Assembly (NCBI GenBank): GCA_938015525.1
Contig: CALLPC010000007.1
Location: 1 to 64,000, forward strand
Source of the DNA: an uncultured Dehalococcoidia bacterium
GTDB lineage: Bacteria; Chloroflexota; Dehalococcoidia; Tepidiformales; Tepidiformaceae
DNA length: 64,000 bases
Reading direction: 5' to 3'
How positions within the stretch are numbered: position 1 is the stretch's first letter; each line of letters opens with the position of its first letter. Below, one piece after another: positions 1-64,000 of this stretch. The notes under the pieces are model-generated. The model searched no databases. It was not told where the DNA came from and saw only the letters and a program-made list of their open reading frames with translations. A program made the position numbers and the translations under genes.

Positions 1-495
1 ATCTTTCATCTGCCAGGCCAGAAAGTGCTTGTCCTTGTCAAAGGGCTTGCCTTTCTCCGCCTTCACCTGCATCTCGTGGAAGATCTCGTGGCCGTAATCT
101 TTCGTGACCCCGATGGATTTGAAAATCGGCGTGAGAGCGACCCAGTTCCCGACGAGGATGAACAAAAAGAAGGTGCCGACCACGGGGAAGAAGCGGCGGG
201 CGTTCTGTTCGCCTGCAATGCCTTCGACCTGTCCGTAAAGGAAGTCGATGACAGACTCGATGAAGTTCTGCGCCCCGGACGGGATCAGTTTCATCGAACG
301 GGTCATCAAATAGCTCCCGACGATCAAGACAAGCATCGCCAGCCAAGCGGCCATGAGCGTCGAGGTAATGGGGAAGAATCCGACCTTCCAGAGGACTTCG
401 CCCGGAATGACGATGTGCGGCTCCGGTCCGGCAGCGATGAAAAAGCCGGAGAGGACGAGGGCGAGGGCGATGACCGCGATGACGATGATCTTCAA
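1..495 (-). CDS. atpB: ATP synthase F0 subunit a, 5' part (truncated by window edge)
   Basis: Membrane subunit a of the F-type ATP synthase, which forms the proton half-channels against the c-ring. The first 165 codons are visible. They contain a hydrophobic N-terminal segment (about residues 1-20), a second membrane helix after the ITSTLMAAWLAM stretch, the family segment IPSGAQNFIESVIDFLYGQV, and a helix in FFPVVGTFFLFILVGNWVAL. The essential C-terminal Arg lies outside the window. The only in-frame start that fits is TTG at 495, with GGAG 10 nt upstream and 7 nt after the upstream gene's stop. A charged stretch rich in Lys and Asp (GHEIFHEMQVKAEKGKPFD) follows the third helix, an insertion compared with E. 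coli subunit a. It lies second in an atp operon read leftwards. Confidence 0.93.
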   Translation of the reverse strand, partial: MKIIVIAVIALALVLSGFFIAAGPEPHIVIPGEVLWKVGFFPITSTLMAAWLAMLVLIVGSYLMTRSMKLIPSGAQNFIESVIDFLYGQVEGIAGEQNARRFFPVVGTFFLFILVGNWVALTPIFKSIGVTKDYGHEIFHEMQVKAEKGKPFDKDKHFLAWQMKD

Positions 496-502
496 GCCGA
501 CT

Positions 503-748
503 TCACTCCGGTGGCTCGTCGTCGAGCCGGCTCAGCAGGGGCTGTACCATCCGGTAGCCGCCATACAGCGCGACGGCCAAGCCAAGCACAATCCCGATGA
601 GCGTAAATGTGGGCTCGAGCCCGGTTTTGTCATCGGCCCACCGGCCAATGACGACCCCCGCGATGACGGCGGTTGCAAAGAACCACCCCGCGCCCAGCAG
701 GCTCGCAGCCGGTACGAGCCAGGCCTTCACGCGGCCACCACAGGGCAC
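503..748 (-). CDS. AtpZ/AtpI-family small membrane protein of the ATP synthase operon
   Basis: An 81-residue protein with two membrane helices (about residues 10-32 and 48-66), separated by a short loop containing GRWADDKTGLEPTFT. Size, topology and the conserved Gly/Asp loop match the AtpZ/AtpI proteins encoded just upstream of atpB in many bacteria, thought to help c-ring assembly or Mg2+ handling. GTG at 748 has GGAGG 4 nt upstream; GTG at 730 is an alternative giving a 75-residue protein. It is the first gene after the putative atp promoter and precedes atpB by 7 nt. The family assignment rests on topology and position. Confidence 0.8.
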   Translation of the reverse strand: MPCGGRVKAWLVPAASLLGAGWFFATAVIAGVVIGRWADDKTGLEPTFTLIGIVLGLAVALYGGYRMVQPLLSRLDDEPPE

Positions 749-768
749 CCGGCCTCCAAACCCCGCGC

Positions 769-798
769 ATCATAGGCTGATTGTGAAGCAATGCGCAA
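769..798 (-). promoter_or_regulatory. Putative sigma70-type promoter of the atp operon
   Basis: On the minus strand, TTGCGC (793-798) and TATGAT (769-774) are separated by 18 nt, about 20 nt upstream of the first GTG of the AtpZ/AtpI-like gene. It lies between that gene and the terminator hairpin of the preceding operon, as expected for the atp promoter. Pattern match only. Confidence 0.45.
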
Positions 799-815
799 GC
801 GGAACCGGGACGCTG

Positions 816-840
816 AAGGCCCGCGGTTGCCGCGGGCCTT
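816..840 (-). terminator. Strong hairpin terminator after the murI-DUF151 operon
   Basis: A perfect 11-bp inverted repeat (816-826 with 830-840) with a 3-nt loop lies 4 nt beyond the stop codon of the DUF151 gene. There is almost no T tract on the minus strand, so it may act as a GC-rich hairpin terminator or a 3'-end stabiliser. Confidence 0.6.
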
Positions 841-844
841 CGGG

Positions 845-1393
845 CTATCGCTTGTCGAAGTCATCGAGGTCGAGCCCCTCGATGAATTCCTTGAACACCC
901 CAAGCTTTTCGAGTTCTTCCGGGTCCGCCGGTTTCGTCTCCTCGAGCGGCTGCGCCGACGGCTTCCCTTCGCTGCCCTCAGCTTCTCCTCCTTCCTCGAG
1001 GACCACGCCCGCGCGGTCGAGGACCGACTCCTCGGCGAAAATCGGCGCATCCACCCGCACCGCCAGGGCAATCGCGTCGGACGGCCGACTGTCGACCTCG
1101 AGCGTCTTCCCGTTCACATCGAGCACGATGCGGGCGTAGAAGGTGTCGTTCTCCAGGTCGTTGACCACGATGTAGGCGACGCGGGCACCAAGCTGCTCGA
1201 TCATGTTCCGGAGCAGGTCATGGGTGAGCGGCCTCGCCACCGAGACGTCCTGCAGCCGAACGGCGATCGCGTCCGCTTCCGCCGGGCCGATCCAGATGGG
1301 GAGATAGCGGTCCGAGTTTTTCTCCCGCAGGATGACCACGCGCTGGTAGTTCATCAGGCTCAGCCGGATGCTTTCGATGCTCAGCTCTCTCAC
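845..1393 (-). CDS. Bifunctional nuclease (BFN/DUF151) domain protein
   Basis: A 182-residue protein. The N-terminal ~130 residues are a DUF151/BFN domain: VRELSIESIRL, then RYLPIWIGPAEADAIAV, RPLTHDLL and DSRPSDAIALAVR. This is the signature of the family related to Thermotoga TM0160 and plant bifunctional nucleases. The C-terminal ~50 residues are an acidic, Glu/Pro-rich tail ending LDLDDFDKR. GTG at 1393 was chosen because a GGGAGG Shine-Dalgarno precedes it and the domain begins there; longer in-frame starts add only low-complexity Arg-rich sequence. It is last in the murI-pyrF-DUF951-MFS run, 84 nt after the transporter. Nuclease activity has been shown for only a few relatives, so the biochemical role is tentative. 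Confidence 0.85.
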   Translation of the reverse strand: MRELSIESIRLSLMNYQRVVILREKNSDRYLPIWIGPAEADAIAVRLQDVSVARPLTHDLLRNMIEQLGARVAYIVVNDLENDTFYARIVLDVNGKTLEVDSRPSDAIALAVRVDAPIFAEESVLDRAGVVLEEGGEAEGSEGKPSAQPLEETKPADPEELEKLGVFKEFIEGLDLDDFDKR

Positions 1394-1477
1394 GTCGAGC
1401 CCTCCCGGGAGCCTGCGGCCTTCCGGCTCCCGAGTTCGATGATAGGTTCGCCCGGATCGGCGAGTCAACGAATCGGT

Positions 1478-2803
1478 TCAGCGATGGGACGCAGCCACCA
1501 GTCGCGGTCCGCGGTCGGCACCGCGGCCGCGCCGCAAGTTCGTTACGGCCACGAACCCCGTTGCGAGCGCCACGATGCCGAAGACCGGCGCGACGCCGAT
1601 CCAGTCACTGAGCACTCCAGCAACGACCACGGGAACCGATGAAGCCAGGGCGGCCATGGCGGCCTGCGTCGCGCCGACGCGGCCCCGCAGCGCAAGTGGC
1701 ACCCGGTCGTCGATGACGGTCTGCCCGGCCACGGAGACGGTGGCGTAAGCGAAACCGAGCGGCAGCATGACGAGCATGGCGATGACGCCGCCTCCGTCGA
1801 ACCGCCCGATGGAAACGCTGTTCAGCCAGCTGAACAGCCCGAACCCGCCGAGGAAGCTGGCCAGCTGGTTCACCACCGCGAGCAGCCCCAGGGACACGAC
1901 GAAGACGAGAAAGCCGCTACTGCTGAGCAGCGAATGCGGCACTCGGCGAGCCAGGAAGCCCGCGACCCGCAGGCCGGCCGCGACCCCGATAACCGCCGGC
2001 AGGAGCACGATTGCCCCGAAGTCGATGCGTACGCCGAGGACGTCCGTGATATACGTCGGGATGAGGCCGCTCAGGATGATCACCGTCGCTGAAATGAGTG
2101 TCAGTTCGACGGCAGCGTGCATCACGGCCCGGTCACCGCGCATCGCCCGCCACCCGGCAGTCCACCAGCGCCCGCTTGGCTCGCCCCCCACCTCCTGCCG
2201 TGCCGGTGCCGCGGTGCTGCCGATGAGCAACGCCTGCACCGCGGCGATGGCGAACAGCCCGGCGCTCAGCCCGAAGAGCGCGTCGCGGGAATCGATCAGC
2301 CGCAAAACTACGGGCGTCACGACGCCCAGTCCGATCGCCTGCGCAGCCCCGCCAACCGCCTGTCCGATGGCGTTCGCGCGCGCGAGCTCGTCCCGGCGCA
2401 CGATAGCGGGCAGGATGGCGCTCTCTGCCGTTCCAGCGAACTGTGACGTGGCCGCGAGCAGCACGGCAAAGAGGTAATAACTCAGGGCACTTCCGCCTTC
2501 CCGCAGGAAGAGGATGCAGATGGCAACCCTCGCGAGGTCTGCCGTAAACACGATGAGGCGCTTGGGCAGGATATCGGCGGCCGTCCCCGCGACGAGACCG
2601 GCCACCGTGGAGGGCACCACCAGCGCGAGGACGAGCAGTGAGGTGTAGACGGCCTTTCCGGTCTCCTCCGTGATGAGGAGGACGAGCGCGAAGTTGAGCG
2701 CATTCTGCGCCACCCGCGAGAAGAACCGGGTGTAACTCAGCATCCGGAACGGGCGCTGCTGCCACAGAGGAACCGCCCCCGGGACTGCGACGTCACGCAC
2801 CAT
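1478..2803 (-). CDS. Major facilitator superfamily transporter
   Basis: A 441-residue polytopic membrane protein with about 12 predicted helices. It has the MFS layout: an N-terminal half starting [20 protein letters not shown], a Pro/Gly-rich helix [21 protein letters not shown] that resembles motif A, a central cytoplasmic loop (about residues 200-220), and a C-terminal half ending in a basic tail. It resembles the MFS_3/enterobactin-exporter-like group, so efflux of a small molecule is the likeliest role, but the substrate cannot be read from sequence. The start overlaps the end of the DUF951 gene by 11 bp, implying translational coupling. Confidence 0.85.
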
Positions 2804-3005
2804 GCCGCAGGACCGCCTTCAGCCGGCGCTCGAACTCCGGCCGCTCCAGCATGACCCGCCTGCCGCAAGTGAGGCACTGGAGGCCGATATCCGCGCCCAC
2901 GCGATACACCTTCCACTCCCACCCGCCGCAGGGATGGCGGCGCTTCAACCGAACGACCGCCCCTTCGCGAGCCTCAGCCGGCACGGCGGGCAGCCCGGAG
3001 TTCAT
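2793..3005 (-). CDS. DUF951 family protein
   Basis: A 70-residue protein with the DUF951 pattern: basic [20 protein letters not shown], then [20 protein letters not shown]. The single HPC cysteine plus the CxxC pair look like a small metal or nucleic-acid binding fold. The family is widespread in Firmicutes and Chloroflexota and its function is unknown. ATG at 3005 is chosen because the conserved domain starts shortly after; longer frames are arginine-rich shadow sequence. It overlaps the end of pyrF by 32 bp and the start of the MFS gene by 11 bp, so the three are cotranscribed. Confidence 0.85.
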
Positions 3006-3765
3006 CGCGGAGCTCCCGCGCCGCGCCGGCCGCCGCGTCAGCAGCCGCCGGGCCGGCGCCGGCGTAAACGATGCTCCGGGAGGCGTTGACCAGGACCTGG
3101 CCTGGCCGATACCCCGCAGCCTGAACGACTTCGGCCGCGGACCCGCCCTGCGCACCGACTCCCGGGACCAGGAGGGGCGTCACCGGGACGAGCTCCGCCA
3201 CCCGCCGCAGCTCGGACGGCGCCGTGGCGCCGACCACGAGGCCCGCGTTCGGTCCCCACCGCGCAGCCGTCACCGCGACGCTCTCGTAAAGCCGGCCTCC
3301 CGTGTCCAGTTCGAGTAACTGGAACTCCGCCGCACCCGGGTTCGACGTGCGGCAGAGGATGTAGACCCCGCGGTCGCGGTAGGCGAGAAATGGCTCCGTC
3401 GCATCGCGTCCGAGGTAGGGGCTCACCGTTACCGCATCGAACCGCCACACCTCGAACAGTGCGCGCGCGTAGGCCTCGGCGGTGCTGCCGACGTCGCCCC
3501 GCTTCGCGTCGCCAATGACCGGAATGCCTGAAGGGATAGCGGCCAGGACCCGTTCGAGCGCGCGGAGTCCCGGGATGCCCCACTGTTCGAAAAACGCGAG
3601 GTTCGGCTTGTACGCGGCGGCGAACGGCGCCGTCGCGTCGATGATGGCTGCCAGGTAGTCGGCCGCGCCCTCCGCCGTGTGTCTGCGGAAGTCAGGGTCG
3701 AGGCCGACGCAAAGCAGGGAGTCAACCTCCCGGGAACGCGCGGCGAGCCGTTCGAAAAACGTCAC
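2974..3765 (-). CDS. pyrF: Orotidine 5'-phosphate decarboxylase (type II)
   Basis: Last step of de novo UMP synthesis (OMP to UMP). At 263 residues it fits the longer type II family. Visible motifs are LCVGLDPDF near the N-terminus, [12 protein letters not shown], and the catalytic Asp/Lys segment [20 protein letters not shown], followed by [16 protein letters not shown] at 3765 overlaps the murI stop in a GTGA junction, which decides the start. It is separate from the main pyr operon at 15993-24926, so it is probably outside PyrR control unless a second element exists. Confidence 0.95.
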
Positions 3766-4544
3766 CGCGTGGCCTCCTCCCGCTGAGGGATGACTCCGAG
3801 TCTCGACGCGCGCGCCCGGAACCCTTCCGGGTCGAGACTGGCGATGATGCTCAAACCCCCGGGGCCGGGAGAGCACGCATCGGCCGCCTGAAGCAGGTCT
3901 AGCGCGCGGCGTGCCACCGCCTCCGACGTGTCGACGACCTCGATACTCGGGAACTCGTCCCTGATGACCGGGGCGAGGAATGCGTAGTGGGTGCATCCGA
4001 GCACGACAGTATCGGCGCCGCGGGTGACTTCCGGGGCAAGCAGTTCCCGTACCCGTGCCCGGGTCGAAGGCGCCTCGTACTCCCCGCGTTCGACAGCTTC
4101 GGCAAGCCCACGGCCGACGACCCGCGAAACCAGCGCACCGCGCCCGAACTCTTCGACGACCCGCTCGAAGAGGCCGCCATCGAACGTACCTTCGGTCGCC
4201 AGGACGACGACGTGCCGGCTGCGGGACCGCGCCGCGGCCGGCTTCACGCCGGGCACCATCCCAACGAACGGCACGGCCGGGAACGCCTGCCGCAATTCAG
4301 CCAGAGCAGCAGCAGAGGCCGTATTGCAGGCGACGACGATGAGCTTGGCCTCCTCTTCGAGCAGGCGGTGGGCAATGGCGAATGCGCGTTTCCGGACCTC
4401 GGCGGCCGGCCGCGGCCCGTAAGGAAACCAGGCCGTATCGGCGAAATACAGCACGTGCTCATCGGGGGCAGCCTGGCGCAGCGCCCGGGCCACGGCGAGG
4501 CCGCCGACACCCGAGTCGAACATCCCAACGGGCCGGGAATCCAC
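3762..4544 (-). CDS. murI: Glutamate racemase
   Basis: Makes D-glutamate for peptidoglycan. The 260-residue protein has both catalytic cysteines in family context: IVVACNTASAAAL and VVLGCTHYAFLAP. It also has the N-terminal GMFDSGVGGLAVARAL and the substrate-binding YFADTAWFPYG segment (family usually YxGDxxxxPYG). It is first in a five-gene operon; its stop overlaps the pyrF start by 4 bp. It is divergent from comB across a 73-bp gap that must hold both promoters. Confidence 0.95.
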   Translation of the reverse strand: MDSRPVGMFDSGVGGLAVARALRQAAPDEHVLYFADTAWFPYGPRPAAEVRKRAFAIAHRLLEEEAKLIVVACNTASAAALAELRQAFPAVPFVGMVPGVKPAAARSRSRHVVVLATEGTFDGGLFERVVEEFGRGALVSRVVGRGLAEAVERGEYEAPSTRARVRELLAPEVTRGADTVVLGCTHYAFLAPVIRDEFPSIEVVDTSEAVARRALDLLQAADACSPGPGGLSIIASLDPEGFRARASRLGVIPQREEATR

Positions 4545-4617
4545 GGTCCGAAGCGTACCACGGGGCGAGTTAGTGGCCCGGTCGTGCCATCTACACGATG
4601 GTTACGATAGTTCCTTC

Positions 4618-5337
4618 ATGGTCAGCGAAATCCGGCTTGCCCTCGTCCCCCCGGGCAGGACATGGCCCCGCGCGGGGGCGGTCGCCGTCGTCGACACGCT
4701 CCGTGCTACGACGACGATCGCCATGCTGCTGGCGGCCGGTGCGAGGGCCGTCATCGCCGCCGATGCGGAGCGGCGAGCCCGTCAGCTGGCTGCGGCGCGT
4801 CGAGCGCTGCTTGCGGGCGAGGTCGGGGGATTGCCGCCACCCGGCTTCGACCTCGGCAACAGCCCGGCCGCCATCAATCCGCAAGCGCTGTACGGGAGGG
4901 AGGTCGTGCTTTTCACCACCAACGGGACGAAGGCGCTCTGCGCCGCGGCCGCGGTCGGGCCAACAATCGCCGCGGCAGCCGTCAACGCCGCAGCAGCGGC
5001 CGCCTGGCTCGCCCGTGCCGAGAGGGTCCTCATCGTCTGCTCCGGCGAGGCCGGCGGCACAGCCTTTGCGCTCGAAGACTTCGCGACTGCAGCCCATCTC
5101 GTGCAGCTGCTGGCCAGCGCCAATCCCGGAGTTCGGCTCGATGATGCCGCCCGGCTCGGGCTCGAACTGCCTTCGCCCTTGCGCCTCGTGCGCGAAGCCG
5201 CCCACGCTGCCGACCTCACATTGCTCGGCCTGGCAGCCGATATCGAGACAGCGTCCAGGCCCGACCTGACGGACGTCGTGCCGCAGGTCACGGCGGCCGG
5301 AGCGGGGTGGGCCCGCCTCGAACCTACCCGCGCCTGA
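4618..5337 (+). CDS. comB: ComB-like 2-phosphosulfolactate phosphatase family protein
   Basis: A 239-residue protein of the ComB family (Mg2+-dependent acid phosphatase first described in coenzyme M synthesis). Family marks are VAVVDTLRATTTIAMLL near the N-terminus, the PPGFDLGNSPAAI segment, LFTTNGTKAL and VCSGEAGGTAFALEDF. In non-methanogens the family occurs without the rest of the coenzyme M pathway, so the substrate here is uncertain. ATG at 4618 is chosen; TACGAT at 4603-4608 ends 9 nt before it, consistent with a leaderless mRNA. The 3' end overlaps the convergent DUF4129 gene by 14 bp. Confidence 0.85.
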   Translation: MVSEIRLALVPPGRTWPRAGAVAVVDTLRATTTIAMLLAAGARAVIAADAERRARQLAAARRALLAGEVGGLPPPGFDLGNSPAAINPQALYGREVVLFTTNGTKALCAAAAVGPTIAAAAVNAAAAAAWLARAERVLIVCSGEAGGTAFALEDFATAAHLVQLLASANPGVRLDDAARLGLELPSPLRLVREAAHAADLTLLGLAADIETASRPDLTDVVPQVTAAGAGWARLEPTRA

Positions 5338-6664
5338 CCTGGCGCCAGCGCGCTTCCAGCTCGGCGACGGCCCGCGGGTTCGGCTCTCGGCCCCCGTAAC
5401 GCGCCTCTTCGAAGAGCTCCGTGATGTCGACGGCAACGTCCGACCGGTAGGTCTCGTGGAGCTCCGGCGCGAACTCGTGCGGAGTGAGAGACGGGCGGCG
5501 CGGATGACCTCGCCGGTCCGCATCCTGCAGCAGGTCGAAATAGAGCCGCGCAGCGGCCGAGGCGCCCGGGTCACCGCCCGGCGACCGGCGACCGGGACGC
5601 CAGCCCCGGAGCAGCCCGAGCACGTCCTCGCGCAGGCTCCCCGTCCCCTCGCCCCGCGCGGGGCGCTCCCGCAGAGCTGCGTAGCGTCGCCGGGCTCGGG
5701 TCCAGGCCAGCACCAGTCCGGCAACCAGTGCGCCGAACAGGAGCAGTGCCGCCGTCCGGATGCCGAACAGGCCGACCCGCTCCGGAAGCGATGGCTCACC
5801 CGCCGACCCGCCGGGCTGCTCGGTGGCTGGACGTTCGAGGATGCGCTCCAGCCCCTGTAACGGGTCGACACCGCTGAACAGACGCTCGAAGAGCGCCGTG
5901 AGGACCCAGGCGACCGGTGTCAGCAGGATGATGAGCGCCCGCTCCGCAGCGGCGCCGAGCGGTGGTCCGACGATCGGCCCGAGATACCGCGCGGCGATGC
6001 CGAAGAGCACGAACGCCGCGAATGCCACGGTCACCACCCCCGCGAGGAGGGCTGCCGTGACCCCGCCGGACCGGAGCGTGCCGAGCGTCGCGCCGCCGAG
6101 CGCCAGTTGGGAGAGTGCCAGCGAGACAACGGCCGCAGCGACGAATCCCGCCGTGAGCGTCGCGAGGTCTCCCGCCTGCGCCGACCCCGCGCCGAGCACG
6201 GCGCTCGAGACCACAACGGTAAACGGCAGCACCATCGTGCGGGGATGATGTTCCAGTTCGAAATCCTGTTCGGCCCGCGCGGCCCCACGTGCCCAGGCCG
6301 CGGCGAAGAGCAGCACGGCAGCCAGCATCGGCGCCCCGGCTTCCATCGTCTGTTCCGGGTCGCGGTAGAAATCCGCCAGCCAGCCGAACGTCCACGCACG
6401 AAGGTCGCCGGCCGCAGCCAGACTCGCAGCCGTGAGCACGAACGCCAGCGCCGTTGCCGCGGCGGCGAGCGTCGCGCGCGCCGGCTCGAGCCAGGCCCCA
6501 GCGAACCTCGGCACGAAAAATCCTGCAAGCAAAAGAGCGACCAGCAGCGGGAATCCTGCGGACGGACTGCCTCGAGCAAAGACCAGGCTCACCGTGGAGG
6601 ACAGTGCCGCGAGCGCCAGGGCATCGGCCAGCAGCGCAGCAGCCATCGCGGACGCGGCGATCAC
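5324..6664 (-). CDS. DUF4129-type multi-pass membrane protein
   Basis: A 446-residue protein. About eight hydrophobic helices fill roughly residues 1-250 and another sits near 300-320, followed by a cytoplasmic C-terminal region of about 120 residues. That region, with YFDLLQDADRRGHPRRPSLT and HEFAPELHETY, matches the DUF4129 domain found after transglutaminase-like proteins. It is last in the MoxR-DUF58-DUF4129 operon and overlaps the DUF58 gene by 4 bp. In many bacteria the cluster also has a DUF3488/transglutaminase gene; none is visible here, so this protein may stand in its place. Function unknown, probably envelope-related. Confidence 0.75.
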   Translation of the reverse strand: MIAASAMAAALLADALALAALSSTVSLVFARGSPSAGFPLLVALLLAGFFVPRFAGAWLEPARATLAAAATALAFVLTAASLAAAGDLRAWTFGWLADFYRDPEQTMEAGAPMLAAVLLFAAAWARGAARAEQDFELEHHPRTMVLPFTVVVSSAVLGAGSAQAGDLATLTAGFVAAAVVSLALSQLALGGATLGTLRSGGVTAALLAGVVTVAFAAFVLFGIAARYLGPIVGPPLGAAAERALIILLTPVAWVLTALFERLFSGVDPLQGLERILERPATEQPGGSAGEPSLPERVGLFGIRTAALLLFGALVAGLVLAWTRARRRYAALRERPARGEGTGSLREDVLGLLRGWRPGRRSPGGDPGASAAARLYFDLLQDADRRGHPRRPSLTPHEFAPELHETYRSDVAVDITELFEEARYGGREPNPRAVAELEARWRQVRRG

Positions 6665-7872
6665 GCCAGCACCTCTGCAGCCCGGAATGCGCCGCCCACC
6701 CGCGAGACCACCACCCCCGGGATGTCGGCGCGGGCCGCACGGTCCGTCGTCGCAACGAGGTGAACCCGGTGGCCTTCGCTCCTGAGCCGTTCCAGCGCTT
6801 CGGCGAGCGGCTGCGGCACGAGGGCCGCGACCGCCACGATGGTCGAGCCTCGCTCGAGCCTTCCGCTCTCCCGCCGGACCGCCCCCGCCAGGTCACCCAA
6901 CGTGAGCGGCTGAATGACTGCGAGGGCCTCGAGCAGCCGCGCATGCTGGTCGCGAGCGCGGGACGGCGGCAGTCGGATGGGCCGGTCCGCGTCAGGGTAG
7001 GCGCCGTTCGCGAGCAGGCCAACCGCGTACCGGGCGCCGGCCGCCCACGTAATCACCGAAGCGGCGACCGAGACGAGCCGCTCCAGTTCATCGGAAATGT
7101 ATCCCTCCCAGGCGTGCTCGAGCGTATCGACGTTCAGGAGCACGTACACCTGGCGGGTGGCCGACGGTTCGTACACCCGAGAACGCAGCTCCGAAGACCG
7201 GGCCGTTGCCTTCCAGTCGATCCTTCGCAGGGGGTCGCCCGGGCGGTACTCCCGGAGCCCGGCGACGCGCAGTGGGTCTTCGAAAATCCGCTCGCCGCCG
7301 CGAACGTCACCGAAGGGGCGCTCCGCCGGCAGCCCAAGCTCGGGCAGCCGGTACACCCGCGGATAGACGACGAGGTGGTCGATGTCGTCGTCCTCGTTCC
7401 GCGAAGGCCATGCGCCCATGAGGTCGGAGGAGCGAATCGATGCCGGGCCTACGGGGTGATACCCCCGCCGCGCTGCGCTCAGCGTGAATTGCCAGCGCTG
7501 CACGGAATACCAGCCGGCGGCGCCCCGCCGGACGAGGTAGTGCAGCCCGGGCACCGCGTTTGCTGCCAGCCGCTCACCGGTCACGGCGATGTGCTCGCCG
7601 AGCGCGAGCCGCCACTCGAACCACGGCAGCGGCAGCAGCTTCCGGTTCTCGAGTTCGACGGTAAAGCCGACCGGCTCGCCGTGGAAAACGCGGCGCTCAG
7701 CCAGTTGCCGCCGGAGCGTAACCCGGTCGAAGAGGCGGCTCGCCCACCAGCGTGAACCGAGACCGATGACCATTACCGCGATACCCACCAGCGCCACGAG
7801 CGGCAGACCTGCCCCGAACCCCACCAGGAACAGCAGACCCCCAATGAGCGGCCACGAATCCCGAAACGGCAC
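6661..7872 (-). CDS. DUF58 domain protein (MoxR-associated, VWA-like)
   Basis: A 403-residue protein with two N-terminal membrane helices (about residues 8-40), a beta-rich region, then the DUF58 signature LREYRPGDPLRRIDWKATAR at about 195-215. This is followed by a Rossmann-like VWA fold beginning VYVLLNVDT. DUF58 proteins pair with MoxR AAA+ ATPases and are thought to bind metal and act as client or scaffold for complex assembly. The start is 3 nt after the MoxR stop, so translation is coupled. Confidence 0.9.
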   Translation of the reverse strand: MPFRDSWPLIGGLLFLVGFGAGLPLVALVGIAVMVIGLGSRWWASRLFDRVTLRRQLAERRVFHGEPVGFTVELENRKLLPLPWFEWRLALGEHIAVTGERLAANAVPGLHYLVRRGAAGWYSVQRWQFTLSAARRGYHPVGPASIRSSDLMGAWPSRNEDDDIDHLVVYPRVYRLPELGLPAERPFGDVRGGERIFEDPLRVAGLREYRPGDPLRRIDWKATARSSELRSRVYEPSATRQVYVLLNVDTLEHAWEGYISDELERLVSVAASVITWAAGARYAVGLLANGAYPDADRPIRLPPSRARDQHARLLEALAVIQPLTLGDLAGAVRRESGRLERGSTIVAVAALVPQPLAEALERLRSEGHRVHLVATTDRAARADIPGVVVSRVGGAFRAAEVLA

Positions 7873-7875
7873 CTG

Positions 7876-8859
7876 TCAGCCCTCCAGCGGGACCGGCACC
7901 CGCTCCACGACCTCGGCAAGGAGCGCATCGACGTCGCGTCCCCGGAGCCTGGCCTGCGTCGAAAGGAGCACGCGGTGGCCGAGGACGTAGGGGACGAGCG
8001 ATTTCGCGTCGTCAGGCAGGACGTAGTCGCGCCCTTGCAGCACCGCCCGCGCCCGCGCAGCGCGGAAGAGCGCCAGCGTGGCTCGCGGGCTGCCGCCCAG
8101 CTCGAACGCGGGCTCCGCACGGGTCGCCTGCACCAGCCGGACGATGTAGCGCCGCACGGGAGCCGCAACGTACAGACGGCGCAGACGAGCCGCCATCTCC
8201 AGGAGGGTTGACGCTTCGATGACGGGACGCAGCGTCTCGAGCGGGCTCGCGGCCTCGAACCGCTGGAGAATCTCGTCCTCCTCGGCTTCTCCGGGGTAGC
8301 CAAGCCGAAGTCTCAGCAAAAAGCGGTCCAGCTGTGCCTCAGGAAGCGGGAACGTCCCCTCGAGCTCGACCGGGTTCTGCGTCGCGATGACCAGGAACGG
8401 AGCCGGCATCCGGAGAGTCGTCCCCTCCACCGTGAGCTGCCGCTCCTCCATCGCCTCCAGCAGCGCCGACTGGGTCCTCGGCGTCGCCCGGTTGATTTCG
8501 TCAGCCAGGACCACCTGAGCGAGCAACGGCCCCTCCCGGAAGACGAACTCCCCGAGTTTCTGGTTGTAATAGGTGATGCCCGTGATATCGCTCGGCATGA
8601 GGTCGGGCGTGAACTGGATCCGCTTGAAGGAGCAGTCGAGCGAGCGGGCGAGAGCCTTCGCGAGGGTGGTCTTCCCAGTCCCCGGCACGTCTTCCAGCAG
8701 CAAGTGTCCCTCGCACAGCAGGGCAATGAGGGCGAGGTCGATGACCTCCCGCTGGCCGACGATGACGCGCTCGACATTGGCGCGGAGGCGCTCGGCGGTG
8801 TCCCGGATGGCGGTAGCCTCAGCCGGGCTGAGGCGCTGGTGGAGGGATGCGTCGGTCAT
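7876..8859 (-). CDS. MoxR-family AAA+ ATPase
   Basis: A 327-residue AAA+ chaperone-like ATPase. Walker A is DVPGTGKTTLAKAL, Walker B is VLADEINRATPRTQSALLEA followed by MEERQLTVEG, and sensor 1 is FLVIATQNPVELEGTFPLPEAQLDRF. The C-terminal lid includes VLLSTQARLRGRDVDALLAEV. MoxR proteins remodel or activate partner proteins, often VWA or DUF58 proteins, as encoded next here. ATG at 8859; divergent from the MBL hydrolase across 76 bp. Confidence 0.93.
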   Translation of the reverse strand: MTDASLHQRLSPAEATAIRDTAERLRANVERVIVGQREVIDLALIALLCEGHLLLEDVPGTGKTTLAKALARSLDCSFKRIQFTPDLMPSDITGITYYNQKLGEFVFREGPLLAQVVLADEINRATPRTQSALLEAMEERQLTVEGTTLRMPAPFLVIATQNPVELEGTFPLPEAQLDRFLLRLRLGYPGEAEEDEILQRFEAASPLETLRPVIEASTLLEMAARLRRLYVAAPVRRYIVRLVQATRAEPAFELGGSPRATLALFRAARARAVLQGRDYVLPDDAKSLVPYVLGHRVLLSTQARLRGRDVDALLAEVVERVPVPLEG

Positions 8860-8935
8860 GGTGCAGCGATGTTACGCCGCTCACAGGGCCGCTGGAATTC
8901 CGGCATAGCGGGGTGGCTCCGTAGACTTGTCGGTC

Positions 8936-9940
8936 GTGACGGCCGTTCAGCCTATCTCGCTCGGAGACAACACCGTCTACCTCATCGACCTCGGAGGCAG
9001 CCGGGTCCTCATCGACACGGGACCAGACTACCGGGGTGCCGCCGGTGAGCTCGTCGAAGCCATCCGCGGCCGCCTGCCGGACCTGGTGGTGGCAACCCAC
9101 GGGCACCTCGACCATGCGGGCCTCGGAAGCTGGTGGCAGGAGCGCGGTGTGCCCGTGGCGGTCCACCCCGCCGACTGGCCGCTCGCTACGGGCGAAGCAC
9201 CATCCGATGCGGAGTTCGAGGCGCTCCAGCGATTCCCGCAAGAATCCGGGGCGCCGCCGGATGTCGCGATACCGGCCGCTGCGGCCATTGCGGCCCGCCG
9301 TGCCTGGGTCCGCGCGTCTCGCACGGCGGACGGCTATCCCCCGGGCGGCCGCGACCGCCGCTGGCCGACCGGGCTCCGTTACCGGCCTTTCACCCCCCGT
9401 CTACGGCTCGACGAGGTATGCGTTCCGGGGATCGAGCTGCTCCACCTCCCCGGACACACCCCCGGCAACGCAGTCGCCTGGCTGCCAAGCGAAGGCTGGC
9501 TTTTCTCCGGCGACCAGCTCCTTCTTGGCCTCACCCCTACACCCGCACTGCAGGCGCACCATGACGCCTCCGGGCCGGACTGGCGATTCCGCAGCTTCCC
9601 GGCGTTTCTGGGTGCATTACGAAAGCTCGAAAGCCTTCACCCCGCGCGCTGCTTCCCAGGACATGGCTCGCCGTTTGGGGATGTCAACGCGGTCATCGCC
9701 GCCAATCTCGAGCAGGCAGAACAACGCATCCAGCGAACCCTCGAAGTGCTCATGAACGACGGCCCGCTGTCCCTGTACGACGTTGCAGCGAGGCTCTACC
9801 CGCGCGCGCTCAGGCGGCGGTTCTGGCAAATCGCGGCGACCGTGCAGGGGTTTCTCGATGCCCTCGAATCCGAAGGCCTGGCAGCTTCCCGGGGCGGCCG
9901 CTGGCACGCCGTTCAAGCCGCAAGCGCGCCTCTCTCGTAG
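8936..9940 (+). CDS. MBL-fold metallo-hydrolase
   Basis: A 334-residue metallo-beta-lactamase-fold hydrolase. Metal ligands are visible in ATHGHLDHAGLG (HxHxDH), LLHLPGHTPGN, the FSGDQ Asp and the late PGHGSP His. The C-terminal ~80 residues (LEVLMNDGPLSLYDVAARLY onward) form the winged-helix-like tail seen in MBL proteins of the LACTB2/hydroxyacylglutathione-hydrolase-like type. Substrate unknown. GTG at 8936 is preferred over TTG at 8927, because the TTG falls on the last T of a TAGACT -10 hexamer (8922-8927) lying 8 nt before the GTG. The 3' end overlaps the convergent CheW gene by 28 bp. Confidence 0.85.
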   Translation: MTAVQPISLGDNTVYLIDLGGSRVLIDTGPDYRGAAGELVEAIRGRLPDLVVATHGHLDHAGLGSWWQERGVPVAVHPADWPLATGEAPSDAEFEALQRFPQESGAPPDVAIPAAAAIAARRAWVRASRTADGYPPGGRDRRWPTGLRYRPFTPRLRLDEVCVPGIELLHLPGHTPGNAVAWLPSEGWLFSGDQLLLGLTPTPALQAHHDASGPDWRFRSFPAFLGALRKLESLHPARCFPGHGSPFGDVNAVIAANLEQAEQRIQRTLEVLMNDGPLSLYDVAARLYPRALRRRFWQIAATVQGFLDALESEGLAASRGGRWHAVQAASAPLS

Positions 9941-10368
9941 CCCGCACCGACGACGTCCCCGGGCTCGACCCAGCCAACGAGGTCGCCGTGTCGCTTCAGT
10001 ACCAGGTGCTCCCGGCCGCCCGGCAGGCGGACGAGCTCGAAATCGCCGGCCGGGATAATCGCAACTTCGTCGACCGAATCGACGAGCAGCGCAGCCGTTT
10101 CGTTGCCCGCCGAAACGACCACCAGCCGACGGTCGGGAGTGAGAGCGGTCGCTCCGAAGCCCAGGCGCGCAGCAAGGTCGACGACGGGAAGTGCGTGCCC
10201 CCGCACCTGGGTCAGGCCGAGCACCCCCGGCGGTGCACCCGGTGCCGGGGTCAGCGGACCCGGCACGAGAATCTCCCGGACCGCGTCGATGGGCAGCGCG
10301 TGGCGGCAGCCGCCGGCAGCGAAAATTACGCACTGGACAGGCTGTTCGGGCAGAACCTGGTACGCCAT
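9913..10368 (-). CDS. CheW-like domain protein
   Basis: A 151-residue protein that is essentially one CheW domain: CVIFAAGGCRHALPIDAVRE, GVLGLTQVRGHALPVVDLAARLG, and VDEVAIIPAGDF. CheW proteins couple chemoreceptors to the CheA kinase at the membrane. No CheA, receptor or other che gene lies in the window, so this may be an orphan scaffold or act with a distant cluster. ATG at 10368 has a GGGAGGTGG Shine-Dalgarno a few bases upstream. It is divergent from the Fur gene. Confidence 0.85.
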   Translation of the reverse strand: MAYQVLPEQPVQCVIFAAGGCRHALPIDAVREILVPGPLTPAPGAPPGVLGLTQVRGHALPVVDLAARLGFGATALTPDRRLVVVSAGNETAALLVDSVDEVAIIPAGDFELVRLPGGREHLVLKRHGDLVGWVEPGDVVGAGYERGALAA

Positions 10369-10449
10369 GACACTCCACCTCCCACCGGGGGTATCGGCAC
10401 ACGGCGCCACGCGTGGAGCTCGCCGACCGCGGTTTGCTAGGATTGTCAC

Positions 10450-10869
10450 GTGAGCTTTACCGAGCTGGCGAACTCTCGCCTCGAGACCATCGGGTTCAGG
10501 TGGACGGCGCCGCGACGAGCCGTCCTTCGTGCCATCGAAGCCGCCGGTGCTCCATTTACGGTCGAGGAGCTTCTCGAGTCGCTTCCAGAGGTGGGGCGGG
10601 CCACCGTTTTCCGGACGGTTAAGCTCCTCCATGAGCTGGACCTCCTCTGCCGGGTTCCGCTCGAGGACGGCAGCATCCGCTACCAGCTGAGCGAGGGCGG
10701 CCACCACCATCACCTCATCTGCCGCCGGTGCGGCCAGTTCACGGAATTTACTGACCTCGAGCTGGATGCCGGCATCCAAGAGCAGGCGCGGGCGCACGGC
10801 TTCACACTGGAGGGTCACGCGGTGGAGCTGTATGGCATATGCGCCGCCTGCTCGGCGGCTGGCGCGTAA
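10450..10869 (+). CDS. Fur-family metalloregulator
   Basis: A 139-residue ferric-uptake-regulator family repressor. It has an N-terminal winged helix (about residues 1-80: RWTAPRRAVLRAIEAA, VGRATVFRTVKLLHEL) and a C-terminal dimerisation/metal domain with GHHHHLICRRCGQFTEF and a final CAAC pair, giving the two CxxC structural zinc sites. Whether it senses iron, zinc or peroxide cannot be decided. GTG at 10450 has TAGGAT (10438-10443) ending 6 nt upstream and no Shine-Dalgarno, so the mRNA is probably leaderless. A tRNA-Leu gene begins directly after its stop. Confidence 0.9.
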   Translation: MSFTELANSRLETIGFRWTAPRRAVLRAIEAAGAPFTVEELLESLPEVGRATVFRTVKLLHELDLLCRVPLEDGSIRYQLSEGGHHHHLICRRCGQFTEFTDLELDAGIQEQARAHGFTLEGHAVELYGICAACSAAGA

Positions 10870-10870
10870 G

Positions 10871-10951
10871 GCCGGGGTGGCGAAATGGCAGACGCAGCCG
10901 GCTTAAACCCGGCGGCCGCGAGGCATGTGGGTTCGAATCCCGCCCCCGGCA
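10871..10951 (+). tRNA. tRNA-Leu (anticodon TAA)
   Basis: An 81-nt cloverleaf. Acceptor GCCGGGG (10871-10877) pairs with CCCCGGC (10944-10950), with discriminator A at 10951. The anticodon loop is CTTAAAC with anticodon TAA, there is a long class II variable arm, and the T-loop is GGTTCGAATCC. No CCA is encoded. It starts 1 nt after the Fur stop codon. Confidence 0.95.
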
Positions 10952-11117
10952 TCAACCGAGCGGACAATGGGGATTCGGACCGAGGGCCGGCTCCCGTCCC
11001 TCGAGTCCCCGGGCATCCCGCCGCCGAGAGTCCTACGCCGGCGATTCAGGCTTCCCCTCCCGAGCCAAGGGTGCGACGGCCCATACCGGCGTCCCGGCAC
11101 CGACCCTCGGTCTCGCC

Positions 11118-11354
11118 TCAGCGGCCCGGCGCCACGTCCTGCTCGTAGGGCGTCGCCGAGTGGGCGACCTGCCGGAACGGCTCGAACATGGTGTCGAAGC
11201 GGCGCACCTCCGCCGGCCGGCGGATGCCCTGGTGTTCACATGCCGAGCCGACGGAGCAGCTCGCACAGCAGTACTTCCTGCCGGCCATGATGTGCGGCCG
11301 CGATGTGTAGACTGCGTGGCAGCGGATACAGCGCTCTGGCTCGGCGTTGCTCAT
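11118..11354 (-). CDS. Small cysteine-rich (zinc-binding) protein, function unknown
   Basis: A 78-residue protein with CIRCHAVY, then a KYCCASC cluster and a further Cys and His about 6 residues later (CEHQG). This suggests one or two structural zinc sites. No enzyme signature. ATG at 11354 starts directly before the cysteine-rich part; longer frames are shadow sequence. It is divergent from the cobalamin adenosyltransferase gene, 79 bp away. Could be a small DNA- or protein-binding zinc finger. Confidence 0.65.
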   Translation of the reverse strand: MSNAEPERCIRCHAVYTSRPHIMAGRKYCCASCSVGSACEHQGIRRPAEVRRFDTMFEPFRQVAHSATPYEQDVAPGR

Positions 11355-11433
11355 CAGGGCTCCTCTCTCGTGCGCTTCGCCGTCATTCTGCCGAGCACGC
11401 ATCCTCCGCGAAAGCCAACCTCAGCAGGTGAGC

Positions 11434-12000
11434 ATGGTCAGGATCAATCGCGTCTATACCCGCACCGGAGATACCGGCACGACGGCGCTTGGCGGCGGCC
11501 AGCGCGTCCCGAAGGAGAGCCTCCGCATCGACGCCTACGGCACCGTGGATGAGCTGAACAGTGTCATCGGGGTAGCAGTAGCCGCAGGACTGCACGACTC
11601 CATGCGGGAGCGCTTCCACGTCATCCAGCAGGTGCTCTTCAACCTCGGCTCCGACCTCTGCATCCTCGAGGAAGACAAGGAGCGACTGCCAGTGCCCCGC
11701 ATCGAGCCCCGGCACGTTGAACAGCTCGAGCAATGGATCGACGAGTGGAACGACGAGCTCGAACCTCTGACCAGCTTCATCCTCCCCGGCGGCGACCTCG
11801 CTGCGGCCCAGCTCCACGTCGCACGGACCGTCTGCCGGCGCGCGGAACGCGCGGTCATCGCCCTCTCACGCCAGGAAGCAATAGGAGCCCAGGTCGTTCC
11901 CTACCTGAACCGGCTTTCGGACCTCCTGTTCGTCGCCGCCCGGTACCAGGCGAAACTCGCCGGGGTCGGTGATATCACGTGGGACAGCCGGAAGTACTGA
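11434..12000 (+). CDS. Cob(I)alamin adenosyltransferase, PduO type
   Basis: Transfers adenosyl from ATP to cob(I)alamin, giving coenzyme B12. The 188-residue protein has the PduO N-terminal ATP motif YTRTGDTGTTALGGGQRV, the DELNSVIG segment, and the C-terminal active-site region ARTVCRRAERAVIAL with YLNRLSDLLFVAAR. ATG at 11434 begins the motif and follows a weak purine-rich stretch. It is followed after 10 nt by an SDR gene and is probably cotranscribed with it. No cobalamin riboswitch signature (GCCACTG/B12 box) was found upstream. Confidence 0.93.
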   Translation: MVRINRVYTRTGDTGTTALGGGQRVPKESLRIDAYGTVDELNSVIGVAVAAGLHDSMRERFHVIQQVLFNLGSDLCILEEDKERLPVPRIEPRHVEQLEQWIDEWNDELEPLTSFILPGGDLAAAQLHVARTVCRRAERAVIALSRQEAIGAQVVPYLNRLSDLLFVAARYQAKLAGVGDITWDSRKY

Positions 12001-12010
12001 GGAGCAGCAG

Positions 12011-12826
12011 ATGGGACGGTTCGACGGGAAAGTTGGGTTCGTGACGGGCGGCGGGACCGGCATCGGCTTCGCCTGCGCCCGGGCCATCGTCGCGGGCGGC
12101 GGACGCGTGGTCATCGCCGGCAGGCGCGAACAGGTCCTCCGTGAGGCGTGCGGCCGCCTGGGCCCCGCGGCCAGCTTCGTCGTCTGCGATGTCGCGAGCG
12201 ACGCCTCCGTCGCGGCGGCCTTCGAGCTGGTCGAACGCCAGTGCGGAGCACTCCACCTTGCGGTCAACGCCGCCGGCACCGGCACCGTGGGCAGCGTGCT
12301 CAACGGTCCGGTGAGCGAGTTCGTGCGCGTCCTGGATACGAACCTCACCGGTGTCTACCGCGTCCTGCAACGCGAGGCGCGGCTCATGGCTGCCTCCGGC
12401 GGCGGCAGTATCGTCAACATCAGCTCCATTGCCGGCACCCACACTCACCGCTGGATGACCGCCTATTGCGCCGCCAAGGCGGGGCTCAACATGCTCACGC
12501 GCTGTGCCGCCGACGACCTCGGCGAGCTGGGCATCCGCGTCAACGCCGTCGCCCCGGGCCTCGTGCCCACCGACCTCGCCGCGGGTCTCGTCGCCAACGA
12601 TGATACCGTCGCCGAGTATCTCCGCCGGATGCCGCTCGGAAGGCTCGGAACCACCGACGACATCGCCCATGCCGTCGCGTTCCTCCTCAGCGACGAGTCC
12701 AGCTGGATTACCGGCATGGTCGTCGCCGTCGACGGCGGGCACCACCTTCGCCAGGGTCCGGACCTTCTCCACCAGTTCCGGCCGATGTTCGGCGGTGTGC
12801 CGGGTTCACCGGCGACCGGTGCTTGA
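12011..12826 (+). CDS. Short-chain dehydrogenase/reductase
   Basis: A 271-residue classical SDR. It has the NAD(P) motif VTGGGTGIGFACARA, the acidic region VVCDVAS, the VNAAGTG structural motif, catalytic Ser in INISSIAG, and catalytic Tyr/Lys in TAYCAAKAG. The C-terminal GMVVAVDGGHHL is usual for the family. GGAGCAGCAG precedes ATG at 12011. It sits 10 nt after the cobalamin adenosyltransferase stop. Substrate unknown; FabG-like or SDR of secondary metabolism are options. Confidence 0.9.
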   Translation: MGRFDGKVGFVTGGGTGIGFACARAIVAGGGRVVIAGRREQVLREACGRLGPAASFVVCDVASDASVAAAFELVERQCGALHLAVNAAGTGTVGSVLNGPVSEFVRVLDTNLTGVYRVLQREARLMAASGGGSIVNISSIAGTHTHRWMTAYCAAKAGLNMLTRCAADDLGELGIRVNAVAPGLVPTDLAAGLVANDDTVAEYLRRMPLGRLGTTDDIAHAVAFLLSDESSWITGMVVAVDGGHHLRQGPDLLHQFRPMFGGVPGSPATGA

Positions 12827-12903
12827 CACCGGATGAGGGCTCACTACGCTTAGCGATCCCGGCAGCCCCCATACCTACCGGCCGGGAAACAAGGAGCAGG
12901 CAC

Positions 12904-13215
12904 ATGGCGGATCTCAAGGAAGCGGCAGAGCAGTTCGCGAAGGACCTCGTCAGCCAGAACATCGCGGGCCTCATGATGGCCTTTACACCGAACGGCATGG
13001 GGCAGGCGATGGCACTCCAGTCCCAGATGCAGGCGGCTGGCGGTCCGCAGCCGACGGGCACGCCGACGGTCACCGTTGAGCTCCAGGGCCAGGAGGGTGA
13101 CGACCATCTCGTCGACATCGTCATGTCATCCGACGCCGGCTCCCGCACCATCGCGACCCGATGGAAGGACGTCGCCGGCTCCTGGAAGGTCGACGGCATC
13201 GCGCTCAAGGCCTGA
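12904..13215 (+). CDS. Conserved small protein, unknown function
   Basis: A 103-residue soluble protein. It opens with an amphipathic helix (MADLKEAAEQFAKDLV), continues with a Met-rich helix (LMMAFTPNGMGQAMALQSQM), and ends in a beta-rich half: VTVELQGQEGDDHLVDIVM, then TRWKDVAGSWKVDGIAL. The layout, and the tryptophan-containing strand followed by a WKVDGI ending, resemble SnoaL/NTF2-like small folds, but no catalytic motif is visible. An AAGGAG Shine-Dalgarno precedes ATG at 12904. It is monocistronic and followed by a strong terminator hairpin. Confidence 0.7.
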   Translation: MADLKEAAEQFAKDLVSQNIAGLMMAFTPNGMGQAMALQSQMQAAGGPQPTGTPTVTVELQGQEGDDHLVDIVMSSDAGSRTIATRWKDVAGSWKVDGIALKA

Positions 13216-13243
13216 CGAGCGCACAGGGTAACCCAGACCCACC

Positions 13244-13275
13244 AGGAAAGGCCGCCCGCGTGGGCGGCCTTTCCT
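13244..13275 (+). terminator. Rho-independent-type hairpin
   Basis: A perfect 14-bp inverted repeat (13244-13257 with 13262-13275) around a GCGT tetraloop, 28 nt after the stop of the small protein gene. The 3' arm includes CTTTCCT but no long T run follows. It separates this gene from the UbiB-like gene, whose -10 begins 20 nt further on. Confidence 0.8.
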
Positions 13276-13309
13276 GATTCCCCGCCCCAACTTGCTAAGG
13301 TTGTAGCCA

Positions 13310-14665
13310 ATGGGAACGACCGCCACCGGCGCCCGTCCGCTGCCCTGGCCCCAGCGCATCCGCCGATTCCTCGACGTCGGCTGGACGTTCGTCGTCATCT
13401 ACCTCACCTATAAGCGGCTGCAGAAGTTCCCCGCCAAAGACCCCAAGGAACGCGAACGGCGCCTCGCCAATGCCCACGTTTCCGCCGCTCGCCGAATCTA
13501 CGCCCTGGCGACGCGGATGGAAGGCCTGCTGATAAAGACCTGCCAGTTCATCTCCAGCCGGGCCGACGTCGCCCCGCCCGAGTACGTCAGCATCCTCAGC
13601 CGTCTGCAGGACCGGGTGCCCTCGCGCCCTTTCCGGGAGGTGGCCGAGCAAGTCCGCCGGGAGCTAGGGGCCCATCCCGATGCCATCTTCGCTGAATTCA
13701 GCCGGGCGCCCATCGCCTCAGCGTCGCTGGCCCAGGTGCACCGGGCGCGGACGAAGGACGGGCACGACGTCGCCGTCAAGGTGCAGTACCCGGGAATCGA
13801 CCGTGTGCTGGAAACGGACCTCCGCAACATTTCGCTCCTCGTGCGCATCCTCGCCCGGATCGAACCGAACTTCGACTTTCGCGTAATCATGGACGAGCTC
13901 AACCGGCAGGTTCCGCGCGAGCTCGATTTCGTTCTCGAAGGTCAGAGCGCCGAACGGGTCGCGCGTGACCTCGCCCACCGCCCCGATGTCCGCGTCCCCA
14001 AGGTCTACTGGGACTACACCAGCCGGCGCGTTCTCACGACAGAGTTCATCGAAGCGACCAAGATTTCAGACATTCCCGCCCTGCTCGCCCGGGGCATCGA
14101 CCCGAACCACGTCGCCCTCATCATGACGGAGGCCTACTGCGAGCAAATCCTCGTCCACGGCTACTTCCACGCCGACCCCCACCCGGGCAACCTCCTCGTG
14201 TTACCCGGGCCAGTTGTCGTGTTCCTCGATTTCGGGCTCTCCAAGGAGCTTCCCGAGGACTTCCGTCTCAACTACGCCCGGCTCGTGGTGGCAATGATGA
14301 GGCAGGATGAGGAGGAAATGGTCCGCGCCTTCCGGGCGATCGGATTCAAGACGAAATCCGACGACCCTGAGTCCCTCATTGCGCTCGGCAAATCGTTTTT
14401 CGAGGCCTCAGGGCCGGAACAGAAGCCGTATATCGACGCGGACGTCATGCCCGAGGTGAACGAGCGGCTGGCCCGCATCCTGAAAGCCAACCCGGTGACC
14501 GAGGTCCCGGGCGATATCCTGCTCATTTTCCGGGTGCTCGGCTTGATGAGCGGACTTCAGAAGCGCCTCGACAGCCGGGTCAACATGTTCGAAACGATCA
14601 CGCCCTACGCCGAAGAACAGGCCCGGCAGCTCGAAACGAGGTCAGCGGGAGAGGCCGCCGGCTGA
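13310..14665 (+). CDS. ABC1/AarF/UbiB-family atypical kinase
   Basis: A 451-residue protein kinase-like member of the UbiB/ADCK family. Visible are the family KxGQ-like motif in modified form (EGLLIKTCQFISSRADV), the Ala-rich nucleotide loop region IASASLAQVHRAR, VKVQYPGID, the catalytic HGYFHADPHPGNLLV loop and metal-binding VFLDFGLSKEL. Members support quinone or lipid homeostasis and are membrane-associated; a hydrophobic patch is present near residues 20-40. ATG at 13310 lies 8 nt after TAAGGT (13296-13301), a leaderless arrangement. Confidence 0.9.
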   Translation: MGTTATGARPLPWPQRIRRFLDVGWTFVVIYLTYKRLQKFPAKDPKERERRLANAHVSAARRIYALATRMEGLLIKTCQFISSRADVAPPEYVSILSRLQDRVPSRPFREVAEQVRRELGAHPDAIFAEFSRAPIASASLAQVHRARTKDGHDVAVKVQYPGIDRVLETDLRNISLLVRILARIEPNFDFRVIMDELNRQVPRELDFVLEGQSAERVARDLAHRPDVRVPKVYWDYTSRRVLTTEFIEATKISDIPALLARGIDPNHVALIMTEAYCEQILVHGYFHADPHPGNLLVLPGPVVVFLDFGLSKELPEDFRLNYARLVVAMMRQDEEEMVRAFRAIGFKTKSDDPESLIALGKSFFEASGPEQKPYIDADVMPEVNERLARILKANPVTEVPGDILLIFRVLGLMSGLQKRLDSRVNMFETITPYAEEQARQLETRSAGEAAG

Positions 14666-14683
14666 CGCAGGCCGCGACGGGGC

Positions 14684-15085
14684 CTACATCAGCCAATCGG
14701 CGAGCGCCCGGAACAGCCCGGTAGCACTATCCCAGCCGAGGTAGAGGAGCGCCGCCGCCTGGACCGCCACGACCAGCCCGAGCGCCCCGACCAGGAGATT
14801 CCCTGCGATGGTCCGCCGCCGCTGCGCCGCCCGCGCCTCCCTCTCCAGCCGCTCCAGTTCAGCTCGGAAGAAGGCCCGGTCATACTCCCGCCGCAGCTCC
14901 GGTTTCGAGAGTACGGCGTACGCTTCATTGAGCCGCTGCATCGCCTCGCGCGTAGAGTCGTCGTACTGCGACTGCCGCATCAGGTCATCCGAGAGGCGGG
15001 CGTACGCCGCTTCGATACCGGCGAGGTCGGCCTTCGGCGGTAGATTGAGGATGGAGTAGTAATCGACGAGGCGTGACTCGGCCAT
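14684..15085 (-). CDS. J-domain (DnaJ-like) membrane-anchored protein
   Basis: A 133-residue protein. Residues about 5-70 form a J-like domain: DYYSILNLPPKADLAGIEAAY, then LNEAYAVLSKPELRREYD. The HPD tripeptide expected between helices II and III is absent, so stimulation of DnaK ATPase is doubtful. A basic helix (about 75-95) is followed by one membrane helix (LLVGALGLVVAVQAAALLYLG) near the C-terminus. It may be an assembly or regulatory factor rather than a true co-chaperone. ATG at 15085. Confidence 0.75.
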   Translation of the reverse strand: MAESRLVDYYSILNLPPKADLAGIEAAYARLSDDLMRQSQYDDSTREAMQRLNEAYAVLSKPELRREYDRAFFRAELERLEREARAAQRRRTIAGNLLVGALGLVVAVQAAALLYLGWDSATGLFRALADWLM

Positions 15086-15156
15086 GGCATGCCTTCCTAC
15101 AGGAATAAGACGGCACCCAGGGCGAAAAAATGAGGGCGACGTCCCCACCCGGTGCG

Positions 15157-15765
15157 TCAGGCCGGGCAGGCGAGGCCGGTAATGTAGTAGCGTACCTGCC
15201 GAAGCGGCGTTTCGCGGTCGATGGGAGCGCCCCCGAAGACGTGCGCAAGGATGAACATGTTCAAGATGCCGGTGATGGCCGTCGCGCAAAGCGGCACCGA
15301 ATCCTGCCGAAGCTGCCCGGAGGCCATACCTCTCGCGAGGATTTCATCGAGCGGAAGCCGGACTCGCTCACCAAGCGCCTGCGCAAACTCCGCCATCGGC
15401 ACGCCGCCCAGCCCAAAGACCTCGCGAAGCACGAGTGCGATGATCTCTTCCTGCTGCAGGAAGTAATCCAGGTAGCGCTCGCAGTACGCGAGCACCTGCT
15501 CGCTCACCGACGCCTCGACGGGGAGCTGGGCCCGGATCGTGTCGGCCATCTCCTCGAGGATCTGGCGGACGATGCCGGCATAGAGCCCCTCCTTGGAGCC
15601 GAAATAGTAGTAGATCATCGGTTTGGTCGTGCCGGCATCTTCCGAGACTTCGCGCAACGAGGTGGCGGCGTACCCCTTCTGCGAGAAGTGGCGCAGCGCG
15701 CTCGCGAAGATACGGTCGCGAACGTCGGACTCTTTCGCCTGGTCAGGACCAGGGGACGACGACAC
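15157..15765 (-). CDS. TetR-family transcriptional regulator
   Basis: A 202-residue TetR/AcrR repressor. The N-terminal HTH reads RIFASALRHFSQKGYAATSL, REVSEDAGTTKPMIYYYFGSK; the C-terminal ~140 residues form a helical ligand domain. GTG at 15765 is chosen over upstream ATG 15837, because a promoter-like pair (ATGACC/TATACT at 15809-15837) lies between them and a GGAG stands 7 nt before the GTG. It is divergent from the pyr operon, but nothing shows that it controls pyrimidine genes. Ligand unknown. Confidence 0.85.
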   Translation of the reverse strand: MSSSPGPDQAKESDVRDRIFASALRHFSQKGYAATSLREVSEDAGTTKPMIYYYFGSKEGLYAGIVRQILEEMADTIRAQLPVEASVSEQVLAYCERYLDYFLQQEEIIALVLREVFGLGGVPMAEFAQALGERVRLPLDEILARGMASGQLRQDSVPLCATAITGILNMFILAHVFGGAPIDRETPLRQVRYYITGLACPA

Positions 15766-15808
15766 GGTCGGGCTCCGGGCAGGAGGATCGGCACCAGCAG
15801 GTAAAGTG

Positions 15809-15837
15809 AGTATACGTCCGGGCTGGAGCAGGGTCAT
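15809..15837 (-). promoter_or_regulatory. Putative promoter of the TetR gene
   Basis: On the minus strand, ATGACC (15832-15837) and TATACT (15809-15814) are separated by 17 nt. This predicts a transcript starting about 37 nt upstream of GTG 15765. It overlaps the upstream side of the divergent pyr promoter region. Confidence 0.5.
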
Positions 15838-15870
15838 TCGAACCAGCTGGCGTACCCGCGGGTACAGGTG

Positions 15871-15992
15871 TATCCTTTCGTAAACCCTTTAAGGTGGTCC
15901 CGTGAGGCCACCAAGGGAGGAGGTGCCGGCATGCCCGGCGTCAGGATTGCCAGCATCAGCGCCTTCTCCGCCGACCGGGGGAGGCGTTTTTC
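15871..15992 (+). promoter_or_regulatory. PyrR-responsive attenuator leader of the pyr operon
   Basis: A -10 hexamer TATCCT (15871-15876) is followed by a PyrR-binding loop. CCCTT (15885-15889) and GGTGG (15893-15897) pair with CCACC (15908-15912) and AAGGG (15913-15917), exposing TCCCGTGAGG (15898-15907), an exact match to the UCCNGNGAGG core bound by PyrR with UMP. GGAGGAGG (15916-15923) can pair with CCTTCTCC (15962-15969) as antiterminator. It overlaps the PyrR loop stem, so PyrR binding would release the terminator. This is the classic Bacillus-type attenuation layout, read here from base pairing only. Confidence 0.85.
15960..15991 (+). terminator. Attenuator terminator before pyrR
   Basis: A 10-bp stem with two G-U pairs (15960-15969 with 15977-15986) and a 7-nt loop is followed by TTTTT (15987-15991), 1 nt before the pyrR GTG. 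The 3' arm GGGGGAGG is also the only good Shine-Dalgarno for pyrR, so forming the hairpin would both stop transcription and hide the ribosome site. Confidence 0.85.
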
Positions 15993-16541
15993 GTGAGCGC
16001 CGCGCGCTACCTCGGCCCGGAGGAGATGAGCCGCACCATCCGGCGGCTCGGCCACGAAATCATCGAAGCCAATCGCGGCACCGGCGACCTCGTGCTGGTC
16101 GGCATGTTGTCGCGCGGGTATCCGCTCGCGAGGCGTCTCGCGGCGGCCATCCGCGAGTTCGAGGGCGTCGACGTGCCGGTCGGGTCGCTCGATATCGGCC
16201 TCTACCGCGACGATGTGGCGCGGCGGGGCGCCCCACCGCCCGTTCGACCCTCGGACATCCCGTTCCCCATCGACGGCAAAACGGTCGTGCTCGTCGATGA
16301 CGTGCTCTTCACCGGCCGTTCGGCGCGTGCTGCGCTTGATGCTTTGCTCGATTTCGGGCGGCCCGCCCGGGTACGCCTCTGCGTCCTCATCGACCGCGGT
16401 CACCGCGAGCTGCCCATCCGGCCCGATTTCGTCGGGAAGAACATCCCCACGGCGCTCGTCCAGCGCGTCCGCGTCCGGCTGAGCGAGACCGACGGGGAAG
16501 ACGCGGTCTACGTCTACGGCGAGGAGGCTGCCAGTGCTTGA
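15993..16541 (+). CDS. pyrR: Bifunctional pyr operon regulator / uracil phosphoribosyltransferase
   Basis: A 182-residue PyrR. The PRPP-binding loop is [19 protein letters not shown], with the RNA-binding/active region [16 protein letters not shown] and [11 protein letters not shown]. PyrR binds the leader RNA when UMP is high and promotes termination; many homologues also convert uracil + PRPP to UMP. GTG at 15993 lies 8 nt after GGGGGAGG inside the terminator stem. It heads the pyr operon, and its own leader carries the predicted target. Confidence 0.96.
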
Positions 16542-17514
16542 TGCCCCGCTCGCCGAAGCTGACAGCACCCATGGCGTGGCCTGGACCCGGAAAGACCTCC
16601 TCGACACCGATACCCTGACCCGGGCCGAGATCGACCTCGTCCTCCAAACGGCCCGCGGGATGCGCGAAGTCCGCTCGCGGCCGGTGTCGAAGGTCTCGAC
16701 CCTCCGCGGCACGACGGTGGCCACACTCTTTTACGAGCAGAGCACGCGAACCCGCGCGAGCTTCGAGGTCGCTGCGAAGGCGCTGGGGGCGGACGTCGTG
16801 AACCTGACCGCCTCCGGCTCGTCAGTTGAAAAAGGCGAAACCCTGATCGACACCGTGAGCACCCTCGAGGCGATAGGAACGGACGTGATCGTCATGCGGC
16901 ACCACCGTTCGGGGGCGCCCTTCCTGGCTGCTCGGCACACCTCCGCGTCGATCATCAACGGCGGCGACGGCACCCACGCACACCCCACCCAGGCACTCCT
17001 CGACCTTTTCACGATGGTCGACCGCCTCGGCTCGCTCGAAGGCCGGAAGGTCGTCATCGTTGGCGACGTCTTCCACTCACGGGTCGCCCGGTCCAACGCC
17101 TGGGCACTCCTGAAGTACGGTGCCGACGTTACGTTCTGCGGGCCGCCCACCCTGTTGCCGCGGTATTTTGTTCCCACGGTCGACGGGCGGCGCTGCACCA
17201 TGGCGACCGACCTCGACGAAGCCATCGAGGACGCCGACGTCGTAATGGCCCTCCGCCTGCAGAAGGAGCGGCAGCGGCACGGCCTCATCCCGTCGCTGCG
17301 AGAATACATCTCCCGGTATCAGGTCAATCCCGCGCGGCTCCGGAAGGCAAAACCGGACGCTCTGCTGATGCACCCTGGTCCGGTTAACGAGGGCATCGAG
17401 CTCTCCCCCGAGGTCGCACACGGCGCCCAGTCCCTCATCGAAGCGCAGGTCGCAAACGGCGTGGCGGTCCGCATGGCGCTGCTCTATCTCATCGCCGCCA
17501 GGAGCCGAGTATGA
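16534..17514 (+). CDS. pyrB: Aspartate carbamoyltransferase catalytic chain
   Basis: Carbamoyl phosphate + aspartate to carbamoyl aspartate. The 326-residue protein has the carbamoyl-phosphate motif [14 protein letters not shown], then [25 protein letters not shown] and [15 protein letters not shown] at 16534 follows GAGGAGG and overlaps the pyrR stop by 8 bp. No pyrI regulatory chain is present, as in Gram-positive and Chloroflexota-type operons that rely on PyrR. Confidence 0.96.
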
Positions 17515-18836
17515 ACGAACGCCTCGTGGTCCGCGGCGGGCGCGTCATCGACCCCGCGCGCGGGATCGACGGTATCCTCGACGTGCTCATCGCCGACGGG
17601 CGGGTCGTCGAGGTGCGCCCTGGCATCGATGTGGCTCCTGCCCGCGTCCTGGACGCACGGGGATGCATCGTTGCGCCCGGTTTCGTTGACCTCCACGCCC
17701 ATCTTCGTGAGCCGGGTTTCGAGCAGAAAGGCACCATCGCTACCGAGACAGGAGCGGCCCTGCGGGGCGGGTTCACCACCATCTGCGCGATGCCGAACAC
17801 CCGGCCCGCGCCCGATTGCGGGCCGGTGCTCGAAAGTGTCCTCGAAAGATTCCAGCGCGATGGTCGCAACCGCATCCTGCCCATCGGTTGCATCACCCGC
17901 AGTCGGGAAGGACGCGAGCTGGCGGAGCTCGCGGAGCTGGCGGCGGGCGGCGTCATCGCCTTCAGTGACGACGGCAACCCCGTCGCCGACCCGCGCCTCA
18001 TGCGCAACGCCCTGGCCCTCGCCGGTGCGCTCGGCCTGCCCATCACCGAACACTGCGACAGCCCCGAGATGCACGGGCAGGGCGCAATGAACGAGGGCGC
18101 CGTGAGCGAGCGGCTGGGGCTGAGCGGGCAGCCGGCCGCCGCCGAGGCCGCCGCCATCGCCCGGAACATCGAGCTCGCGGCCGCCGCCGGGGCGAGGCTC
18201 CACATCGCCCATGTCACGACCCGCCGGGGCATCGAGATTATCGCCGAAGCGAAGCAGCGCGGTCTCCCGGTCACCTGCGAGGTCACCCCGAGCCACCTCT
18301 TCCTGACCGAGGACGCGGTGTCCGGGGATGGGCCCGAGCCGGCGTACGATACGAACGCGAAAATCAACCCACCCTTGCGAACCGAAGCGGACCGGCGGGC
18401 CCTCCTGGCAGCGCTGGATGCCGGCATCATCGATGCCATTGCAACCGACCATGCGCCGCACGCCATCGAAGATAAGCTCGTCGAGTTCGAGGACGCCGCA
18501 TTCGGCATCAGCTGTTTCGAGTCAGCAGCCTCGACTCTCCTCACCCTCGTGGCGCGCGGAGAGCTCCGGGCCGAACGGATGGTCGAGGCGCTGACCAGCC
18601 GACCGGCAGCATGCTTCGGCATCGACCGCCGCATCCCGGGGGCTGGCCGGCTCGAGCCGGGGGTCTCGCGCGACGTGGTCATCCTCGACCCGTCCGCCGA
18701 GGTCACGGTCGACCCAACGCGCTGGGTTTCCAAGGGAAAAAACACACCGCTGGCCGGCAAACTCCTCCGGGGCGAAGTCCGGGCGGTGATTTTCGACGGG
18801 ATGCTCGCGCAGGAGCGGGAGGGCGCACATGTCTGA
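17511..18836 (+). CDS. pyrC: Dihydroorotase (class I)
   Basis: Cyclises carbamoyl aspartate to dihydroorotate. The 441-residue amidohydrolase has metal ligands in VDLHAHLREPGFE, the substrate motif CAMPNTRPAPD, FSDDGNPVAD, HIAHVTTRRG, and the late Asp in DAIATDHAPHAIEDK. The start overlaps the pyrB stop (ATGA). The class I (PyrC, Bacillus) type is catalytically competent by itself. Confidence 0.96.
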   Translation: MNERLVVRGGRVIDPARGIDGILDVLIADGRVVEVRPGIDVAPARVLDARGCIVAPGFVDLHAHLREPGFEQKGTIATETGAALRGGFTTICAMPNTRPAPDCGPVLESVLERFQRDGRNRILPIGCITRSREGRELAELAELAAGGVIAFSDDGNPVADPRLMRNALALAGALGLPITEHCDSPEMHGQGAMNEGAVSERLGLSGQPAAAEAAAIARNIELAAAAGARLHIAHVTTRRGIEIIAEAKQRGLPVTCEVTPSHLFLTEDAVSGDGPEPAYDTNAKINPPLRTEADRRALLAALDAGIIDAIATDHAPHAIEDKLVEFEDAAFGISCFESAASTLLTLVARGELRAERMVEALTSRPAACFGIDRRIPGAGRLEPGVSRDVVILDPSAEVTVDPTRWVSKGKNTPLAGKLLRGEVRAVIFDGMLAQEREGAHV

Positions 18837-19926
18837 TGCCTGGCTCGTGCTTGCCGACGGGTCTGCCTACCGCGGGCGAGCTGCCGGGGCTCTGGGCCGC
18901 GCGGATGGCGAGGTCGTCTTCAACACATCGATGACCGGCTACCAGGAGATGCTGACCGACCCCTCATACGCCGGGCAGCTGCTCGTGCTCACCTACCCGC
19001 TCATCGGAAACTACGGCGTCGATGAGCGAGTCGAAGAGTCGGCAAGAATCCAGCCCTCCGGGCTCATCGTCCGGCAGGCGACTGACCAGCCGAGCCACCT
19101 CCGGTCCCATCAAACCCTCCGTGAGTATCTCGAGGCCCGGGGCGTCGTGGCCATCGACGGCGTCGATACCCGGGCGGTTACCCGCCGTATCCGCCACCAC
19201 GGCGTGATGCTGGGCACCATCACCACGAACGAATCGCCGGAACAGGCACTCGCCCGGGTGCGCGACCTGCCCGGGTACGACGAGGTCAACTGGGTCGCAT
19301 CGGTAACGACACAGCGCGTCTACGATTGGTCGATTCCCCTTGGCGAAGGGCGCTACCGGATCGCGCTCCTCGATGGCGGCGTCAAGCGGAACATCATGCG
19401 GCTGCTCGAACGGCGCGGCTGCGCAGTCCGTGTCTTCCCCGCCGGCACCCCGGCGCGAGACATCCTCGCCCTCCACCCGGATGGCGTATGCCTTTCGCCC
19501 GGGCCCGGCGACCCGCGGCTGCTCGACCACATGGTGCGCGAAGTCCGCCAGCTCATCGGCAGGGTCCCAGTCTTCGGTATCTGCCTGGGCCACCAGGTCG
19601 CCGCGCGTGCGCTGGGTGCGGGAACGTTCAAGCTGCCGTTCGGTCACCGCGGGGGGAACCACCCGGTGAAAGACCTCGTTTCCGGGCGCGTCACGATCAC
19701 GGCCCAGAATCACGGCTACGCGGTGGACCCGGACGGGCTCGAGGCCGGCGCCTTCGTCAGTCACGTCAACCTGAACGACGGCACCGTCGAGGGCATCGCC
19801 TCGCGGACGGACCCGCTCATGACCATCCAGTACCACAGCGAAGCGTGTCCCGGCCCGCTGGACAATGAATACATTTTCGACCGCTTCATCGAGATGATGG
19901 CGGCCGTCAAAGGAGGGGTTAGATGA
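18829..19926 (+). CDS. carA: Carbamoyl-phosphate synthase small subunit
   Basis: Glutamine amidotransferase subunit that feeds ammonia to CarB. The 365-residue protein has the N-terminal domain LADGSAYRGRAAG..VVFNTSMTGYQEML and a class I glutaminase domain. That domain has LSPGPGDPR, the nucleophile Cys in FGICLGHQVAARAL, and His-x-Glu in YHSEACPGPLDN. The family usually reads FHPEA, so HSE is a mild variant. It overlaps pyrC by 8 bp. Confidence 0.96.
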   Translation: MSDAWLVLADGSAYRGRAAGALGRADGEVVFNTSMTGYQEMLTDPSYAGQLLVLTYPLIGNYGVDERVEESARIQPSGLIVRQATDQPSHLRSHQTLREYLEARGVVAIDGVDTRAVTRRIRHHGVMLGTITTNESPEQALARVRDLPGYDEVNWVASVTTQRVYDWSIPLGEGRYRIALLDGGVKRNIMRLLERRGCAVRVFPAGTPARDILALHPDGVCLSPGPGDPRLLDHMVREVRQLIGRVPVFGICLGHQVAARALGAGTFKLPFGHRGGNHPVKDLVSGRVTITAQNHGYAVDPDGLEAGAFVSHVNLNDGTVEGIASRTDPLMTIQYHSEACPGPLDNEYIFDRFIEMMAAVKGGVR

Positions 19927-20372
19927 CCCGTGCAACGGAGATTCGCCGGGCCACCGCCGCTGATGCCGAGGGTATCGCGGCAATCCTGCGAGGTATGGGC
20001 TCCGAAAACGTCGGGCTCGAAGGCCCCTTCGACTCCGGCCGCATCGAAGCCTGGTTGCGCCGGCTCGGCGATGACGGAGCGCTTTTCGTCGCGTATGACG
20101 GGAGCATCCCCGTGGCGTTCGGCGCCCTCGATTTCGATACGGCGGAGCCAGGAACGGGCCTCCTGGGGGTCTGGGTGCTTCCCGACCACCGCCGCCGAGG
20201 CATCGCCACGGACCTGGCCGAGGCGCTCCTCGAGTTCGCCCGACAACGCGGCTACAAACGGATTCGCGGGCGCCTGCCGGAAGGCAACGAGCCTGCCCTG
20301 AGCTTCCTCTCCAGCATCGGCGCGATGGTGCCGCTGCGGAACCCGAATATGCGCTTCGAGCTTCCGCTCTGA
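19923..20372 (+). CDS. GNAT-family N-acetyltransferase inserted between carA and carB
   Basis: A 149-residue GNAT acetyltransferase. N-terminal EIRRATAADAEGIAAILR; the acetyl-CoA pyrophosphate-binding motif A is GVWVLPDHRRRGIATDLAEALL at about 80-100 (Q/RxxGxG/A-like RRRGIA). Substrate unknown. It overlaps the carA stop in an ATGA junction, so it is translated as part of the pyr operon, which is unusual. It could be a passenger, or may acetylate a protein or metabolite linked to carbamoyl phosphate. Confidence 0.85.
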   Translation: MTRATEIRRATAADAEGIAAILRGMGSENVGLEGPFDSGRIEAWLRRLGDDGALFVAYDGSIPVAFGALDFDTAEPGTGLLGVWVLPDHRRRGIATDLAEALLEFARQRGYKRIRGRLPEGNEPALSFLSSIGAMVPLRNPNMRFELPL

Positions 20373-20373
20373 A

Positions 20374-20823
20374 ATGCCAGCCGCCGCAGAGACGCAGGGC
20401 ATGACCATCCGCCGGCGGAACAACGCCCCCATCCGCCCCCGCCCCGGGGCTCCACTCGCGGCAGACCTCGCCTTCGCGTTCGGCAGCGCCGCGCTGATGA
20501 TGGCCGCCGTCTTCGGCATCGCAAGCTTCACCGGGCCGGGTTTCGCGGGCGGCAAGGCAGGCGCCGACCTCGCGCGGCTGTTCGCGGCATCGCTCGCCGT
20601 CGCTGCCGTCTGCAGTCTGCTCATCGGCGCACTCCTCGCCGCGGGAGCGCCCGATGCCGCCGGCCACATCGTTGCTCCGACCGCGCTGGGCGCAGCCATC
20701 GGGATACTCGAGGCGCTACTCCTCCTCGATTCGCGCGTCGTTCTGCTCCCGTTTCCGCTCGCGCTGTTGCTTTTCGTGCCGCTGCCGGTGCGGCGCATCC
20801 TGCGGGGCGGACGGGGGCGCTGA
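20374..20823 (+). CDS. Small membrane protein, unknown function
   Basis: A 149-residue protein with a basic N-terminus and four predicted membrane helices: LAFAFGSAALMMAAVFGIAS, LARLFAASLAVAAVCSLLIG, HIVAPTALGAAIGILEALLL, and VVLLPFPLALLLFVPLPV. It ends in an Arg-rich tail. No family recognised. ATG at 20374 is 1 nt after the GNAT stop; ATG at 20401 is an alternative. With the GNAT gene it splits carA from carB, so it is expressed with pyrimidine genes. Confidence 0.6.
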   Translation: MPAAAETQGMTIRRRNNAPIRPRPGAPLAADLAFAFGSAALMMAAVFGIASFTGPGFAGGKAGADLARLFAASLAVAAVCSLLIGALLAAGAPDAAGHIVAPTALGAAIGILEALLLLDSRVVLLPFPLALLLFVPLPVRRILRGGRGR

Positions 20824-20908
20824 CCATGACGACGACCCCGCCCGGTAGCCCGCGCCCCGCGCCGCGGGGCGGCTACGGCCGGTCTTCACACCTCGACCTC
20901 ACCGGGAG

Positions 20909-23900
20909 ATGGAATCCTTGAAACCCTCGAGCGTCCTCATCATCGGGTCCGGCCCGATCGTCATCGGCCAGGCAGCCGAATTCGATTACGCGGGAACGCA
21001 GGCCTGCAAAGCCATGCGGGAGGAGGGTGTCCGCAGCATCCTCGTCAACTCCAACCCCGCGACGATCATGACGGACCTCGACATCGCCGATGCCGTCTAC
21101 ATCGAGCCGCTCACCGTACCGGTGCTGGAGCGGGTCATCGCCCGCGAGCGGCCGGAAGGGCTCCTGCCGACCCTGGGCGGCCAGACAGGGCTGAACCTCG
21201 CGGTCGAGCTCTCGAAAGCGGGCATCCTCGAGAAGTACGGTGTTCGGCTGCTCGGCACCCCGCTCGATGCTATCCGCCGCGCCGAGGACCGGGAGCTCTT
21301 CCGTGAAATGCTTGCCAAGCTGGGCGAACCCGTCCTCGAGAGTGAAATCTGCCACACCGTCGAGGAGTGCGTGGCCGCCGCCGAGAAGATCGGCCTGCCG
21401 GTCGTCGTCAGGCCCGCCTTTACCCTCGGCGGCACTGGTGGCGGCATGGCCTTCACCATGGACCAGCTGCGGGCCGTGGCCGCCTCGGGTCTCGCTGCCA
21501 GCCCTATCAGCCAGGTCCTGGTCGAGAAGAACCTCCTCGGGTGGAAAGAGATTGAGTATGAAGTGATGCGGGACAGCGCGGGCAACTGCATCACCATCTG
21601 CAACATGGAAAACATGGACCCGATGGGGGTCCATACCGGCGACTCGATCGTCGTCGCCCCCTCGCAAACGCTGAGCGACAAGGACTACCAGATGCTCCGC
21701 TCAGCAGCGCTCCGGATTATTTCTGAGCTCGGCATCGAAGGCGGATGCAACGTCCAGTTCTCGCTGGCACCCCGTAAAGATGTTTGCGACTGGCGCGGCG
21801 ACCCTGATGCCCCTCTTCCGTATTACGTCATCGAAGTCAACCCGCGCGTCAGCCGTTCGTCGGCGCTCGCGTCCAAGGCCACCGGGTACCCGATCGCCCG
21901 GGTCGCGGCGAAGATCGCCTGCGGCCGAACGCTCGATGAAATCCCCAACGCCGTCACCAGGAAAACGACGGCGGCATTCGAACCGGCGCTCGATTATGTC
22001 GTTGTCAAAATCCCGCGCTGGCCGTTCGATAAGTTTGCGCTCGGCGACCGCACGCTCGGCACGCAGATGAAGGCGACCGGTGAAGTGATGGCGATCGACC
22101 GGACCTTCGAGGCGGCCCTGAACAAAGCCGTCCGCTCCCTCGAGTTCGGCGGCCGCAGCCTCCTTTGGGAGCGACCCGAGTGGCGGGAGGCGGCCGAAAT
22201 CCCGGTCCATGCGACGGACGAGCGGCTGTGGGCGCTGATGGCTGCACTCCGACGGGGCGAGGACATCCTCGAGCTCTCCCGCCGCTCGCGAGGCGTCGAC
22301 CCCTGGTTTCTCGAGCGCCTGCAAAACATCATCCGGATGGAGCGGCGGCTGCTGGAGGAGCCGCTCCATCCCGAACTCCTCCGGGAGGCCAAACGGATGG
22401 GCTTCAGCGACGAGATGGTGGGGCAGCTCGCCGACCGCCTTCCTGAGCAGATCCGGGCGCTTCGCCACGAATGGGGCATCCGGCCCGTGTACAAGATGGT
22501 CGATACGTGTGCAGCGGAGTTCGATGCCGAAACCCCCTACTTTTACAGCACCTACGAACAGGAGAACGAGGCCGTTCCCGAAGAAGGCCGCGCCGCACTC
22601 GTCGTCGGAAGCGGCCCCATCCGCATCGGGCAGGGCATCGAGTTCGACTACGCCAGCGTCCATGCGGCCTGGGCGCTGCAGGATGCCGGTCTCCGGGCCA
22701 TCATGGTCAACTCCAACCCGGAGACGGTTTCGACCGACTTCGACACTTCGGACCGGCTCTACTTCGAGCCGCTGGACGAAGAAGCCATCCGCGATATCCT
22801 CGAGAACGAGGGCGAAGGCCCTTCCGGTATACCGCCCAGCATCGTGCAATTCGGCGGACAGACAGCCATCAACGAAGCCGGCCCTCTCCGGCGAGCCGGC
22901 CTCCCCATCATCGGCTCCGATGCGGACGCAATCGACATCGCCGAGGACCGGCGCCGCTTCGAGCGGTTTCTGCAAGACCTCGGTATCCCCCAGCCGCCAG
23001 GCGCCGCTATCACCACGCTCGAAGAGGCGATGAAGACCGCCCAGCAGATCGGCTACCCCGTCCTCGTGCGGCCGTCTTACGTCCTCGGCGGCCGGGCCAT
23101 GGAAATCGTCCAGAACGCAACCGAGCTGGTAACGTTTGTCGGAGCGGCTGCCGAAGTGGCCGCCGGCCGCCCTATCCTCATCGATAAATTCCTCGAGGGC
23201 GCCGAAGTCGAAGTCGACGCTATTTGCGACGGCGAGCGGGTGCTCGTCCCCGGCATCATGGAGCACATCGAGCGCGCCGGCGTCCACTCCGGCGACTCCA
23301 TGGCCGTCTATCCCCCTGTTCACCTCGATGAGGAAGAAAAGGCGGTCATCGTCGAGTACACCCGGCGGATCGTCCTCGGCATGGGTGCCATCGGCCTCAC
23401 CAACATCCAGTACGTCGTCCTGCCCCGGCGGCCTGGCGAGGCGCCCCGCGTTTTCGTCCTGGAAGTGAACCCCCGCGCGAGCCGCACGGTGCCCTTCCTC
23501 TCGAAGGTCACCGGCGTGCCGATGGTGCAGCTCGCCGTCGGCGCCATGCTCGGCCGGAAGCTGGCCGACCAGGGCTACCCGGACGGCCTCTGGCCGGAAC
23601 GGAGCCTGTACGCAGTCAAGGCGCCCGTCTTCTCCATGTCGAAGCTCACCGGAGTGGATACCTACCTCGGCCCCGAAATGAAAAGCACCGGTGAGGTGAT
23701 GGGCATCGACCGGAACTTCGAGGCTGCGCTCGCCAAGGCTCTCATCGCGGCCGACATGGCGCTACCACCGAAAGCGTCTATCCTCCTCAGCATTTCGGAC
23801 CGCACCAAAGCTGATGCCCTTCCGCTCATCCATCAGCTCGCTGAGGCTGGCTACCGCCTCTACGCGACCGAAGGAACGAGCCGGATGATCGCCGCGCTCG

Positions 23901-24175
23901 GCCTCCCGGTAACGACCGTCACGAAAGTCCTCAGCGGGGGCCACCCGAACGTGGTCGACGTCATCATGGACGGCACGGTGCAGTGTGTCATCAACACGCC
24001 CGAAGGCCGGATGACGGGGTCGCTCCGCGACGGCTTCCACATTCGTCGGGCCGCCGCCGAACGCCGTATCCCCTGCTTCACGAGCATCGATACGGCCCGG
24101 GCCGCCATCCAGGCGCTCGCACGGCCGACAGACTACGATGTCGCCACGGTGCGGGAGTACCTCGGTGCAGATTGA
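20909..24175 (+). CDS. carB: Carbamoyl-phosphate synthase large subunit
   Basis: Makes carbamoyl phosphate from bicarbonate, ammonia and two ATP. The 1088-residue protein has the expected tandem ATP-grasp halves. Half one has [35 protein letters not shown] and [20 protein letters not shown]. Half two has [34 protein letters not shown] and [19 protein letters not shown]. The C-terminal MGS-like allosteric domain contains [17 protein letters not shown] at 20909 abuts GGGAG directly; TTG at 20918, 9 nt after that GGGAG, may be the true start. Confidence 0.97.
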
Positions 24176-24926
24176 GGACGCCGTGATTCTCGAGACGCGA
24201 CAGGCGTGGGAAGGCGCATACATCACCTGGTTCCATGCACCGGCCCTCAGCCGCGGCATCGAGCCCGGTCAGTTCGTCATGGTCCACTGCAGCCACGAAC
24301 GAACCGACCCGATGTTTGCCCGGGCGTTCAGTTACTACCGCGTCGACGGAGAGCGGTTCGCGCTGTGCTATGCCGTCGTGGGCCGGGGCACCCGCTGGCT
24401 GAGCGCGCAGCCGCCCGGCACGTCGGTGCGCGCCTACGGACCGCTCGGCCGCGGTTTCCGTCTCCCCGATGCGGCGTCGAACCTGCTTCTCATCGGCGGG
24501 GGCGTGGGCATCGCGCCGCTCGTCGAGACGGCCCACCAGGCGGTCGCTGCGGGGCACCACGTCGTGGCGATGATGGGCGCCCGGTCGTCGGCCCACCTGC
24601 TCCCGGCATCCGAATGGCCCCGCGAGGTCGAATACGTCGTCGTCACCGAGGACGGCTCAGCAGGCCCCCGCGGATATGTCACACAGCACCTCGGCGACTA
24701 CCAGGAATGGGCTAACCGCATCTACGCATGCGGGCCGAACCCGATGTTCCAGGCGCTCGCCGATGCCCTCCGCGGGAACGGCCGGCGGCAATCACCGGAA
24801 ATCCTGATGGAAGAGCATATGCCCTGCGGCTGGGGCATGTGCTACGGCTGCGCTATCTTCACTCGGCACGGCGTCCGCCTCTGCTGCAAAGACGGCCCGC
24901 GGTTTAAGCTCTTTGACGTCTTCTAG
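24165..24926 (+). CDS. pyrK: Dihydroorotate dehydrogenase electron-transfer subunit (PyrK-like)
   Basis: A 253-residue FAD/[2Fe-2S] reductase subunit. It has the FAD motif [11 protein letters not shown] (family RPxSxY, altered here), NAD-binding [29 protein letters not shown], and the C-terminal cluster motif [17 protein letters not shown] plus a later Cys in RLCCKDGP. It should pass electrons from class 1B dihydroorotate dehydrogenase PyrD to NAD+. GTG at 24165 overlaps the carB stop by 11 bp. No pyrD is in the window, so its partner is encoded elsewhere. The stop shares the palindrome CTAG with the convergent CinA-like gene. Confidence 0.9.
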
Positions 24927-25438
24927 CCGCGCGTCGAGCCGGCAGCTTCCAGCGAAACACGCAAGAGCTGAAGCGCACGCTCCGCAATCTGCACCATCAC
25001 CTCGACCCGCGTCCCGGGAAAGAGGTGCTCCTCCGTCAGTGTGCCTGCGGGTCCGGCCAGCGCGATGACAACGGCGCCGACGGGCTTGGGTGAGCGGCGG
25101 CTCCCCTGCGGCCCCGCGATGCCGCTCTCTGCGAGGGCCCAGGCACAGCCGAGGGCGCGCCGCAGCCCCTCCGCCGTCGCGGCAACCCACGGACCGCTCA
25201 CGGCGCCGTGCCGGCGGACGATTTCGATGTCGAGGCCCAGCTGCTGCCAGCGGTGGGCACCCGCGTACGGGATGATACCCCCGTCGTACCAGCGCGACGC
25301 GCCCGGCACGCTCAACATCCGCGCACTGATGAGGCCCCCGGCCGTCGTCTCCGAGACCGCGACCTTCTCGCCGCGGGCGACCAGCAGCTCACCGACCGCA
25401 GCCGCGAGCGCATCGTAATCAAGAGGAAGACCGGGCAT
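24923..25438 (-). CDS. CinA C-terminal domain (PncC-like) protein
   Basis: A 171-residue protein equivalent to the stand-alone CinA C-terminal/PncC domain, which deamidates NMN to NaMN. Family segments are LAAAVGELLVARGEKVAVSE, GLISARMLSVPGASRWYDGG and ESGIAGPQGSR. The usual ESCTGG active-site signature reads ETTAGG here, with Thr at the catalytic Ser position, so activity or substrate may differ. ATG at 25438 follows GGGGAGAGG. It is convergent with pyrK (4-bp overlap, shared stop palindrome) and divergent from the PhzF gene. Confidence 0.8.
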   Translation of the reverse strand: MPGLPLDYDALAAAVGELLVARGEKVAVSETTAGGLISARMLSVPGASRWYDGGIIPYAGAHRWQQLGLDIEIVRRHGAVSGPWVAATAEGLRRALGCAWALAESGIAGPQGSRRSPKPVGAVVIALAGPAGTLTEEHLFPGTRVEVMVQIAERALQLLRVSLEAAGSTRG

Positions 25439-25487
25439 CGCGCCACCTCTCCCCGCCGTGCCGGGCGGGCCTGCTATCCTTCCGGCC

Positions 25488-26378
25488 ATGCCGGAGTACC
25501 AGGTCAAGATTGTGGATGCGTTCACCGCCCGGCGCTACGCGGGCAACCCGTGCGGCGTCGTCACCCGCGCCAATGGCCTCAGCGACGAACAGATGCAGGC
25601 CATCGCTCGCGAGCTGAACGCGAGCGAAACCGCCTTCGTGTTGCCGTCTCACCGGGCGATGTTCCGCGTCCGCTTCTTTACCCCAGCGAAGGAGATTCCG
25701 CTCGCCGGCCACCCAACTATCGCGACGATGCACGCCCTCGTCGAAGAGGGCCGCATCGACCTTTCGGCCGGCCCCGTCCGCGTCACACAGGAGCTGAACA
25801 TCGGGCTCCTGCCCGTCGACATCTCGCGGGATGCCGGGCGGAACGTCAGGGTGGTCATGACGCAGGGCCGGCCGGAATTCGGGCGGCGGCTGGACCGGAG
25901 CGTGGTCGCCGATGCGCTCGGGATCGCGCCATCCGACATCCTCCCGGATGCGCCGGTCCAGGTCGTTTCGACCGGGACGCCGCAGGCGATGGTCCCGGTC
26001 CGGTCGCTCGAGGTGCTCCGGCGACTCCGGCCGAACTACCAGCACCTGGGAGACCTCGAGGAAGTGGGCCACTACTTCAGCACCCATGTGTTTTGTCTGG
26101 AGGTCATCGAGCCGGGCCATCGCGCTCATGCACGGCACTTCGCGGCCAGCGCGGGTGTCCCGGAGGACCCCGTGACGGGGAGCGCAACCGGGGCGATGGC
26201 CGCCTACCTGTGGAAGTACGGGCTCGTGCGCGAACCGCGGTACACCGTCGAGCAGGGCCATCTGATGGGCCGGCCGGGGCTCGTCGATGTCGAGGTCGAC
26301 GCCGAAGGCGACGAACCGGTCGGTATCCGCATCGCCGGGACGGCCGTCACGGTGCTGCGCGGGACCATCACGGTTTGA
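25488..26378 (+). CDS. PhzF-family isomerase-like protein
   Basis: A 296-residue PhzF/diaminopimelate-epimerase-fold protein. N-terminal VDAFTARRYAGNPCGVV, the catalytic Glu in LNASETAFVLPS, RFFTPAKEIPLAGHPTIAT, and the second-half signature EDPVTGSATGAMAAYLWKYG are all present. Reactions vary in this family (isomerases in phenazine synthesis and many uncharacterised members); no phenazine genes are nearby. ATG at 25488 has TATCCT (25475-25480) ending 7 nt upstream, hence probably leaderless. Confidence 0.92.
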   Translation: MPEYQVKIVDAFTARRYAGNPCGVVTRANGLSDEQMQAIARELNASETAFVLPSHRAMFRVRFFTPAKEIPLAGHPTIATMHALVEEGRIDLSAGPVRVTQELNIGLLPVDISRDAGRNVRVVMTQGRPEFGRRLDRSVVADALGIAPSDILPDAPVQVVSTGTPQAMVPVRSLEVLRRLRPNYQHLGDLEEVGHYFSTHVFCLEVIEPGHRAHARHFAASAGVPEDPVTGSATGAMAAYLWKYGLVREPRYTVEQGHLMGRPGLVDVEVDAEGDEPVGIRIAGTAVTVLRGTITV

Positions 26379-26421
26379 CGCCCGCCGCGCGCCGCCGGTC
26401 CTTCTGCTAGGCTCGGATCGG

Positions 26422-27150
26422 ATGGACACCGCCAGCCTCGATGCAGTAGAAGCCGAGCTCCTGGGAGCCGAGTTCGCCGGCTGCCGCCCCGTCTGGTACT
26501 CCTCCAACTACGTCTTTCTCGCGCAGCTCCGGACCCGAGCGCGCGAGTTCCTCGCCATCTACAAGCCGCGCGACGGCGAGACGCCGCTCTGGGACTTCCC
26601 CCAGGGGACGCTCTTCCTGCGCGAGGCAGCCGCCTACCGGCTGGCGAAACTCCTCCGCTGGGCGGTCGTCCCGCCGACCGTCGTCCGCGACGGTCCGTCC
26701 GGCATCGGTTCTGTCCAGCTCTTCATCGACCACGACCCGGAGCACCATTTTTTCGTTCAACGCGAGAACCCGGGCTTCTGGCCACAGCTGCAGCGGCTCT
26801 GCCTGTTCGATGCCATCGCGAACAACGCCGACCGGAAGGGCGGCCATTGCCTGCTCGACGCTTCGGGCCACATCTGGGCAATCGACAACGGCCTCTGTTT
26901 CCACGAGCAGGACAAGCTGCGGACCGTCATCTGGGACTGGGCGGGGGAACCGATCCCGCCGGAGCTGCTGGCCGACCTCGAGGCGGCGGCAGCGCGCATC
27001 GACGACCCCGCCGGCGAAGCGTCGGCACTCCGCGAGCTCCTCACGGAAGCCGAGTTCCGTGCCACCGTCCGCCGGCTCGAGCGGCTCATCGCGCGCCGGG
27101 CGTTCCCCGTGCCTGGGGCCGCTCGGCATTATCCGTGGCCGCTCGTGTAA
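26422..27150 (+). CDS. SCO1664-like (PI3/4-kinase-like fold) protein
   Basis: A 242-residue protein resembling the SCO1664 family, common in Actinobacteria and Chloroflexota and distantly kinase-like. Visible are FLAIYKPRDGETPLWDFPQG (Lys/Arg for nucleotide), FREAAAYRLAKLL-like LREAAAYRLAKLL, the catalytic-like LFDAIANNADRKGGHCLLD (Asn-Asn-x-Asp-Arg-K) and IWAIDNGLCFHEQDKLRTV (metal Asp-Asn). The motif order matches phosphoinositide-kinase-like ATP sites. Role unknown. TAGGCT (26408-26413) ends 8 nt before ATG 26422. Confidence 0.8.
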   Translation: MDTASLDAVEAELLGAEFAGCRPVWYSSNYVFLAQLRTRAREFLAIYKPRDGETPLWDFPQGTLFLREAAAYRLAKLLRWAVVPPTVVRDGPSGIGSVQLFIDHDPEHHFFVQRENPGFWPQLQRLCLFDAIANNADRKGGHCLLDASGHIWAIDNGLCFHEQDKLRTVIWDWAGEPIPPELLADLEAAAARIDDPAGEASALRELLTEAEFRATVRRLERLIARRAFPVPGAARHYPWPLV

Positions 27151-27241
27151 GGCCGCGCGCCCGCATCCCTTGCGCCCGCTCAGCTCCCGTTCGTAATGTG
27201 TACGGCGCCCCCGGGGGGCCAGCTCGCAGGGAGGTATTGCG

Positions 27242-28891
27242 ATGTTCCCCAGCACGATGATGGACTTGCCGCTGACGGTCCAGAGCATCTTCTGGCGGGT
27301 CGAGCGACTCTTTTATGACAAGCCGCTCGCGACCTACACCGAATCCGGAGATGCCGTCCGTTCGACCTACGGCGAGCTCGCGCGCAATGTCCACCGCCTG
27401 GCCAGCGCCCTGGCGAAGGAAGGCGTCACCGAGGGCACCCGGGTGGCGACCTTCGGCTGGAACACCCAGCGCCACCTCGAGTGCTACTTCGCCATCCCCT
27501 GCATGGGGGCCGTGCTCCACACCCTCAACGTCCGGCTCTTCGCCGACCAGCTCGAGTACATCATCAACCACGCTCAGGACGAGGTAATCTTCTGCGACCG
27601 TTCGGTGCTGCCGGTTCTCGAAGGGCTGGCGGGCAGAATCCCGTCCGTTCGCCTCGTGGTCCTCATGAACGAGGGACCTCAGCCGACCGGCAGGCTGCCG
27701 CGGACAGTCGACTACTTCGAATTCCTCTCCTCTGGCGACGAGCGGTTCGCCTGGCCGTCCATCGACGAGCGCGCTGCCGCGGCCATGTGCTACACCTCCG
27801 GGACGACCGGCAACCCCAAAGGCGTCGTCTACAGCCACCGGTCCACGATGATCCACAGCCTCGTCGCGGCCCTGCCCGATTCGGTCAATATCTCCGAGAC
27901 GGACACTCTCATGTATGCGGTGCCGATGTTCCACGCCAACGCATGGGGACTTCCCTATGCCGCCGCGAACGCAGGCGCCTCACAGGTCTTCTCCGACCGC
28001 TTCCTCGATGCCGAGCGGGTCGTCAACCTCCTCGACCGCGAAGGCGTCACCATCTCGGCCGGGGTTCCCACGGTCTGGCTTCCCGTCCTGAATCTGCTCG
28101 ACCAGACGGGCAGGAAGCTTCCGAAGCTGCAGCGTGTCCTCTGCGGCGGCTCCGCGGCGCCTCCTGCGCTCATCGCCGGCCTTCGCCGGCACGGCATCCG
28201 CCTCGTCCATGCCTGGGGCATGACGGAGACCTCGCCGCTCGCCTCGCTCACCCGCATCCGTTCCACGATGCAGGAGTACAGCGAAGAGAAGCAGCTCGAA
28301 GTGCTGGCGAAGCAAGGCGTCATCGTCCCGACCCTCGAATGGCGCATCGTCGACCTCGAGACCGGCAAGGAACAGCCGTGGGACGGCAAGTCCATCGGCG
28401 AACTGCAGATTCGCGGCCCTTACATCACCGGCACCTACTACAACGACCCGACCGCTGCGGAAAAGTTCATGGACGGCTGGCTCCGGACCGGCGATGTCGC
28501 GACCATCGACCCGCTCGGCTACGTGCAGCTGGTGGACCGGACGAAGGACCTGGTCAAGTCCGGCGGCGAATGGATTTCGTCAGTCGAGCTGGAGAACCTG
28601 ATCATGGCCCACCCGAAGGTCCTCGAGGCGGCGGTCGTTGGGCTGCCGCACCCCCGCTGGCAGGAACGCCCGGTCGCGGCGGTCGTCCCGAAACCGGAAT
28701 ACAGGGGACAGCTGACCGCCGACGAGATTCGCGACTACCTCGCCGAGAAGGTCGCTAAATGGTGGCTGCCGGACGAGGTCGTCTTCCTCGATGCCCTGCC
28801 TCGGACGAGCGTCGGTAAGTTCGCGAAGAACCAGCTGCGGGTGCAGCTCGCCGAGGTCGCGAACCGCTGGGCCGCCTCGCCGGCCGGGTGA
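27242..28891 (+). CDS. Long-chain acyl-CoA synthetase (AMP-forming)
   Basis: Activates a fatty acid to its CoA thioester via acyl-AMP. The 549-residue ANL-superfamily enzyme has the P-loop-like AMCYTSGTTGNPKGVVYSHR, LVHAWGMTETSPLAS, GWLRTGDVATIDPLGYVQLV, the hinge DRTKDLVKSGGEWIS, and the C-terminal lysine in LPRTSVGKFAKNQL. Close in layout to AlkK/medium- to long-chain fatty-acyl ligases. GGGAGGT precedes ATG 27242 by about 6 nt. It is probably monocistronic. Confidence 0.93.
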   Translation: MFPSTMMDLPLTVQSIFWRVERLFYDKPLATYTESGDAVRSTYGELARNVHRLASALAKEGVTEGTRVATFGWNTQRHLECYFAIPCMGAVLHTLNVRLFADQLEYIINHAQDEVIFCDRSVLPVLEGLAGRIPSVRLVVLMNEGPQPTGRLPRTVDYFEFLSSGDERFAWPSIDERAAAAMCYTSGTTGNPKGVVYSHRSTMIHSLVAALPDSVNISETDTLMYAVPMFHANAWGLPYAAANAGASQVFSDRFLDAERVVNLLDREGVTISAGVPTVWLPVLNLLDQTGRKLPKLQRVLCGGSAAPPALIAGLRRHGIRLVHAWGMTETSPLASLTRIRSTMQEYSEEKQLEVLAKQGVIVPTLEWRIVDLETGKEQPWDGKSIGELQIRGPYITGTYYNDPTAAEKFMDGWLRTGDVATIDPLGYVQLVDRTKDLVKSGGEWISSVELENLIMAHPKVLEAAVVGLPHPRWQERPVAAVVPKPEYRGQLTADEIRDYLAEKVAKWWLPDEVVFLDALPRTSVGKFAKNQLRVQLAEVANRWAASPAG

Positions 28892-28983
28892 TGCTCTTAT
28901 GGAGGCTGACCCTGCCCCGGTGCTACGCGGGGAGCCCGGACACGCCGAGGCGCTCCAAGGCGCGTCCGCGATGATTTGCGCCC

Positions 28984-30372
28984 GTGCGTGAACCCGCTAC
29001 CGAGGCGCCGCACGGCATCCTCACCGCGCGGATGGTGGGACAGCGGCGGCGCCCGGCCGTCAGCAGCGGCGTCATGCGGCTTGCCGCTGGCTTCGGTCTC
29101 ATTTTGCTCGTCGGAACCCTCATCCTCTGCACCCCCGCTGCCTCCGAACACGGCACCTGGGTCCACCCGAAGGATGCGCTGTTCACTGCCGTATCTGCGG
29201 TCTGCGTCACGGGCCTCACCGTCGTCGATACCCCAACGCACTGGAGCACCCTGGGGGAAATCGTCATCCTCCTCCTCATCCAGGTCGGCGGCCTCGGCTA
29301 CATGGTCGGCACCACGGTCGTCATGTGGGCACTCGGTCGTCAGATCGGTATCCGCGACCGGAACATGCTGCGGCTCTACTACGGCGCGCCCAGCATGCAT
29401 GAGACGTTCTCCTTCGCGCGCGGAGTGGCCCTCTTCACGCTCCTCGCGGAGGCGGCCGGCGCCCTCGTCCTCTGGGGGGCGTTCCGCGGCGAAGGGGTGC
29501 CTTCCGGGCAGGCAGCGTGGTGGGGGGTCTTCCACTCCGTCTCGGCGTTCAACAACGCCGGCTTCAGCCTGACGGGACGGGACATGACCCCGTACACCGG
29601 TAACCCGGTCATCCTCGGCACGCTCATGGTCCTGATCATCCTGGGCGGCATCGGCTTCCTCCCCGTCGTCAACCTCATGCGGCGTCGCTCATTCGCCCGG
29701 CTGCCGCTCGACAACAAATTGATTTACCTCACGAGCGCCGTGCTGCTCGCCCTGGGCATGCTTTTCACAGCAGCGGTTGAGTGGAACAACCAGCGCACTC
29801 TCGGGTCGCTCGACCCGGTCGAGCGACCGCTCGCTGCTCTCTTCCAGAGCACCAGTGCGCGGACCGCCGGCTTCAGCACCATCGACATGTCCGGCCTGCA
29901 CGACCAGACGAAGCTTGCGACCATCGGCCTGATGTTCGTCGGCGCGGCTGCCGGCTCGACGGGCGGCGGCCTCAAAGTCGGGGCGTTCTCCCTCCTTTTT
30001 GTCGTCATGGTCGCCACCATCCGGGGAACGGACGACGTCTCGGCCTTCCGCAAGCGCATCCCCCATGCTGTCATCCAGCAGGCAACAACCCTGGCGCTCT
30101 ACCACGTCGCGCTGCTTTTCGGCTTCGGCCTCGCGCTGACGTTTACGGTCGACCGGCCGTTCATCGACGTGCTGTTCGAGGCCCAGTCGGCCATCTCAAC
30201 GGTCGGCCTTTCGACAGCGGGAACCGTGAGTTTTGGCTCGGACGGCCACTTCGTGCTCATCCTCGCGATGCTGGCGGGGCGTTTCAGTCCCGTAATGCTC
30301 GTGCTCTACATGACCCGTCCCCGCCGGCGCGTCCCCTACCATCATCCTATCGACAGCGTGAGGTTGAGCTAG
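28984..30372 (+). CDS. Trk/Ktr potassium uptake channel subunit
   Basis: A 462-residue K+ channel of the TrkH/KtrB superfamily with four M1-P-M2 repeats. The P-loop filter segments are visible: SAVCVTGLTVVDT, SAFNNAGFSLTG, STSARTAGFSTID and SAISTVGLSTAG. The gate loop lies after FVGAAAGSTGGGLK in repeat three. Length is nearer KtrB than TrkH. GTG at 28984 has GATGAT ending 8 nt upstream. The cognate RCK subunit gene starts 2 nt after its stop codon. Confidence 0.94.
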   Translation: MREPATEAPHGILTARMVGQRRRPAVSSGVMRLAAGFGLILLVGTLILCTPAASEHGTWVHPKDALFTAVSAVCVTGLTVVDTPTHWSTLGEIVILLLIQVGGLGYMVGTTVVMWALGRQIGIRDRNMLRLYYGAPSMHETFSFARGVALFTLLAEAAGALVLWGAFRGEGVPSGQAAWWGVFHSVSAFNNAGFSLTGRDMTPYTGNPVILGTLMVLIILGGIGFLPVVNLMRRRSFARLPLDNKLIYLTSAVLLALGMLFTAAVEWNNQRTLGSLDPVERPLAALFQSTSARTAGFSTIDMSGLHDQTKLATIGLMFVGAAAGSTGGGLKVGAFSLLFVVMVATIRGTDDVSAFRKRIPHAVIQQATTLALYHVALLFGFGLALTFTVDRPFIDVLFEAQSAISTVGLSTAGTVSFGSDGHFVLILAMLAGRFSPVMLVLYMTRPRRRVPYHHPIDSVRLS

Positions 30373-30374
30373 TC

Positions 30375-31022
30375 ATGAACGTCGCCATCCTCGGCCTCGG
30401 CCGGTTCGGTTCGCAGCTGGCGGAGGAACTGGTCGCCATCGGCGTTGAAGTTCTGGCGGTCGACCGGGACGACGCCCGCGTCAATGCGCTCGCTGAGACA
30501 GCGACGCTTGCAGCTGCGGGAGACCTTACCGATTTCGAGTTTCTCCAGAGCCTCTCGCTGGGAGACTACGACGCAGTCGTCGTCGCGATCGGCTCAGCGA
30601 TTGCCACCTCGGTGCTGCTTACCCTGACGCTCAAGCGACGGCTCTCCCTGAAACATGTCGTGGCGAAGGCCAGCACGAAAGACCATGCCGAGGCTCTTCG
30701 GCTCGCGGGCGCCGACCTCGTGGTCTCACCGGAGCAGGAGGCAGCCATCCGGCTGGCCCACACCCTGGGTCCCTCGAGCCACCTCCAGGAGTACCTTTCG
30801 CTCGGGCCGACCTACGGCGTTGCGAAACTCCAGGCGCCAATCACGGCCGTCGGCCGGACGATCGGCTCGCTCGAAGCGTTCACACGCCACAATGTCGTGC
30901 TCCTCGCCATGGTGCGGAACCAGCTCGTGACCTTCCGACCGGACAGGGACGTCGTCGTGGAGGATGGCGATGTCTGGCTCATCGCGGGGGAGGACGACCA
31001 GCTCCGGAAAGCGGGCAGTTAA
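30375..31022 (+). CDS. TrkA/KtrA-type RCK regulatory subunit
   Basis: A 215-residue cytosolic ring subunit. The N-terminal Rossmann domain (NVAILGLGRFGSQLAEELVA, then VLAVDRDDARVNAL) binds NAD(H)/ATP/ADP; the C-terminal RCK_C domain (about 140-215) includes DVWLIAGEDDQL. It gates the adjacent channel; RCK_C domains of this kind may also bind c-di-AMP. ATG at 30375, 2 nt after the channel stop, so translational coupling is likely. Confidence 0.93.
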   Translation: MNVAILGLGRFGSQLAEELVAIGVEVLAVDRDDARVNALAETATLAAAGDLTDFEFLQSLSLGDYDAVVVAIGSAIATSVLLTLTLKRRLSLKHVVAKASTKDHAEALRLAGADLVVSPEQEAAIRLAHTLGPSSHLQEYLSLGPTYGVAKLQAPITAVGRTIGSLEAFTRHNVVLLAMVRNQLVTFRPDRDVVVEDGDVWLIAGEDDQLRKAGS

Positions 31023-31050
31023 AAGGCTCGCGCAGCCGGCGCTCCGGTGG

Positions 31051-31121
31051 TTGCCGAGCAGGGATTCGAACCCCGACCATAGGCTCCAAAGGCCCGTGTG
31101 CTACCGTTACACCACTCGGCA
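31051..31121 (-). tRNA. tRNA-Gln (anticodon TTG)
   Basis: A 71-nt tRNA. Acceptor TGCCGAG pairs with CTCGGCA, discriminator A, D-arm GTGTAACGGTAGCAC, anticodon loop CTTTGGA with anticodon TTG, T-loop GGTTCGAATCC. No CCA is encoded. The last bp of the anticodon stem is a C-A mismatch. Confidence 0.93.
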
Positions 31122-31149
31122 CCGCAGGAAGTCGAGCGGGTTGACCCGC

Positions 31150-31235
31150 TGGTGCCGAAGGTGGGATTCGAACCCACACGAGCTTGCACTCAGCGGTTTT
31201 TGAGACCGCCGCGTCTGCCATTCCGCCACTTCGGC
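31150..31235 (-). tRNA. tRNA-Leu (anticodon CAA)
   Basis: An 86-nt class II tRNA including an encoded CCA (31150-31152). Acceptor GCCGAAG/CTTCGGC, anticodon stem-loop GCGGT CTCAAAA ACCGC with anticodon CAA, long variable arm GAGTGCAAGCTC, T-arm GTGGGTTCGAATCCCAC. Second of three clustered tRNAs on this strand. Confidence 0.95.
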
Positions 31236-31261
31236 TCCCGTCGCGATTTTACCCGGACAGC

Positions 31262-31291
31262 GCAAAAGAAACGCCCGCCGTAGAGGCGGGC
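31262..31291 (-). terminator. Hairpin terminator between tRNA-Gly and tRNA-Leu
   Basis: A 7-bp perfect GC stem (31273-31279 with 31285-31291) with a 5-nt loop, followed on the minus strand by GTTTCTTTTG. It follows the tRNA-Gly gene, so tRNA-Gly is probably its own transcript and tRNA-Leu/tRNA-Gln need another promoter or readthrough. Confidence 0.75.
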
Positions 31292-31303
31292 GGGCCTTTC
31301 ACG

Positions 31304-31378
31304 TGGAGCGGAAGACGAGGTTCGAACTCGCGACCTCCTCCTTGGCAAGGAGGCGCTCTACCACTGAGCTACTTCCGC
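31304..31378 (-). tRNA. tRNA-Gly (anticodon GCC)
   Basis: A 75-nt tRNA including an encoded CCA (31304-31306). Acceptor GCGGAAG/CTTCCGC, D-arm GCTCAGTGGTAGAGC, anticodon stem-loop CTCCT TGCCA AGGAG with anticodon GCC, T-arm GCGAGTTCGAACCTCGT. Confidence 0.95.
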
Positions 31379-31390
31379 CTGACACTCTGG

Positions 31391-31418
31391 AGTATAGCAC
31401 GGTCCGAACTTGCGCCAA
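31391..31418 (-). promoter_or_regulatory. Putative promoter of the tRNA-Gly gene
   Basis: On the minus strand, TTGGCG (31413-31418) and TATACT (31391-31396) are separated by 16 nt. The predicted transcription start is about 5 nt before the tRNA 5' end. Confidence 0.65.
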
Positions 31419-31431
31419 GCACCGTTGCCTG

Positions 31432-31977
31432 TCAGTCCCCGAGGAGGGTGGTGTAGCCGAGGCCGATGACCTCCTCCACGTACTGGCTCCGCCAGCCCGG
31501 GTCCGGAATCGGTACACCGTGTTCACGGAACCAGCGGTGCAGCTGCAGGTACTCCTCCTCCAGCCGCATTCGCCAGGCATCCTCTTCCCGGAACAGCTCT
31601 GGGTCGACTTCGTGGAGCCCCTTCTTCATCTCCTCGTAGCTGACGTCCGTCTCTTCCTTCCAGTAGGTGGAGAGGTAGTCGATGGAGTCCTCCAGGTTCC
31701 GGCGGCATTCCTCGAGCATCATCGTCATCATGCCCGTCTCGTCCATCAGCTCACCGTTCACCCGATGGCGGCGGGCGCACGGTTCGCAGACGACGACGAG
31801 TTTCCGGGCATCGCAATCCGATTTATCCGCGCAATCGCGGCAGCGCGCCGCGAATTCAGCCGCGGAGGGCTCACGCGTGTACCCGACGATCATCTCATCG
31901 CCGAGTGCACCGCAGGCCTGGCAGGTGAGCTTCGCGGAGAGGATCTCGTTGATGGTCTTGTCCCAGTCGAGCTGCAT
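31432..31977 (-). CDS. Cysteine-rich (zinc-cluster) protein, unknown function
   Basis: A 181-residue acidic protein. The N-terminal third holds several cysteine pairs: CQACGALGDE, CRDCADKSDCD and CEPCARRHR, suggesting two zinc sites. The rest is mostly helical and rich in Glu, Trp and Tyr, with EECRRNLEDSIDYLSTYWKE and the closing segment RSQYVEEVIGLGYTTLLGD. No known catalytic motif. ATG at 31977. It is preceded by queD on the same strand (33-bp gap), so they may be cotranscribed, but a link to queuosine synthesis is not shown. Confidence 0.65.
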   Translation of the reverse strand: MQLDWDKTINEILSAKLTCQACGALGDEMIVGYTREPSAAEFAARCRDCADKSDCDARKLVVVCEPCARRHRVNGELMDETGMMTMMLEECRRNLEDSIDYLSTYWKEETDVSYEEMKKGLHEVDPELFREEDAWRMRLEEEYLQLHRWFREHGVPIPDPGWRSQYVEEVIGLGYTTLLGD

Positions 31978-32010
31978 GGGAATCCTCCGGATCGAAGCGG
32001 AACGGGCCGC

Positions 32011-32496
32011 TCACACTTCCAGTGTATACCAGCCGACCTGCCCGGGCATTTCTTCGATGCCCACGGTGATGCGCCGCAGGTGCGTGGCACCTTGCTGCTG
32101 GAGCCGCTCCAGCAGCTCCCCCGTGAACCACTCGGCAAGACACTCGGCTGTCGAGTTCGGAATCGGCAGCGGGAGCACGTCGCTCGCCGGGAATCGGTAC
32201 GTCCTGTCCTGGAACGAAACCTCCCACCCGTCGGGCGTTTCCCGGATGTCGAGGTGGGCACTCTTCCGCTGAAGCAGAAACTTGTGGTCGAGCAGCTCGA
32301 CGAGCTCCCGCGCGGCTCGCTTCACTGCCCCAAAGTCCCAGACCCACCCATCCTCCGTGAGCGGTCCCTCGAGCTCGACGATGACATCGTAGTTGTGACC
32401 GTGCAGCGGCTCACAGGCGCCACCGAACGTTGCCATATGAGCGGCAGCGAAACGGAGCCGATTACGTTCGACAGAGACCCTGCGGGTGGTGCGCAT
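32011..32496 (-). CDS. queD: 6-carboxytetrahydropterin synthase / PTPS-family protein
   Basis: A 161-residue PTPS-fold enzyme. Zinc ligands are in FAAAHMATF and the paired LHGHNYDVIVELEG; the catalytic Cys lies in the CxxxHGH pattern (CEPLHGH) typical of QueD. Also DFGAVKRAARELVELLDHKFLL and a C-terminal Glu (VGIEEMPGQ). QueD converts 7,8-dihydroneopterin triphosphate to carboxytetrahydropterin for queuosine/7-deazaguanine. No queC, queE or queF is nearby. ATG at 32496 lies 8 nt after TACAAT on the minus strand (32505-32510), so leaderless. Confidence 0.9.
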   Translation of the reverse strand: MRTTRRVSVERNRLRFAAAHMATFGGACEPLHGHNYDVIVELEGPLTEDGWVWDFGAVKRAARELVELLDHKFLLQRKSAHLDIRETPDGWEVSFQDRTYRFPASDVLPLPIPNSTAECLAEWFTGELLERLQQQGATHLRRITVGIEEMPGQVGWYTLEV

Positions 32497-32599
32497 CCAT
32501 TTGGATTGTAACGGCCCCGGCACGAACGGTGCGCGTTGCCGCAATCCGTTCGGTTCGTCACAATCCATGCTGGCGCCAACCGGCGCAGGAGCCTGCCGC

Positions 32600-33475
32600 G
32601 TGAGCATCATCGCCGTGACCTCCGCTGAACCCGGTGCCGGCAAGACCGGGGTCGCCGCTGCCGTCGCCCGCTGGCTGGCCTACAGCGGCCGCCCGGTGCG
32701 ACTGGTGCGGCTCGCCGAGCCCGGAGGCCGAGCGGCCGAGGATGCGGCGTGGTTCGCGACGCTCGATTTCGCTCCCGGCAGCCCGGCGGAGCCGCTCGAT
32801 GGGTCGCCGGCCCCGGCTGCGGGAGAGACACTCGTCGTGGAGTGTCACGCCGCTGCCGCGCCGGGCGGGGCCGCCATCGTCACGGTCGCCCGGGCCGGCA
32901 AGGCTATCCCGGCGCCCGGCGCTTCCGCCGTCATCACCACGGCCGTGCCAGGCCTCCGCGGCGTCCGCGTCCACGAAGGCTCGCCGCTCCGAATCGACGT
33001 TGGGGAGTCCCGAACCCTTGCCGGCTTCGCTCTCGACGAGGCGCTGCGCTGGCTCCATGCCGAGGTGCTGCTGCCCGGCGACCTGCCGGCCGACACCACG
33101 TCCGACCATCTCGTCATCGCGCCGATCGGCTCCGATGCTGGCCAGCCGTACTTTCGGAGATTTCCCTCGATGACCGTCGTTGCCCGGTTCGACCGAACCG
33201 ACATGCACCTCGCGGCACTGCGGGCCAGCCCCAACGCCCTGGTCCTGACAGGCGGCCGTCACCCGAGCGGGTACACCCTCGATGCCGCCTCGGCGAGCGG
33301 CGTCCCCGTCGTGCTCTCCCGGACCGACACGGAGAACACGGTCATCGCCCTCGAGCGGGTCTTCGAGGGTACCCGGTTCCGCGGCCAACGGAAGCTCGAC
33401 CAGATGAGCGAGCTGCTGAGCGGCACCCCGCTCTTCGACGTGCTCCTCGGGACGAGGGCCGCTACCCCAGCCTGA
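32600..33475 (+). CDS. P-loop/DRTGG-domain protein (BioD- or Pta-N-like)
   Basis: A 291-residue protein in two parts. The N-terminal ~150 residues form a BioD-like nucleotide-binding fold with an altered Walker A, IIAVTSAEPGAGKTGVAAAV. The C-terminal part (HLVIAPIGSDAGQPYFRRF onward, then ALRASPNALVLTGGRHPSGY) resembles the DRTGG domain found between CobQ-like and phosphotransacetylase domains. No acyltransferase domain follows. Likely a regulatory ATPase; function unknown. GTG at 32600 with GGAG 8 nt upstream is preferred; ATG 32570 would add 10 residues. Confidence 0.7.
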   Translation: MSIIAVTSAEPGAGKTGVAAAVARWLAYSGRPVRLVRLAEPGGRAAEDAAWFATLDFAPGSPAEPLDGSPAPAAGETLVVECHAAAAPGGAAIVTVARAGKAIPAPGASAVITTAVPGLRGVRVHEGSPLRIDVGESRTLAGFALDEALRWLHAEVLLPGDLPADTTSDHLVIAPIGSDAGQPYFRRFPSMTVVARFDRTDMHLAALRASPNALVLTGGRHPSGYTLDAASASGVPVVLSRTDTENTVIALERVFEGTRFRGQRKLDQMSELLSGTPLFDVLLGTRAATPA

Positions 33476-33534
33476 CCTGCCCCCGAGCCGCGGTCGACAC
33501 GTGACCGGCCAGGCCTGGGCGCCAGTCCCGGCCG

Positions 33535-34173
33535 TCAGCCGCCGATGATGGGGCCTTCCTCGCCGCCGGGCCTGGGCTGTGTTTCCGCCGGGCGCGCACC
33601 GAAAGGGTCGCGGTTCGGCTGCGGCACGACCGGCGGACGGCCCTGGACCGTCGGCTGCTGCCTGGGAGGCGGCGCGCCGTACTGGCGTGCCTGCGGCGGG
33701 CGAACCGGCCTCGCGCCGAACCCTTCGCGCGGCGGCTTCTCCAGCCCACAGTACGGGCAGGCGACCCATGCGTAGCTGAGCGGCCGCCCGCACTGCCTGC
33801 ATGGCTCCTTCAACTGCGTCCTGCACGAGGGACAAACGAGGAAGTCTTCCTGCACCCGCCGCTTGCAGGTGGGACAGGCCTTTTGGTCCTCGAGCTCCTG
33901 CAGCAGCGCTTCCTCTTCCAGCGAGCGCTCATACAGCTCGGACAGCGTGTATCGCGGCCGAACGATGAGATAGACCCAGTGACCGGGGAGGAAAAAGAGC
34001 AGCACGAGCAGGACGGCGACCGTCTGCAGGACCGGGTCGCGGGTCCGCTGGCGAATGTCCCGGTAGGTCCAGAACACGAGCGCGACCCAGACCGCCGCAA
34101 GGTAAAGCACGAGCACGGCGACGACGTACCGGACCGTCGCTTCCCAGGAGCCCCCGGGCCATGAATCGAACAT
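33535..34173 (-). CDS. Membrane protein with double zinc-ribbon
   Basis: A 212-residue protein. Two N-terminal membrane helices (VRYVVAVLVLYLAAVWVALV; LQTVAVLLVLLFFLPGHWVYL) are followed by a short helix and then four Cys pairs: CPTCKRR, CPSCRTQ, CRQCGRP and CPYCGLE. Together they make two zinc ribbons (about residues 98-145). The C-terminal 60 residues are Pro/Gly/Arg-rich and probably disordered. Likely a cytoplasmic-facing zinc-ribbon domain tethered to the membrane; role unknown. ATG at 34173 is preceded by GGAG 8 nt upstream. Confidence 0.75.
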   Translation of the reverse strand: MFDSWPGGSWEATVRYVVAVLVLYLAAVWVALVFWTYRDIRQRTRDPVLQTVAVLLVLLFFLPGHWVYLIVRPRYTLSELYERSLEEEALLQELEDQKACPTCKRRVQEDFLVCPSCRTQLKEPCRQCGRPLSYAWVACPYCGLEKPPREGFGARPVRPPQARQYGAPPPRQQPTVQGRPPVVPQPNRDPFGARPAETQPRPGGEEGPIIGG

Positions 34174-34280
34174 CCTCAAGCTCCGGCAGGGGCGCTGGCC
34201 CCGCATCACCTTACCGCAGCCGTTGACAACATGCAGCGCAGTAATCGCTCAGACGGGTGATCGAATGGTAGGATCCGGGG

Positions 34281-36449
34281 GTGGACCCCGTCCTCACCGC
34301 TGCCGACATCCTCGCCGGCCTGAACGACGCTCAGCGCGCCGCAGTGACCCAGGGCGATGGAGCGCTCCTCATCCTCGCAGGGCCCGGCAGCGGCAAAACC
34401 CGCGTCATCACCCACCGCATCGCGTGGCTCATCCGGGAGCGCCGTATCCCCCCGTGGCAGATCCTGGCGGTCACGTTTACCAACAAAGCGGCCCGAGAGA
34501 TGCGCGACCGCGCTGCCCGCCTCATCGGCGAAGACGCAGCTCACCTCCACATGGGGACATTCCATGCGATGTGCGCGCGCTGGCTGCGGGTCGACGGCGA
34601 GGCCGTCGGCGTTCCCCGGGATTTCGCGATTTATGACGACTCCGACCAGCTTAGCGTGATGAAGCGCGTCCTCGAGGAGCTTCGCATCGACCCGCGGCAG
34701 TTTCCCCCCCGCTCCGTCCTGTCGCACATCTCCGCCGCCAAAAGCGAGATGCTCAGCCCTGGTGAACTCCTCACCCGCGCGCGGACCTACCCGGAGGAGG
34801 TAGCAGCCCGCGCCTACGAACGGTATGAGGCGGCACTCGCCCGCGCCGGCGGCCTGGACTTCGATGACCTCCTGCTGCGCGCCCTCGACCTTTTCCGCCT
34901 GCCCGCGCTGCGCGAAAAGTGGGCCGGCCGCTACCGGCACGTCCTGGTCGACGAATTCCAGGACACGAACCCGGCGCAGTATGTGCTCGCGCGCGAGCTC
35001 GCCGGCGTCCACGGGAACATCACCGTCGTCGGGGACCCGGACCAGGGGATCTACTCGTGGCGGAGCGCTGACATCCGCAACGTCGAGCACTTCCGCCGGG
35101 ACTTCCCAGGGGCTGCCGTCGCCCTGCTCGAACAGAACTACCGCTCGACTGCGCCCATCCTCGCCGCTGCAGAGGCCGTCATTACACGAAACCCCGGCCG
35201 CCACCCGCGTCGCCTGTGGACGGAACGGAACGGCGGGGAGCCGCTCATCACCTACGAGGCCTATAACGACGAAGACGAAGGGGAGTTCGTCGCGCGGGAA
35301 ATCGGCCGGCTCATCGCCGCAGGCCGGAGCGCCGCAGACATCGCCGTCATGTACCGCACGAACGCCCAATCGCGCCCCTTCGAAGAGGCCCTGGTCCGCT
35401 ACCGCATTCCCTACCGGCTCGTGGGCGGCGTGCGCTTTTACGAGCGACGGGAGGTCCGCGACCTCCTGGCGTACCTCCGGGTCATCCATAACCCCGCCGA
35501 TGAGGCGAGCTTGCTCCGCATCATCAACGTTCCGGGCCGGGGCATCGGCGACCGGACCATCGACCGCCTGCGGGACCTCGCCGCGGCCCACGGGGTCAGC
35601 ACGTGGGAAGCCTGCAGGATTGCCGCCGAGGGAAGGGCAGAAGGCATTGCTGGCCGGGCCGCCTCAGCCCTCCGCGGCTTCATCGCCACCATCGACGAGC
35701 TTCGAGCTCATCGGCAGGCCCCGCTCGGTTGCCTTTTCGAACGCCTCATCGAGACCGTCGGGTACGTCCAGTATCTCCGGGAAGGCGACGGAGCAGAGGA
35801 GCGGCTCGAGAACGTCATCCAACTGCAATCGCTCCTCGCCGAGTACGAAGAGGCAGCCGGAGAGGGCAACGACCTGGCCACCTTCCTCCAGGACGTCGCC
35901 CTCGTCACCGACCAGGACACTCTCGACGGTCGCGCACCCGGGGTTACCCTCATCACCCTCCACGCGGCGAAAGGGCTCGAGTTCCCCGTGGTCTTCCTCG
36001 TCGGGCTGGAGGAAGGGCTCCTGCCTCACATCCGTGCGTTCGATGACCCGGCGCAAATGGCAGAGGAGCGGCGCTTGTGCTATGTCGGGATAACCCGCGC
36101 GATGGACCTCCTTTACCTCACTCGCGCCTACCGCAGGCAAACCTTCGGCGTGAGCCTGGCCAACCCGCCCTCGCGCTTCCTCGCAGATATCCCTGGTGAA
36201 CTCCGCCGGCCCGCGGGCAGCGCGCCCCGCGGCTATCTCGAGACCGCATCCGCATCCCTGGCGCCCGAGCTCGAACCGGCACGGGAAGCTGCATTCGCAG
36301 CCGGGACCCGCGTCCTCCACCCAAAGTTCGGCGCAGGGACAGTGACTGACGCCCGGAACAACGGCGGCGACGTCGAGTACGTGGTCGAGTTCGACACGGC
36401 CGGGACACGGCGCCTCCTCCAGAGTTACGCCAGGCTCAGGGCGATATGA
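34281..36449 (+). CDS. ATP-dependent 3'-5' DNA helicase of the UvrD/PcrA family
   Basis: A 722-residue superfamily 1A helicase for nucleotide-excision and mismatch repair, or for removing RecA or RNA polymerase. Motif Q/I is NDAQRAAVTQGDGALLILAGPGSGKT split around residues 15-45. Motif Ia is AVTFTNKAAREM, motif II VDEFQDTNPAQY, motif III VGDPDQGIYSWRSA, motif IV YRSTAPIL-like, motif V TLHAAKGLEFPVVFLVG, motif VI RRLCYVGITRAMDLLYL. The C-terminal HPKFGAGTVTDA..VEFD fold is the PcrA-type Tudor domain that contacts RNA polymerase. GTG at 34281 is 6 nt after TAGGAT (34269-34274). Confidence 0.95.
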   Translation: MDPVLTAADILAGLNDAQRAAVTQGDGALLILAGPGSGKTRVITHRIAWLIRERRIPPWQILAVTFTNKAAREMRDRAARLIGEDAAHLHMGTFHAMCARWLRVDGEAVGVPRDFAIYDDSDQLSVMKRVLEELRIDPRQFPPRSVLSHISAAKSEMLSPGELLTRARTYPEEVAARAYERYEAALARAGGLDFDDLLLRALDLFRLPALREKWAGRYRHVLVDEFQDTNPAQYVLARELAGVHGNITVVGDPDQGIYSWRSADIRNVEHFRRDFPGAAVALLEQNYRSTAPILAAAEAVITRNPGRHPRRLWTERNGGEPLITYEAYNDEDEGEFVAREIGRLIAAGRSAADIAVMYRTNAQSRPFEEALVRYRIPYRLVGGVRFYERREVRDLLAYLRVIHNPADEASLLRIINVPGRGIGDRTIDRLRDLAAAHGVSTWEACRIAAEGRAEGIAGRAASALRGFIATIDELRAHRQAPLGCLFERLIETVGYVQYLREGDGAEERLENVIQLQSLLAEYEEAAGEGNDLATFLQDVALVTDQDTLDGRAPGVTLITLHAAKGLEFPVVFLVGLEEGLLPHIRAFDDPAQMAEERRLCYVGITRAMDLLYLTRAYRRQTFGVSLANPPSRFLADIPGELRRPAGSAPRGYLETASASLAPELEPAREAAFAAGTRVLHPKFGAGTVTDARNNGGDVEYVVEFDTAGTRRLLQSYARLRAI

Positions 36450-37354
36450 GAACCCCCGTCCCCTTTCTCATCCCCACGACCGCCGACGCCTGGGAGGAGT
36501 GGCTCCGTGAAAACGGCGTCACGATCGTCGCCGTCATCGCCGGCCTCGTGGTCCTCCGCGTCGTCGTCCAGCGGGTGCTGAGCCGACTGATCCGCTCGGC
36601 CTCGCTCCGGGCCGCGAAGGCGCGCGCCGAAAACCCGGAGGTGGTCGAGCGGCGCGTCGACACCCTGATGGCGACACTTGGCTGGCTGTTCAACATCTTT
36701 CTCGCGTTCCTCGGCGCTGCGATCGTGCTGGACCAGCTTGGCGTCCAGGTCTCGGCGCTCATCGCAGGCGTCGGCGTTGCCGGCATCGCTATCGGCCTCG
36801 GCGCTCAAACGCTCATCAAAGATGTCATCAACGGCCTCTTCATCCTGGTCGAAGGGCAGTATGCCGTCGGCGACGTGGTGCGGGTGGCCGGTGTGAGCGG
36901 CCAGGTGATCGAAATCACGCCCCGGCGCACTGTCCTGCGTGACCTCGACGGCAACGTCCACGTCATCCCCAACAGCGCAATCACGGTGGCGACCAACATG
37001 ACGCAGGGCTTCAGCCGGGTGAACCTGAACGTGCTCGTTGCATACGAGGAGAACCTGGACCGCGTCATCCCGGTCATCAATGAGGAGTGTCAACAGCTGG
37101 CCGCCGACCGCCCCGACGATTTCCTCAGCACGCCATCCGTCGTGCGCGTCGACCGGCTGGCGGAAGATGGGGTAGAGCTCAAAATCGTGGGCGACGTTAA
37201 GGTCTTCAGGCAGTGGGAGCTGGCAGGTGAACTCCGGCGTCGCATCAAAGACCGGTTCGACCGCGAGGGCATCGAGATTCCCTACCGCCATGAAGTGCAG
37301 GTGCTCCCTCGCGAACGGAGCCCTCAAGAGCGACGGAGCCGAGGAGCCGAATAA
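36446..37354 (+). CDS. Small-conductance mechanosensitive channel (MscS family)
   Basis: A 302-residue MscS-like channel that opens on membrane tension after hypo-osmotic shock. It has an N-terminal periplasmic start, helices at about 25-45 and 75-100, and the pore helix region GVGVAGIAIGLGAQTLIKDV. The beta domain begins GLFILVEGQYAVGDVVRV, and the C-terminal alpha/beta domain ends in a basic tail. The start overlaps the helicase stop (ATGA), an unexpected pairing that still implies one transcript. Confidence 0.93.
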   Translation: MRTPVPFLIPTTADAWEEWLRENGVTIVAVIAGLVVLRVVVQRVLSRLIRSASLRAAKARAENPEVVERRVDTLMATLGWLFNIFLAFLGAAIVLDQLGVQVSALIAGVGVAGIAIGLGAQTLIKDVINGLFILVEGQYAVGDVVRVAGVSGQVIEITPRRTVLRDLDGNVHVIPNSAITVATNMTQGFSRVNLNVLVAYEENLDRVIPVINEECQQLAADRPDDFLSTPSVVRVDRLAEDGVELKIVGDVKVFRQWELAGELRRRIKDRFDREGIEIPYRHEVQVLPRERSPQERRSRGAE

Positions 37355-37360
37355 GCCCGC

Positions 37361-37822
37361 TCAGGCCTGATATCCCGACGCCGACCCATTCCACTCGGCC
37401 CGAACCTTCCTCGGGTCGAGGGCTTCGCCGCAGCTTCCGCAGACCAGCCTGGCCCCGAGCGGGCTGCCGCAGTCGTGGACGAGCGTCAGCGGCGGGCCCT
37501 CCGGCCCAGCCATCCAGCGGTCCCCCCAGGAGAGCATCGCAACGAGGACGGGGTAGAGGTCCCGGCCCTTATCTGTGAGCCGGTACTCGCAGCGGGGCGG
37601 TCGGTCCTGGTACTGACGGCGTTCCAGCACGCCATGCTCGACCAGTCGCTGGAGCCGGGCCGCCAAGACGTTCCGCGCAATCCCGAGACGTGCCTGAAAG
37701 TCATCGAACCGCCGCACGCCGTTGAACGCCTCGCGGATGACCAGCATCGTCCACCACTCGCCGATGACCTCGAGTGTGCGGGCGACCGAGCATGGCATCT
37801 CGGCGAAGCTGGTCCGGCGCAT
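37361..37822 (-). CDS. HxlR-family transcriptional regulator
   Basis: A 153-residue HxlR-type winged helix regulator. [40 protein letters not shown] and [20 protein letters not shown] are the family pattern. The ~35 extra C-terminal residues carry CGSP and [10 protein letters not shown], possibly a zinc- or redox-sensing motif. ATG at 37822 has TATGCT (37829-37834, minus strand) 6 nt upstream, so leaderless. It is divergent from ilvD; an inverted repeat lies between (37852-37868). Confidence 0.88.
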
Positions 37823-37851
37823 GGTCCGAGCATACCACAGGCGGCATCCCG

Positions 37852-37868
37852 GGTTGCAGAGTACAACC
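37852..37868. promoter_or_regulatory. Inverted repeat, candidate HxlR operator
   Basis: GGTTG (37852-37856) and CAACC (37864-37868) form a 5-bp inverted repeat with a 7-nt spacer. It lies 30 nt upstream of the HxlR start and 74 nt upstream of ilvD. Position suggests autoregulation or control of ilvD; there is no direct evidence. Confidence 0.35.
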
Positions 37869-37941
37869 GACCCCCGGTCGAACGGGAGGTGCCCGGGGAG
37901 TAAGCTTCTGCCAACGGAGACTTCTCAGGGGGCACATCCGC

Positions 37942-39615
<1,674 letters not shown>

Positions 39616-39637
39616 ACCCGCAGCCCGCCGGAGCCGG

Positions 39638-40708
39638 TCAGCGAGACTGGACCCGGAGCTCCTGCGCGGCCGGCAGCACGGCGCCGGGGTTCGTCCCGGG
39701 GTCGATTTCCGGCATGTCGTGCGCGAAGACGCCGCCACGCGTCGGGAACGTCCAAACGTGCAGCTGCCATGGAGTGCGCGGCGTGAAGACCCCAGGGCAT
39801 TGCTCACGGGTGGCCGTCGTGCGGACTCCGCTGCCTACGAAGCAGAGGTTTTCGTGGTAGTGCCACGCGTCGAGCGGCCCGAAGTACGATGGCGGTTCTT
39901 CCGTCACGCCCTCCGCAAGGAACATCGCGCCGACGAGACGCCACGTCCCGTCCAGCCGTTTCGTGTAGAGCAGAACCTCGGGCCGTTCGGGGTCCATCTC
40001 GCGGCCGTCGCGCTGGTAGTCGAGCCGGATGAAGTGCGCCGCGATGCCGGGGAGGTCCTGCGTGATCTGGATGTACCCGTCCGCGATCGCGCTTCGGATG
40101 TCCTCGTACCTCGCGATAGCGATGCGGAGCCGTCCCACGAAGGCGGCCGCCGCCTCCAGCTGCTCTGCCGTCACCGGCACCTCAGCGTGATGCTGATGAG
40201 CTGAGCGGTCGCTCATAGCGGTCTCAGTCCCGGCTGGGCCGTTTGGCGGGTGGCCGTGGCGATCACTCGAAACGGCGAAGCGCCCTGCCGTTTCGCTGCC
40301 CACCGCCCGCGCGAGGGGCAGGTCGAGGACGATTACCTGCGCCGGGTCGTGGCGGTGAGAGGTGTCGTGGACGTGGCCCCCGGCGTCCGCGCGCGAAGCG
40401 AGCCAGATCGAGCCCGCGGCAGCGACGCCCACGGCAGGCAGACCGGCGCCCCGGAGTAGCCCGCCGATGGCGCCCTCGCCCCCGAAGCGGCGCTCGTTCA
40501 TCCAGGCCACCGCCAACCCCAGCAGGCAGGCAGCCATTACCGCAGTCCCGCCCACGATCAGCAGGTGCGATGGGTTCGCCAGGGAAAGAACGTCCTCCCG
40601 CTGGGCGAGCGTCACGTCCCGGGAGTGGCGGTAGACATCCCAGCCGAGCCCGGTCAGGTGCATGGCCAGCCCAACGAACGCCCCGGACCACAACAGCCTG
40701 TAGTGCAT
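39638..40708 (-). CDS. Histidine-rich membrane-anchored protein, unknown function
   Basis: A 356-residue protein. Three N-terminal membrane helices (about residues 5-28, 48-72 and 83-105) are followed by a histidine-rich linker with GGHVHDTSHRHDP, RHGHPP and SAHQHHAEV. The soluble C-terminal domain (about 170-356) contains HFIRLDYQRDGREMDPERPE, GAMFLAEGVTEEPPSYFG and HYHENLCFVG. The many His residues suggest metal binding, and the C-terminal domain probably faces outside. No family recognised. ATG at 40708 begins the first helix; the flanking gene is divergent. Confidence 0.7.
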   Translation of the reverse strand: MHYRLLWSGAFVGLAMHLTGLGWDVYRHSRDVTLAQREDVLSLANPSHLLIVGGTAVMAACLLGLAVAWMNERRFGGEGAIGGLLRGAGLPAVGVAAAGSIWLASRADAGGHVHDTSHRHDPAQVIVLDLPLARAVGSETAGRFAVSSDRHGHPPNGPAGTETAMSDRSAHQHHAEVPVTAEQLEAAAAFVGRLRIAIARYEDIRSAIADGYIQITQDLPGIAAHFIRLDYQRDGREMDPERPEVLLYTKRLDGTWRLVGAMFLAEGVTEEPPSYFGPLDAWHYHENLCFVGSGVRTTATREQCPGVFTPRTPWQLHVWTFPTRGGVFAHDMPEIDPGTNPGAVLPAAQELRVQSR

Positions 40709-40824
40709 TGACAAACTCCTCGCCGGCAAGCCTAGCCAAATCGCGGTCCAGTTGGTAGGCGGGGAGCGCAGTGACGGCGCTGCCGGTATGCTTGCGCCCA
40801 CGACGCTGCACCGACGACGAGCGC

Positions 40825-43800
40825 ATGCCGATTCGCCGACTCCTCATCGCTAATCGCGGGGAAATCGCCCTGCGCATCATCCGGGCCGCGGCCGACCTCG
40901 GCATCGAGACCGTGGCCGTTGCGCCTGTCGATGACACGGGGAGTTTGCACCTCAAGCGAGCCGACCGGGCCGCCCGGATCCCGGGAACGGGTGTTGCCGC
41001 CTACCTCGACCCGGAGGCGATGGTGCGCGCCGCACTGGAAACCGGCTGCGACGCCATCCACCCCGGCTACGGTTTCTTGAGCGAGCGCGCCGATTTCGCC
41101 TCTGCCTGCGAAGCCGCCGGCCTGGTGTTCGTCGGTCCGGACCCGGCCACGCTCGCTGCCCTCGGCGACAAACTCGCAGCGCGCGGGCTCGCGGTACGGT
41201 GCGGAGTGCCGGTCATCCCCGGCTCAAACGGGCCGCTCGACATCGAAGGCGCCCGTGCGTTCTTCGCGAGCCTCGAGGGCGCCCCGGTCCTGCTGAAAGC
41301 CGTCGCGGGAGGCGGCGGACGCGGCGTTCGGGTCGTGCGGTCTCTTGATGAACTCGCGCACGCCTTCGCCCGGGCAACCTCCGAAGCTGCAGCCGGCTTC
41401 GGCAACGGAGCACTTTACGCCGAGCGCTACATCGAGCGGGCGCGCCACATCGAAGTGCAGGTGGTAGGCGACGGGAGCGGTGCTGTGACGCACGCATGGG
41501 AGCGGGAGTGCAGCCTCCAGCGGCGCTTCCAGAAAGTCATCGAAATCGCGCCGGCCCCCGGCCTCCCAGCGCAGCTTCGCCGCCGGCTCATCGATGCGGC
41601 CCTCGCCATGGCGCGGCAGCTCGCCTACCGCGGGCTGGGTACGTTCGAATTCCTCATCGACGTTTCCCGCGGCCTCGACGAGCACTCGCCCTGGTTCTTC
41701 ATCGAAGCGAACGCCCGCCTCCAAGTCGAGCACACGGTCACCGAGGAGGTAACGGGCCTCGACCTCGTCGCGACCCAACTGCTCATCGCTGCCGGCGCTT
41801 CCCTGGGAGACCTCCGCCTCGCTGAGGTCCCACCGTCCCCCTGGGGGTTCGCCATCCAGGCGAGGGTGAACACGGAGCGGATGATGCCGACCGGGGCCAG
41901 CCACCCCGCCGCCGGCGTGCTGACCCGGTTCGTCCCACCCTCCGGGCCTCACCTCCGGGTCGACACTGCGGGTTACCCGGGCCTCGTCATCAGTCCGTCT
42001 TTCGACTCGCTGCTCGCCAAGGTCATCGCTCGCGCGCCCGGTGGTGAGCTCGATGCCGCCATCCGGCGCCTCAACCGCGCCCTCGGGGAGTTCGACATCG
42101 CGGGGGTCGAGACAAACCTCGCATTTCTGCGGGCATTGGTCGAACGGCCAGAACTGCCCGCCGGGGGGCTCCACACCCGGTTCATCGATGAGCACGCCGA
42201 GGAGCTCGCCGAAGCCGCCGCCCGTTTCGCACTGCCTGGAGTCCCTGGCTCGAGCGCACACGAGTCGACCGCGCTCACTGTCGCCGGGGCCCGCATCGAC
42301 ACCAGCGACCCGCTGGCCGTTATCGAGTACGGGAAGCGGCAGGCCGCTGCGCGGAAGCCTGACGGCACTTCGCCTGTCGAGGAGGGCCATCAGGCCGTCC
42401 GGGCCCCGCTCCAGGGCACCGTCATCGCCATCGCTGTCGAGCCCGGCACCGCTGTCCGGGCCGGGCAGGTGCTTGCAATCCTGGAGGCGATGAAGATGGA
42501 GCACGAGGTGACGGCGCCCTGCGCCGGCACGGTCGTCCGTATCTACGCCGCGGCAGGGCTCCCAGTCATCGAGGGCGCGCTGCTCCTGTCCATCGCCCCC
42601 GAGCTCGAAACCGAGAGCGTTCAGGCCGCAGAGGAGCCCGTCGACCTCGACGCGGTCCGACCCGACCTCGCCGAAGTGCTCGAGCGGCGCGCGAGGACAC
42701 GCGACGAGCGAAGGCCGGAGGCCGTGGCACGCCGCCACGCGACAGGCCACCGCACGGCCCGGGAAAACATCGCCCACCTCTGCGACCCGGGGACCTTCAT
42801 CGAATACGGACCGCTCGTACTGGCTGCTCAGCGCGCCCGCCGTTCACTCGAAGAACTGATCGACAAGACGCCGGCCGATGGCCTCATCACGGGCGTGGGC
42901 AGCGTCAACGGTTCCATCTTCGGCGACCCGACGAGCCGTTGCGCCATCATGGCCTACGACTACACCGTCCTCGCGGGCACGCAAGGCGGCCAGAACCACC
43001 GGAAGACCGACCGGATCATCGACGTGGCCGAGAAAGGTCGGATGCCGTTCATCCTTTTCGCGGAAGGGGGAGGCGGCCGGCCCGGCGATACCGACATCGT
43101 GGCCAGTGCGCTCTCACCTCCAACGTTCACCCGGTTCGCACAGCTATCCGCTCTCGTTCCCATCATCGGCATCACGACGGGTCGCTGTTTCGCCGGGAAC
43201 GCGGCACTGCTGGGCTGCTGCGACGTGGTAATCGCGACCGAAGACGCCAACATCGGGATGGGAGGGCCCGCGATGATCGAAGGCGGCGGGCTCGGCGTCT
43301 TCGCGCCCGAGGAGATCGGTCCGACGGCCGTCCAGGTGCCCAACGGCGTCATCGACATCCTCGTCAGGGACGAGGCCGAGGCCGTCGAAGTCGCCAAACG
43401 ATACCTCTCCTACTTCCAGGGGCCGCTCCAAGAGTGGGCGGCGGCCGATCAGCGTCTCTTGCGCCATGTAGTCCCCGAGAACCGGCTGCGCGTCTACGAC
43501 ATCCGAAAGGCAATCCATCTCCTGTTTGACACAGGCTCGGTGCTCGAGCTCCGCCCGAAGTTCGGAGTTGGCATCATCACGGCACTTGCCCGCGTCGAAG
43601 GCCGGCCGGTCGGCGTCGTGGCGAACAACCCCGCCCACCTTGGCGGCGCCATCGATGCCGATGGTGCTGATAAGGCGGCACGATTCATCCAGCTGTGCGA
43701 TGCGTTCGACCTCCCGGTCGTTTACCTGTGCGACACCCCCGGCATTATGGTCGGGCCCGAGGCGGAGAAAACGGCGCTGGTTCGCCACGCTGCCCGGGTA

Positions 43801-44208
43801 TTCCTCACGGGGGCAAACATCACCGTGCCCACGTTCACGGTCATCCTCCGCAAGGCCTACGGGCTCGGAGCGATCGCGATGGCCGGCGGGACCTATCACC
43901 GGCCCTTTTTCACCGTCGCCTGGCCGACCGCTGAGTTCGGTGGCATGGGGCTCGAGGGCTCGGTCAAGCTGGGCTACCGGGATGAGCTGGCTGCCATCAA
44001 GGACCCCGAGAAACGCCGGCAGTTCTACGAGGAGATGGTTGCCCGCGCCTACGCTCGCGGGAAGGCGCTCAACCAGGCCTCGCTCTTCGAGGTCGACGAC
44101 GCAATCGACCCGGCCGAGACACGCTCGTGGCTCACGGCACTACTTTCGGCCATCCGCCCGCCGGCAGCCCGCGCAGGGAAAAAGCGGCCAAACATCGACA
44201 GCTGGTGA
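40825..44208 (+). CDS. Single-chain biotin-dependent acyl-CoA carboxylase (BC-BCCP-CT fusion)
   Basis: An 1127-residue multidomain carboxylase. Residues ~1-450 are biotin carboxylase: IRRLLIANRGEIALRIIRAA, the Gly-rich AVAGGGGRGVRVVRS, and HIEVQVVGDGSG then FIEANARLQVEHTVTEE. Residues ~525-595 are a biotinyl domain with biotin Lys about 557 in ILEAMKMEHEV. Residues ~610-1110 are a carboxyltransferase of the propionyl/methylcrotonyl type, with two crotonase folds (FILFAEGGGGRPGD; LCDTPGIMVGPEAEKTALVR). It is equivalent to the single-polypeptide long-chain acyl-CoA carboxylases of mycobacteria. ATG 40825. Substrate (acetyl-, propionyl- or long-chain CoA) not decidable from sequence. Confidence 0.93.
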   Translation: MPIRRLLIANRGEIALRIIRAAADLGIETVAVAPVDDTGSLHLKRADRAARIPGTGVAAYLDPEAMVRAALETGCDAIHPGYGFLSERADFASACEAAGLVFVGPDPATLAALGDKLAARGLAVRCGVPVIPGSNGPLDIEGARAFFASLEGAPVLLKAVAGGGGRGVRVVRSLDELAHAFARATSEAAAGFGNGALYAERYIERARHIEVQVVGDGSGAVTHAWERECSLQRRFQKVIEIAPAPGLPAQLRRRLIDAALAMARQLAYRGLGTFEFLIDVSRGLDEHSPWFFIEANARLQVEHTVTEEVTGLDLVATQLLIAAGASLGDLRLAEVPPSPWGFAIQARVNTERMMPTGASHPAAGVLTRFVPPSGPHLRVDTAGYPGLVISPSFDSLLAKVIARAPGGELDAAIRRLNRALGEFDIAGVETNLAFLRALVERPELPAGGLHTRFIDEHAEELAEAAARFALPGVPGSSAHESTALTVAGARIDTSDPLAVIEYGKRQAAARKPDGTSPVEEGHQAVRAPLQGTVIAIAVEPGTAVRAGQVLAILEAMKMEHEVTAPCAGTVVRIYAAAGLPVIEGALLLSIAPELETESVQAAEEPVDLDAVRPDLAEVLERRARTRDERRPEAVARRHATGHRTARENIAHLCDPGTFIEYGPLVLAAQRARRSLEELIDKTPADGLITGVGSVNGSIFGDPTSRCAIMAYDYTVLAGTQGGQNHRKTDRIIDVAEKGRMPFILFAEGGGGRPGDTDIVASALSPPTFTRFAQLSALVPIIGITTGRCFAGNAALLGCCDVVIATEDANIGMGGPAMIEGGGLGVFAPEEIGPTAVQVPNGVIDILVRDEAEAVEVAKRYLSYFQGPLQEWAAADQRLLRHVVPENRLRVYDIRKAIHLLFDTGSVLELRPKFGVGIITALARVEGRPVGVVANNPAHLGGAIDADGADKAARFIQLCDAFDLPVVYLCDTPGIMVGPEAEKTALVRHAARVFLTGANITVPTFTVILRKAYGLGAIAMAGGTYHRPFFTVAWPTAEFGGMGLEGSVKLGYRDELAAIKDPEKRRQFYEEMVARAYARGKALNQASLFEVDDAIDPAETRSWLTALLSAIRPPAARAGKKRPNIDSW

Positions 44209-44277
44209 AGTCGGCCCGGCGGAATGACGGACGGGACAATAAGGGCCCGCATCATGTCGGGACCGGATTCGAATCAT

Positions 44278-44354
44278 TGGTAGCGCGTAGGGGATTCGAA
44301 CCCCTGATCTCCACCTTGAAAGGGTGGCGTCCTAGGCCTCTAGACGAACGCGCC
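44278..44354 (-). tRNA. tRNA-Glu (anticodon TTC)
   Basis: A 77-nt tRNA with encoded CCA (44278-44280). Acceptor GGCGCGT/ACGCGCT (G-U closing pair), anticodon stem-loop CCACC CTTTCAA GGTGG with anticodon TTC, T-arm AGGGGTTCGAATCCCCT. Confidence 0.95.
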
Positions 44355-44464
44355 TTCCGCTTTGCTCTCGAGGCTATCACGTCCGGGCCTTCCGGGCACG
44401 CGTCGGAGCCCGAAAGTCCGCCCCGGCCGGCGGGCCAGACGCGCTGTTGCCGCCCCCTCCGGCG

Positions 44465-45478
44465 TTAGAGTCCCTGGTTGAAATCCGCAAATGTGAAAAA
44501 TTCGTTCAGCGCCGCGAGACGGCCGCTCACGAGCAGCACTCCCACCGTGATCAGCATAAGGCCGCTGACGACCTCGATAACCGGTCCGAACCGCTGAATG
44601 CGCCGGATCGTCCGCTGCGCATCCGAGACGGCGAGCCCGGCGATGAGGAACGGCACTGCAAGCCCCGCCGCGTACCACGCGAGGAGATACGTCCCGCGGA
44701 CGGCTTCGCCGGTAGTGGCGGCGAGCGTGAGGATGGAACCCAGGATCGGCCCGACGCACGGGGTCCACCCAAGGGCAAACGCCCCGCCGACGAAGGCCGA
44801 GCGGAGGTAGCCGACACCATGGTTGCGAGCAATCGGCACTTCAAAGGAGCGTTGAAAGAAGGCGAGCTGCACGTAGCCTGCGAATCGCAGCCAGACGAGA
44901 AGGAGCACGGCTCCGAGCGCAGCCAGTCGGAGCCGGTCCTCCTGCAGATTCCCGAGGTCGGCCAGCACGATGAACACGCCGGTCAGGACGAGGAGGAGCA
45001 TCGCCGACAGCAGCGGTTCGGCACGTCCCCTCGGCGGGATGATGAGGACGCCCATCAGGACGAGAACCGACCCGGCAATCTCGCCGAGCCGCTCCTGGTT
45101 ATCGACCAGGATGTAGGAGCCGAGGAGGCCCGCCGTAGCGCCGAGCGCGATGAAGACGAGGGACAGCCCGGTCACGAACGCGACGGCATGGGTAAAGGTT
45201 GTGCGACGGCTGGCCACCACGCGGCCGTTTCGGATGCTGGCTCCCGAGATTTGCGCGAGGAAAATCGGGACGAGGGGGAGCACGCACGGGGAGACGAACG
45301 AGAGCACGCCGGCCGAGAAGGCGAGAAACGGTCCCCCCGGCCCGCGCAGGCTGAAACTCGAGCTGGTCAGCGGTCCGGCGGCGAAGGCGATGACCGGGAT
45401 GGCGGCGAGGGCGGTCAAGAGCGCGTACGCAGCAGTCCGGTTCCAGCGCAACGGCGACAGGGTTCCGTGGCGTGCCAT
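44465..45478 (-). CDS. CcdA-type thiol:disulfide transmembrane transporter
   Basis: A 337-residue membrane protein that carries reducing equivalents across the membrane for cytochrome c maturation or envelope disulfide reduction. The paired redox cysteines are in FVSPCVLPLVPIFL (TM1) and LGWTPCVGPILGSIL (TM4). About eight helices, more than the usual six; an extra hydrophobic segment precedes TM1 (signal-like) and another lies mid-protein. ATG at 45478 lies 9 nt after TACAAT (45488-45493, minus strand), probably leaderless. No ccm/res genes adjacent. Confidence 0.9.
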   Translation of the reverse strand: MARHGTLSPLRWNRTAAYALLTALAAIPVIAFAAGPLTSSSFSLRGPGGPFLAFSAGVLSFVSPCVLPLVPIFLAQISGASIRNGRVVASRRTTFTHAVAFVTGLSLVFIALGATAGLLGSYILVDNQERLGEIAGSVLVLMGVLIIPPRGRAEPLLSAMLLLVLTGVFIVLADLGNLQEDRLRLAALGAVLLLVWLRFAGYVQLAFFQRSFEVPIARNHGVGYLRSAFVGGAFALGWTPCVGPILGSILTLAATTGEAVRGTYLLAWYAAGLAVPFLIAGLAVSDAQRTIRRIQRFGPVIEVVSGLMLITVGVLLVSGRLAALNEFFTFADFNQGL

Positions 45479-45541
45479 CTCATTGCCATTGTAGGGGCCT
45501 CGCCCGCTCCGGTCGGGGCCATCCGGGCCGGGCTCCGCGAG

Positions 45542-45793
45542 TCAACCGACCGAGCTGCGGCCAGGGTCCGCGGCGCCGGGGCCGGGCAGTTCCGGTTCAA
45601 GCCCGAGCAGCCTTCGACGGGCAGCCTCCCACTGCTCCTTGGCGCGAGCCTCCCGGCCGAGCAGCCCCTTCAGCTGCTCTGGCCGAATTGGGTCGCCCTC
45701 GAGGAACACCCGGTGCAGATGCCGGAGCTGCTTCTGCCAGGCGTCCCAGGCTTCGCGATAGGCTGCGATCGTCTCTTCATCGGCGAACGGCAT
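45542..45793 (-). CDS. Small helical protein, unknown function
   Basis: An 83-residue charged protein, nearly all helix: EETIAAYREAWDAWQKQLRH, PIRPEQLKGLLGREARAKEQ, then a basic and Pro-rich tail. No cysteine or membrane segment. GGGAGG lies about 18 nt before ATG 45793 and GAGG about 10 nt before it. Codon use matches its neighbours, so it is probably real, but no family is recognised. Confidence 0.55.
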   Translation of the reverse strand: MPFADEETIAAYREAWDAWQKQLRHLHRVFLEGDPIRPEQLKGLLGREARAKEQWEAARRRLLGLEPELPGPGAADPGRSSVG

Positions 45794-45920
45794 TGGAGTT
45801 TCCTCAGCCTCCCCAGTGGCAACGCGCGTCACGTATTCTTGCCGGCCCGGTCGGCCTGACCCCCGGTCACCCCGGCAGGAATGAAAACGGGCTCGACGAC
45901 GTCGAGCCCGCCTGTGGTGA

Positions 45921-45997
45921 TGGTAGCGCATAGGGGATTCGAACCCCTGATCTCCGCCTTGAGAGGGCGGTGTCCTAGGCCACTAGACGAATGCGCC
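45921..45997 (-). tRNA. tRNA-Glu (anticodon CTC)
   Basis: A 77-nt tRNA with encoded CCA (45921-45923). Acceptor GGCGCAT/ATGCGCT, anticodon stem-loop CCGCC CTCTCAA GGCGG with anticodon CTC, T-arm AGGGGTTCGAATCCCCT. Close relative of the TTC isoacceptor at 44278-44354. Confidence 0.95.
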
Positions 45998-46006
45998 GTT
46001 TCTCCG

Positions 46007-46036
46007 AGGATAGCCAACGTGCGACGATTCGGGCAA
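46007..46036 (-). promoter_or_regulatory. Putative promoter of tRNA-Glu (CTC)
   Basis: Minus strand TTGCCC (46031-46036) and TATCCT (46007-46012) with an 18-nt spacer; predicted start about 5 nt upstream of the tRNA. It overlaps the divergent region in front of the secreted metalloprotease-like gene. Confidence 0.55.
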
Positions 46037-46048
46037 GGTTCAAACGCT

Positions 46049-47308
46049 GTGGCGCGTCTACGACCGATGCTCCTTGCTACGCTGGCGTGTGCCGCGCTTG
46101 CGGGTGCCGCCTGCCGGGGCGGCGACACCGCGCATCCTGAGGCCGTCCCGCTCCCTGACGCCTACCGCCTGCTCCTCGAAGAGATTGCGGATGTTCGCGG
46201 CCTGCAGCCGCCTTCCTCGCTGCGAATCAGGGTGGTCGACCGCAATAGGCTGCCGCTGCTGCTGCGCGAAGAAGCGGTCCGCGACGACAGACACTTCGCC
46301 GGGGAACTGGACCGTCTCTATCGCCTGCTCGGTCTGCTCCAGCCGGGACAGGATTACGCCAGCGCGCGCCGGGCCCTCCTCGAGTCCGCTGCGGGCGCGC
46401 TCTACATCCCGGGCAGGCGGGAAATCTGGCTCATCCGAGAAGGCGAACTTCCCGCTTCGCCGAGCGACCTGGAACCCTGGGAACAACGGCTGCTCGCCCA
46501 CGAGTTCGTCCACGCGCTACAGGATTACCACTTTGATATCGAGCGGCTCCAGCGCAGGGCTGCAACGCTCGATAGTCACCTTGCCCTCGCCGCGCTCCTC
46601 GAAGGAGACGCGACCTGGACCGAGAGCCGATGGACCGCGCGGTATCTGATGCCCGGGCTTCAGCCGGGGCAGGCAACGGGACTGGAACCACCGCCTGCGG
46701 CTCCAGCCCCGCCGCCTGCTCTCGCGAGGGAGGCCGCGTTTCAGTACGTCAATGGCACTGAGTGGGTGAGCCTGCTGCTCGCAGACGACCCCAGTGCAGT
46801 CGACCGGCTGCTGCGGGAAGGCGGGCCAGCGGCTACGGCGCTCATCCTCCACCCCAACCTCGCGCGGACCGGCTGGCAGCCCGGCGGAGCGGCCCTCCCT
46901 CCCGGGCCGCCAGGGACGAACTGGCGAGTGGGCCAGGTTGAAACCGTCGGCGAGTTCCTGCTGGCGAGCTACCTCCAGACCGGTCTCCCGGCGCTGGCCG
47001 CGCTGCAGGCTGCCGCTGGCTGGGCGGCGGACGCCGCGCGCGCCTACGGCGCTCCGGGCGGCGATGCACTCGCGCTCCGCATCAGATTCACCGACCCGAA
47101 GGAAGCTGGTGAGTTCGCCGGCCGCCACCGGGACCTGCTCGGCGCGCGGGCACCCGCCGTTCAGCAGGAGCCAGGGCAGCTCGTGGCAACCCGGCGCGAT
47201 GGAGTGACGGTCATTCAGCTCGAGCCCGATGGGGCGCTCGTCACGCTCGTCTTTGCCGACACCGAGGCTGATGCGCGACTGCTCGCTGCGTTTCTTCGGA
47301 ACCGATGA
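46049..47308 (+). CDS. Secreted or lipoprotein-like HExxH metallopeptidase-like protein
   Basis: A 419-residue exported protein. A basic start (VARLRP) and hydrophobic LLATLACAALAGAAC look like a signal peptide, perhaps with a lipid-anchored Cys at about residue 22. The zinc site is LLAHEFVHALQDYHFD (HExxH-like: H-E-F-V-H) near residue 152. A likely Glu ligand follows in AALLEGDATWTE, as in gluzincins. The C-terminal half has a FLLASYLQ helix and a beta-rich end (VTVIQLEPDGALVTLVFAD). Substrate unknown. GTG 46049 gives the signal n-region; ATG 46067 is possible. Confidence 0.75.
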   Translation: MARLRPMLLATLACAALAGAACRGGDTAHPEAVPLPDAYRLLLEEIADVRGLQPPSSLRIRVVDRNRLPLLLREEAVRDDRHFAGELDRLYRLLGLLQPGQDYASARRALLESAAGALYIPGRREIWLIREGELPASPSDLEPWEQRLLAHEFVHALQDYHFDIERLQRRAATLDSHLALAALLEGDATWTESRWTARYLMPGLQPGQATGLEPPPAAPAPPPALAREAAFQYVNGTEWVSLLLADDPSAVDRLLREGGPAATALILHPNLARTGWQPGGAALPPGPPGTNWRVGQVETVGEFLLASYLQTGLPALAALQAAAGWAADAARAYGAPGGDALALRIRFTDPKEAGEFAGRHRDLLGARAPAVQQEPGQLVATRRDGVTVIQLEPDGALVTLVFADTEADARLLAAFLRNR

Positions 47309-47369
47309 GTCCCGAGCACTCGCAGCGCGGCACTGGATGGAGCAGCCCGGCCGCGTAGAATGCCGGCGC

Positions 47370-48329
47370 ATGGCAGATGACATCACGCTTCCCAGGTTCG
47401 ACCAGCTCCCGGCGGTGGACGGGGCACCGCCGAAATCCGCCTGGTGGCTCTTCGGCAGGGACGACCAGGTCGGTATGTTCAATCTCCAGACGCCCGAACG
47501 AATCGCCAGGGCGGCGCGGCTCGTGCAACGGGGCGCGATGTTTCCCCTCAACTGGAACATCGAGCTTCCGAATCCGCCCCTATTCAACCGGGGGGCCATC
47601 CGCCAGACGATTTTCGGCGGCGCCATTCACCACGACGACGTACTCGACAACTTTTACCCACAGGCAAGCAGCCAGTGGGATACGCTGGTCCACGTTGGCA
47701 ATTCGCAATACGGCTTTTACAACGGCATTCGGAAGGAAGACGTCACCGGGAAGCCGGGGTCGAAGGGCGGAATCGACCAGTGGGCGCGGCGCGGCATCGC
47801 CGGCCGGGCGGTGCTCCTCGACATCGGTCGCTACCTGGCATCGTGCGGCGAGCAGGTCGATTTCACGACTGACCGGCGCCTCTCGGTTGACGACCTCGAG
47901 GCGTGCCGGGAAGCGCAGGGCGTCGAGTTCGAAACCGGCGACGTGCTCCTCCTGCGGACCGGGTGGACCGAGTGGTACGAGGGGCTCGATGAGCGGGCGC
48001 GTGCCGGGCTCGCGAACATGGCAACGTTCCGCGCGCCAGGCATCGCGGCGGGCGAACCGATGGCGGAGTATCTCTGGAATCTCCGTATTTGCGCTATCGC
48101 CAGCGACCTGCCCTCCGTCGAGGCCTGGCCACCCAGGCGCGAACATGGCGGGTTCCTCCACGAATGGCTGCTCGGTCTGTTCGGCATCGCCATCGGAGAA
48201 CTCTGGAATCTCTCCCGGCTGGCAGCGGACTGCGCGGCTGACGGCCGCTACGAGACGTTCCTCGTCTCGGCGCCGCTGAACAAGACGGGCGGAATCGGGT
48301 CACCGCCGAACGCTATCGCCTTCAAATAG
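47370..48329 (+). CDS. Cyclase family protein (kynurenine formamidase-like fold)
   Basis: A 319-residue member of the cyclase/Arylformamidase (PF04199) superfamily. Of the classic HxGTHxDxPxH site it has the variant WDTLVHVGNSQYGFYNG seen in one subgroup, plus the domain ends GDVLLLRTGWTEWYEG and AIASDLPSVEAWPP. Function is probably hydrolysis of an amide or lactone; substrate unknown. TAGAAT (47356-47361) ends 8 nt before ATG 47370, so leaderless. A TetR gene lies convergently downstream. Confidence 0.85.
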   Translation: MADDITLPRFDQLPAVDGAPPKSAWWLFGRDDQVGMFNLQTPERIARAARLVQRGAMFPLNWNIELPNPPLFNRGAIRQTIFGGAIHHDDVLDNFYPQASSQWDTLVHVGNSQYGFYNGIRKEDVTGKPGSKGGIDQWARRGIAGRAVLLDIGRYLASCGEQVDFTTDRRLSVDDLEACREAQGVEFETGDVLLLRTGWTEWYEGLDERARAGLANMATFRAPGIAAGEPMAEYLWNLRICAIASDLPSVEAWPPRREHGGFLHEWLLGLFGIAIGELWNLSRLAADCAADGRYETFLVSAPLNKTGGIGSPPNAIAFK

Positions 48330-48368
48330 GAAGGTATTTCGGAAGCGGATTCAGCCAGGAGCGTAGGG

Positions 48369-48995
48369 TCAGCCGTCACCCTCGGCGAACATCGGCAATC
48401 GCCGCATGAGGTGAGAGACAAGGGCATCCTCGGCATGGCGGGCGGCCAACTCGAGCTCGAAGCCGTCCTGGTCGAGCAGCCACTGGAACACGATGCCGAT
48501 GACGGTGCCGATATGGTTCGCGGCGGCAGCCTCAGGGTCGACGTCGAGCCGGAAGAAGCCGTTCCGCTGGCCGTCACGGATGGCGCCGGCGACGCCGCGT
48601 CGGAAGTCACGGTAGAGGTCGCGCAGCCGGTCGGCGAGCTGCGGCTCGGTGCGGGCGCTCGCGGTGAAGTGGAGGAAGACGTCGTAGGTCAGGGCTTCCT
48701 TCCGGGCCATAAGAATCGCAGTACGCGTCACCATCCGGAGACGGTAGACGGGGTCGAGGCCGGGGCCGATGGAGACGGCGACTGTATCCACGAAGACCTC
48801 ACGGCAGCGCTCGAGGACGCCGGCGAGGAGGGCGGCCTTGTCCCCGAAGTGGTAGGAGACGAGCCCGCGGCTCACGCCCGCGGCCTTGCTAATCTCCTCG
48901 ATGGAGGCTTCCTGCCAGCCCTTCTGCCCCATGACCCGGACGGTGGCATCGATGATCTGGCGGCGCCGCTCGGCCGTGACGCTGGAACGTCCCAT
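48369..48995 (-). CDS. TetR-family transcriptional regulator
   Basis: A 208-residue TetR/AcrR regulator. The HTH is RRQIIDATVRVMGQKGWQEA, SIEEISKAAGVSRGLVSYHF, and the C-terminal ligand domain has YDVFLHFTASARTEPQLADR, as in the BetI-like/TetR_C_6 group. ATG 48995. A partial inverted repeat lies about 64 nt upstream (49059-49078) and may be its operator. Whether it controls the cyclase or the hydrolase gene is unknown. Confidence 0.88.
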   Translation of the reverse strand: MGRSSVTAERRRQIIDATVRVMGQKGWQEASIEEISKAAGVSRGLVSYHFGDKAALLAGVLERCREVFVDTVAVSIGPGLDPVYRLRMVTRTAILMARKEALTYDVFLHFTASARTEPQLADRLRDLYRDFRRGVAGAIRDGQRNGFFRLDVDPEAAAANHIGTVIGIVFQWLLDQDGFELELAARHAEDALVSHLMRRLPMFAEGDG

Positions 48996-49058
48996 CTGGT
49001 GGACTCCGGGAAGACGGGTACGCGCTAGGGGCCGGTCGCGTCCGGCGCCACTTTACCA

Positions 49059-49078
49059 TTTCGATCGATGTACCGAAA
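49059..49078. promoter_or_regulatory. Inverted repeat, candidate TetR operator
   Basis: TTTCG (49059-49063) and CGAAA (49074-49078) flank a 10-nt core; 7 of 10 positions are symmetric. It sits between the TetR gene and the 3' end of the hydrolase gene. Position fits an autoregulatory site; untested. Confidence 0.35.
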
Positions 49079-49108
49079 CATCCCGCAATGCGGGCATCGT
49101 CGGGGCGT

Positions 49109-49963
49109 TCAGCCGGCCGTCCACGCGCCCGCTACCGAACGCCCGGCTTCGACATCATCGAGGAAGCGAAGCGTTTCCCGCGCGAACGCTTGGGGCGCGA
49201 GAACGGGTACCCCGTGACCCGTGCCCCGGAAGGTGACCACGCGGGCTTCAGGGAGCTCGGCCGCCATGACCCGAGAGGCGCTCCGCACCGGGTCCTCTTC
49301 GCCGATGGCGATGAGCACCGGCACGGTGACTCGTTCGCGAAGCTGCGGCAGGAGGTTCGGGCGCTCCTTGCGTACCCGTGCGCAGCCGAGCCAACCCGCG
49401 GCGGAAAGCCTCGCATACCGTTCCCGAACCCCCCGGGCAAGGAACGGGTCGCCGAGGGAGGCTGCCAGCCGCTTCCCGAGTTCAGCCGTCCCGAACTTGC
49501 GGACGATTTCGGTCGATGCGTCGATGTCCCGTTCACGGTTCCAGTAGTGCTCGTCGTAATCCGGGTGGGCGTAGGCCGCAGAGGTATCGCTGAGGACGAG
49601 CGCCGCAAGGCGGCCCGGCCAGGTTACCGCGAACTGGAGCGCAATCATGCCGCCGAAGCTGGAACCAACGAGGGCACACAGGTCTATGCCGAGGTGGTCG
49701 AGCAGGGCCCGGACATCGGCTGCCAGTTTCTCTGCCGCATAGGCGTCGAGGTCCTCCGGCGCGCTACTTCGGCCGTGTCCCCGAAGGTCCAGGGCTACGA
49801 CGAAATACCGCCTGGCGAATTCGCCGACGAGCTCATACCACATGCGGAGGTCACTCGTGAACCCGTGCAAAAGGACCACGGCCGGGGCCGCGGGGTCGCC
49901 TGCCGTTTCGTACGCGAACGTGAGGCCTTCGTGGTCGAACGTCTGCACCGGCTGATGGAACAC
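49109..49963 (-). CDS. Alpha/beta-fold hydrolase
   Basis: A 284-residue alpha/beta hydrolase. HG oxyanion motif VVLLHGFTSDLRMW, ALDLRGHGRSSAPEDL, nucleophile Ser in ALVGSSFGGMIALQF (G-x-S-x-G as GSSFG), the acid in IAIGEEDPVRSAS, and the base His in FRGTGHGVPVLAP. A 3-oxoadipate enol-lactonase/epoxide-hydrolase-like esterase is plausible; substrate unknown. GTG at 49963 starts the fold; a longer frame to 50038 overlaps the divergent mannosidase by 2 bp and is less likely. Confidence 0.85.
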   Translation of the reverse strand: MFHQPVQTFDHEGLTFAYETAGDPAAPAVVLLHGFTSDLRMWYELVGEFARRYFVVALDLRGHGRSSAPEDLDAYAAEKLAADVRALLDHLGIDLCALVGSSFGGMIALQFAVTWPGRLAALVLSDTSAAYAHPDYDEHYWNRERDIDASTEIVRKFGTAELGKRLAASLGDPFLARGVRERYARLSAAGWLGCARVRKERPNLLPQLRERVTVPVLIAIGEEDPVRSASRVMAAELPEARVVTFRGTGHGVPVLAPQAFARETLRFLDDVEAGRSVAGAWTAG

Positions 49964-50036
49964 CGGAGGGCCTGAAGGCGCAAGCCACGAGAATGCCCGC
50001 GTACAATCGGGGGCTACTCCCCTGCCGGGAGACGCC

Positions 50037-52805
50037 ATGGAACGGACCGTCTACGTCGTCCCGCATACGCACTGGGACCGGGAATGGTATCAGCCGCACG
50101 AGCTCTTTCGCTGGCGGCTCGTCCAGATGATCGACGAGCTCCTTGAGCATATGGAGCGGCACCCGCAGTACCGCTGCTTCAACCTCGATGGCCAGAGCAT
50201 CGTCATCGCGGATTATCTCGAGCTCCGACCGGAGAACGAAGGCCGGCTCCGCGCGCTCATCGAGGCCGGCCGCGTCGTCATCGGGCCGTGGTGGGTGCAG
50301 CCCGATGAGTTCCTGCCCTCGGGCGAATCCCACATCCGAAGCCTCCAGCGCGGCATCCGGTTCGCAGAACGGATGGGAGGGGGCCTCCGTATCGGCCACT
50401 GCGCCGACCAGTTCGGCCACGTCGCCCAGATGCCGCAGTTGATGCGCCAGCTCGGTCTCACGAGCGCCTGTCTCTGGAGGGGTGTACCGGACAGCATCCC
50501 GGGCTGGAGCTTCTGGTGGGAGGCACCAGACGGTACACGCATCCCCGTCCTGTACCTTCGGAACAGCTACTCGAGCGGGTGGCGGCTGCCGACCGATGTT
50601 GAAGATTTCCTCGAGCGTGTTCGCCGGCAGGAACGCGACCTCCGCGAAGGGCTGCCCGCGCTGCTCATGAATGGTACTGACCATTCACGGATGGAGCCGC
50701 ACGTACCGGGTCTCCTGGCCCGGGCTGCGGGGCACGGCTACCGGTTCGAGATGGCGACCCTCGCCGAGTACGAGCGCGCGGTTCTCGCCGCCGGCATCGA
50801 CGAGGTCATCCACCGGGGCGAACTCCGCTCCGCGGACCGCTCGAACGTGCTCGCAGGTGTGCTCTCGTCGCGCATGGTCATCAAGCAGCGGGATTTCGAG
50901 GTGGCGCGCGCCCTCGAACGGTACGCAGAGCCGCTTGAGCTGCTGGCGCACCTCCACGGCGGACCGGACGGCTCCCCCGCATTGCGGCACGCCTGGAGCC
51001 TCGCCCTCGAAAACACGCCGCACGATTCGATCTGCGGCTGCAGCGTGGACCAGGTGCACCGAGAGATGCTGCCGCGTTACGACCGGGCGGAACAACTGGC
51101 GGTGCAGGTCGCCCGCGATTCGGCCGCCCACCTCATCCGGCGGATGGACGTGCCGGCACAGGGAGGCCTCGCCGTTTTCCGGCCGGTGCAGGGCGCACCG
51201 GCTGCCATCCAGGCCAATGTACCTGCAGCGTGGGCGGCGTTCGATGGGCTGCGGCTGCCGGGCGGCGAGGTAGTCCCGTTCACGCTGGAGCCGCTCAGCG
51301 GCGGTGCCGAGCTCCTCCGTGAAGGGGTCTCACCGGCGGGAGCGCTGCGCCACCTGGACTTCCTCCGCGAGCAGCGGTACGACGTCCACGCCATCGAGGC
51401 GATGGAATGGGAACTGAGCGACAGGCAGCTGCGGGTCACGACGACGGTCGGCCCCGACATCACTGTTATCGATGACGAGGGGTTCCGCCGGGAGGTCCGC
51501 ACCATCGTCCGCGCCGGGGTGGCCGAGACGGCCGAGGTCGTCGTGCGCGAGAGCGCGCGGGCGCAGCTGACGGCAGCCCTCCCGCCGGCGCAGGCGGTTG
51601 GGCTCGAGCTGGCCATCCCGGTCTACAGCCCGGCGGCAGCACCGGAAGCAGCTCCAGGAAACAGGCGGATTCACTCCGGACGCTTCGATGTTCGCCTCAT
51701 CGGCGCTTCGCTTCGCATCCGCGACCGGGAGACCGGACTTGACCTGGACCCGGGGCTGGTGTTCATCTCCGAAGGAGACCGCGGAGACGAATACAACGCC
51801 GATATCCTCGATGACGCGGTCGATGAGCCCGCCTCCCTCACGGTACACGGAACCGTCAGCACGCCCGCCTGGCAGGAACTGCGCTTTACGCCGGCCTACG
51901 ACCTCCCGGCGCGCCTCGGAGCGAAGCGCCGCCGCCGCACGCGTCGGGAGCGAGTGCTCCAGCCGGTCGCCGTCGCCGTCCGGGTTTGGTGGGGGCTGCC
52001 CGTCGTTGAATTCCGCGTCGCGGTGGAGAACCTCGCCCAGGACCACCGGTTGCGGGCGCTGATTCCGCTGCCTTTCGAGCCGGAACGGCTGCTGACCGAA
52101 AACCACTTCCATGTGGCCGAGCGTCCGCTGGCGCCGCCGCCCTGGAACGGGGTGAGCGCCGAACGACCGCCCTCGACCTTCCCGCAGAAGACCTTTTCGG
52201 CCGTGGAACGGGAGGACCGCGGCCTGGCTCTGTTCAACCGCGGCCTTCCCGAAGGCGAACTCGTCGACTGGCGTGGCCAGAAGGCCCTGGCCGTTACCCT
52301 CCTCCGGTGTGTTGGCTGGCTCTCGCGGCCGGACCTGCGCAGCCGCCGGGGCGGCGCCGGGCCGACGGTCCAGACCTTCGACAGCCAGTGCCTCGGTCGC
52401 CACGAATTCGCCTTCGCCCTCGCCCCGTATGCGGGCAGCTGGCACACAGCCGGCATCCTGCGGCTGGCCCACGCGTGGGCGTTTCCGCCCATCGGGTGGG
52501 CGACGAACGGGCACGAAGGCCCGCTTGGGAGTTCCCTTCCGCTAGTGCGGACCGGGGACGCGGTGCACCTCAGCGCGGCCTATCGGAGCGAGGTCGACGG
52601 CGCACCGGCGGTACGCGTCTACGCCGGCCCGGAGGGCGGGCCGACGGTCGTCGATGCCCCGGCCCTCAGTCCCGCCGTCGCGGACCGGGTGGACCTCCTG
52701 GAGCGGAACCCGGCGCCGATAGACGGGGATGGCGGGCGGTGGACCGTCCTGCTCCGGCCGTGGGAGATTGCGACGGTCCGTTTCGAAGCCGGGAAACGCC
52801 CGTAG
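50037..52805 (+). CDS. Alpha-mannosidase-like glycoside hydrolase, family 38
   Basis: A 922-residue retaining GH38 enzyme. The N-terminal zinc site is VVPHTHWDREWY (His10, His12, Asp14 region). The nucleophile Asp124 is in RIGHCADQFGHVAQMP. A later metal/active-site region is NTPHDSICGCSVDQVHREM, followed by the GH38 helical and beta C-terminal domains, with the extended loop EGDRGDEYN. Relatives include mannosylglycerate hydrolase MngB and lysosomal-type mannosidases, so the substrate may be mannosylglycerate or mannosides. No signal peptide, hence cytoplasmic. ATG 50037 has GGGAG about 6 nt upstream. The murJ gene starts 25 nt after it ends. Confidence 0.93.
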   Translation: MERTVYVVPHTHWDREWYQPHELFRWRLVQMIDELLEHMERHPQYRCFNLDGQSIVIADYLELRPENEGRLRALIEAGRVVIGPWWVQPDEFLPSGESHIRSLQRGIRFAERMGGGLRIGHCADQFGHVAQMPQLMRQLGLTSACLWRGVPDSIPGWSFWWEAPDGTRIPVLYLRNSYSSGWRLPTDVEDFLERVRRQERDLREGLPALLMNGTDHSRMEPHVPGLLARAAGHGYRFEMATLAEYERAVLAAGIDEVIHRGELRSADRSNVLAGVLSSRMVIKQRDFEVARALERYAEPLELLAHLHGGPDGSPALRHAWSLALENTPHDSICGCSVDQVHREMLPRYDRAEQLAVQVARDSAAHLIRRMDVPAQGGLAVFRPVQGAPAAIQANVPAAWAAFDGLRLPGGEVVPFTLEPLSGGAELLREGVSPAGALRHLDFLREQRYDVHAIEAMEWELSDRQLRVTTTVGPDITVIDDEGFRREVRTIVRAGVAETAEVVVRESARAQLTAALPPAQAVGLELAIPVYSPAAAPEAAPGNRRIHSGRFDVRLIGASLRIRDRETGLDLDPGLVFISEGDRGDEYNADILDDAVDEPASLTVHGTVSTPAWQELRFTPAYDLPARLGAKRRRRTRRERVLQPVAVAVRVWWGLPVVEFRVAVENLAQDHRLRALIPLPFEPERLLTENHFHVAERPLAPPPWNGVSAERPPSTFPQKTFSAVEREDRGLALFNRGLPEGELVDWRGQKALAVTLLRCVGWLSRPDLRSRRGGAGPTVQTFDSQCLGRHEFAFALAPYAGSWHTAGILRLAHAWAFPPIGWATNGHEGPLGSSLPLVRTGDAVHLSAAYRSEVDGAPAVRVYAGPEGGPTVVDAPALSPAVADRVDLLERNPAPIDGDGGRWTVLLRPWEIATVRFEAGKRP

Positions 52806-52830
52806 CCAGGGACCGCCGTAGCATGCGCGC

Positions 52831-54438
52831 ATGTTGCCCAGCGCTCACGGGAAGCGAACCGTACGGTCCGCGAGCGGCGGCCTGGCGCTGGCCGCGGTCA
52901 TCGTGGCCTTTGGGTTCATCGGCTCCCGGCTTCTCGGCATCATCCGCACCATCGTCATCGCGAACGCGTTCGGCGCTTCGCCGGAACTCGACGCCTACAA
53001 CGTCGCCTTCCGCATCCCGGACCTGATTTTCCAGGTGCTCGCCGGGGCGACGCTGGGGAGCGCTTTCATCCCGGTGTTCGCCCGCAAGTTCGAACGGGAA
53101 GGCGCCCCCGAGGCCTGGCTGCTCGCAAGCCGGGTGCTGAATCTCGTCGTCCTGGCGACGGCACTGCTCTGCTCCGGGGCGTTCGTCCTGGCACCGAGGC
53201 TCGTGCCGGCGATTGCACCGGGCCTCGGCGACGACATCGGCCGCTCTGAGGAGCTGACCGCGACTGCCGTCCGGTTGACTCGCGTGATGCTGCTCTCGAC
53301 GCTGCTCTTCGCAGCGAGCGGCATGCTCACGGGCATGCTCAACGGGCGGGAACGCTTCCTCCTGCCGGCGCTCGCCCCGATGGCCTATAACCTCGGCATC
53401 ATCTTTGGAGCGGTCGCACTGGCCGACCGGTGGGGCGTGAACGGGCTCGCCTTTGGCGTGGTGCTCGGCGCCGCGATGCACCTCGGCATCCAGGTGCCCG
53501 GTGTGTTCGCCGAAGGGTTCCGTTACCGGCTCTCGCTCGGCTGGGGCGAACCGGCCGTGATGGAGGTCGCCCGGTTGATGGCGCCGCGCGTCGTCGGGCT
53601 CGCGGCGGCACAGGTGAATTTCGTCGTCACGGGCTTCTTCGCCTCGAAGGTGGGCGCCTCGGCGATTTCGAACATCACCTACGCCTGGCTGCTGGCCGGG
53701 CTCCCGCTGGCGATATTCGGGATGGCGCTCTCGACTGCCGTCTTTCCGCGGCTCGCGGGGCAGGTCGCGCGGGAAGAGCTGGACGAGCTGAACGTGACCG
53801 TGTCGCGGGTGCTGCGGCTCATCATGTTCCTGACAATTCCGGCGGCACTTGGCCTCGCCATGCTCCGCGAACCCGCAGCGATCACGCTGCTCGAACGCGG
53901 CGCGTTCACCCGCGCTGATTCGCTGATGACGGCTGCTGCGCTGGGCTGGTACTGCCTCGGCATCGTCCCGCAGGCAGGGACCGAAATCCACAGCCGCGGC
54001 TTCTACGCGCTGGGAGATACCCGGACGCCGGTGGCGCTGGCCGTCGCGGCCGTCGGCGTCAACCTCCTGCTCGGGGCACTCGTGTGGGAACCCTTCGGCG
54101 TGGGCGGACTGGCCTTTGCCGTGGGTGCCGCCTCATGGGCGGAGTGGCTGGGACTGTACGCGCTCTTCGTCCGCCGGACCGGCTGGAACGCCGCAGAAGA
54201 CCTGGGCGCGATCGCGAGGGTCGCGCTCGCTGGCGCACTGATGGCCGCGGTCCTCGCTGCAGCCACCGTCGTGCTGGGCTCCGAACGCCGGTCCGATGCA
54301 GCGGTTACCGCAGCGGCCGGCGTTGCCGTTGGGGGGCTGTGCTACGCCGCCGTATGCCGGGCACTCGGGGTTCCCGAACTGGGCGACGTTACCGCCCGGC
54401 TGGTGGCGCGGATTCGCCGAGCACCGGTCGGGGGGTGA
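52831..54438 (+). CDS. murJ: Lipid II flippase MurJ
   Basis: A 535-residue polytopic protein (about 14 helices) of the MurJ/MviN family that flips lipid II to the outer face for peptidoglycan synthesis. Family segments are GFIGSRLLGIIRTIVIANAF, LIFQVLAGATLGSAFIPVFA, NGRERFLLPALAPMAYNLGI, NVTVSRVLRLIMFLTIPAAL, and GDTRTPVALAVAAVGVNLLL. It makes biological sense with murI nearby on the chromosome. ATG 52831 has TAGCAT (52819-52824) 6 nt upstream, so it probably has its own leaderless promoter even though the mannosidase ends 25 nt before. The 3' end overlaps the convergent hydratase by 50 bp. Confidence 0.95.
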   Translation: MLPSAHGKRTVRSASGGLALAAVIVAFGFIGSRLLGIIRTIVIANAFGASPELDAYNVAFRIPDLIFQVLAGATLGSAFIPVFARKFEREGAPEAWLLASRVLNLVVLATALLCSGAFVLAPRLVPAIAPGLGDDIGRSEELTATAVRLTRVMLLSTLLFAASGMLTGMLNGRERFLLPALAPMAYNLGIIFGAVALADRWGVNGLAFGVVLGAAMHLGIQVPGVFAEGFRYRLSLGWGEPAVMEVARLMAPRVVGLAAAQVNFVVTGFFASKVGASAISNITYAWLLAGLPLAIFGMALSTAVFPRLAGQVAREELDELNVTVSRVLRLIMFLTIPAALGLAMLREPAAITLLERGAFTRADSLMTAAALGWYCLGIVPQAGTEIHSRGFYALGDTRTPVALAVAAVGVNLLLGALVWEPFGVGGLAFAVGAASWAEWLGLYALFVRRTGWNAAEDLGAIARVALAGALMAAVLAAATVVLGSERRSDAAVTAAAGVAVGGLCYAAVCRALGVPELGDVTARLVARIRRAPVGG

Positions 54439-55246
54439 GCCCGGGACGCTCGCCTCGGAGCCCCCGGAGTGCGAGCTCGACGCCACCGAGCCTGCGGCCC
54501 CCTTTCGTCCGGGCTTCGCCCCGGTTCGCCATCATCACGAGATAGTCCGATAGGCCGGCATCGAGGAAAGCGCTGTAGCCCATGAGGTCCTGAGCCCGGT
54601 TCGCAGCGGCCTTCGAGAGGCGCACGACCACCGGGTTGTTCTCGGCGACCCGGAGGGCGTAGCCCACGGTTTCGCGTTCGAGGTCTTCCGATTCGAAGAC
54701 GCGATTGACGAACCCGAGCTCGCATGCCTCCTCGGCCGTCAGGAAGCGGCTCTCGAACATGAGCTCCTTGGCTTTGCGGATGCCGACGTCAAAAGGAAGG
54801 GAGAAGTACTCGAGCATCGCGGGCAGAAAGAGCGCGTCCCGGGCAGCGAAGACGATGTCGACGCAGGCCGCCATCATCCACCCGGCGAAGATACAGAACC
54901 CCTCCACCATGGCGATGGTCGGCTTAGGGGCGTTTCGCCATTTCACGAGGATGTCGAGGTTGTAGTGGCGGAAGTTCTCGTAAAACTCGATGCCAGCTTC
55001 GCCAATCCCCCGGGCTTCCCGGTCGGCGAGCTGTTCCGGCGTCCCCAGGTCGTGGCCGCTGGAGAAGTTGCCCCCGGCGCCGCGGGTAATGATGACGCGA
55101 ACGGCCGGGTCCGCGACAGCGAGGTCCATCGCGCGGTCGTATTCATCGAGGAGCCGCCACGACTGGGCGTTCCGATACTGCGGCCGATTGAAGGTAATCC
55201 AGGCGAGCGGGCCGTCGACCCGGTACTCGATGTCGCGGAACTCCAC
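54389..55246 (-). CDS. Enoyl-CoA hydratase/isomerase (crotonase) family protein
   Basis: A 285-residue crotonase-fold enzyme. Oxyanion-hole segments: AWITFNRPQYRNAQ, the GGNFSSGHDLG glycine-rich turn, and KPTIAMVEGFCIFAGWMMAA. The usual catalytic Glu pair is not clearly matched (FSSGHDLGT; EFFSLPFDVGIRKAKE-like), so the reaction could be other than hydration. Lys-rich RAQDLM region and a C-terminal RGLRGERP tail. ATG 55246 with GAGGAGA upstream. Likely in fatty-acid or aromatic acyl-CoA metabolism with the ligase at 27242 and the carboxylase at 40825, but not adjacent to them. Confidence 0.88.
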   Translation of the reverse strand: MEFRDIEYRVDGPLAWITFNRPQYRNAQSWRLLDEYDRAMDLAVADPAVRVIITRGAGGNFSSGHDLGTPEQLADREARGIGEAGIEFYENFRHYNLDILVKWRNAPKPTIAMVEGFCIFAGWMMAACVDIVFAARDALFLPAMLEYFSLPFDVGIRKAKELMFESRFLTAEEACELGFVNRVFESEDLERETVGYALRVAENNPVVVRLSKAAANRAQDLMGYSAFLDAGLSDYLVMMANRGEARTKGGRRLGGVELALRGLRGERPGLTPRPVLGESAPPAGR

Positions 55247-55365
55247 GAGAGTCTCCTCGGAGCGGTGGGCCGGAGTGTACCCGGGACGGGGACGCCTTGC
55301 GAATTCACCGGGCGGTGAGCAGCCCGTACCATGAGCGGAAATGTTTGTCGCACCGGGAGCGCCCT

Positions 55366-56403
55366 ATGGAGGCCTACAACATCACCGTCGTCGGCGCGAG
55401 CGGCATCGTCGGCCGGGAGTTTCTTAAAATCCTCGACGAGCGGCAGGTGCCCGTCGGCAGGCTCCGGCTGCTGGCAACCGCCCGCTCGGCCGGCAAGACG
55501 CTCGTATTCCGCGGCGCGGAGATCGTGATCGAGGAGACGGCGCCCGAGAGCTTCACGCCGGACGACCACATCGTTTTCCTCTCGGCCTCTGGCTCGGCGT
55601 CGAAGCAGTATGCACCGATTGCCGCCGCCAACGGCAGCTTCGTCATCGATGATTCGAGCGCGTTTCGGATGGACCCGGAGGTGCCGCTGGTCATCCCGGA
55701 GGTAAACCCGGAGGACCTGGAGTGGCACCGGGGCATCGTGAGCCAGCCAAACTGCACCACGACGCCGATGGTGCTCGCGCTTGCGCCGATTCACCGCGTG
55801 AACCCCTTGCGGCGCGTCATCGTCAGCACGTACCAGGCCGTTGCCGGCGCTGGCGCGGCAGCTGTGGAAGGGCTTCGGAAAGAGACCGCAGCGGCCCTCG
55901 CCGGGCGCCGCGAGCCAAGCGGCACCCAGAAAAGAGAAATCGCCTTCAATGCAGTGCCCCAGATCGACCAGTTCGCCGACGACGGCTACACGAAAGAAGA
56001 GCTCAAGATGGCGAACGAAACGCGCAAAATCCTCCACGCTCCCGAAGTCGGTGTGAGCGCCACGTGCGTGCGCATCCCGACCTTCTTCGGCCACGCGATG
56101 AGCGTCTGGGCAGAGTTCGAGCGGCCAGTCTCGGTCGAGGAGGCGCGGGCGCTGATGACGGCCGCTCCCGGGGTGGAGCTCATGGATGACCCGGCGGCCG
56201 AGCAGTACCCGACGCCAATGGATGTCGCAGGGACCGACCGCGTGCTCGTCGGCAGGCTGCGGCCGGACCATTCGCGGCCGGGGGCCATCGCCTTCTGGAC
56301 GGTGACGGACAGCATCCGGAAGGGGGCAGCGACCAACGTGGTCCAGGTCATCGAGGAAGCGGCCCGCCGGGGGCTGATACGACCGCGCGCCCGGGTCCGG
56401 TAA
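55366..56403 (+). CDS. asd: Aspartate-semialdehyde dehydrogenase
   Basis: Forms aspartate semialdehyde for lysine, threonine, methionine and diaminopimelate. The 345-residue protein has NADP-binding ITVVGASGIVGREFLKILDE, the catalytic Cys in GIVSQPNCTTTPMVLAL, VSTYQAVAGAGAAAVEGL, the active-site Arg/His region CVRIPTFFGHAMSVWAEFE, and the C-terminal substrate-binding DRVLVGRLRPDHSRPGAIAFW. ATG 55366 is preferred. Likely monocistronic. Confidence 0.94.
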   Translation: MEAYNITVVGASGIVGREFLKILDERQVPVGRLRLLATARSAGKTLVFRGAEIVIEETAPESFTPDDHIVFLSASGSASKQYAPIAAANGSFVIDDSSAFRMDPEVPLVIPEVNPEDLEWHRGIVSQPNCTTTPMVLALAPIHRVNPLRRVIVSTYQAVAGAGAAAVEGLRKETAAALAGRREPSGTQKREIAFNAVPQIDQFADDGYTKEELKMANETRKILHAPEVGVSATCVRIPTFFGHAMSVWAEFERPVSVEEARALMTAAPGVELMDDPAAEQYPTPMDVAGTDRVLVGRLRPDHSRPGAIAFWTVTDSIRKGAATNVVQVIEEAARRGLIRPRARVR

Positions 56404-56473
56404 CGCCACCCAAACGCTCTCCTATAGGCCGGAGCTCTGCCATAATGCGGACCAATACCTTTGGAGTTCGCAC

Positions 56474-57451
56474 ATGGCATTCACGGTCAACCCCGACAAG
56501 TTCCGCTACCCGCCTGAGTTCGGTGCAGGCGTCAAGGGCAAGCGAGTTCTCATCTCGGGCGCAGGCAAGGACGGCGGCCTCGGCCAGTCGTTTGCACTTG
56601 CCGCCGGCCTCAATGGCGCAGAGAGCGTCGCCGTCCATTTTCACTCGTCGTATGACGATGGTCTCGACCTCGTCGATTACCTGCGCAGCCAGGGGGTGAA
56701 TGCCTTCCCGCTCCAGGCCGACGTGACGAACATGGGTGACCTCTGGGCGAGCCGCAGTTATGTCATAGAGAAGATGGGCGGCATCCCCAATCTCGTCATC
56801 TGCAACTCGGGCCTGACCGAAAAGGGCTACTCCTTCGGCCGCGCGCTGCGCGAAATCGAGGGCGAATCCATGGCGATGCGGCGCGCCCGCGTGCGGCAGG
56901 CGTTCATCAACAACCTGAACGAGACGCGGCTCGTGCTCGACACGAAGATCGATGGGTTCATCGCGATGACCCACCTCTGGTCGGGCGAGGCGGTCTACGC
57001 GAACGAGCCGATCCAGTTTGTCTACATCTCATCCCGTCAGGCGATCGACCCTGGCGTCAGCGTCCCGGGCTACGCCATCGCCAACTGGGCCGTGCTGCAG
57101 CTCCCGAAGGTGCTGCAAGTCAACCTCGGGCGGAGCGCCGACCTCGTGTCGGCGTACTCGGTCCTCTATCCGTTCGTTCGGACCGGGATGACGAACGAGT
57201 ATGCCGAGAATCCCAAGGTCTTCGGCCGGTGGCAACCGCGCATGCTGGAGACCCACGAAGCCGCCGAGGGGTTCATGCAGCTCCTCGCGCAGCCGAAAGA
57301 GGTCACCAACCAGGGGATGTTCGAGGCCATCGTCGAACCCCTCCCCGAGCGGGGCGACCGGGCAGTGAGGTTCACGTGGAAGCAGGTGAAGTTCACCATC
57401 GAGGAAGAGCTCACCCCGTTCAGCGCCCGGCACCCGCTCGAATTCGCGTAG
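56474..57451 (+). CDS. Atypical SDR-fold protein (enoyl-ACP-reductase-like or divergent SDR)
   Basis: A 325-residue Rossmann SDR-like protein. The nucleotide motif is KRVLISGAGKDGGLGQSFAL, more like FabI/SDR variants than TGxxxGIG. VHFHSSYDDGLDL and QADVTNMGDLWA follow, and NSGL replaces NAG. The catalytic-like region is FVYISSRQAIDPGVSVPGYA followed by I-A-N-W: the expected YxxxK is Y200-A-I-A-N204, with Asn for Lys. About 60 residues longer than classical SDRs, with a C-terminal extension ending RHPLEFA. A CATAAT hexamer and a 25-nt leader with TTTGGAG precede ATG 56474. Function uncertain. Confidence 0.78.
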   Translation: MAFTVNPDKFRYPPEFGAGVKGKRVLISGAGKDGGLGQSFALAAGLNGAESVAVHFHSSYDDGLDLVDYLRSQGVNAFPLQADVTNMGDLWASRSYVIEKMGGIPNLVICNSGLTEKGYSFGRALREIEGESMAMRRARVRQAFINNLNETRLVLDTKIDGFIAMTHLWSGEAVYANEPIQFVYISSRQAIDPGVSVPGYAIANWAVLQLPKVLQVNLGRSADLVSAYSVLYPFVRTGMTNEYAENPKVFGRWQPRMLETHEAAEGFMQLLAQPKEVTNQGMFEAIVEPLPERGDRAVRFTWKQVKFTIEEELTPFSARHPLEFA

Positions 57452-57942
57452 TCGACGATAACTGCTACGGGAGCCCAGCGACATTCTGTCGACTTCGAAC
57501 CCGGCCGGGCGGCCTCTCTTCGGCTAGTGTCAACGCTTCGTGAAAGCGACGGCGACGTGTCATAAATTGCTTGGCCGGCGACAGGGTGTCTCGCTACATT
57601 GCCGCCCGTTGGAGGCGGGGTAGTCGGGTGCGCAGGCCGGCGCAGCGGACACGCCCCGCTTGCGCCGGTCCCGGGTCGGTGTCACGGCGCCGTCCCGGGG
57701 CACCGCCGGGCCGGCTGGCGCAGGAGTATTCCGGGCGCAGCAAAGGCCGGCAGGCCGGGGCACCGCCCGTTCCGCAGGTGGGCCCAGCGCCCGATAGTCG
57801 CGCTCCAACCTTCGCAAGGGGCCACTCTCGCCTCCAGGGGGCGCGGGGTGGCCCCTTCGCCTGTCGTCCTTCTCTTTGCTCATAGGCAGAGAGGGGCAGG
57901 GCGCGCTAGCATCCGGGGCATACTGTCGCAGGGGGTGCGCAC
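57452..57942 (+). other. 490-bp non-coding GC-rich gap
   Basis: No credible protein gene is seen; frames here are Arg/Pro-rich shadow sequence. The central part (57608-57857) is unusually rich in inverted repeats (see the structured RNA candidate). A possible -35/-10 pair, TTGGCC (57571-57576) and TACATT (57595-57600) with an 18-nt spacer, stands just before that region. The last 85 nt hold the leader of the biotinyl carrier gene, with a TAGCAT hexamer at 57907-57912. Confidence 0.6.
57608..57857 (+). ncRNA. Candidate structured non-coding RNA, no family recognised
   Basis: Nested complementarity is visible. An outer pairing joins GTTGGAG (57608-57614) to CTCCAAC (57803-57809). Inside it TCGG (57624-57627) and GCGC (57630-57633) pair with CCGA (57791-57794) and GCGC (57787-57790). 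Between these are local hairpins: 57637-57648 with 57656-57668 (12 bp, one bulge); CCCGGG repeats near 57670-57675 and 57694-57699; and a nested GCCGGC/GCGC/GGA-GTAT-TCC hairpin near 57711-57752. A 10-bp perfect stem, AAGGGGCCAC (57816-57825) with GTGGCCCCTT (57848-57857), closes the 3' side like a terminator. High GC alone can produce pairs, so this needs covariance support. Strand is inferred from the promoter-like pair. Confidence 0.45.
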
Positions 57943-58158
57943 GTGGGCTCCGAGCTACCTTCCCCAATGACCGGCACCGTCAAGGAGGTCCTCACTCGCC
58001 CCGGTGAGCGAATTGCGCCCGGCCAGGAGGTCTTGATCGTCGAGGCGATGAAGATGGAGCTGCCGGTCGAGGCCGAATCGGGCGGTACGGTCGCCGAGGT
58101 GCTCGTCCAGCCAGGGGACCGGGTGGAGCAGGGCCAGGCACTTTTGCGGCTGGCCTGA
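57943..58158 (+). CDS. Stand-alone biotinyl (BCCP-like) carrier domain
   Basis: A 71-residue single biotinyl/lipoyl domain: SPMTGTVKEVLTRPGERIAP, biotin Lys in VEAMKMELPVEA, and GGTVAEVLVQPGDRVEQGQA. EAMKME is the biotin-specific motif. It would be the carrier subunit of a biotin-dependent carboxylase or decarboxylase whose BC and CT parts are elsewhere; the carboxylase at 40825 carries its own. GTG 57943 with AGGGGGTG about 5 nt upstream. A short membrane protein and Usp/TrkA genes follow. Confidence 0.88.
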   Translation: MGSELPSPMTGTVKEVLTRPGERIAPGQEVLIVEAMKMELPVEAESGGTVAEVLVQPGDRVEQGQALLRLA

Positions 58159-58192
58159 GCGGCCGTTTGCGCGTCGGCATGGCCGGCGTAGC

Positions 58193-58390
58193 ATGAGCGG
58201 TGGACTCGTCGCCCGCCTCGCCATGCGCACTGCCAACCTCGTGTTCTCCGTCATTTCGATCGTCCTCGGCGTCGTCCTGATCCTCTTCCTTCTCACCCAG
58301 GCGGTAGAGTGGAACATCGGGATGGCGATAGGCGTCGTCCTCATCCTGAACGGCGCCGTACGCCTCTGGTTCGCACAGGACGACCGCTGA
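58193..58390 (+). CDS. Small two-helix membrane protein, unknown function
   Basis: A 65-residue protein with two membrane helices: LVFSVISIVLGVVLILFLLT and IGMAIGVVLILNGAVRLWFA. The N-terminal SGGLVARLAMR is short and basic. Likely an accessory or structural membrane peptide; no family recognised. ATG 58193 overlaps a TAGCAT hexamer, so ATG 58226 (internal Met) might be the real start. It lies between the biotinyl carrier and Usp genes. Confidence 0.55.
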   Translation: MSGGLVARLAMRTANLVFSVISIVLGVVLILFLLTQAVEWNIGMAIGVVLILNGAVRLWFAQDDR

Positions 58391-58425
58391 GCAGCGCGGG
58401 GCGCGAAAGGGGGAGCAGCAGCCTG

Positions 58426-58893
58426 ATGGAAGCGTGGCAGACGTTCCTCGTCCCGGTCTCCGGAGACCGCGCGAGCATGGAGGCTATCGCCGTGGCGGCA
58501 GCGGCCGCGAGGGTCCGTCGCGGACGGCTGAACCTTTTGCACATCATCCAGGTCAGCCGGTCCATGCCGCTGAACGTCGAGCTCGAACAGGAGTCCCGGC
58601 GGGCGCAGCAAATCATCGAGAAGGCCGAGGCCATCGCCGCCGAGCTTGGCTGCCAGGGCGTACGCTCCCTCGTCGTGCAGGCGCGCGAGGCGGGGCCCGC
58701 CATCATCGAGGAAGCGCGAGCGCAGAAGGTTGACGTCATCGTTCTCGGCCTGCCGCCGTTCGAAGGAGAGGACCGCCCGTTCACGCTCGGGCAAACGGCG
58801 GAGTACCTGCTCCGCCACGCTCCCTGCGAGGTCTGGCTCATCCGCCGGCCGATGCGCGATGCTAACCGCGGAGGAGGTCACGAGACGCGATGA
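58426..58893 (+). CDS. Universal stress protein family
   Basis: A 155-residue UspA-fold protein: TFLVPVSGDRASMEAIAVAA, a middle helix, then IIEEARAQKVDVIVLGLPPF and HAPCEVWLIRR. The ATP-binding G-2x-G-9x-G(S/T) motif of ATP-type Usp is not clear (GLPPFEGEDRP), so it may not bind ATP. First of three overlapping or adjacent genes Usp-RCK-RCK. ATG 58426, with AAAGGGGGAG about 10 nt upstream. Its 3' end overlaps the next gene by 4 bp. Confidence 0.85.
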   Translation: MEAWQTFLVPVSGDRASMEAIAVAAAAARVRRGRLNLLHIIQVSRSMPLNVELEQESRRAQQIIEKAEAIAAELGCQGVRSLVVQAREAGPAIIEEARAQKVDVIVLGLPPFEGEDRPFTLGQTAEYLLRHAPCEVWLIRRPMRDANRGGGHETR

Positions 58894-59303
58894 ACGTCGT
58901 CATCATGGGCTGCGGGCGCCTCGGCTCGCGCATCGCGACCATGCTCGAGCGCCAGGGCCACGCCGTCACGGTCATCGATATCACCGAGAGCGCGTTTCGG
59001 CGGCTCCCGGAGGGCTTCGGCGGCCGCCGGGTCGTCGGCAACGGTATGGACCTCGCGACGCTCGAGCGAGCAGGCATCCGCGAGGCGGATGCCTTTTTTG
59101 CCGTAACCCAGGGCGACAACCGGAACTACTTCGCGAGCCAGGTGGCCCGTGAGATTTTCGGCGTCCGCCGGGTCCTCTGCCGCGTGTACGACCCGGTCCG
59201 GGAGAGCATCTTCCGGGACCTCGGCATCGAAACGTTCAGCCCAACCAGCTACGGGGCGCAGGTCATGGTCGATATGCTCCTCAACGAGCCAGTGCGGAGG
59301 TAG
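58890..59303 (+). CDS. Single RCK_N (TrkA-N) domain protein
   Basis: A 137-residue stand-alone Rossmann RCK domain: NVVIMGCGRLGSRIATMLER, VTVIDITESAFRRLPEGF, FFAVTQGDNRNYFASQVARE. No RCK_C domain. Similar domains bind NAD(H), ATP or ADP. It overlaps the Usp stop (ATGA) and is followed after 3 nt by a full RCK protein, so the two may form a heteromeric ring. Confidence 0.88.
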   Translation: MNVVIMGCGRLGSRIATMLERQGHAVTVIDITESAFRRLPEGFGGRRVVGNGMDLATLERAGIREADAFFAVTQGDNRNYFASQVAREIFGVRRVLCRVYDPVRESIFRDLGIETFSPTSYGAQVMVDMLLNEPVRR

Positions 59304-59306
59304 CCC

Positions 59307-59981
59307 GTGTACATCATCGTTGGCGGCGGCGGGAAAGTCGGCTTCCACCTCGCTCTCGAACTGATCCAGCAAGACCACGAAGTACTCGTCATCGAGCAGG
59401 ACCCGAACCGGGTCGCGAACATCCGGGAGGAACTGGCGGGCAACGTGCTGTTCGGCGATGCCTGCGAGGCAACCACGCTCGACGCTGCCGGCGTGAGCCG
59501 GGCCGATTTGGTCGCCGCCGTCACGGGCGACGACGAAGACAACCTCGTCATCTGCGATATCGCACGCTACCGAGGTGTGAAGCGGACGATTGCGCGCATC
59601 AATAATCCCCGGAATGAATTGATCTTCCGGAAGCGCGGCATCGAAACGACCATCTCGGCGACCCAGGCCGTGCTTGCGCAGATCGAGCAAGAGCTCCCGA
59701 CTCAGGCGATGATCCCGCTGCTCCAGCTCCACTCGGGGCTCGAACTCATCGAGGTCAAGCTCCCCGAGACTTCACCCGTCGTCGGCCGGTCGGTCCGGGA
59801 GATTTTGCTGCCGGCGGAGTCACTCATCTCGCTCATCGTCGACCCGGGCGGCGTGCCGAGAATGCCGAGCGGCGACACCCGGCTCCACGCCGGCGACGCT
59901 CTCGTCGTGGTCGCCCCGAAGGAGAGCCTCGACATGCTGCGGGAGCAGCTCGTCGGGTCGACCCATGGGCTGGATACCTGA
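59307..59981 (+). CDS. TrkA-like RCK_N-RCK_C protein
   Basis: A 224-residue protein. RCK_N is YIIVGGGGKVGFHLALELIQ, VLVIEQDPNRVANI, LVAAVTGDDEDNLVICDIAR; RCK_C is at about 140-220 (PVVGRSVREILLPAESLISL and DALVVVAPKESLDML). No membrane channel gene is next to it, unlike the KtrA-like gene at 30375. GTG 59307; pheA starts 14 nt after its stop (59995) in the same direction, so it could be part of the operon. Confidence 0.9.
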   Translation: MYIIVGGGGKVGFHLALELIQQDHEVLVIEQDPNRVANIREELAGNVLFGDACEATTLDAAGVSRADLVAAVTGDDEDNLVICDIARYRGVKRTIARINNPRNELIFRKRGIETTISATQAVLAQIEQELPTQAMIPLLQLHSGLELIEVKLPETSPVVGRSVREILLPAESLISLIVDPGGVPRMPSGDTRLHAGDALVVVAPKESLDMLREQLVGSTHGLDT

Positions 59982-59994
59982 TGCAGGGGCCGGC

Positions 59995-60816
59995 ATGACG
60001 CGGATCGCCTACCTGGGACCGCCTGGCACGTTTGGCGAGCTCGCCGCTCTGCAGTTCGACGCCGGGGCCGAGCTGATGCCGTTCCCCTCCCACGCCGCCG
60101 TGGCAGCAGCCGTGGAGTCAGGCATGGCCGACCTCGGCATCGTCGCGATCGAGAACCTCATCAGCGGTTCCGTACAGGAAACGCTCGACATCCTCATTCA
60201 CGAGACGGACCTGACTATCCAGTCCGAACTCATCGTGCCGGTGCGGCACAACCTGGTCGCAAAGCCCGGCACCCGCCCGGCTGAGGTCCGCGTGATTTTT
60301 TCGCACCCGCAAGCCTTGGGCCAGTGCCGGAAGTTCCTGGAGCGGTGCTTCCCCCGAGCCCAGGCAGAAGCCGCTCTGTCGACGACGGAGGCCGTCGAAC
60401 TGGCGCTGAAGCGGGACGGCGACGCCGCGGCCATCGCGACTGAGCGCGCCGCAGAACTGCTGGGCGCCGAGGTCCTCGCTCGGGACATCCAGGATTCGGA
60501 GAACAACGTAACCCGGTTCCTGGTGCTCGGCCGCGGGACGCCGAAGCCGACGGGCCGCGACCGGACCTCGATCGCATTCACCTTCGCCGAGGACCGGCCC
60601 GGGGCGCTCGCCAGCGTCCTGAACGCCTTCGCCGATGCAGGTATCAACTGCAACAAGATCGAGAGCCGGCCCACGAAGGCTACGCTCGGCGACTATGTCT
60701 TTCTCATCGACTTCGAAGGGCACCAGGAGGACCCCAGAGTCCGGGTTGTGCTCGACCGAATCCGTCCGCTTTGTGCAGAGCTGAAGGTCTTCGGCAGCTA
60801 TCCCCGGGCGCTTTGA
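59995..60816 (+). CDS. pheA: Prephenate dehydratase
   Basis: Converts prephenate to phenylpyruvate for phenylalanine. The 273-residue protein has an N-terminal PDT domain, RIAYLGPPGTFGELAALQFD, and IVAIENLISGSVQETLDILI. Its catalytic region NNVTRFLVLGR holds the conserved Thr-Arg-Phe. A C-terminal ACT domain (SIAFTFAEDRPGALASVLNA, then NCNKIESRPTKATLGDYVFL) gives feedback inhibition by Phe. The usual GTFSExA is GTFGELAA. ATG 59995. The chorismate mutase part is absent (monofunctional). Confidence 0.94.
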   Translation: MTRIAYLGPPGTFGELAALQFDAGAELMPFPSHAAVAAAVESGMADLGIVAIENLISGSVQETLDILIHETDLTIQSELIVPVRHNLVAKPGTRPAEVRVIFSHPQALGQCRKFLERCFPRAQAEAALSTTEAVELALKRDGDAAAIATERAAELLGAEVLARDIQDSENNVTRFLVLGRGTPKPTGRDRTSIAFTFAEDRPGALASVLNAFADAGINCNKIESRPTKATLGDYVFLIDFEGHQEDPRVRVVLDRIRPLCAELKVFGSYPRAL

Positions 60817-60826
60817 GCGCGGCACT

Positions 60827-61276
60827 TCAGGGTACGTACGTCTCGCAGCCGGAAACCACCGCAAACGTTGCGAGCCCGCGGTAGCAGGTATCCGTACCGG
60901 CGCCGCCCTGCAGGTTGACGAGAGGCACCGGGCCGCCGATGAGGACGTCATTGCCCCCCTGGCCGCGCAGCGTCGTGCTTCCCGCCCCGCCGACGATGCA
61001 ATCGTTCCCACCACCGCCGGAAAGGGTCGCGGGTGAACCGGCCGTCCCGAGCACGAGGTCATTGCCAGTGCCGCCGGTCCCCGAGTACACCACCGCAGTG
61101 AGCGCAAGGTGGGCACACTGCGGCGGTGCCAGCTGCATGATGGTCAGTGGGACGTCAGTGACGCCGATGCGGGTCGCGGGCACCGTGTTGGTAGCCGCTG
61201 ACGCCGAAAGGGCGGCAAGGAGCGCCGTCCCGGCAAGTGCCGCGGTCCCGATGCGGACGAGGCGCGACGGCCTCAC
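60827..61276 (-). CDS. Secreted RTX-repeat protein of the SipW/DUF5305 locus
   Basis: A 149-residue exported protein. A basic n-region (VRPSRLVR) and hydrophobic GTAALAGTALLAALSASA form a signal peptide, then ATNTVPATRIG, the motif shared with the two small secreted proteins upstream in the operon. The C-terminal half has hemolysin-type Gly-Asp repeats: TGGTGNDLVLGTAG, GGGGNDCIVGGAG, GQGGNDVLIGG, GGAGTDTCYRG, which bind Ca2+ in RTX proteins. Four Cys residues may form disulfides. GTG 61276 overlaps the stop of the upstream gene (GTGA). Unlike toxin RTX proteins it is small and has a classical signal. Confidence 0.75.
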   Translation of the reverse strand: MRPSRLVRIGTAALAGTALLAALSASAATNTVPATRIGVTDVPLTIMQLAPPQCAHLALTAVVYSGTGGTGNDLVLGTAGSPATLSGGGGNDCIVGGAGSTTLRGQGGNDVLIGGPVPLVNLQGGAGTDTCYRGLATFAVVSGCETYVP

Positions 61277-62859
61277 GCGACCTGCTCCGTGCTGTACTCT
61301 GCCGTCCCAGGCGTGAACCGGTAGACGACCGTACCGTCGCGGACGTAGCAGACGTGACTCCCGGGCCCGGCTTCCTGCAGGATGAGACCCCCCGTCCGCT
61401 CGGCGACCCGTTCGAGGTCGGCCATACTGGCGACATCGACCACCTCGGCGGACTCGAACCGCCCGCTGGCCGCGATGCGGATGGGCTCCGCGAGGCCGGC
61501 CGCGCCGGCTGGCTGGCCCCAGCCGCTGCGCGCAGCGCCGAACAGGAGACCGCCGACCGCAGCGACGGCCGCAACAGCCCCGGCCGCGCCCGCAATCCGA
61601 GCAGCGATTACCGGGATGCTCACGAACCACACCTGCACTTGGTTGCCGATCGTCCGTTTCGCGGAGACGGAGCCAGTTTCGGAAGGCCGGAGCAGCGCTG
61701 CCGGTTCGGCGCTGTTCAGCCAGAGGCGCGAGCGGTCGAGCGACATCGGCAGGGCCGCTGCGTCGAAGCGGGTCTCAAACGGCAGGCCGTCGAGCTCGCC
61801 GCTGATGCGCACCCGCGGCTTGATCGTCACCAAGTAGCGGTCGTTGACGACGCCGGACTGTGTCTCGAGGGCAGCGATATGGTCCCGGACTGCCTGCAGG
61901 TCGAGCGTACCTTTCGCCTCGAATGCCGTGCCTTCGAATGACCCCGGCTCTCCGATGGGAATGGTCCGCTTCCATCCGCTCGCATCACCCAGTTCTGCGA
62001 CCAGCTGGTAGCTGCCGGCAATAGTGGCGGGGGAAGAGGCCAAGAACTCGTACGAAAACCCGAAGGTCACACGGTCGCTCAGCCGCAGGAAGACTGGCTC
62101 CCCGGTGCTGGCCCGCCCGGCGTCGTAGATACTGCCATCGGCAGCGGCGGCGTCGTAGGAAAACTCCCCGCGCTGGGTGTACTCCCATTCGCCCGGAACG
62201 GCTTTTTCGAGACCGCGGCTGAAGCCGGCCCATGCGAGAGCGGCGAAACCAACGGCAACGGCGAGCAACAGCACGACGGTGTCCTGCCAGTTGCGATAGA
62301 TGGTAGCCATGGGGTGTCCTCCTCCCCGTTGGTGATTGCGCCCGTCGGGACGGGGAGCCGTGGAGCGGGTCCCCGCGGCGCCCCCCAGGAGCCCGGCGAA
62401 TGCAACGAACAGCACCAGACCTCCCCAAACGGGGTCCCGAAGGTGCCAGAGCAGCCGGCCGGCGCCGGGCACCCTGAACCAAAGCCGGCCGACGACCTCG
62501 CCGCGCCCCGGCCGGTACGAATCGTCGAAATCGTTGTGGTCGCCTCGCAGCGTGTACCGGCCGCTATTCTCCTCGATGATGCGGTGGATGACGTAGCCGA
62601 TGTCAGGGTGCCGGTAGGTCACGACGTCGCCGGGCCGATAATCGTCCGCCGGCCGTACGAGGGCGAGGTCGCCCCGTTTCATCCCGGGCTCCATCGAGTT
62701 ACCGTTCACGATGACATAGGCGGTCTGTCCGCCCAGCTGTTGAGGAGCGAACAGGATCCATCCGGCGCCCGCCAGCAGGAACAGGAGCGCCGCAGCGGCG
62801 GCATGGGGCAGCCGGCGGCAGGACCGGCGGGCAAAGGTCGCTGCAGCGCTCCCGCTCAT
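61273..62859 (-). CDS. SipW-type signal peptidase I fused to DUF5305
   Basis: A 528-residue membrane protein. Residues ~1-160 are a signal peptidase: TM (about 20-38), nucleophile Ser55 in VIVNGNSMEPGMKRGD, His92 in DIGYVIHRIIEEN (SipW/ER type, His instead of Lys), LRGDHNDFDDSYRPG, and a C-terminal TM. Residues ~184-528 are DUF5305: MATIYRNWQDTVVLLLAVAV TM, an external beta region, a second TM near 410-440 and a cytoplasmic tail (LERVAERTGGLILQEAG). No stop codon separates the two. ATG 62859 with GGAGGG; a second strong Shine-Dalgarno (62318-62327) precedes ATG 62310. Confidence 0.85.
   Translation of the reverse strand: MSGSAAATFARRSCRRLPHAAAAALLFLLAGAGWILFAPQQLGGQTAYVIVNGNSMEPGMKRGDLALVRPADDYRPGDVVTYRHPDIGYVIHRIIEENSGRYTLRGDHNDFDDSYRPGRGEVVGRLWFRVPGAGRLLWHLRDPVWGGLVLFVAFAGLLGGAAGTRSTAPRPDGRNHQRGGGHPMATIYRNWQDTVVLLLAVAVGFAALAWAGFSRGLEKAVPGEWEYTQRGEFSYDAAAADGSIYDAGRASTGEPVFLRLSDRVTFGFSYEFLASSPATIAGSYQLVAELGDASGWKRTIPIGEPGSFEGTAFEAKGTLDLQAVRDHIAALETQSGVVNDRYLVTIKPRVRISGELDGLPFETRFDAAALPMSLDRSRLWLNSAEPAALLRPSETGSVSAKRTIGNQVQVWFVSIPVIAARIAGAAGAVAAVAAVGGLLFGAARSGWGQPAGAAGLAEPIRIAASGRFESAEVVDVASMADLERVAERTGGLILQEAGPGSHVCYVRDGTVVYRFTPGTAEYSTEQVA
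62310..62327 (-). promoter_or_regulatory. Internal ribosome-binding site before the DUF5305 part
   Basis: GGGGAGGAGG (62318-62327, minus strand) lies 7 nt before the ATG at 62308-62310, codon 184 of the fusion frame (MATIYRNW). It is as strong as the Shine-Dalgarno of a separate gene, so DUF5305 may also be made alone from the same mRNA. Confidence 0.75.
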
Positions 62860-62874
62860 CGGTCCCTCCGTAGC

Positions 62875-63246
62875 CTACTGCGCCGCCACGACGCGCAGCC
62901 CCAGGATGGACGAGACCGCGGCCGTCGAGGTGCAGGTGATGCTCGTGCCGGTACTGCATGGCGCCGTCCAGGTGACGCCGCCATCCGTGGAGACGCGAAC
63001 CGTGCCACCGCTCGGCACGGCGGGCGAAATGGTGAAGGTAATGGAACTGAGCTGCTGCGGGTTCACCGCATCGAGGTTGTAGTGGACGTTGGTGATGGTG
63101 TACCCGCTGACGGCAGCCGAGCCGTCGCCCGCCCGGCTCGCGGGAACCGTGTTGGCGGCAGCATACCCGTACACCGCCGCGCCGCTGACTGCCAGGAGGC
63201 CCGCCAGGAGGAGGCGGCGGAACGGAAGGGACAGGAGCCCGCGCAT
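62875..63246 (-). CDS. Small secreted beta-rich protein A (putative fibre subunit)
   Basis: A 123-residue exported protein. Basic start and TM-like signal LLLAGLLAVSGAAVYGYA, then AANTVPASRAGDG at the mature N-terminus. The mature ~95 residues are beta-strand rich: VSGYTITNVHYNLDAVNP, ITFTISPAVPSGGTVRVS, one Cys pair (APCSTGTSITCTS), and the end LRVVAAQ. About 55% identical by eye to the protein at 63350. The position before a SipW-type peptidase is like TasA/camelysin loci. ATG 63246; 15 nt before the peptidase gene. Confidence 0.75.
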   Translation of the reverse strand: MRGLLSLPFRRLLLAGLLAVSGAAVYGYAAANTVPASRAGDGSAAVSGYTITNVHYNLDAVNPQQLSSITFTISPAVPSGGTVRVSTDGGVTWTAPCSTGTSITCTSTAAVSSILGLRVVAAQ

Positions 63247-63349
63247 CAGTGTCCTCCCTGCTGGTGGGCCGCCCGGGAAACCCGTCCCGGGCGGCCGTGC
63301 TGCGGTTCGCTCGGCGTGACCAGCGCCAGGCGCTCGGGGTCCTCGCGTG

Positions 63350-63730
63350 TTACTGGGCGGCGACGACCCGCAGGCTGGTGAACGCGGCGCCGATTGACTG
63401 CGGCGTCGAGAACGTGCACGTGATGGTCGACCCCGTGGAGCAGGCGTTCGACCAGGTCGTGCCGCCATCGAACGAGACGTGCGCCGTGCCGCCTGCCGGC
63501 AGCGCCGGCGAGATGTCGAAAGTGACCGAGTTCGCGGTCGCCGGGTTGGTCGGGTTCAGGTTGTAGTGGACGTTGGAAATCGTGTAGCCGGAGACGGTGT
63601 TGGTGCCATCGCCGGCGTTGGTGGCCGGCACGGTGTTCGTGGCGGCGAAACCAAGCGCCGAAACGGCGACGATGGAGAAGACCGCGATGGCGGCCAGCCG
63701 ACGCGGGCTCCTCAGGGAACGAAAGACCAT
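63350..63730 (-). CDS. Small secreted beta-rich protein B (putative fibre subunit)
   Basis: A 126-residue paralogue of the protein at 62875. Signal peptide RSPRRLAAIAVFSIVAVSALGFA, then ATNTVPATNAGDG. Mature part: VSGYTISNVHYNLNPTNPA, VTFDISPALPAGGTAHVSFD, Cys pair ACSTGSTITCTFS, end LRVVAAQ. The shared N-terminal NTVPA motif and C-terminal LRVVAAQ may be assembly or processing signals. GGAGGAG about 6 nt before ATG 63730. First gene of the locus, so the promoter should be in 63731-63900. Confidence 0.75.
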   Translation of the reverse strand: MVFRSLRSPRRLAAIAVFSIVAVSALGFAATNTVPATNAGDGTNTVSGYTISNVHYNLNPTNPATANSVTFDISPALPAGGTAHVSFDGGTTWSNACSTGSTITCTFSTPQSIGAAFTSLRVVAAQ

Positions 63731-64000
63731 GGTGCACTCCTCCAGGTTTGGTGACGGGAGCCAACGCCCCGTTCGAGGCTTTGGACCTCTCACTCGCTGG
63801 AGTCGGACAGCCGCCCCGGTCGCAACAGCGCCGCCGTGGCAATTATGGCTATTCGTCTTATGCGGTAAGGCTAAAGTGGTATTAAGTCGCGACGTCGGCT
63901 GTCGATATGAGCTCTGCGCACTGCCCCCGGGAAACCCCGGGGAAACGTGTGAAGACGGTGCCTCTTGCGGGACCGCTCCAGGCCGGCGCAGGATCTGGAG
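63731..64000. other. Non-coding region upstream of the secretion locus
   Basis: No credible gene is seen. A minus-strand hexamer CATAAT (63842-63847) about 110 nt upstream of ATG 63730 is a possible -10 without a good -35, giving a leader of roughly 100 nt. This leader has small hairpins (ACTC/GAGT near 63785-63800) but I could not match it to a known riboswitch, including c-di-GMP types. Confidence 0.4.

What the first reader, a model, noticed from the sequence alone, without database searches (positions are those of the whole stretch)
57608..57857. Possible novel structured RNA between an SDR gene and a biotinyl carrier gene
The 490-bp gap has no gene but contains nested pairings: a long-range 7-bp helix, a second inner helix, three local GC hairpins and a 10-bp 3' hairpin. 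A promoter-like pair sits just upstream. I looked for hallmarks of RNase P, tmRNA, SRP, 6S and common riboswitches and saw none. It may be an independent RNA or a long cis-leader of the biotinyl carrier gene.
Basis: partly seen in the sequence, partly recalled or inferred. Interest (0 to 1): 0.6.

Follow-up and report, generated by a model that had tools for sequence, protein, structure and literature searches.

The report
New structured RNA family in Tepidiformales
The gap holds a gene for a previously undescribed folded RNA that is not translated, has its own conserved promoter and terminator-like end, and is found as a single copy in most sampled relatives of the bacterium Tepidiforma; what it does is unknown.

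Summary
The window is from a Tepidiforma species (Chloroflexota). Position 57608 is the predicted transcription start of a 249-nt unit: closing helix P1, internal loop, helix P2, a GC-rich branched interior, then a terminator-like hairpin. It folds better than all 200 shuffles (z -3.9). Rfam 15 matches neither it nor 17 homologous loci. The element gives one strong hit in 24 of 38 family genomes (E down to 2e-26), with five shortened copies in other genomes; none was found outside the family. Promoter, start, first 14 nt (GUUGGAGGCGGGGU) and P1/P2 are conserved, while the whole enclosed RNA ranges from 109 to about 390 nt. Changes on both sides of pairs support P1, P2, inner arms and the terminal hairpin; an excess of G.U over A.C marks the + strand as the RNA. 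It is not a leader of the biotinyl gene, which is absent or distant in most genera. RNase P lies elsewhere; 6S and Ro/Y-RNA membership failed. Function is not shown; a trans-acting, probably protein-bound RNA is the best guess. There is no transcript evidence.

The parts
57530..57544 (+). conserved upstream box TCAA-N6-GTGAA (TCAACGCTTCGTGAA), about 64 nt before the start site
   Evidence: TCAA and most of TTYGTGAA invariant or nearly so in 12 aligned loci of 4 genera, seen again in further genera; role as activator or UP element is inference
57559..57569 (+). conserved box GTCATAAATTG directly upstream of the -35 element
   Evidence: GTCATAA invariant in 12 loci; the box plus CTTGG is essentially unique in each genome searched
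57571..57576 (+). -35-like element TTGGCC
   Evidence: CTTGG conserved at fixed distance (18 or 17 nt) from TACATT; not called by a consensus scan
57595..57600 (+). -10-like element TACATT
   Evidence: TACATT or a close variant at a fixed distance in the 12 aligned loci; replaced by a TAACCT-like hexamer in the most distant genus
57608..57856 (+). the noncoding RNA, predicted start G57608, 249 nt to the end of the terminal hairpin
   Evidence: start inferred 8 nt after the -10; homologous unit in 24 of 38 family genomes plus weaker copies; z -3.9
57608..57615 (+). P1 5' strand GUUGGAGG; with the next six bases CGGGGU the most conserved stretch of the RNA
   Evidence: 3 substitutions on the 5' strand against 29 on the 3' strand over 21 sequences
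57802..57809 (+). P1 3' strand GCUCCAAC
   Evidence: pairs with 57608-57615; U-A/C-G/U-G changes at pair 2
57616..57623 (+). internal loop, 5' side (CGGGGUAG; CGGGGUGG in most relatives)
   Evidence: conserved
57795..57801 (+). internal loop, 3' side (UAGUCGC; UAGACNN in most relatives)
   Evidence: alignments and sequences
57624..57631 (+). P2 5' strand UCGGGUGC
   Evidence: both-sided changes U-A/C-G, G-C/A-U, C-G/G-C in relatives
57787..57794 (+). P2 3' strand GCGCCCGA
   Evidence: partner of 57624-57631
57636..57669 (+). interior arm 1 (GGCCGGCGC...GCGCCGGUC); in many other genera an arm with a symmetric GGGAA/GGAAA internal loop stands at this place
   Evidence: fold; covariation of the arm in other genera, 100% of cells paired
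57675..57693 (+). interior hairpin A with hexaloop UCACGG (57682-57687), loop invariant in genera g1 and g8
   Evidence: U-G/A-U/G-C and C-G/G-C changes in the stem
57818..57855 (+). terminal hairpin GGGGCCAC...GUGGCCCC, terminator-like
   Evidence: 6 of 10 pairs with both-sided changes, 98% of cells paired; followed by a U run in several other genera, e.g. L127, L138, L142
56474..57451 (+). upstream neighbour: SDR protein (not part of the RNA)
   Evidence: Pfam adh_short; near the RNA only in Tepidiforma and genus g8
57943..58158 (+). downstream neighbour: biotinyl carrier protein (not part of the RNA)
   Evidence: Pfam Biotin_lipoyl; adjacency not general in the family

Best explanation
57608-57856 (+) is the gene of an independent, structured, noncoding RNA restricted to the family of Tepidiforma. 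Shown by comparison: a conserved promoter with two upstream boxes, a fixed start, a closing platform (P1, internal loop, P2) around a variable branched interior, and a terminator-like hairpin. Inferred: it is transcribed and acts in trans. The invariant first 14 nucleotides plus the P1/P2 platform would be the site that binds a conserved partner, more likely a protein than an mRNA, and the fast-changing interior arms would be accessory. Within this reading I put about 0.45 on a protein-bound RNP, 0.2 on regulation of RNA polymerase as 6S does, 0.15 on base pairing with target RNAs through the 5' end, and the rest on something else.
For: Thermodynamic excess on + only. Homologues: pattern, 0 in reversed controls; R2, single strong hit in each of 24 family genomes, E 2e-26 to 1.3e-6, counting the copy cut by a record end; whole units read. 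Covariation: 12 pairs changed on both sides against 5.8 +/- 1.3 shuffled and 2-7 slid; 7 against 3.6; 90% of cells paired against at most 56% slid; arm 1, 100% against at most 57%. Strand: G.U 20 against A.C 6 and 30 against 7. Free-standing: different neighbours in different genera and own terminal hairpin. Not coding: length 109 to about 390 nt and a 1-nt indel between close relatives L138/L139. No Rfam hit in 17 homologous loci.
Against: No RNA-seq; expression and both ends are predicted. In this window the promoter and terminator fail simple consensus scans. The covariation sets A5 and A6 were laid out by hand, which leans towards the structure. The interior is poorly alignable across genera, so no single full-length consensus exists. 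The platform is only 12 to 14 pairs, and some genera (L085, L136) keep it with mismatches; in G020 and G015 the 3' half is unclear. The partner is entirely unknown.
Confidence: 0.75

Rival explanations
1. A cis-acting leader or attenuator of the biotinyl carrier gene: the terminal hairpin would stop or allow transcription into the gene.
For: The RNA lies just upstream of a biotinyl gene in Tepidiforma and in three other genera (g3, g14, and g11 where the copy is degenerate). In this window the terminal-hairpin loop CGCCUCC is complementary to the 5' GGAGGCG.
Against: In genus g8 about 1.6 kb separates them, and no biotinyl gene was found within about 1.5 kb in g4, g2, g5, g10, g12, g13, g16, g17, g18. 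The loop/5'-end complementarity is not kept in other genera. A terminator-like hairpin follows the RNA in nearly all copies read.
Confidence: 0.06
2. A lineage-specific counterpart of 6S RNA: it would bind RNA polymerase and tune transcription.
For: Single copy, own promoter, ends closed by a helix with an internal loop, and no 6S RNA found by Rfam in six genomes of the family.
Against: 6S is a rod with one large central bubble; this is branched and 109 to about 390 nt long. The Rfam 6S model exceeds its cut-off in only 4 of 14 control genomes, so absence says little. No Rfam 6S signal at the locus even at E 5.
Confidence: 0.12
3. A base-pairing regulatory RNA whose invariant 5' end GUUGGAGGCGGGGU pairs with mRNAs or rRNA.
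For: The 5' strand of P1 has 3 substitutions and its partner strand 29 in 21 sequences, so the sequence itself matters beyond pairing.
Against: The 5' end is locked in P1 in the predicted fold. Sites like the 5'-end motif (up to two mismatches, both strands) in the own genome were about as frequent as with the reversed control pattern, although this is not a proper target search.
Confidence: 0.12
4. The element is part of the replication origin (DNA site or primer RNA).
For: In three complete Tepidiforma chromosomes the RNA lies at the GC-skew switch: G003 (RNA 1.832 Mb, switch 1.80-1.85 Mb), G001 (RNA 2.353 Mb, switch 2.34-2.44 Mb), and G004, whose record starts inside the element.
Against: In G022, another genus, the skew is positive on both sides of the RNA. 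The three Tepidiforma genomes share gene order, so they are one observation. No cluster of DnaA boxes and no dnaA signature was found nearby.
Confidence: 0.04
5. Ordinary intergenic GC-rich sequence whose folding is a by-product of base composition.
For: 78% GC makes stable folds easy.
Against: z -3.9, compensatory changes, fixed promoter/start/hairpin order over a dozen genera.
Confidence: 0.01

Closest known systems
Large orphan structured bacterial RNAs (for example OLE, GOLLD, ROOL, HEARO, raiA; comparison from general knowledge)
   Same: long, highly structured, noncoding, lineage-restricted, function mostly unknown, separate gene
   Different: no Rfam family matches; here only a short closing platform and the 5' 14 nt are constant while the length varies more than threefold
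6S RNA (RF00013)
   Same: single-copy, 5' and 3' ends pair, internal loop near the closing stem
   Different: branched interior, no rod with central bubble, no model match
Ro/Y RNAs (with Rsr, TROVE domain)
   Same: conserved closing stem with an internal loop and variable interior module
   Different: no TROVE protein in nine genomes tested; no Rfam match
RNase P RNA type A (RF00010)
   Same: size range and branched fold
   Different: the real RNase P RNA is elsewhere in the same genome at G000:C21:9155-9523, E 1.8e-92

Membership tests
6S RNA | match to RF00013 covariance model | tested here: not met
   no match at the locus up to E 5; none over cut-off in six family genomes
6S RNA | rod-like fold with a large central bubble mimicking open promoter DNA | tested here: not met
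   predicted folds are multi-branched with a short asymmetric internal loop near the ends
6S RNA | binds RNA polymerase holoenzyme and templates product RNA | not testable with these tools
   needs biochemistry
RNase P RNA | match to RF00010; single gene per genome | tested here: not met
   found at another place in G000, G003 and G012
tmRNA | tRNA-like ends and tag reading frame (ARAGORN, RF00023) | tested here: not met
   ARAGORN finds no tmRNA in the window; no Rfam match
SRP RNA | match to bacterial SRP models | tested here: not met
   no match at the locus or in 17 homologous loci
Y RNA | host encodes Ro60/Rsr (TROVE, PF05731) | tested here: not met
   0 of 9 genomes; control rings in Deinobacterium
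Riboswitch or protein-responsive leader | constant position directly upstream of a regulated gene | tested here: not met
   neighbouring genes differ between genera
Independent structured ncRNA | covariation of predicted helices | tested here: met
   with the caveat that A5 and A6 were laid out by hand
Independent structured ncRNA | own promoter and terminator | tested here: met
   conserved promoter and hairpin in the well-conserved copies; predicted, not mapped
Independent structured ncRNA | discrete transcript of about 250 nt | not testable with these tools
   no RNA-seq available

The most novel reading that the evidence does not exclude
A new class of housekeeping or global regulatory RNP RNA, near universal in the order Tepidiformales, which takes the place of an RNA (such as 6S) that these bacteria seem to lack.
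Probability: 0.12. Interest if true: 0.75.

Novelty: new variant of a known kind. Interest (0 to 1): 0.55.

Why it matters
It adds a structured RNA family that current covariance libraries miss, with boundaries, promoter and a conserved 5' motif precise enough to test at once by RNA-seq and pull-down in cultured Tepidiforma. A constant platform around an interior that makes the RNA vary from about 110 to 390 nt within one family of bacteria is also a useful case of rapid RNA evolution.

Tried and rejected
Short 5' motif search over the class: too noisy, about equal to control. Covariance model R1 built on truncated sequences: recovers only the 3' half because it cannot span the interior, though it gave the true G008 copy. 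Phylum search with R2: one hit outside the family, L144 (E 4e-4), covers only part of the model, lacks the conserved promoter and was judged chance. Promoter-box regulon: no other site except a one-mismatch site in G003. T-box-like GCAGGGUGGUACCGG in genus g8: not present in other genera and no Rfam T-box match. A short ORF starting at GUG after GGAGG: the GUG is lost in this window and the frame breaks between L138 and L139. Alternative pairing of the terminal loop with the 5' end: not conserved. Replication-origin role: the position coincides in Tepidiforma only. Weak Rfam hits (Giardia U1, mir-1538, snoZ206, RcsR1, BjrC68) are far below gathering scores and judged chance. The scan of viral contigs for the biotinyl protein gave nothing. 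In one search the L126 core was cut out wrongly (1726 nt) and its values are ignored. Paper searches found no description (open-access PMC only).

Full report
Setting. The window belongs to a Tepidiforma species: the SDR protein next to the gap is 93-97% identical to Tepidiforma proteins, including T. flava, and NCBI places the genus in Tepidiformaceae, Tepidiformales, Chloroflexota. The gap 57452-57942 lies between an SDR gene and a 71-aa biotinyl protein, both on the + strand.

The observation. The + strand of 57600-57860 folds at -170.2 kcal/mol, 3.9 standard deviations below shuffles; the - strand only 1.6. Rfam 15 gives nothing at gathering level, and at E 5 only two hits far below their cut-offs, judged chance. 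In this sequence alone a sigma-70 scan and a terminator scan both miss the promoter and the 3' hairpin, so the decisive evidence is comparative.

Homologues. DNA similarity found the gap in other Tepidiforma genomes, and reading the loci showed a constant pattern: GTCATAA box, CTTGG, 17 or 18 nt, TACATT, 7 or 8 nt, then GTTGGAGGCGGGG. The gapped pattern hits exactly once in 11 of 38 family genomes and never in the reversed control; G004 has it too, cut by the start of its record. A sequence-only model of promoter plus 5' end (R2) then gave single strong hits (E 2e-26 to 1.3e-6) in 24 of 38 family genomes over 13 of the family's 18 genera; in G015 the RNA part is degenerate and in G020 its 3' side is unclear. 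Weaker hits in a 14th genus, g13 (E 0.003 to 0.09), proved by inspection to be five shortened copies of 109-110 nt with the same ends and a strong U-tailed terminator. No convincing hit lay outside the family among the rest of the 393 class genomes or in a 400-genome phylum sample; the single phylum hit was chance. These large runs used stricter filters, so weak distant copies could be missed.

Anatomy. The well-conserved copies start with GUUGGAGGCGGGGU (the first base or two vary in two copies). This pairs as P1 with a CCUCCAAC-like 3' strand, leaves an internal loop (CGGGGUGG against UAGACNN), and continues as P2 (UCGGG.. with ..CCCGA). Inside are one to several arms. In many genera the first arm is GGCG-GGGAA-(A)GGCC...GGCC(U)-GGAAR-CGCC with a symmetric purine loop; in Tepidiforma and genus g8 a later hairpin has an invariant UCACGG hexaloop. 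The unit from start to the end of P1 ranges from 109 to about 390 nt. After P1 follows a terminator-like hairpin, with a U run in several genera but not in this window.

Covariation. On 12 sequences with four helices, 12 pairs changed on both sides, against 5.8 +/- 1.3 in shuffles and 2 to 7 in slid controls; 89% of cells pair against at most 57% slid. On 21 sequences for P1 and P2 alone: 7 pairs against 3.6, 90% against at most 56%. For arm 1 in other genera, 100% of cells pair with three pairs changed on both sides. The sets were laid out by hand from the sequences, which favours the structure; one search used MAFFT on truncated sequences. G.U cells exceed A.C cells 20 to 6 and 30 to 7, as expected if the + strand is the RNA. 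The 5' strand of P1 has 3 substitutions and the 3' strand 29, so the 5' sequence is held by something more than pairing.

Not coding, not a leader. Length changes and a one-base indel between close relatives L138 and L139 speak against an ORF. In genus g8 the biotinyl gene is 1.6 kb away; in G008 neither it nor the SDR gene is near; elsewhere the neighbours differ (neighbours read from translations by eye, without a family search). The adjacency to the biotinyl gene in genera g1, g3, g14 and possibly g11 may be ancestral.

What it is not. RNase P RNA is elsewhere. 6S was not found in six genomes, but that model is insensitive. No TROVE protein, so a Y RNA is unlikely. ARAGORN finds no tmRNA here. 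No Rfam family, including SRP, matches in 17 homologous loci.

A lead that failed. In three complete Tepidiforma chromosomes the RNA sits at the GC-skew switch that usually marks the origin, and the G004 record even starts inside it. In another genus (G022) the RNA is not at a switch. The position is therefore most likely a property of the Tepidiforma gene order, not of the RNA.

Function. Nothing here shows a function. Single copy, its own conserved promoter with upstream boxes, and an invariant 5' motif argue for a selected trans-acting RNA. I favour a protein-bound RNA, with 6S-like and base-pairing roles as live alternatives. Paper searches (open-access PMC only) found no earlier description.

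Noticed in passing
window 44000-60000; G003:C1 about 1.80-1.85 Mb; G004:C1 start/end; G001:C1 about 2.35 Mb: The region of this RNA coincides with the GC-skew switch (probable replication origin) in three complete Tepidiforma chromosomes, yet a regular-expression search found no dnaA signature within about 170 kb to the left and 220 kb to the right in G003, nor in the window.
   Followed up: partly
window 57452-57545: Upstream of the promoter several further boxes (CGACGATAA, TTCTGTC, in other genera also ACATAAG) are conserved over 100-150 bp, more than a simple promoter needs; they may bind a regulator.
   Followed up: partly
L125-L133, L080-L085 (about 30-60 nt into the RNA): In many genera the first interior arm carries a symmetric purine internal loop GGGAA/GGAAA between covarying helices, which Tepidiforma itself lacks.
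   Followed up: partly
L036 downstream of 5972: In H3_CFX4 (G022) a tmRNA-like gene (GGGGACGAAAGGATTCGACAGG...GTTCAACTCCCCCGCGTCTCCACC) follows the SDR homologue, while the RNA of this report lies more than 1 Mb away on the same contig.
   Followed up: no
window 15882-15994: A PyrR binding site (RF00515, 58.5 bits) is present elsewhere in the window.
   Followed up: no
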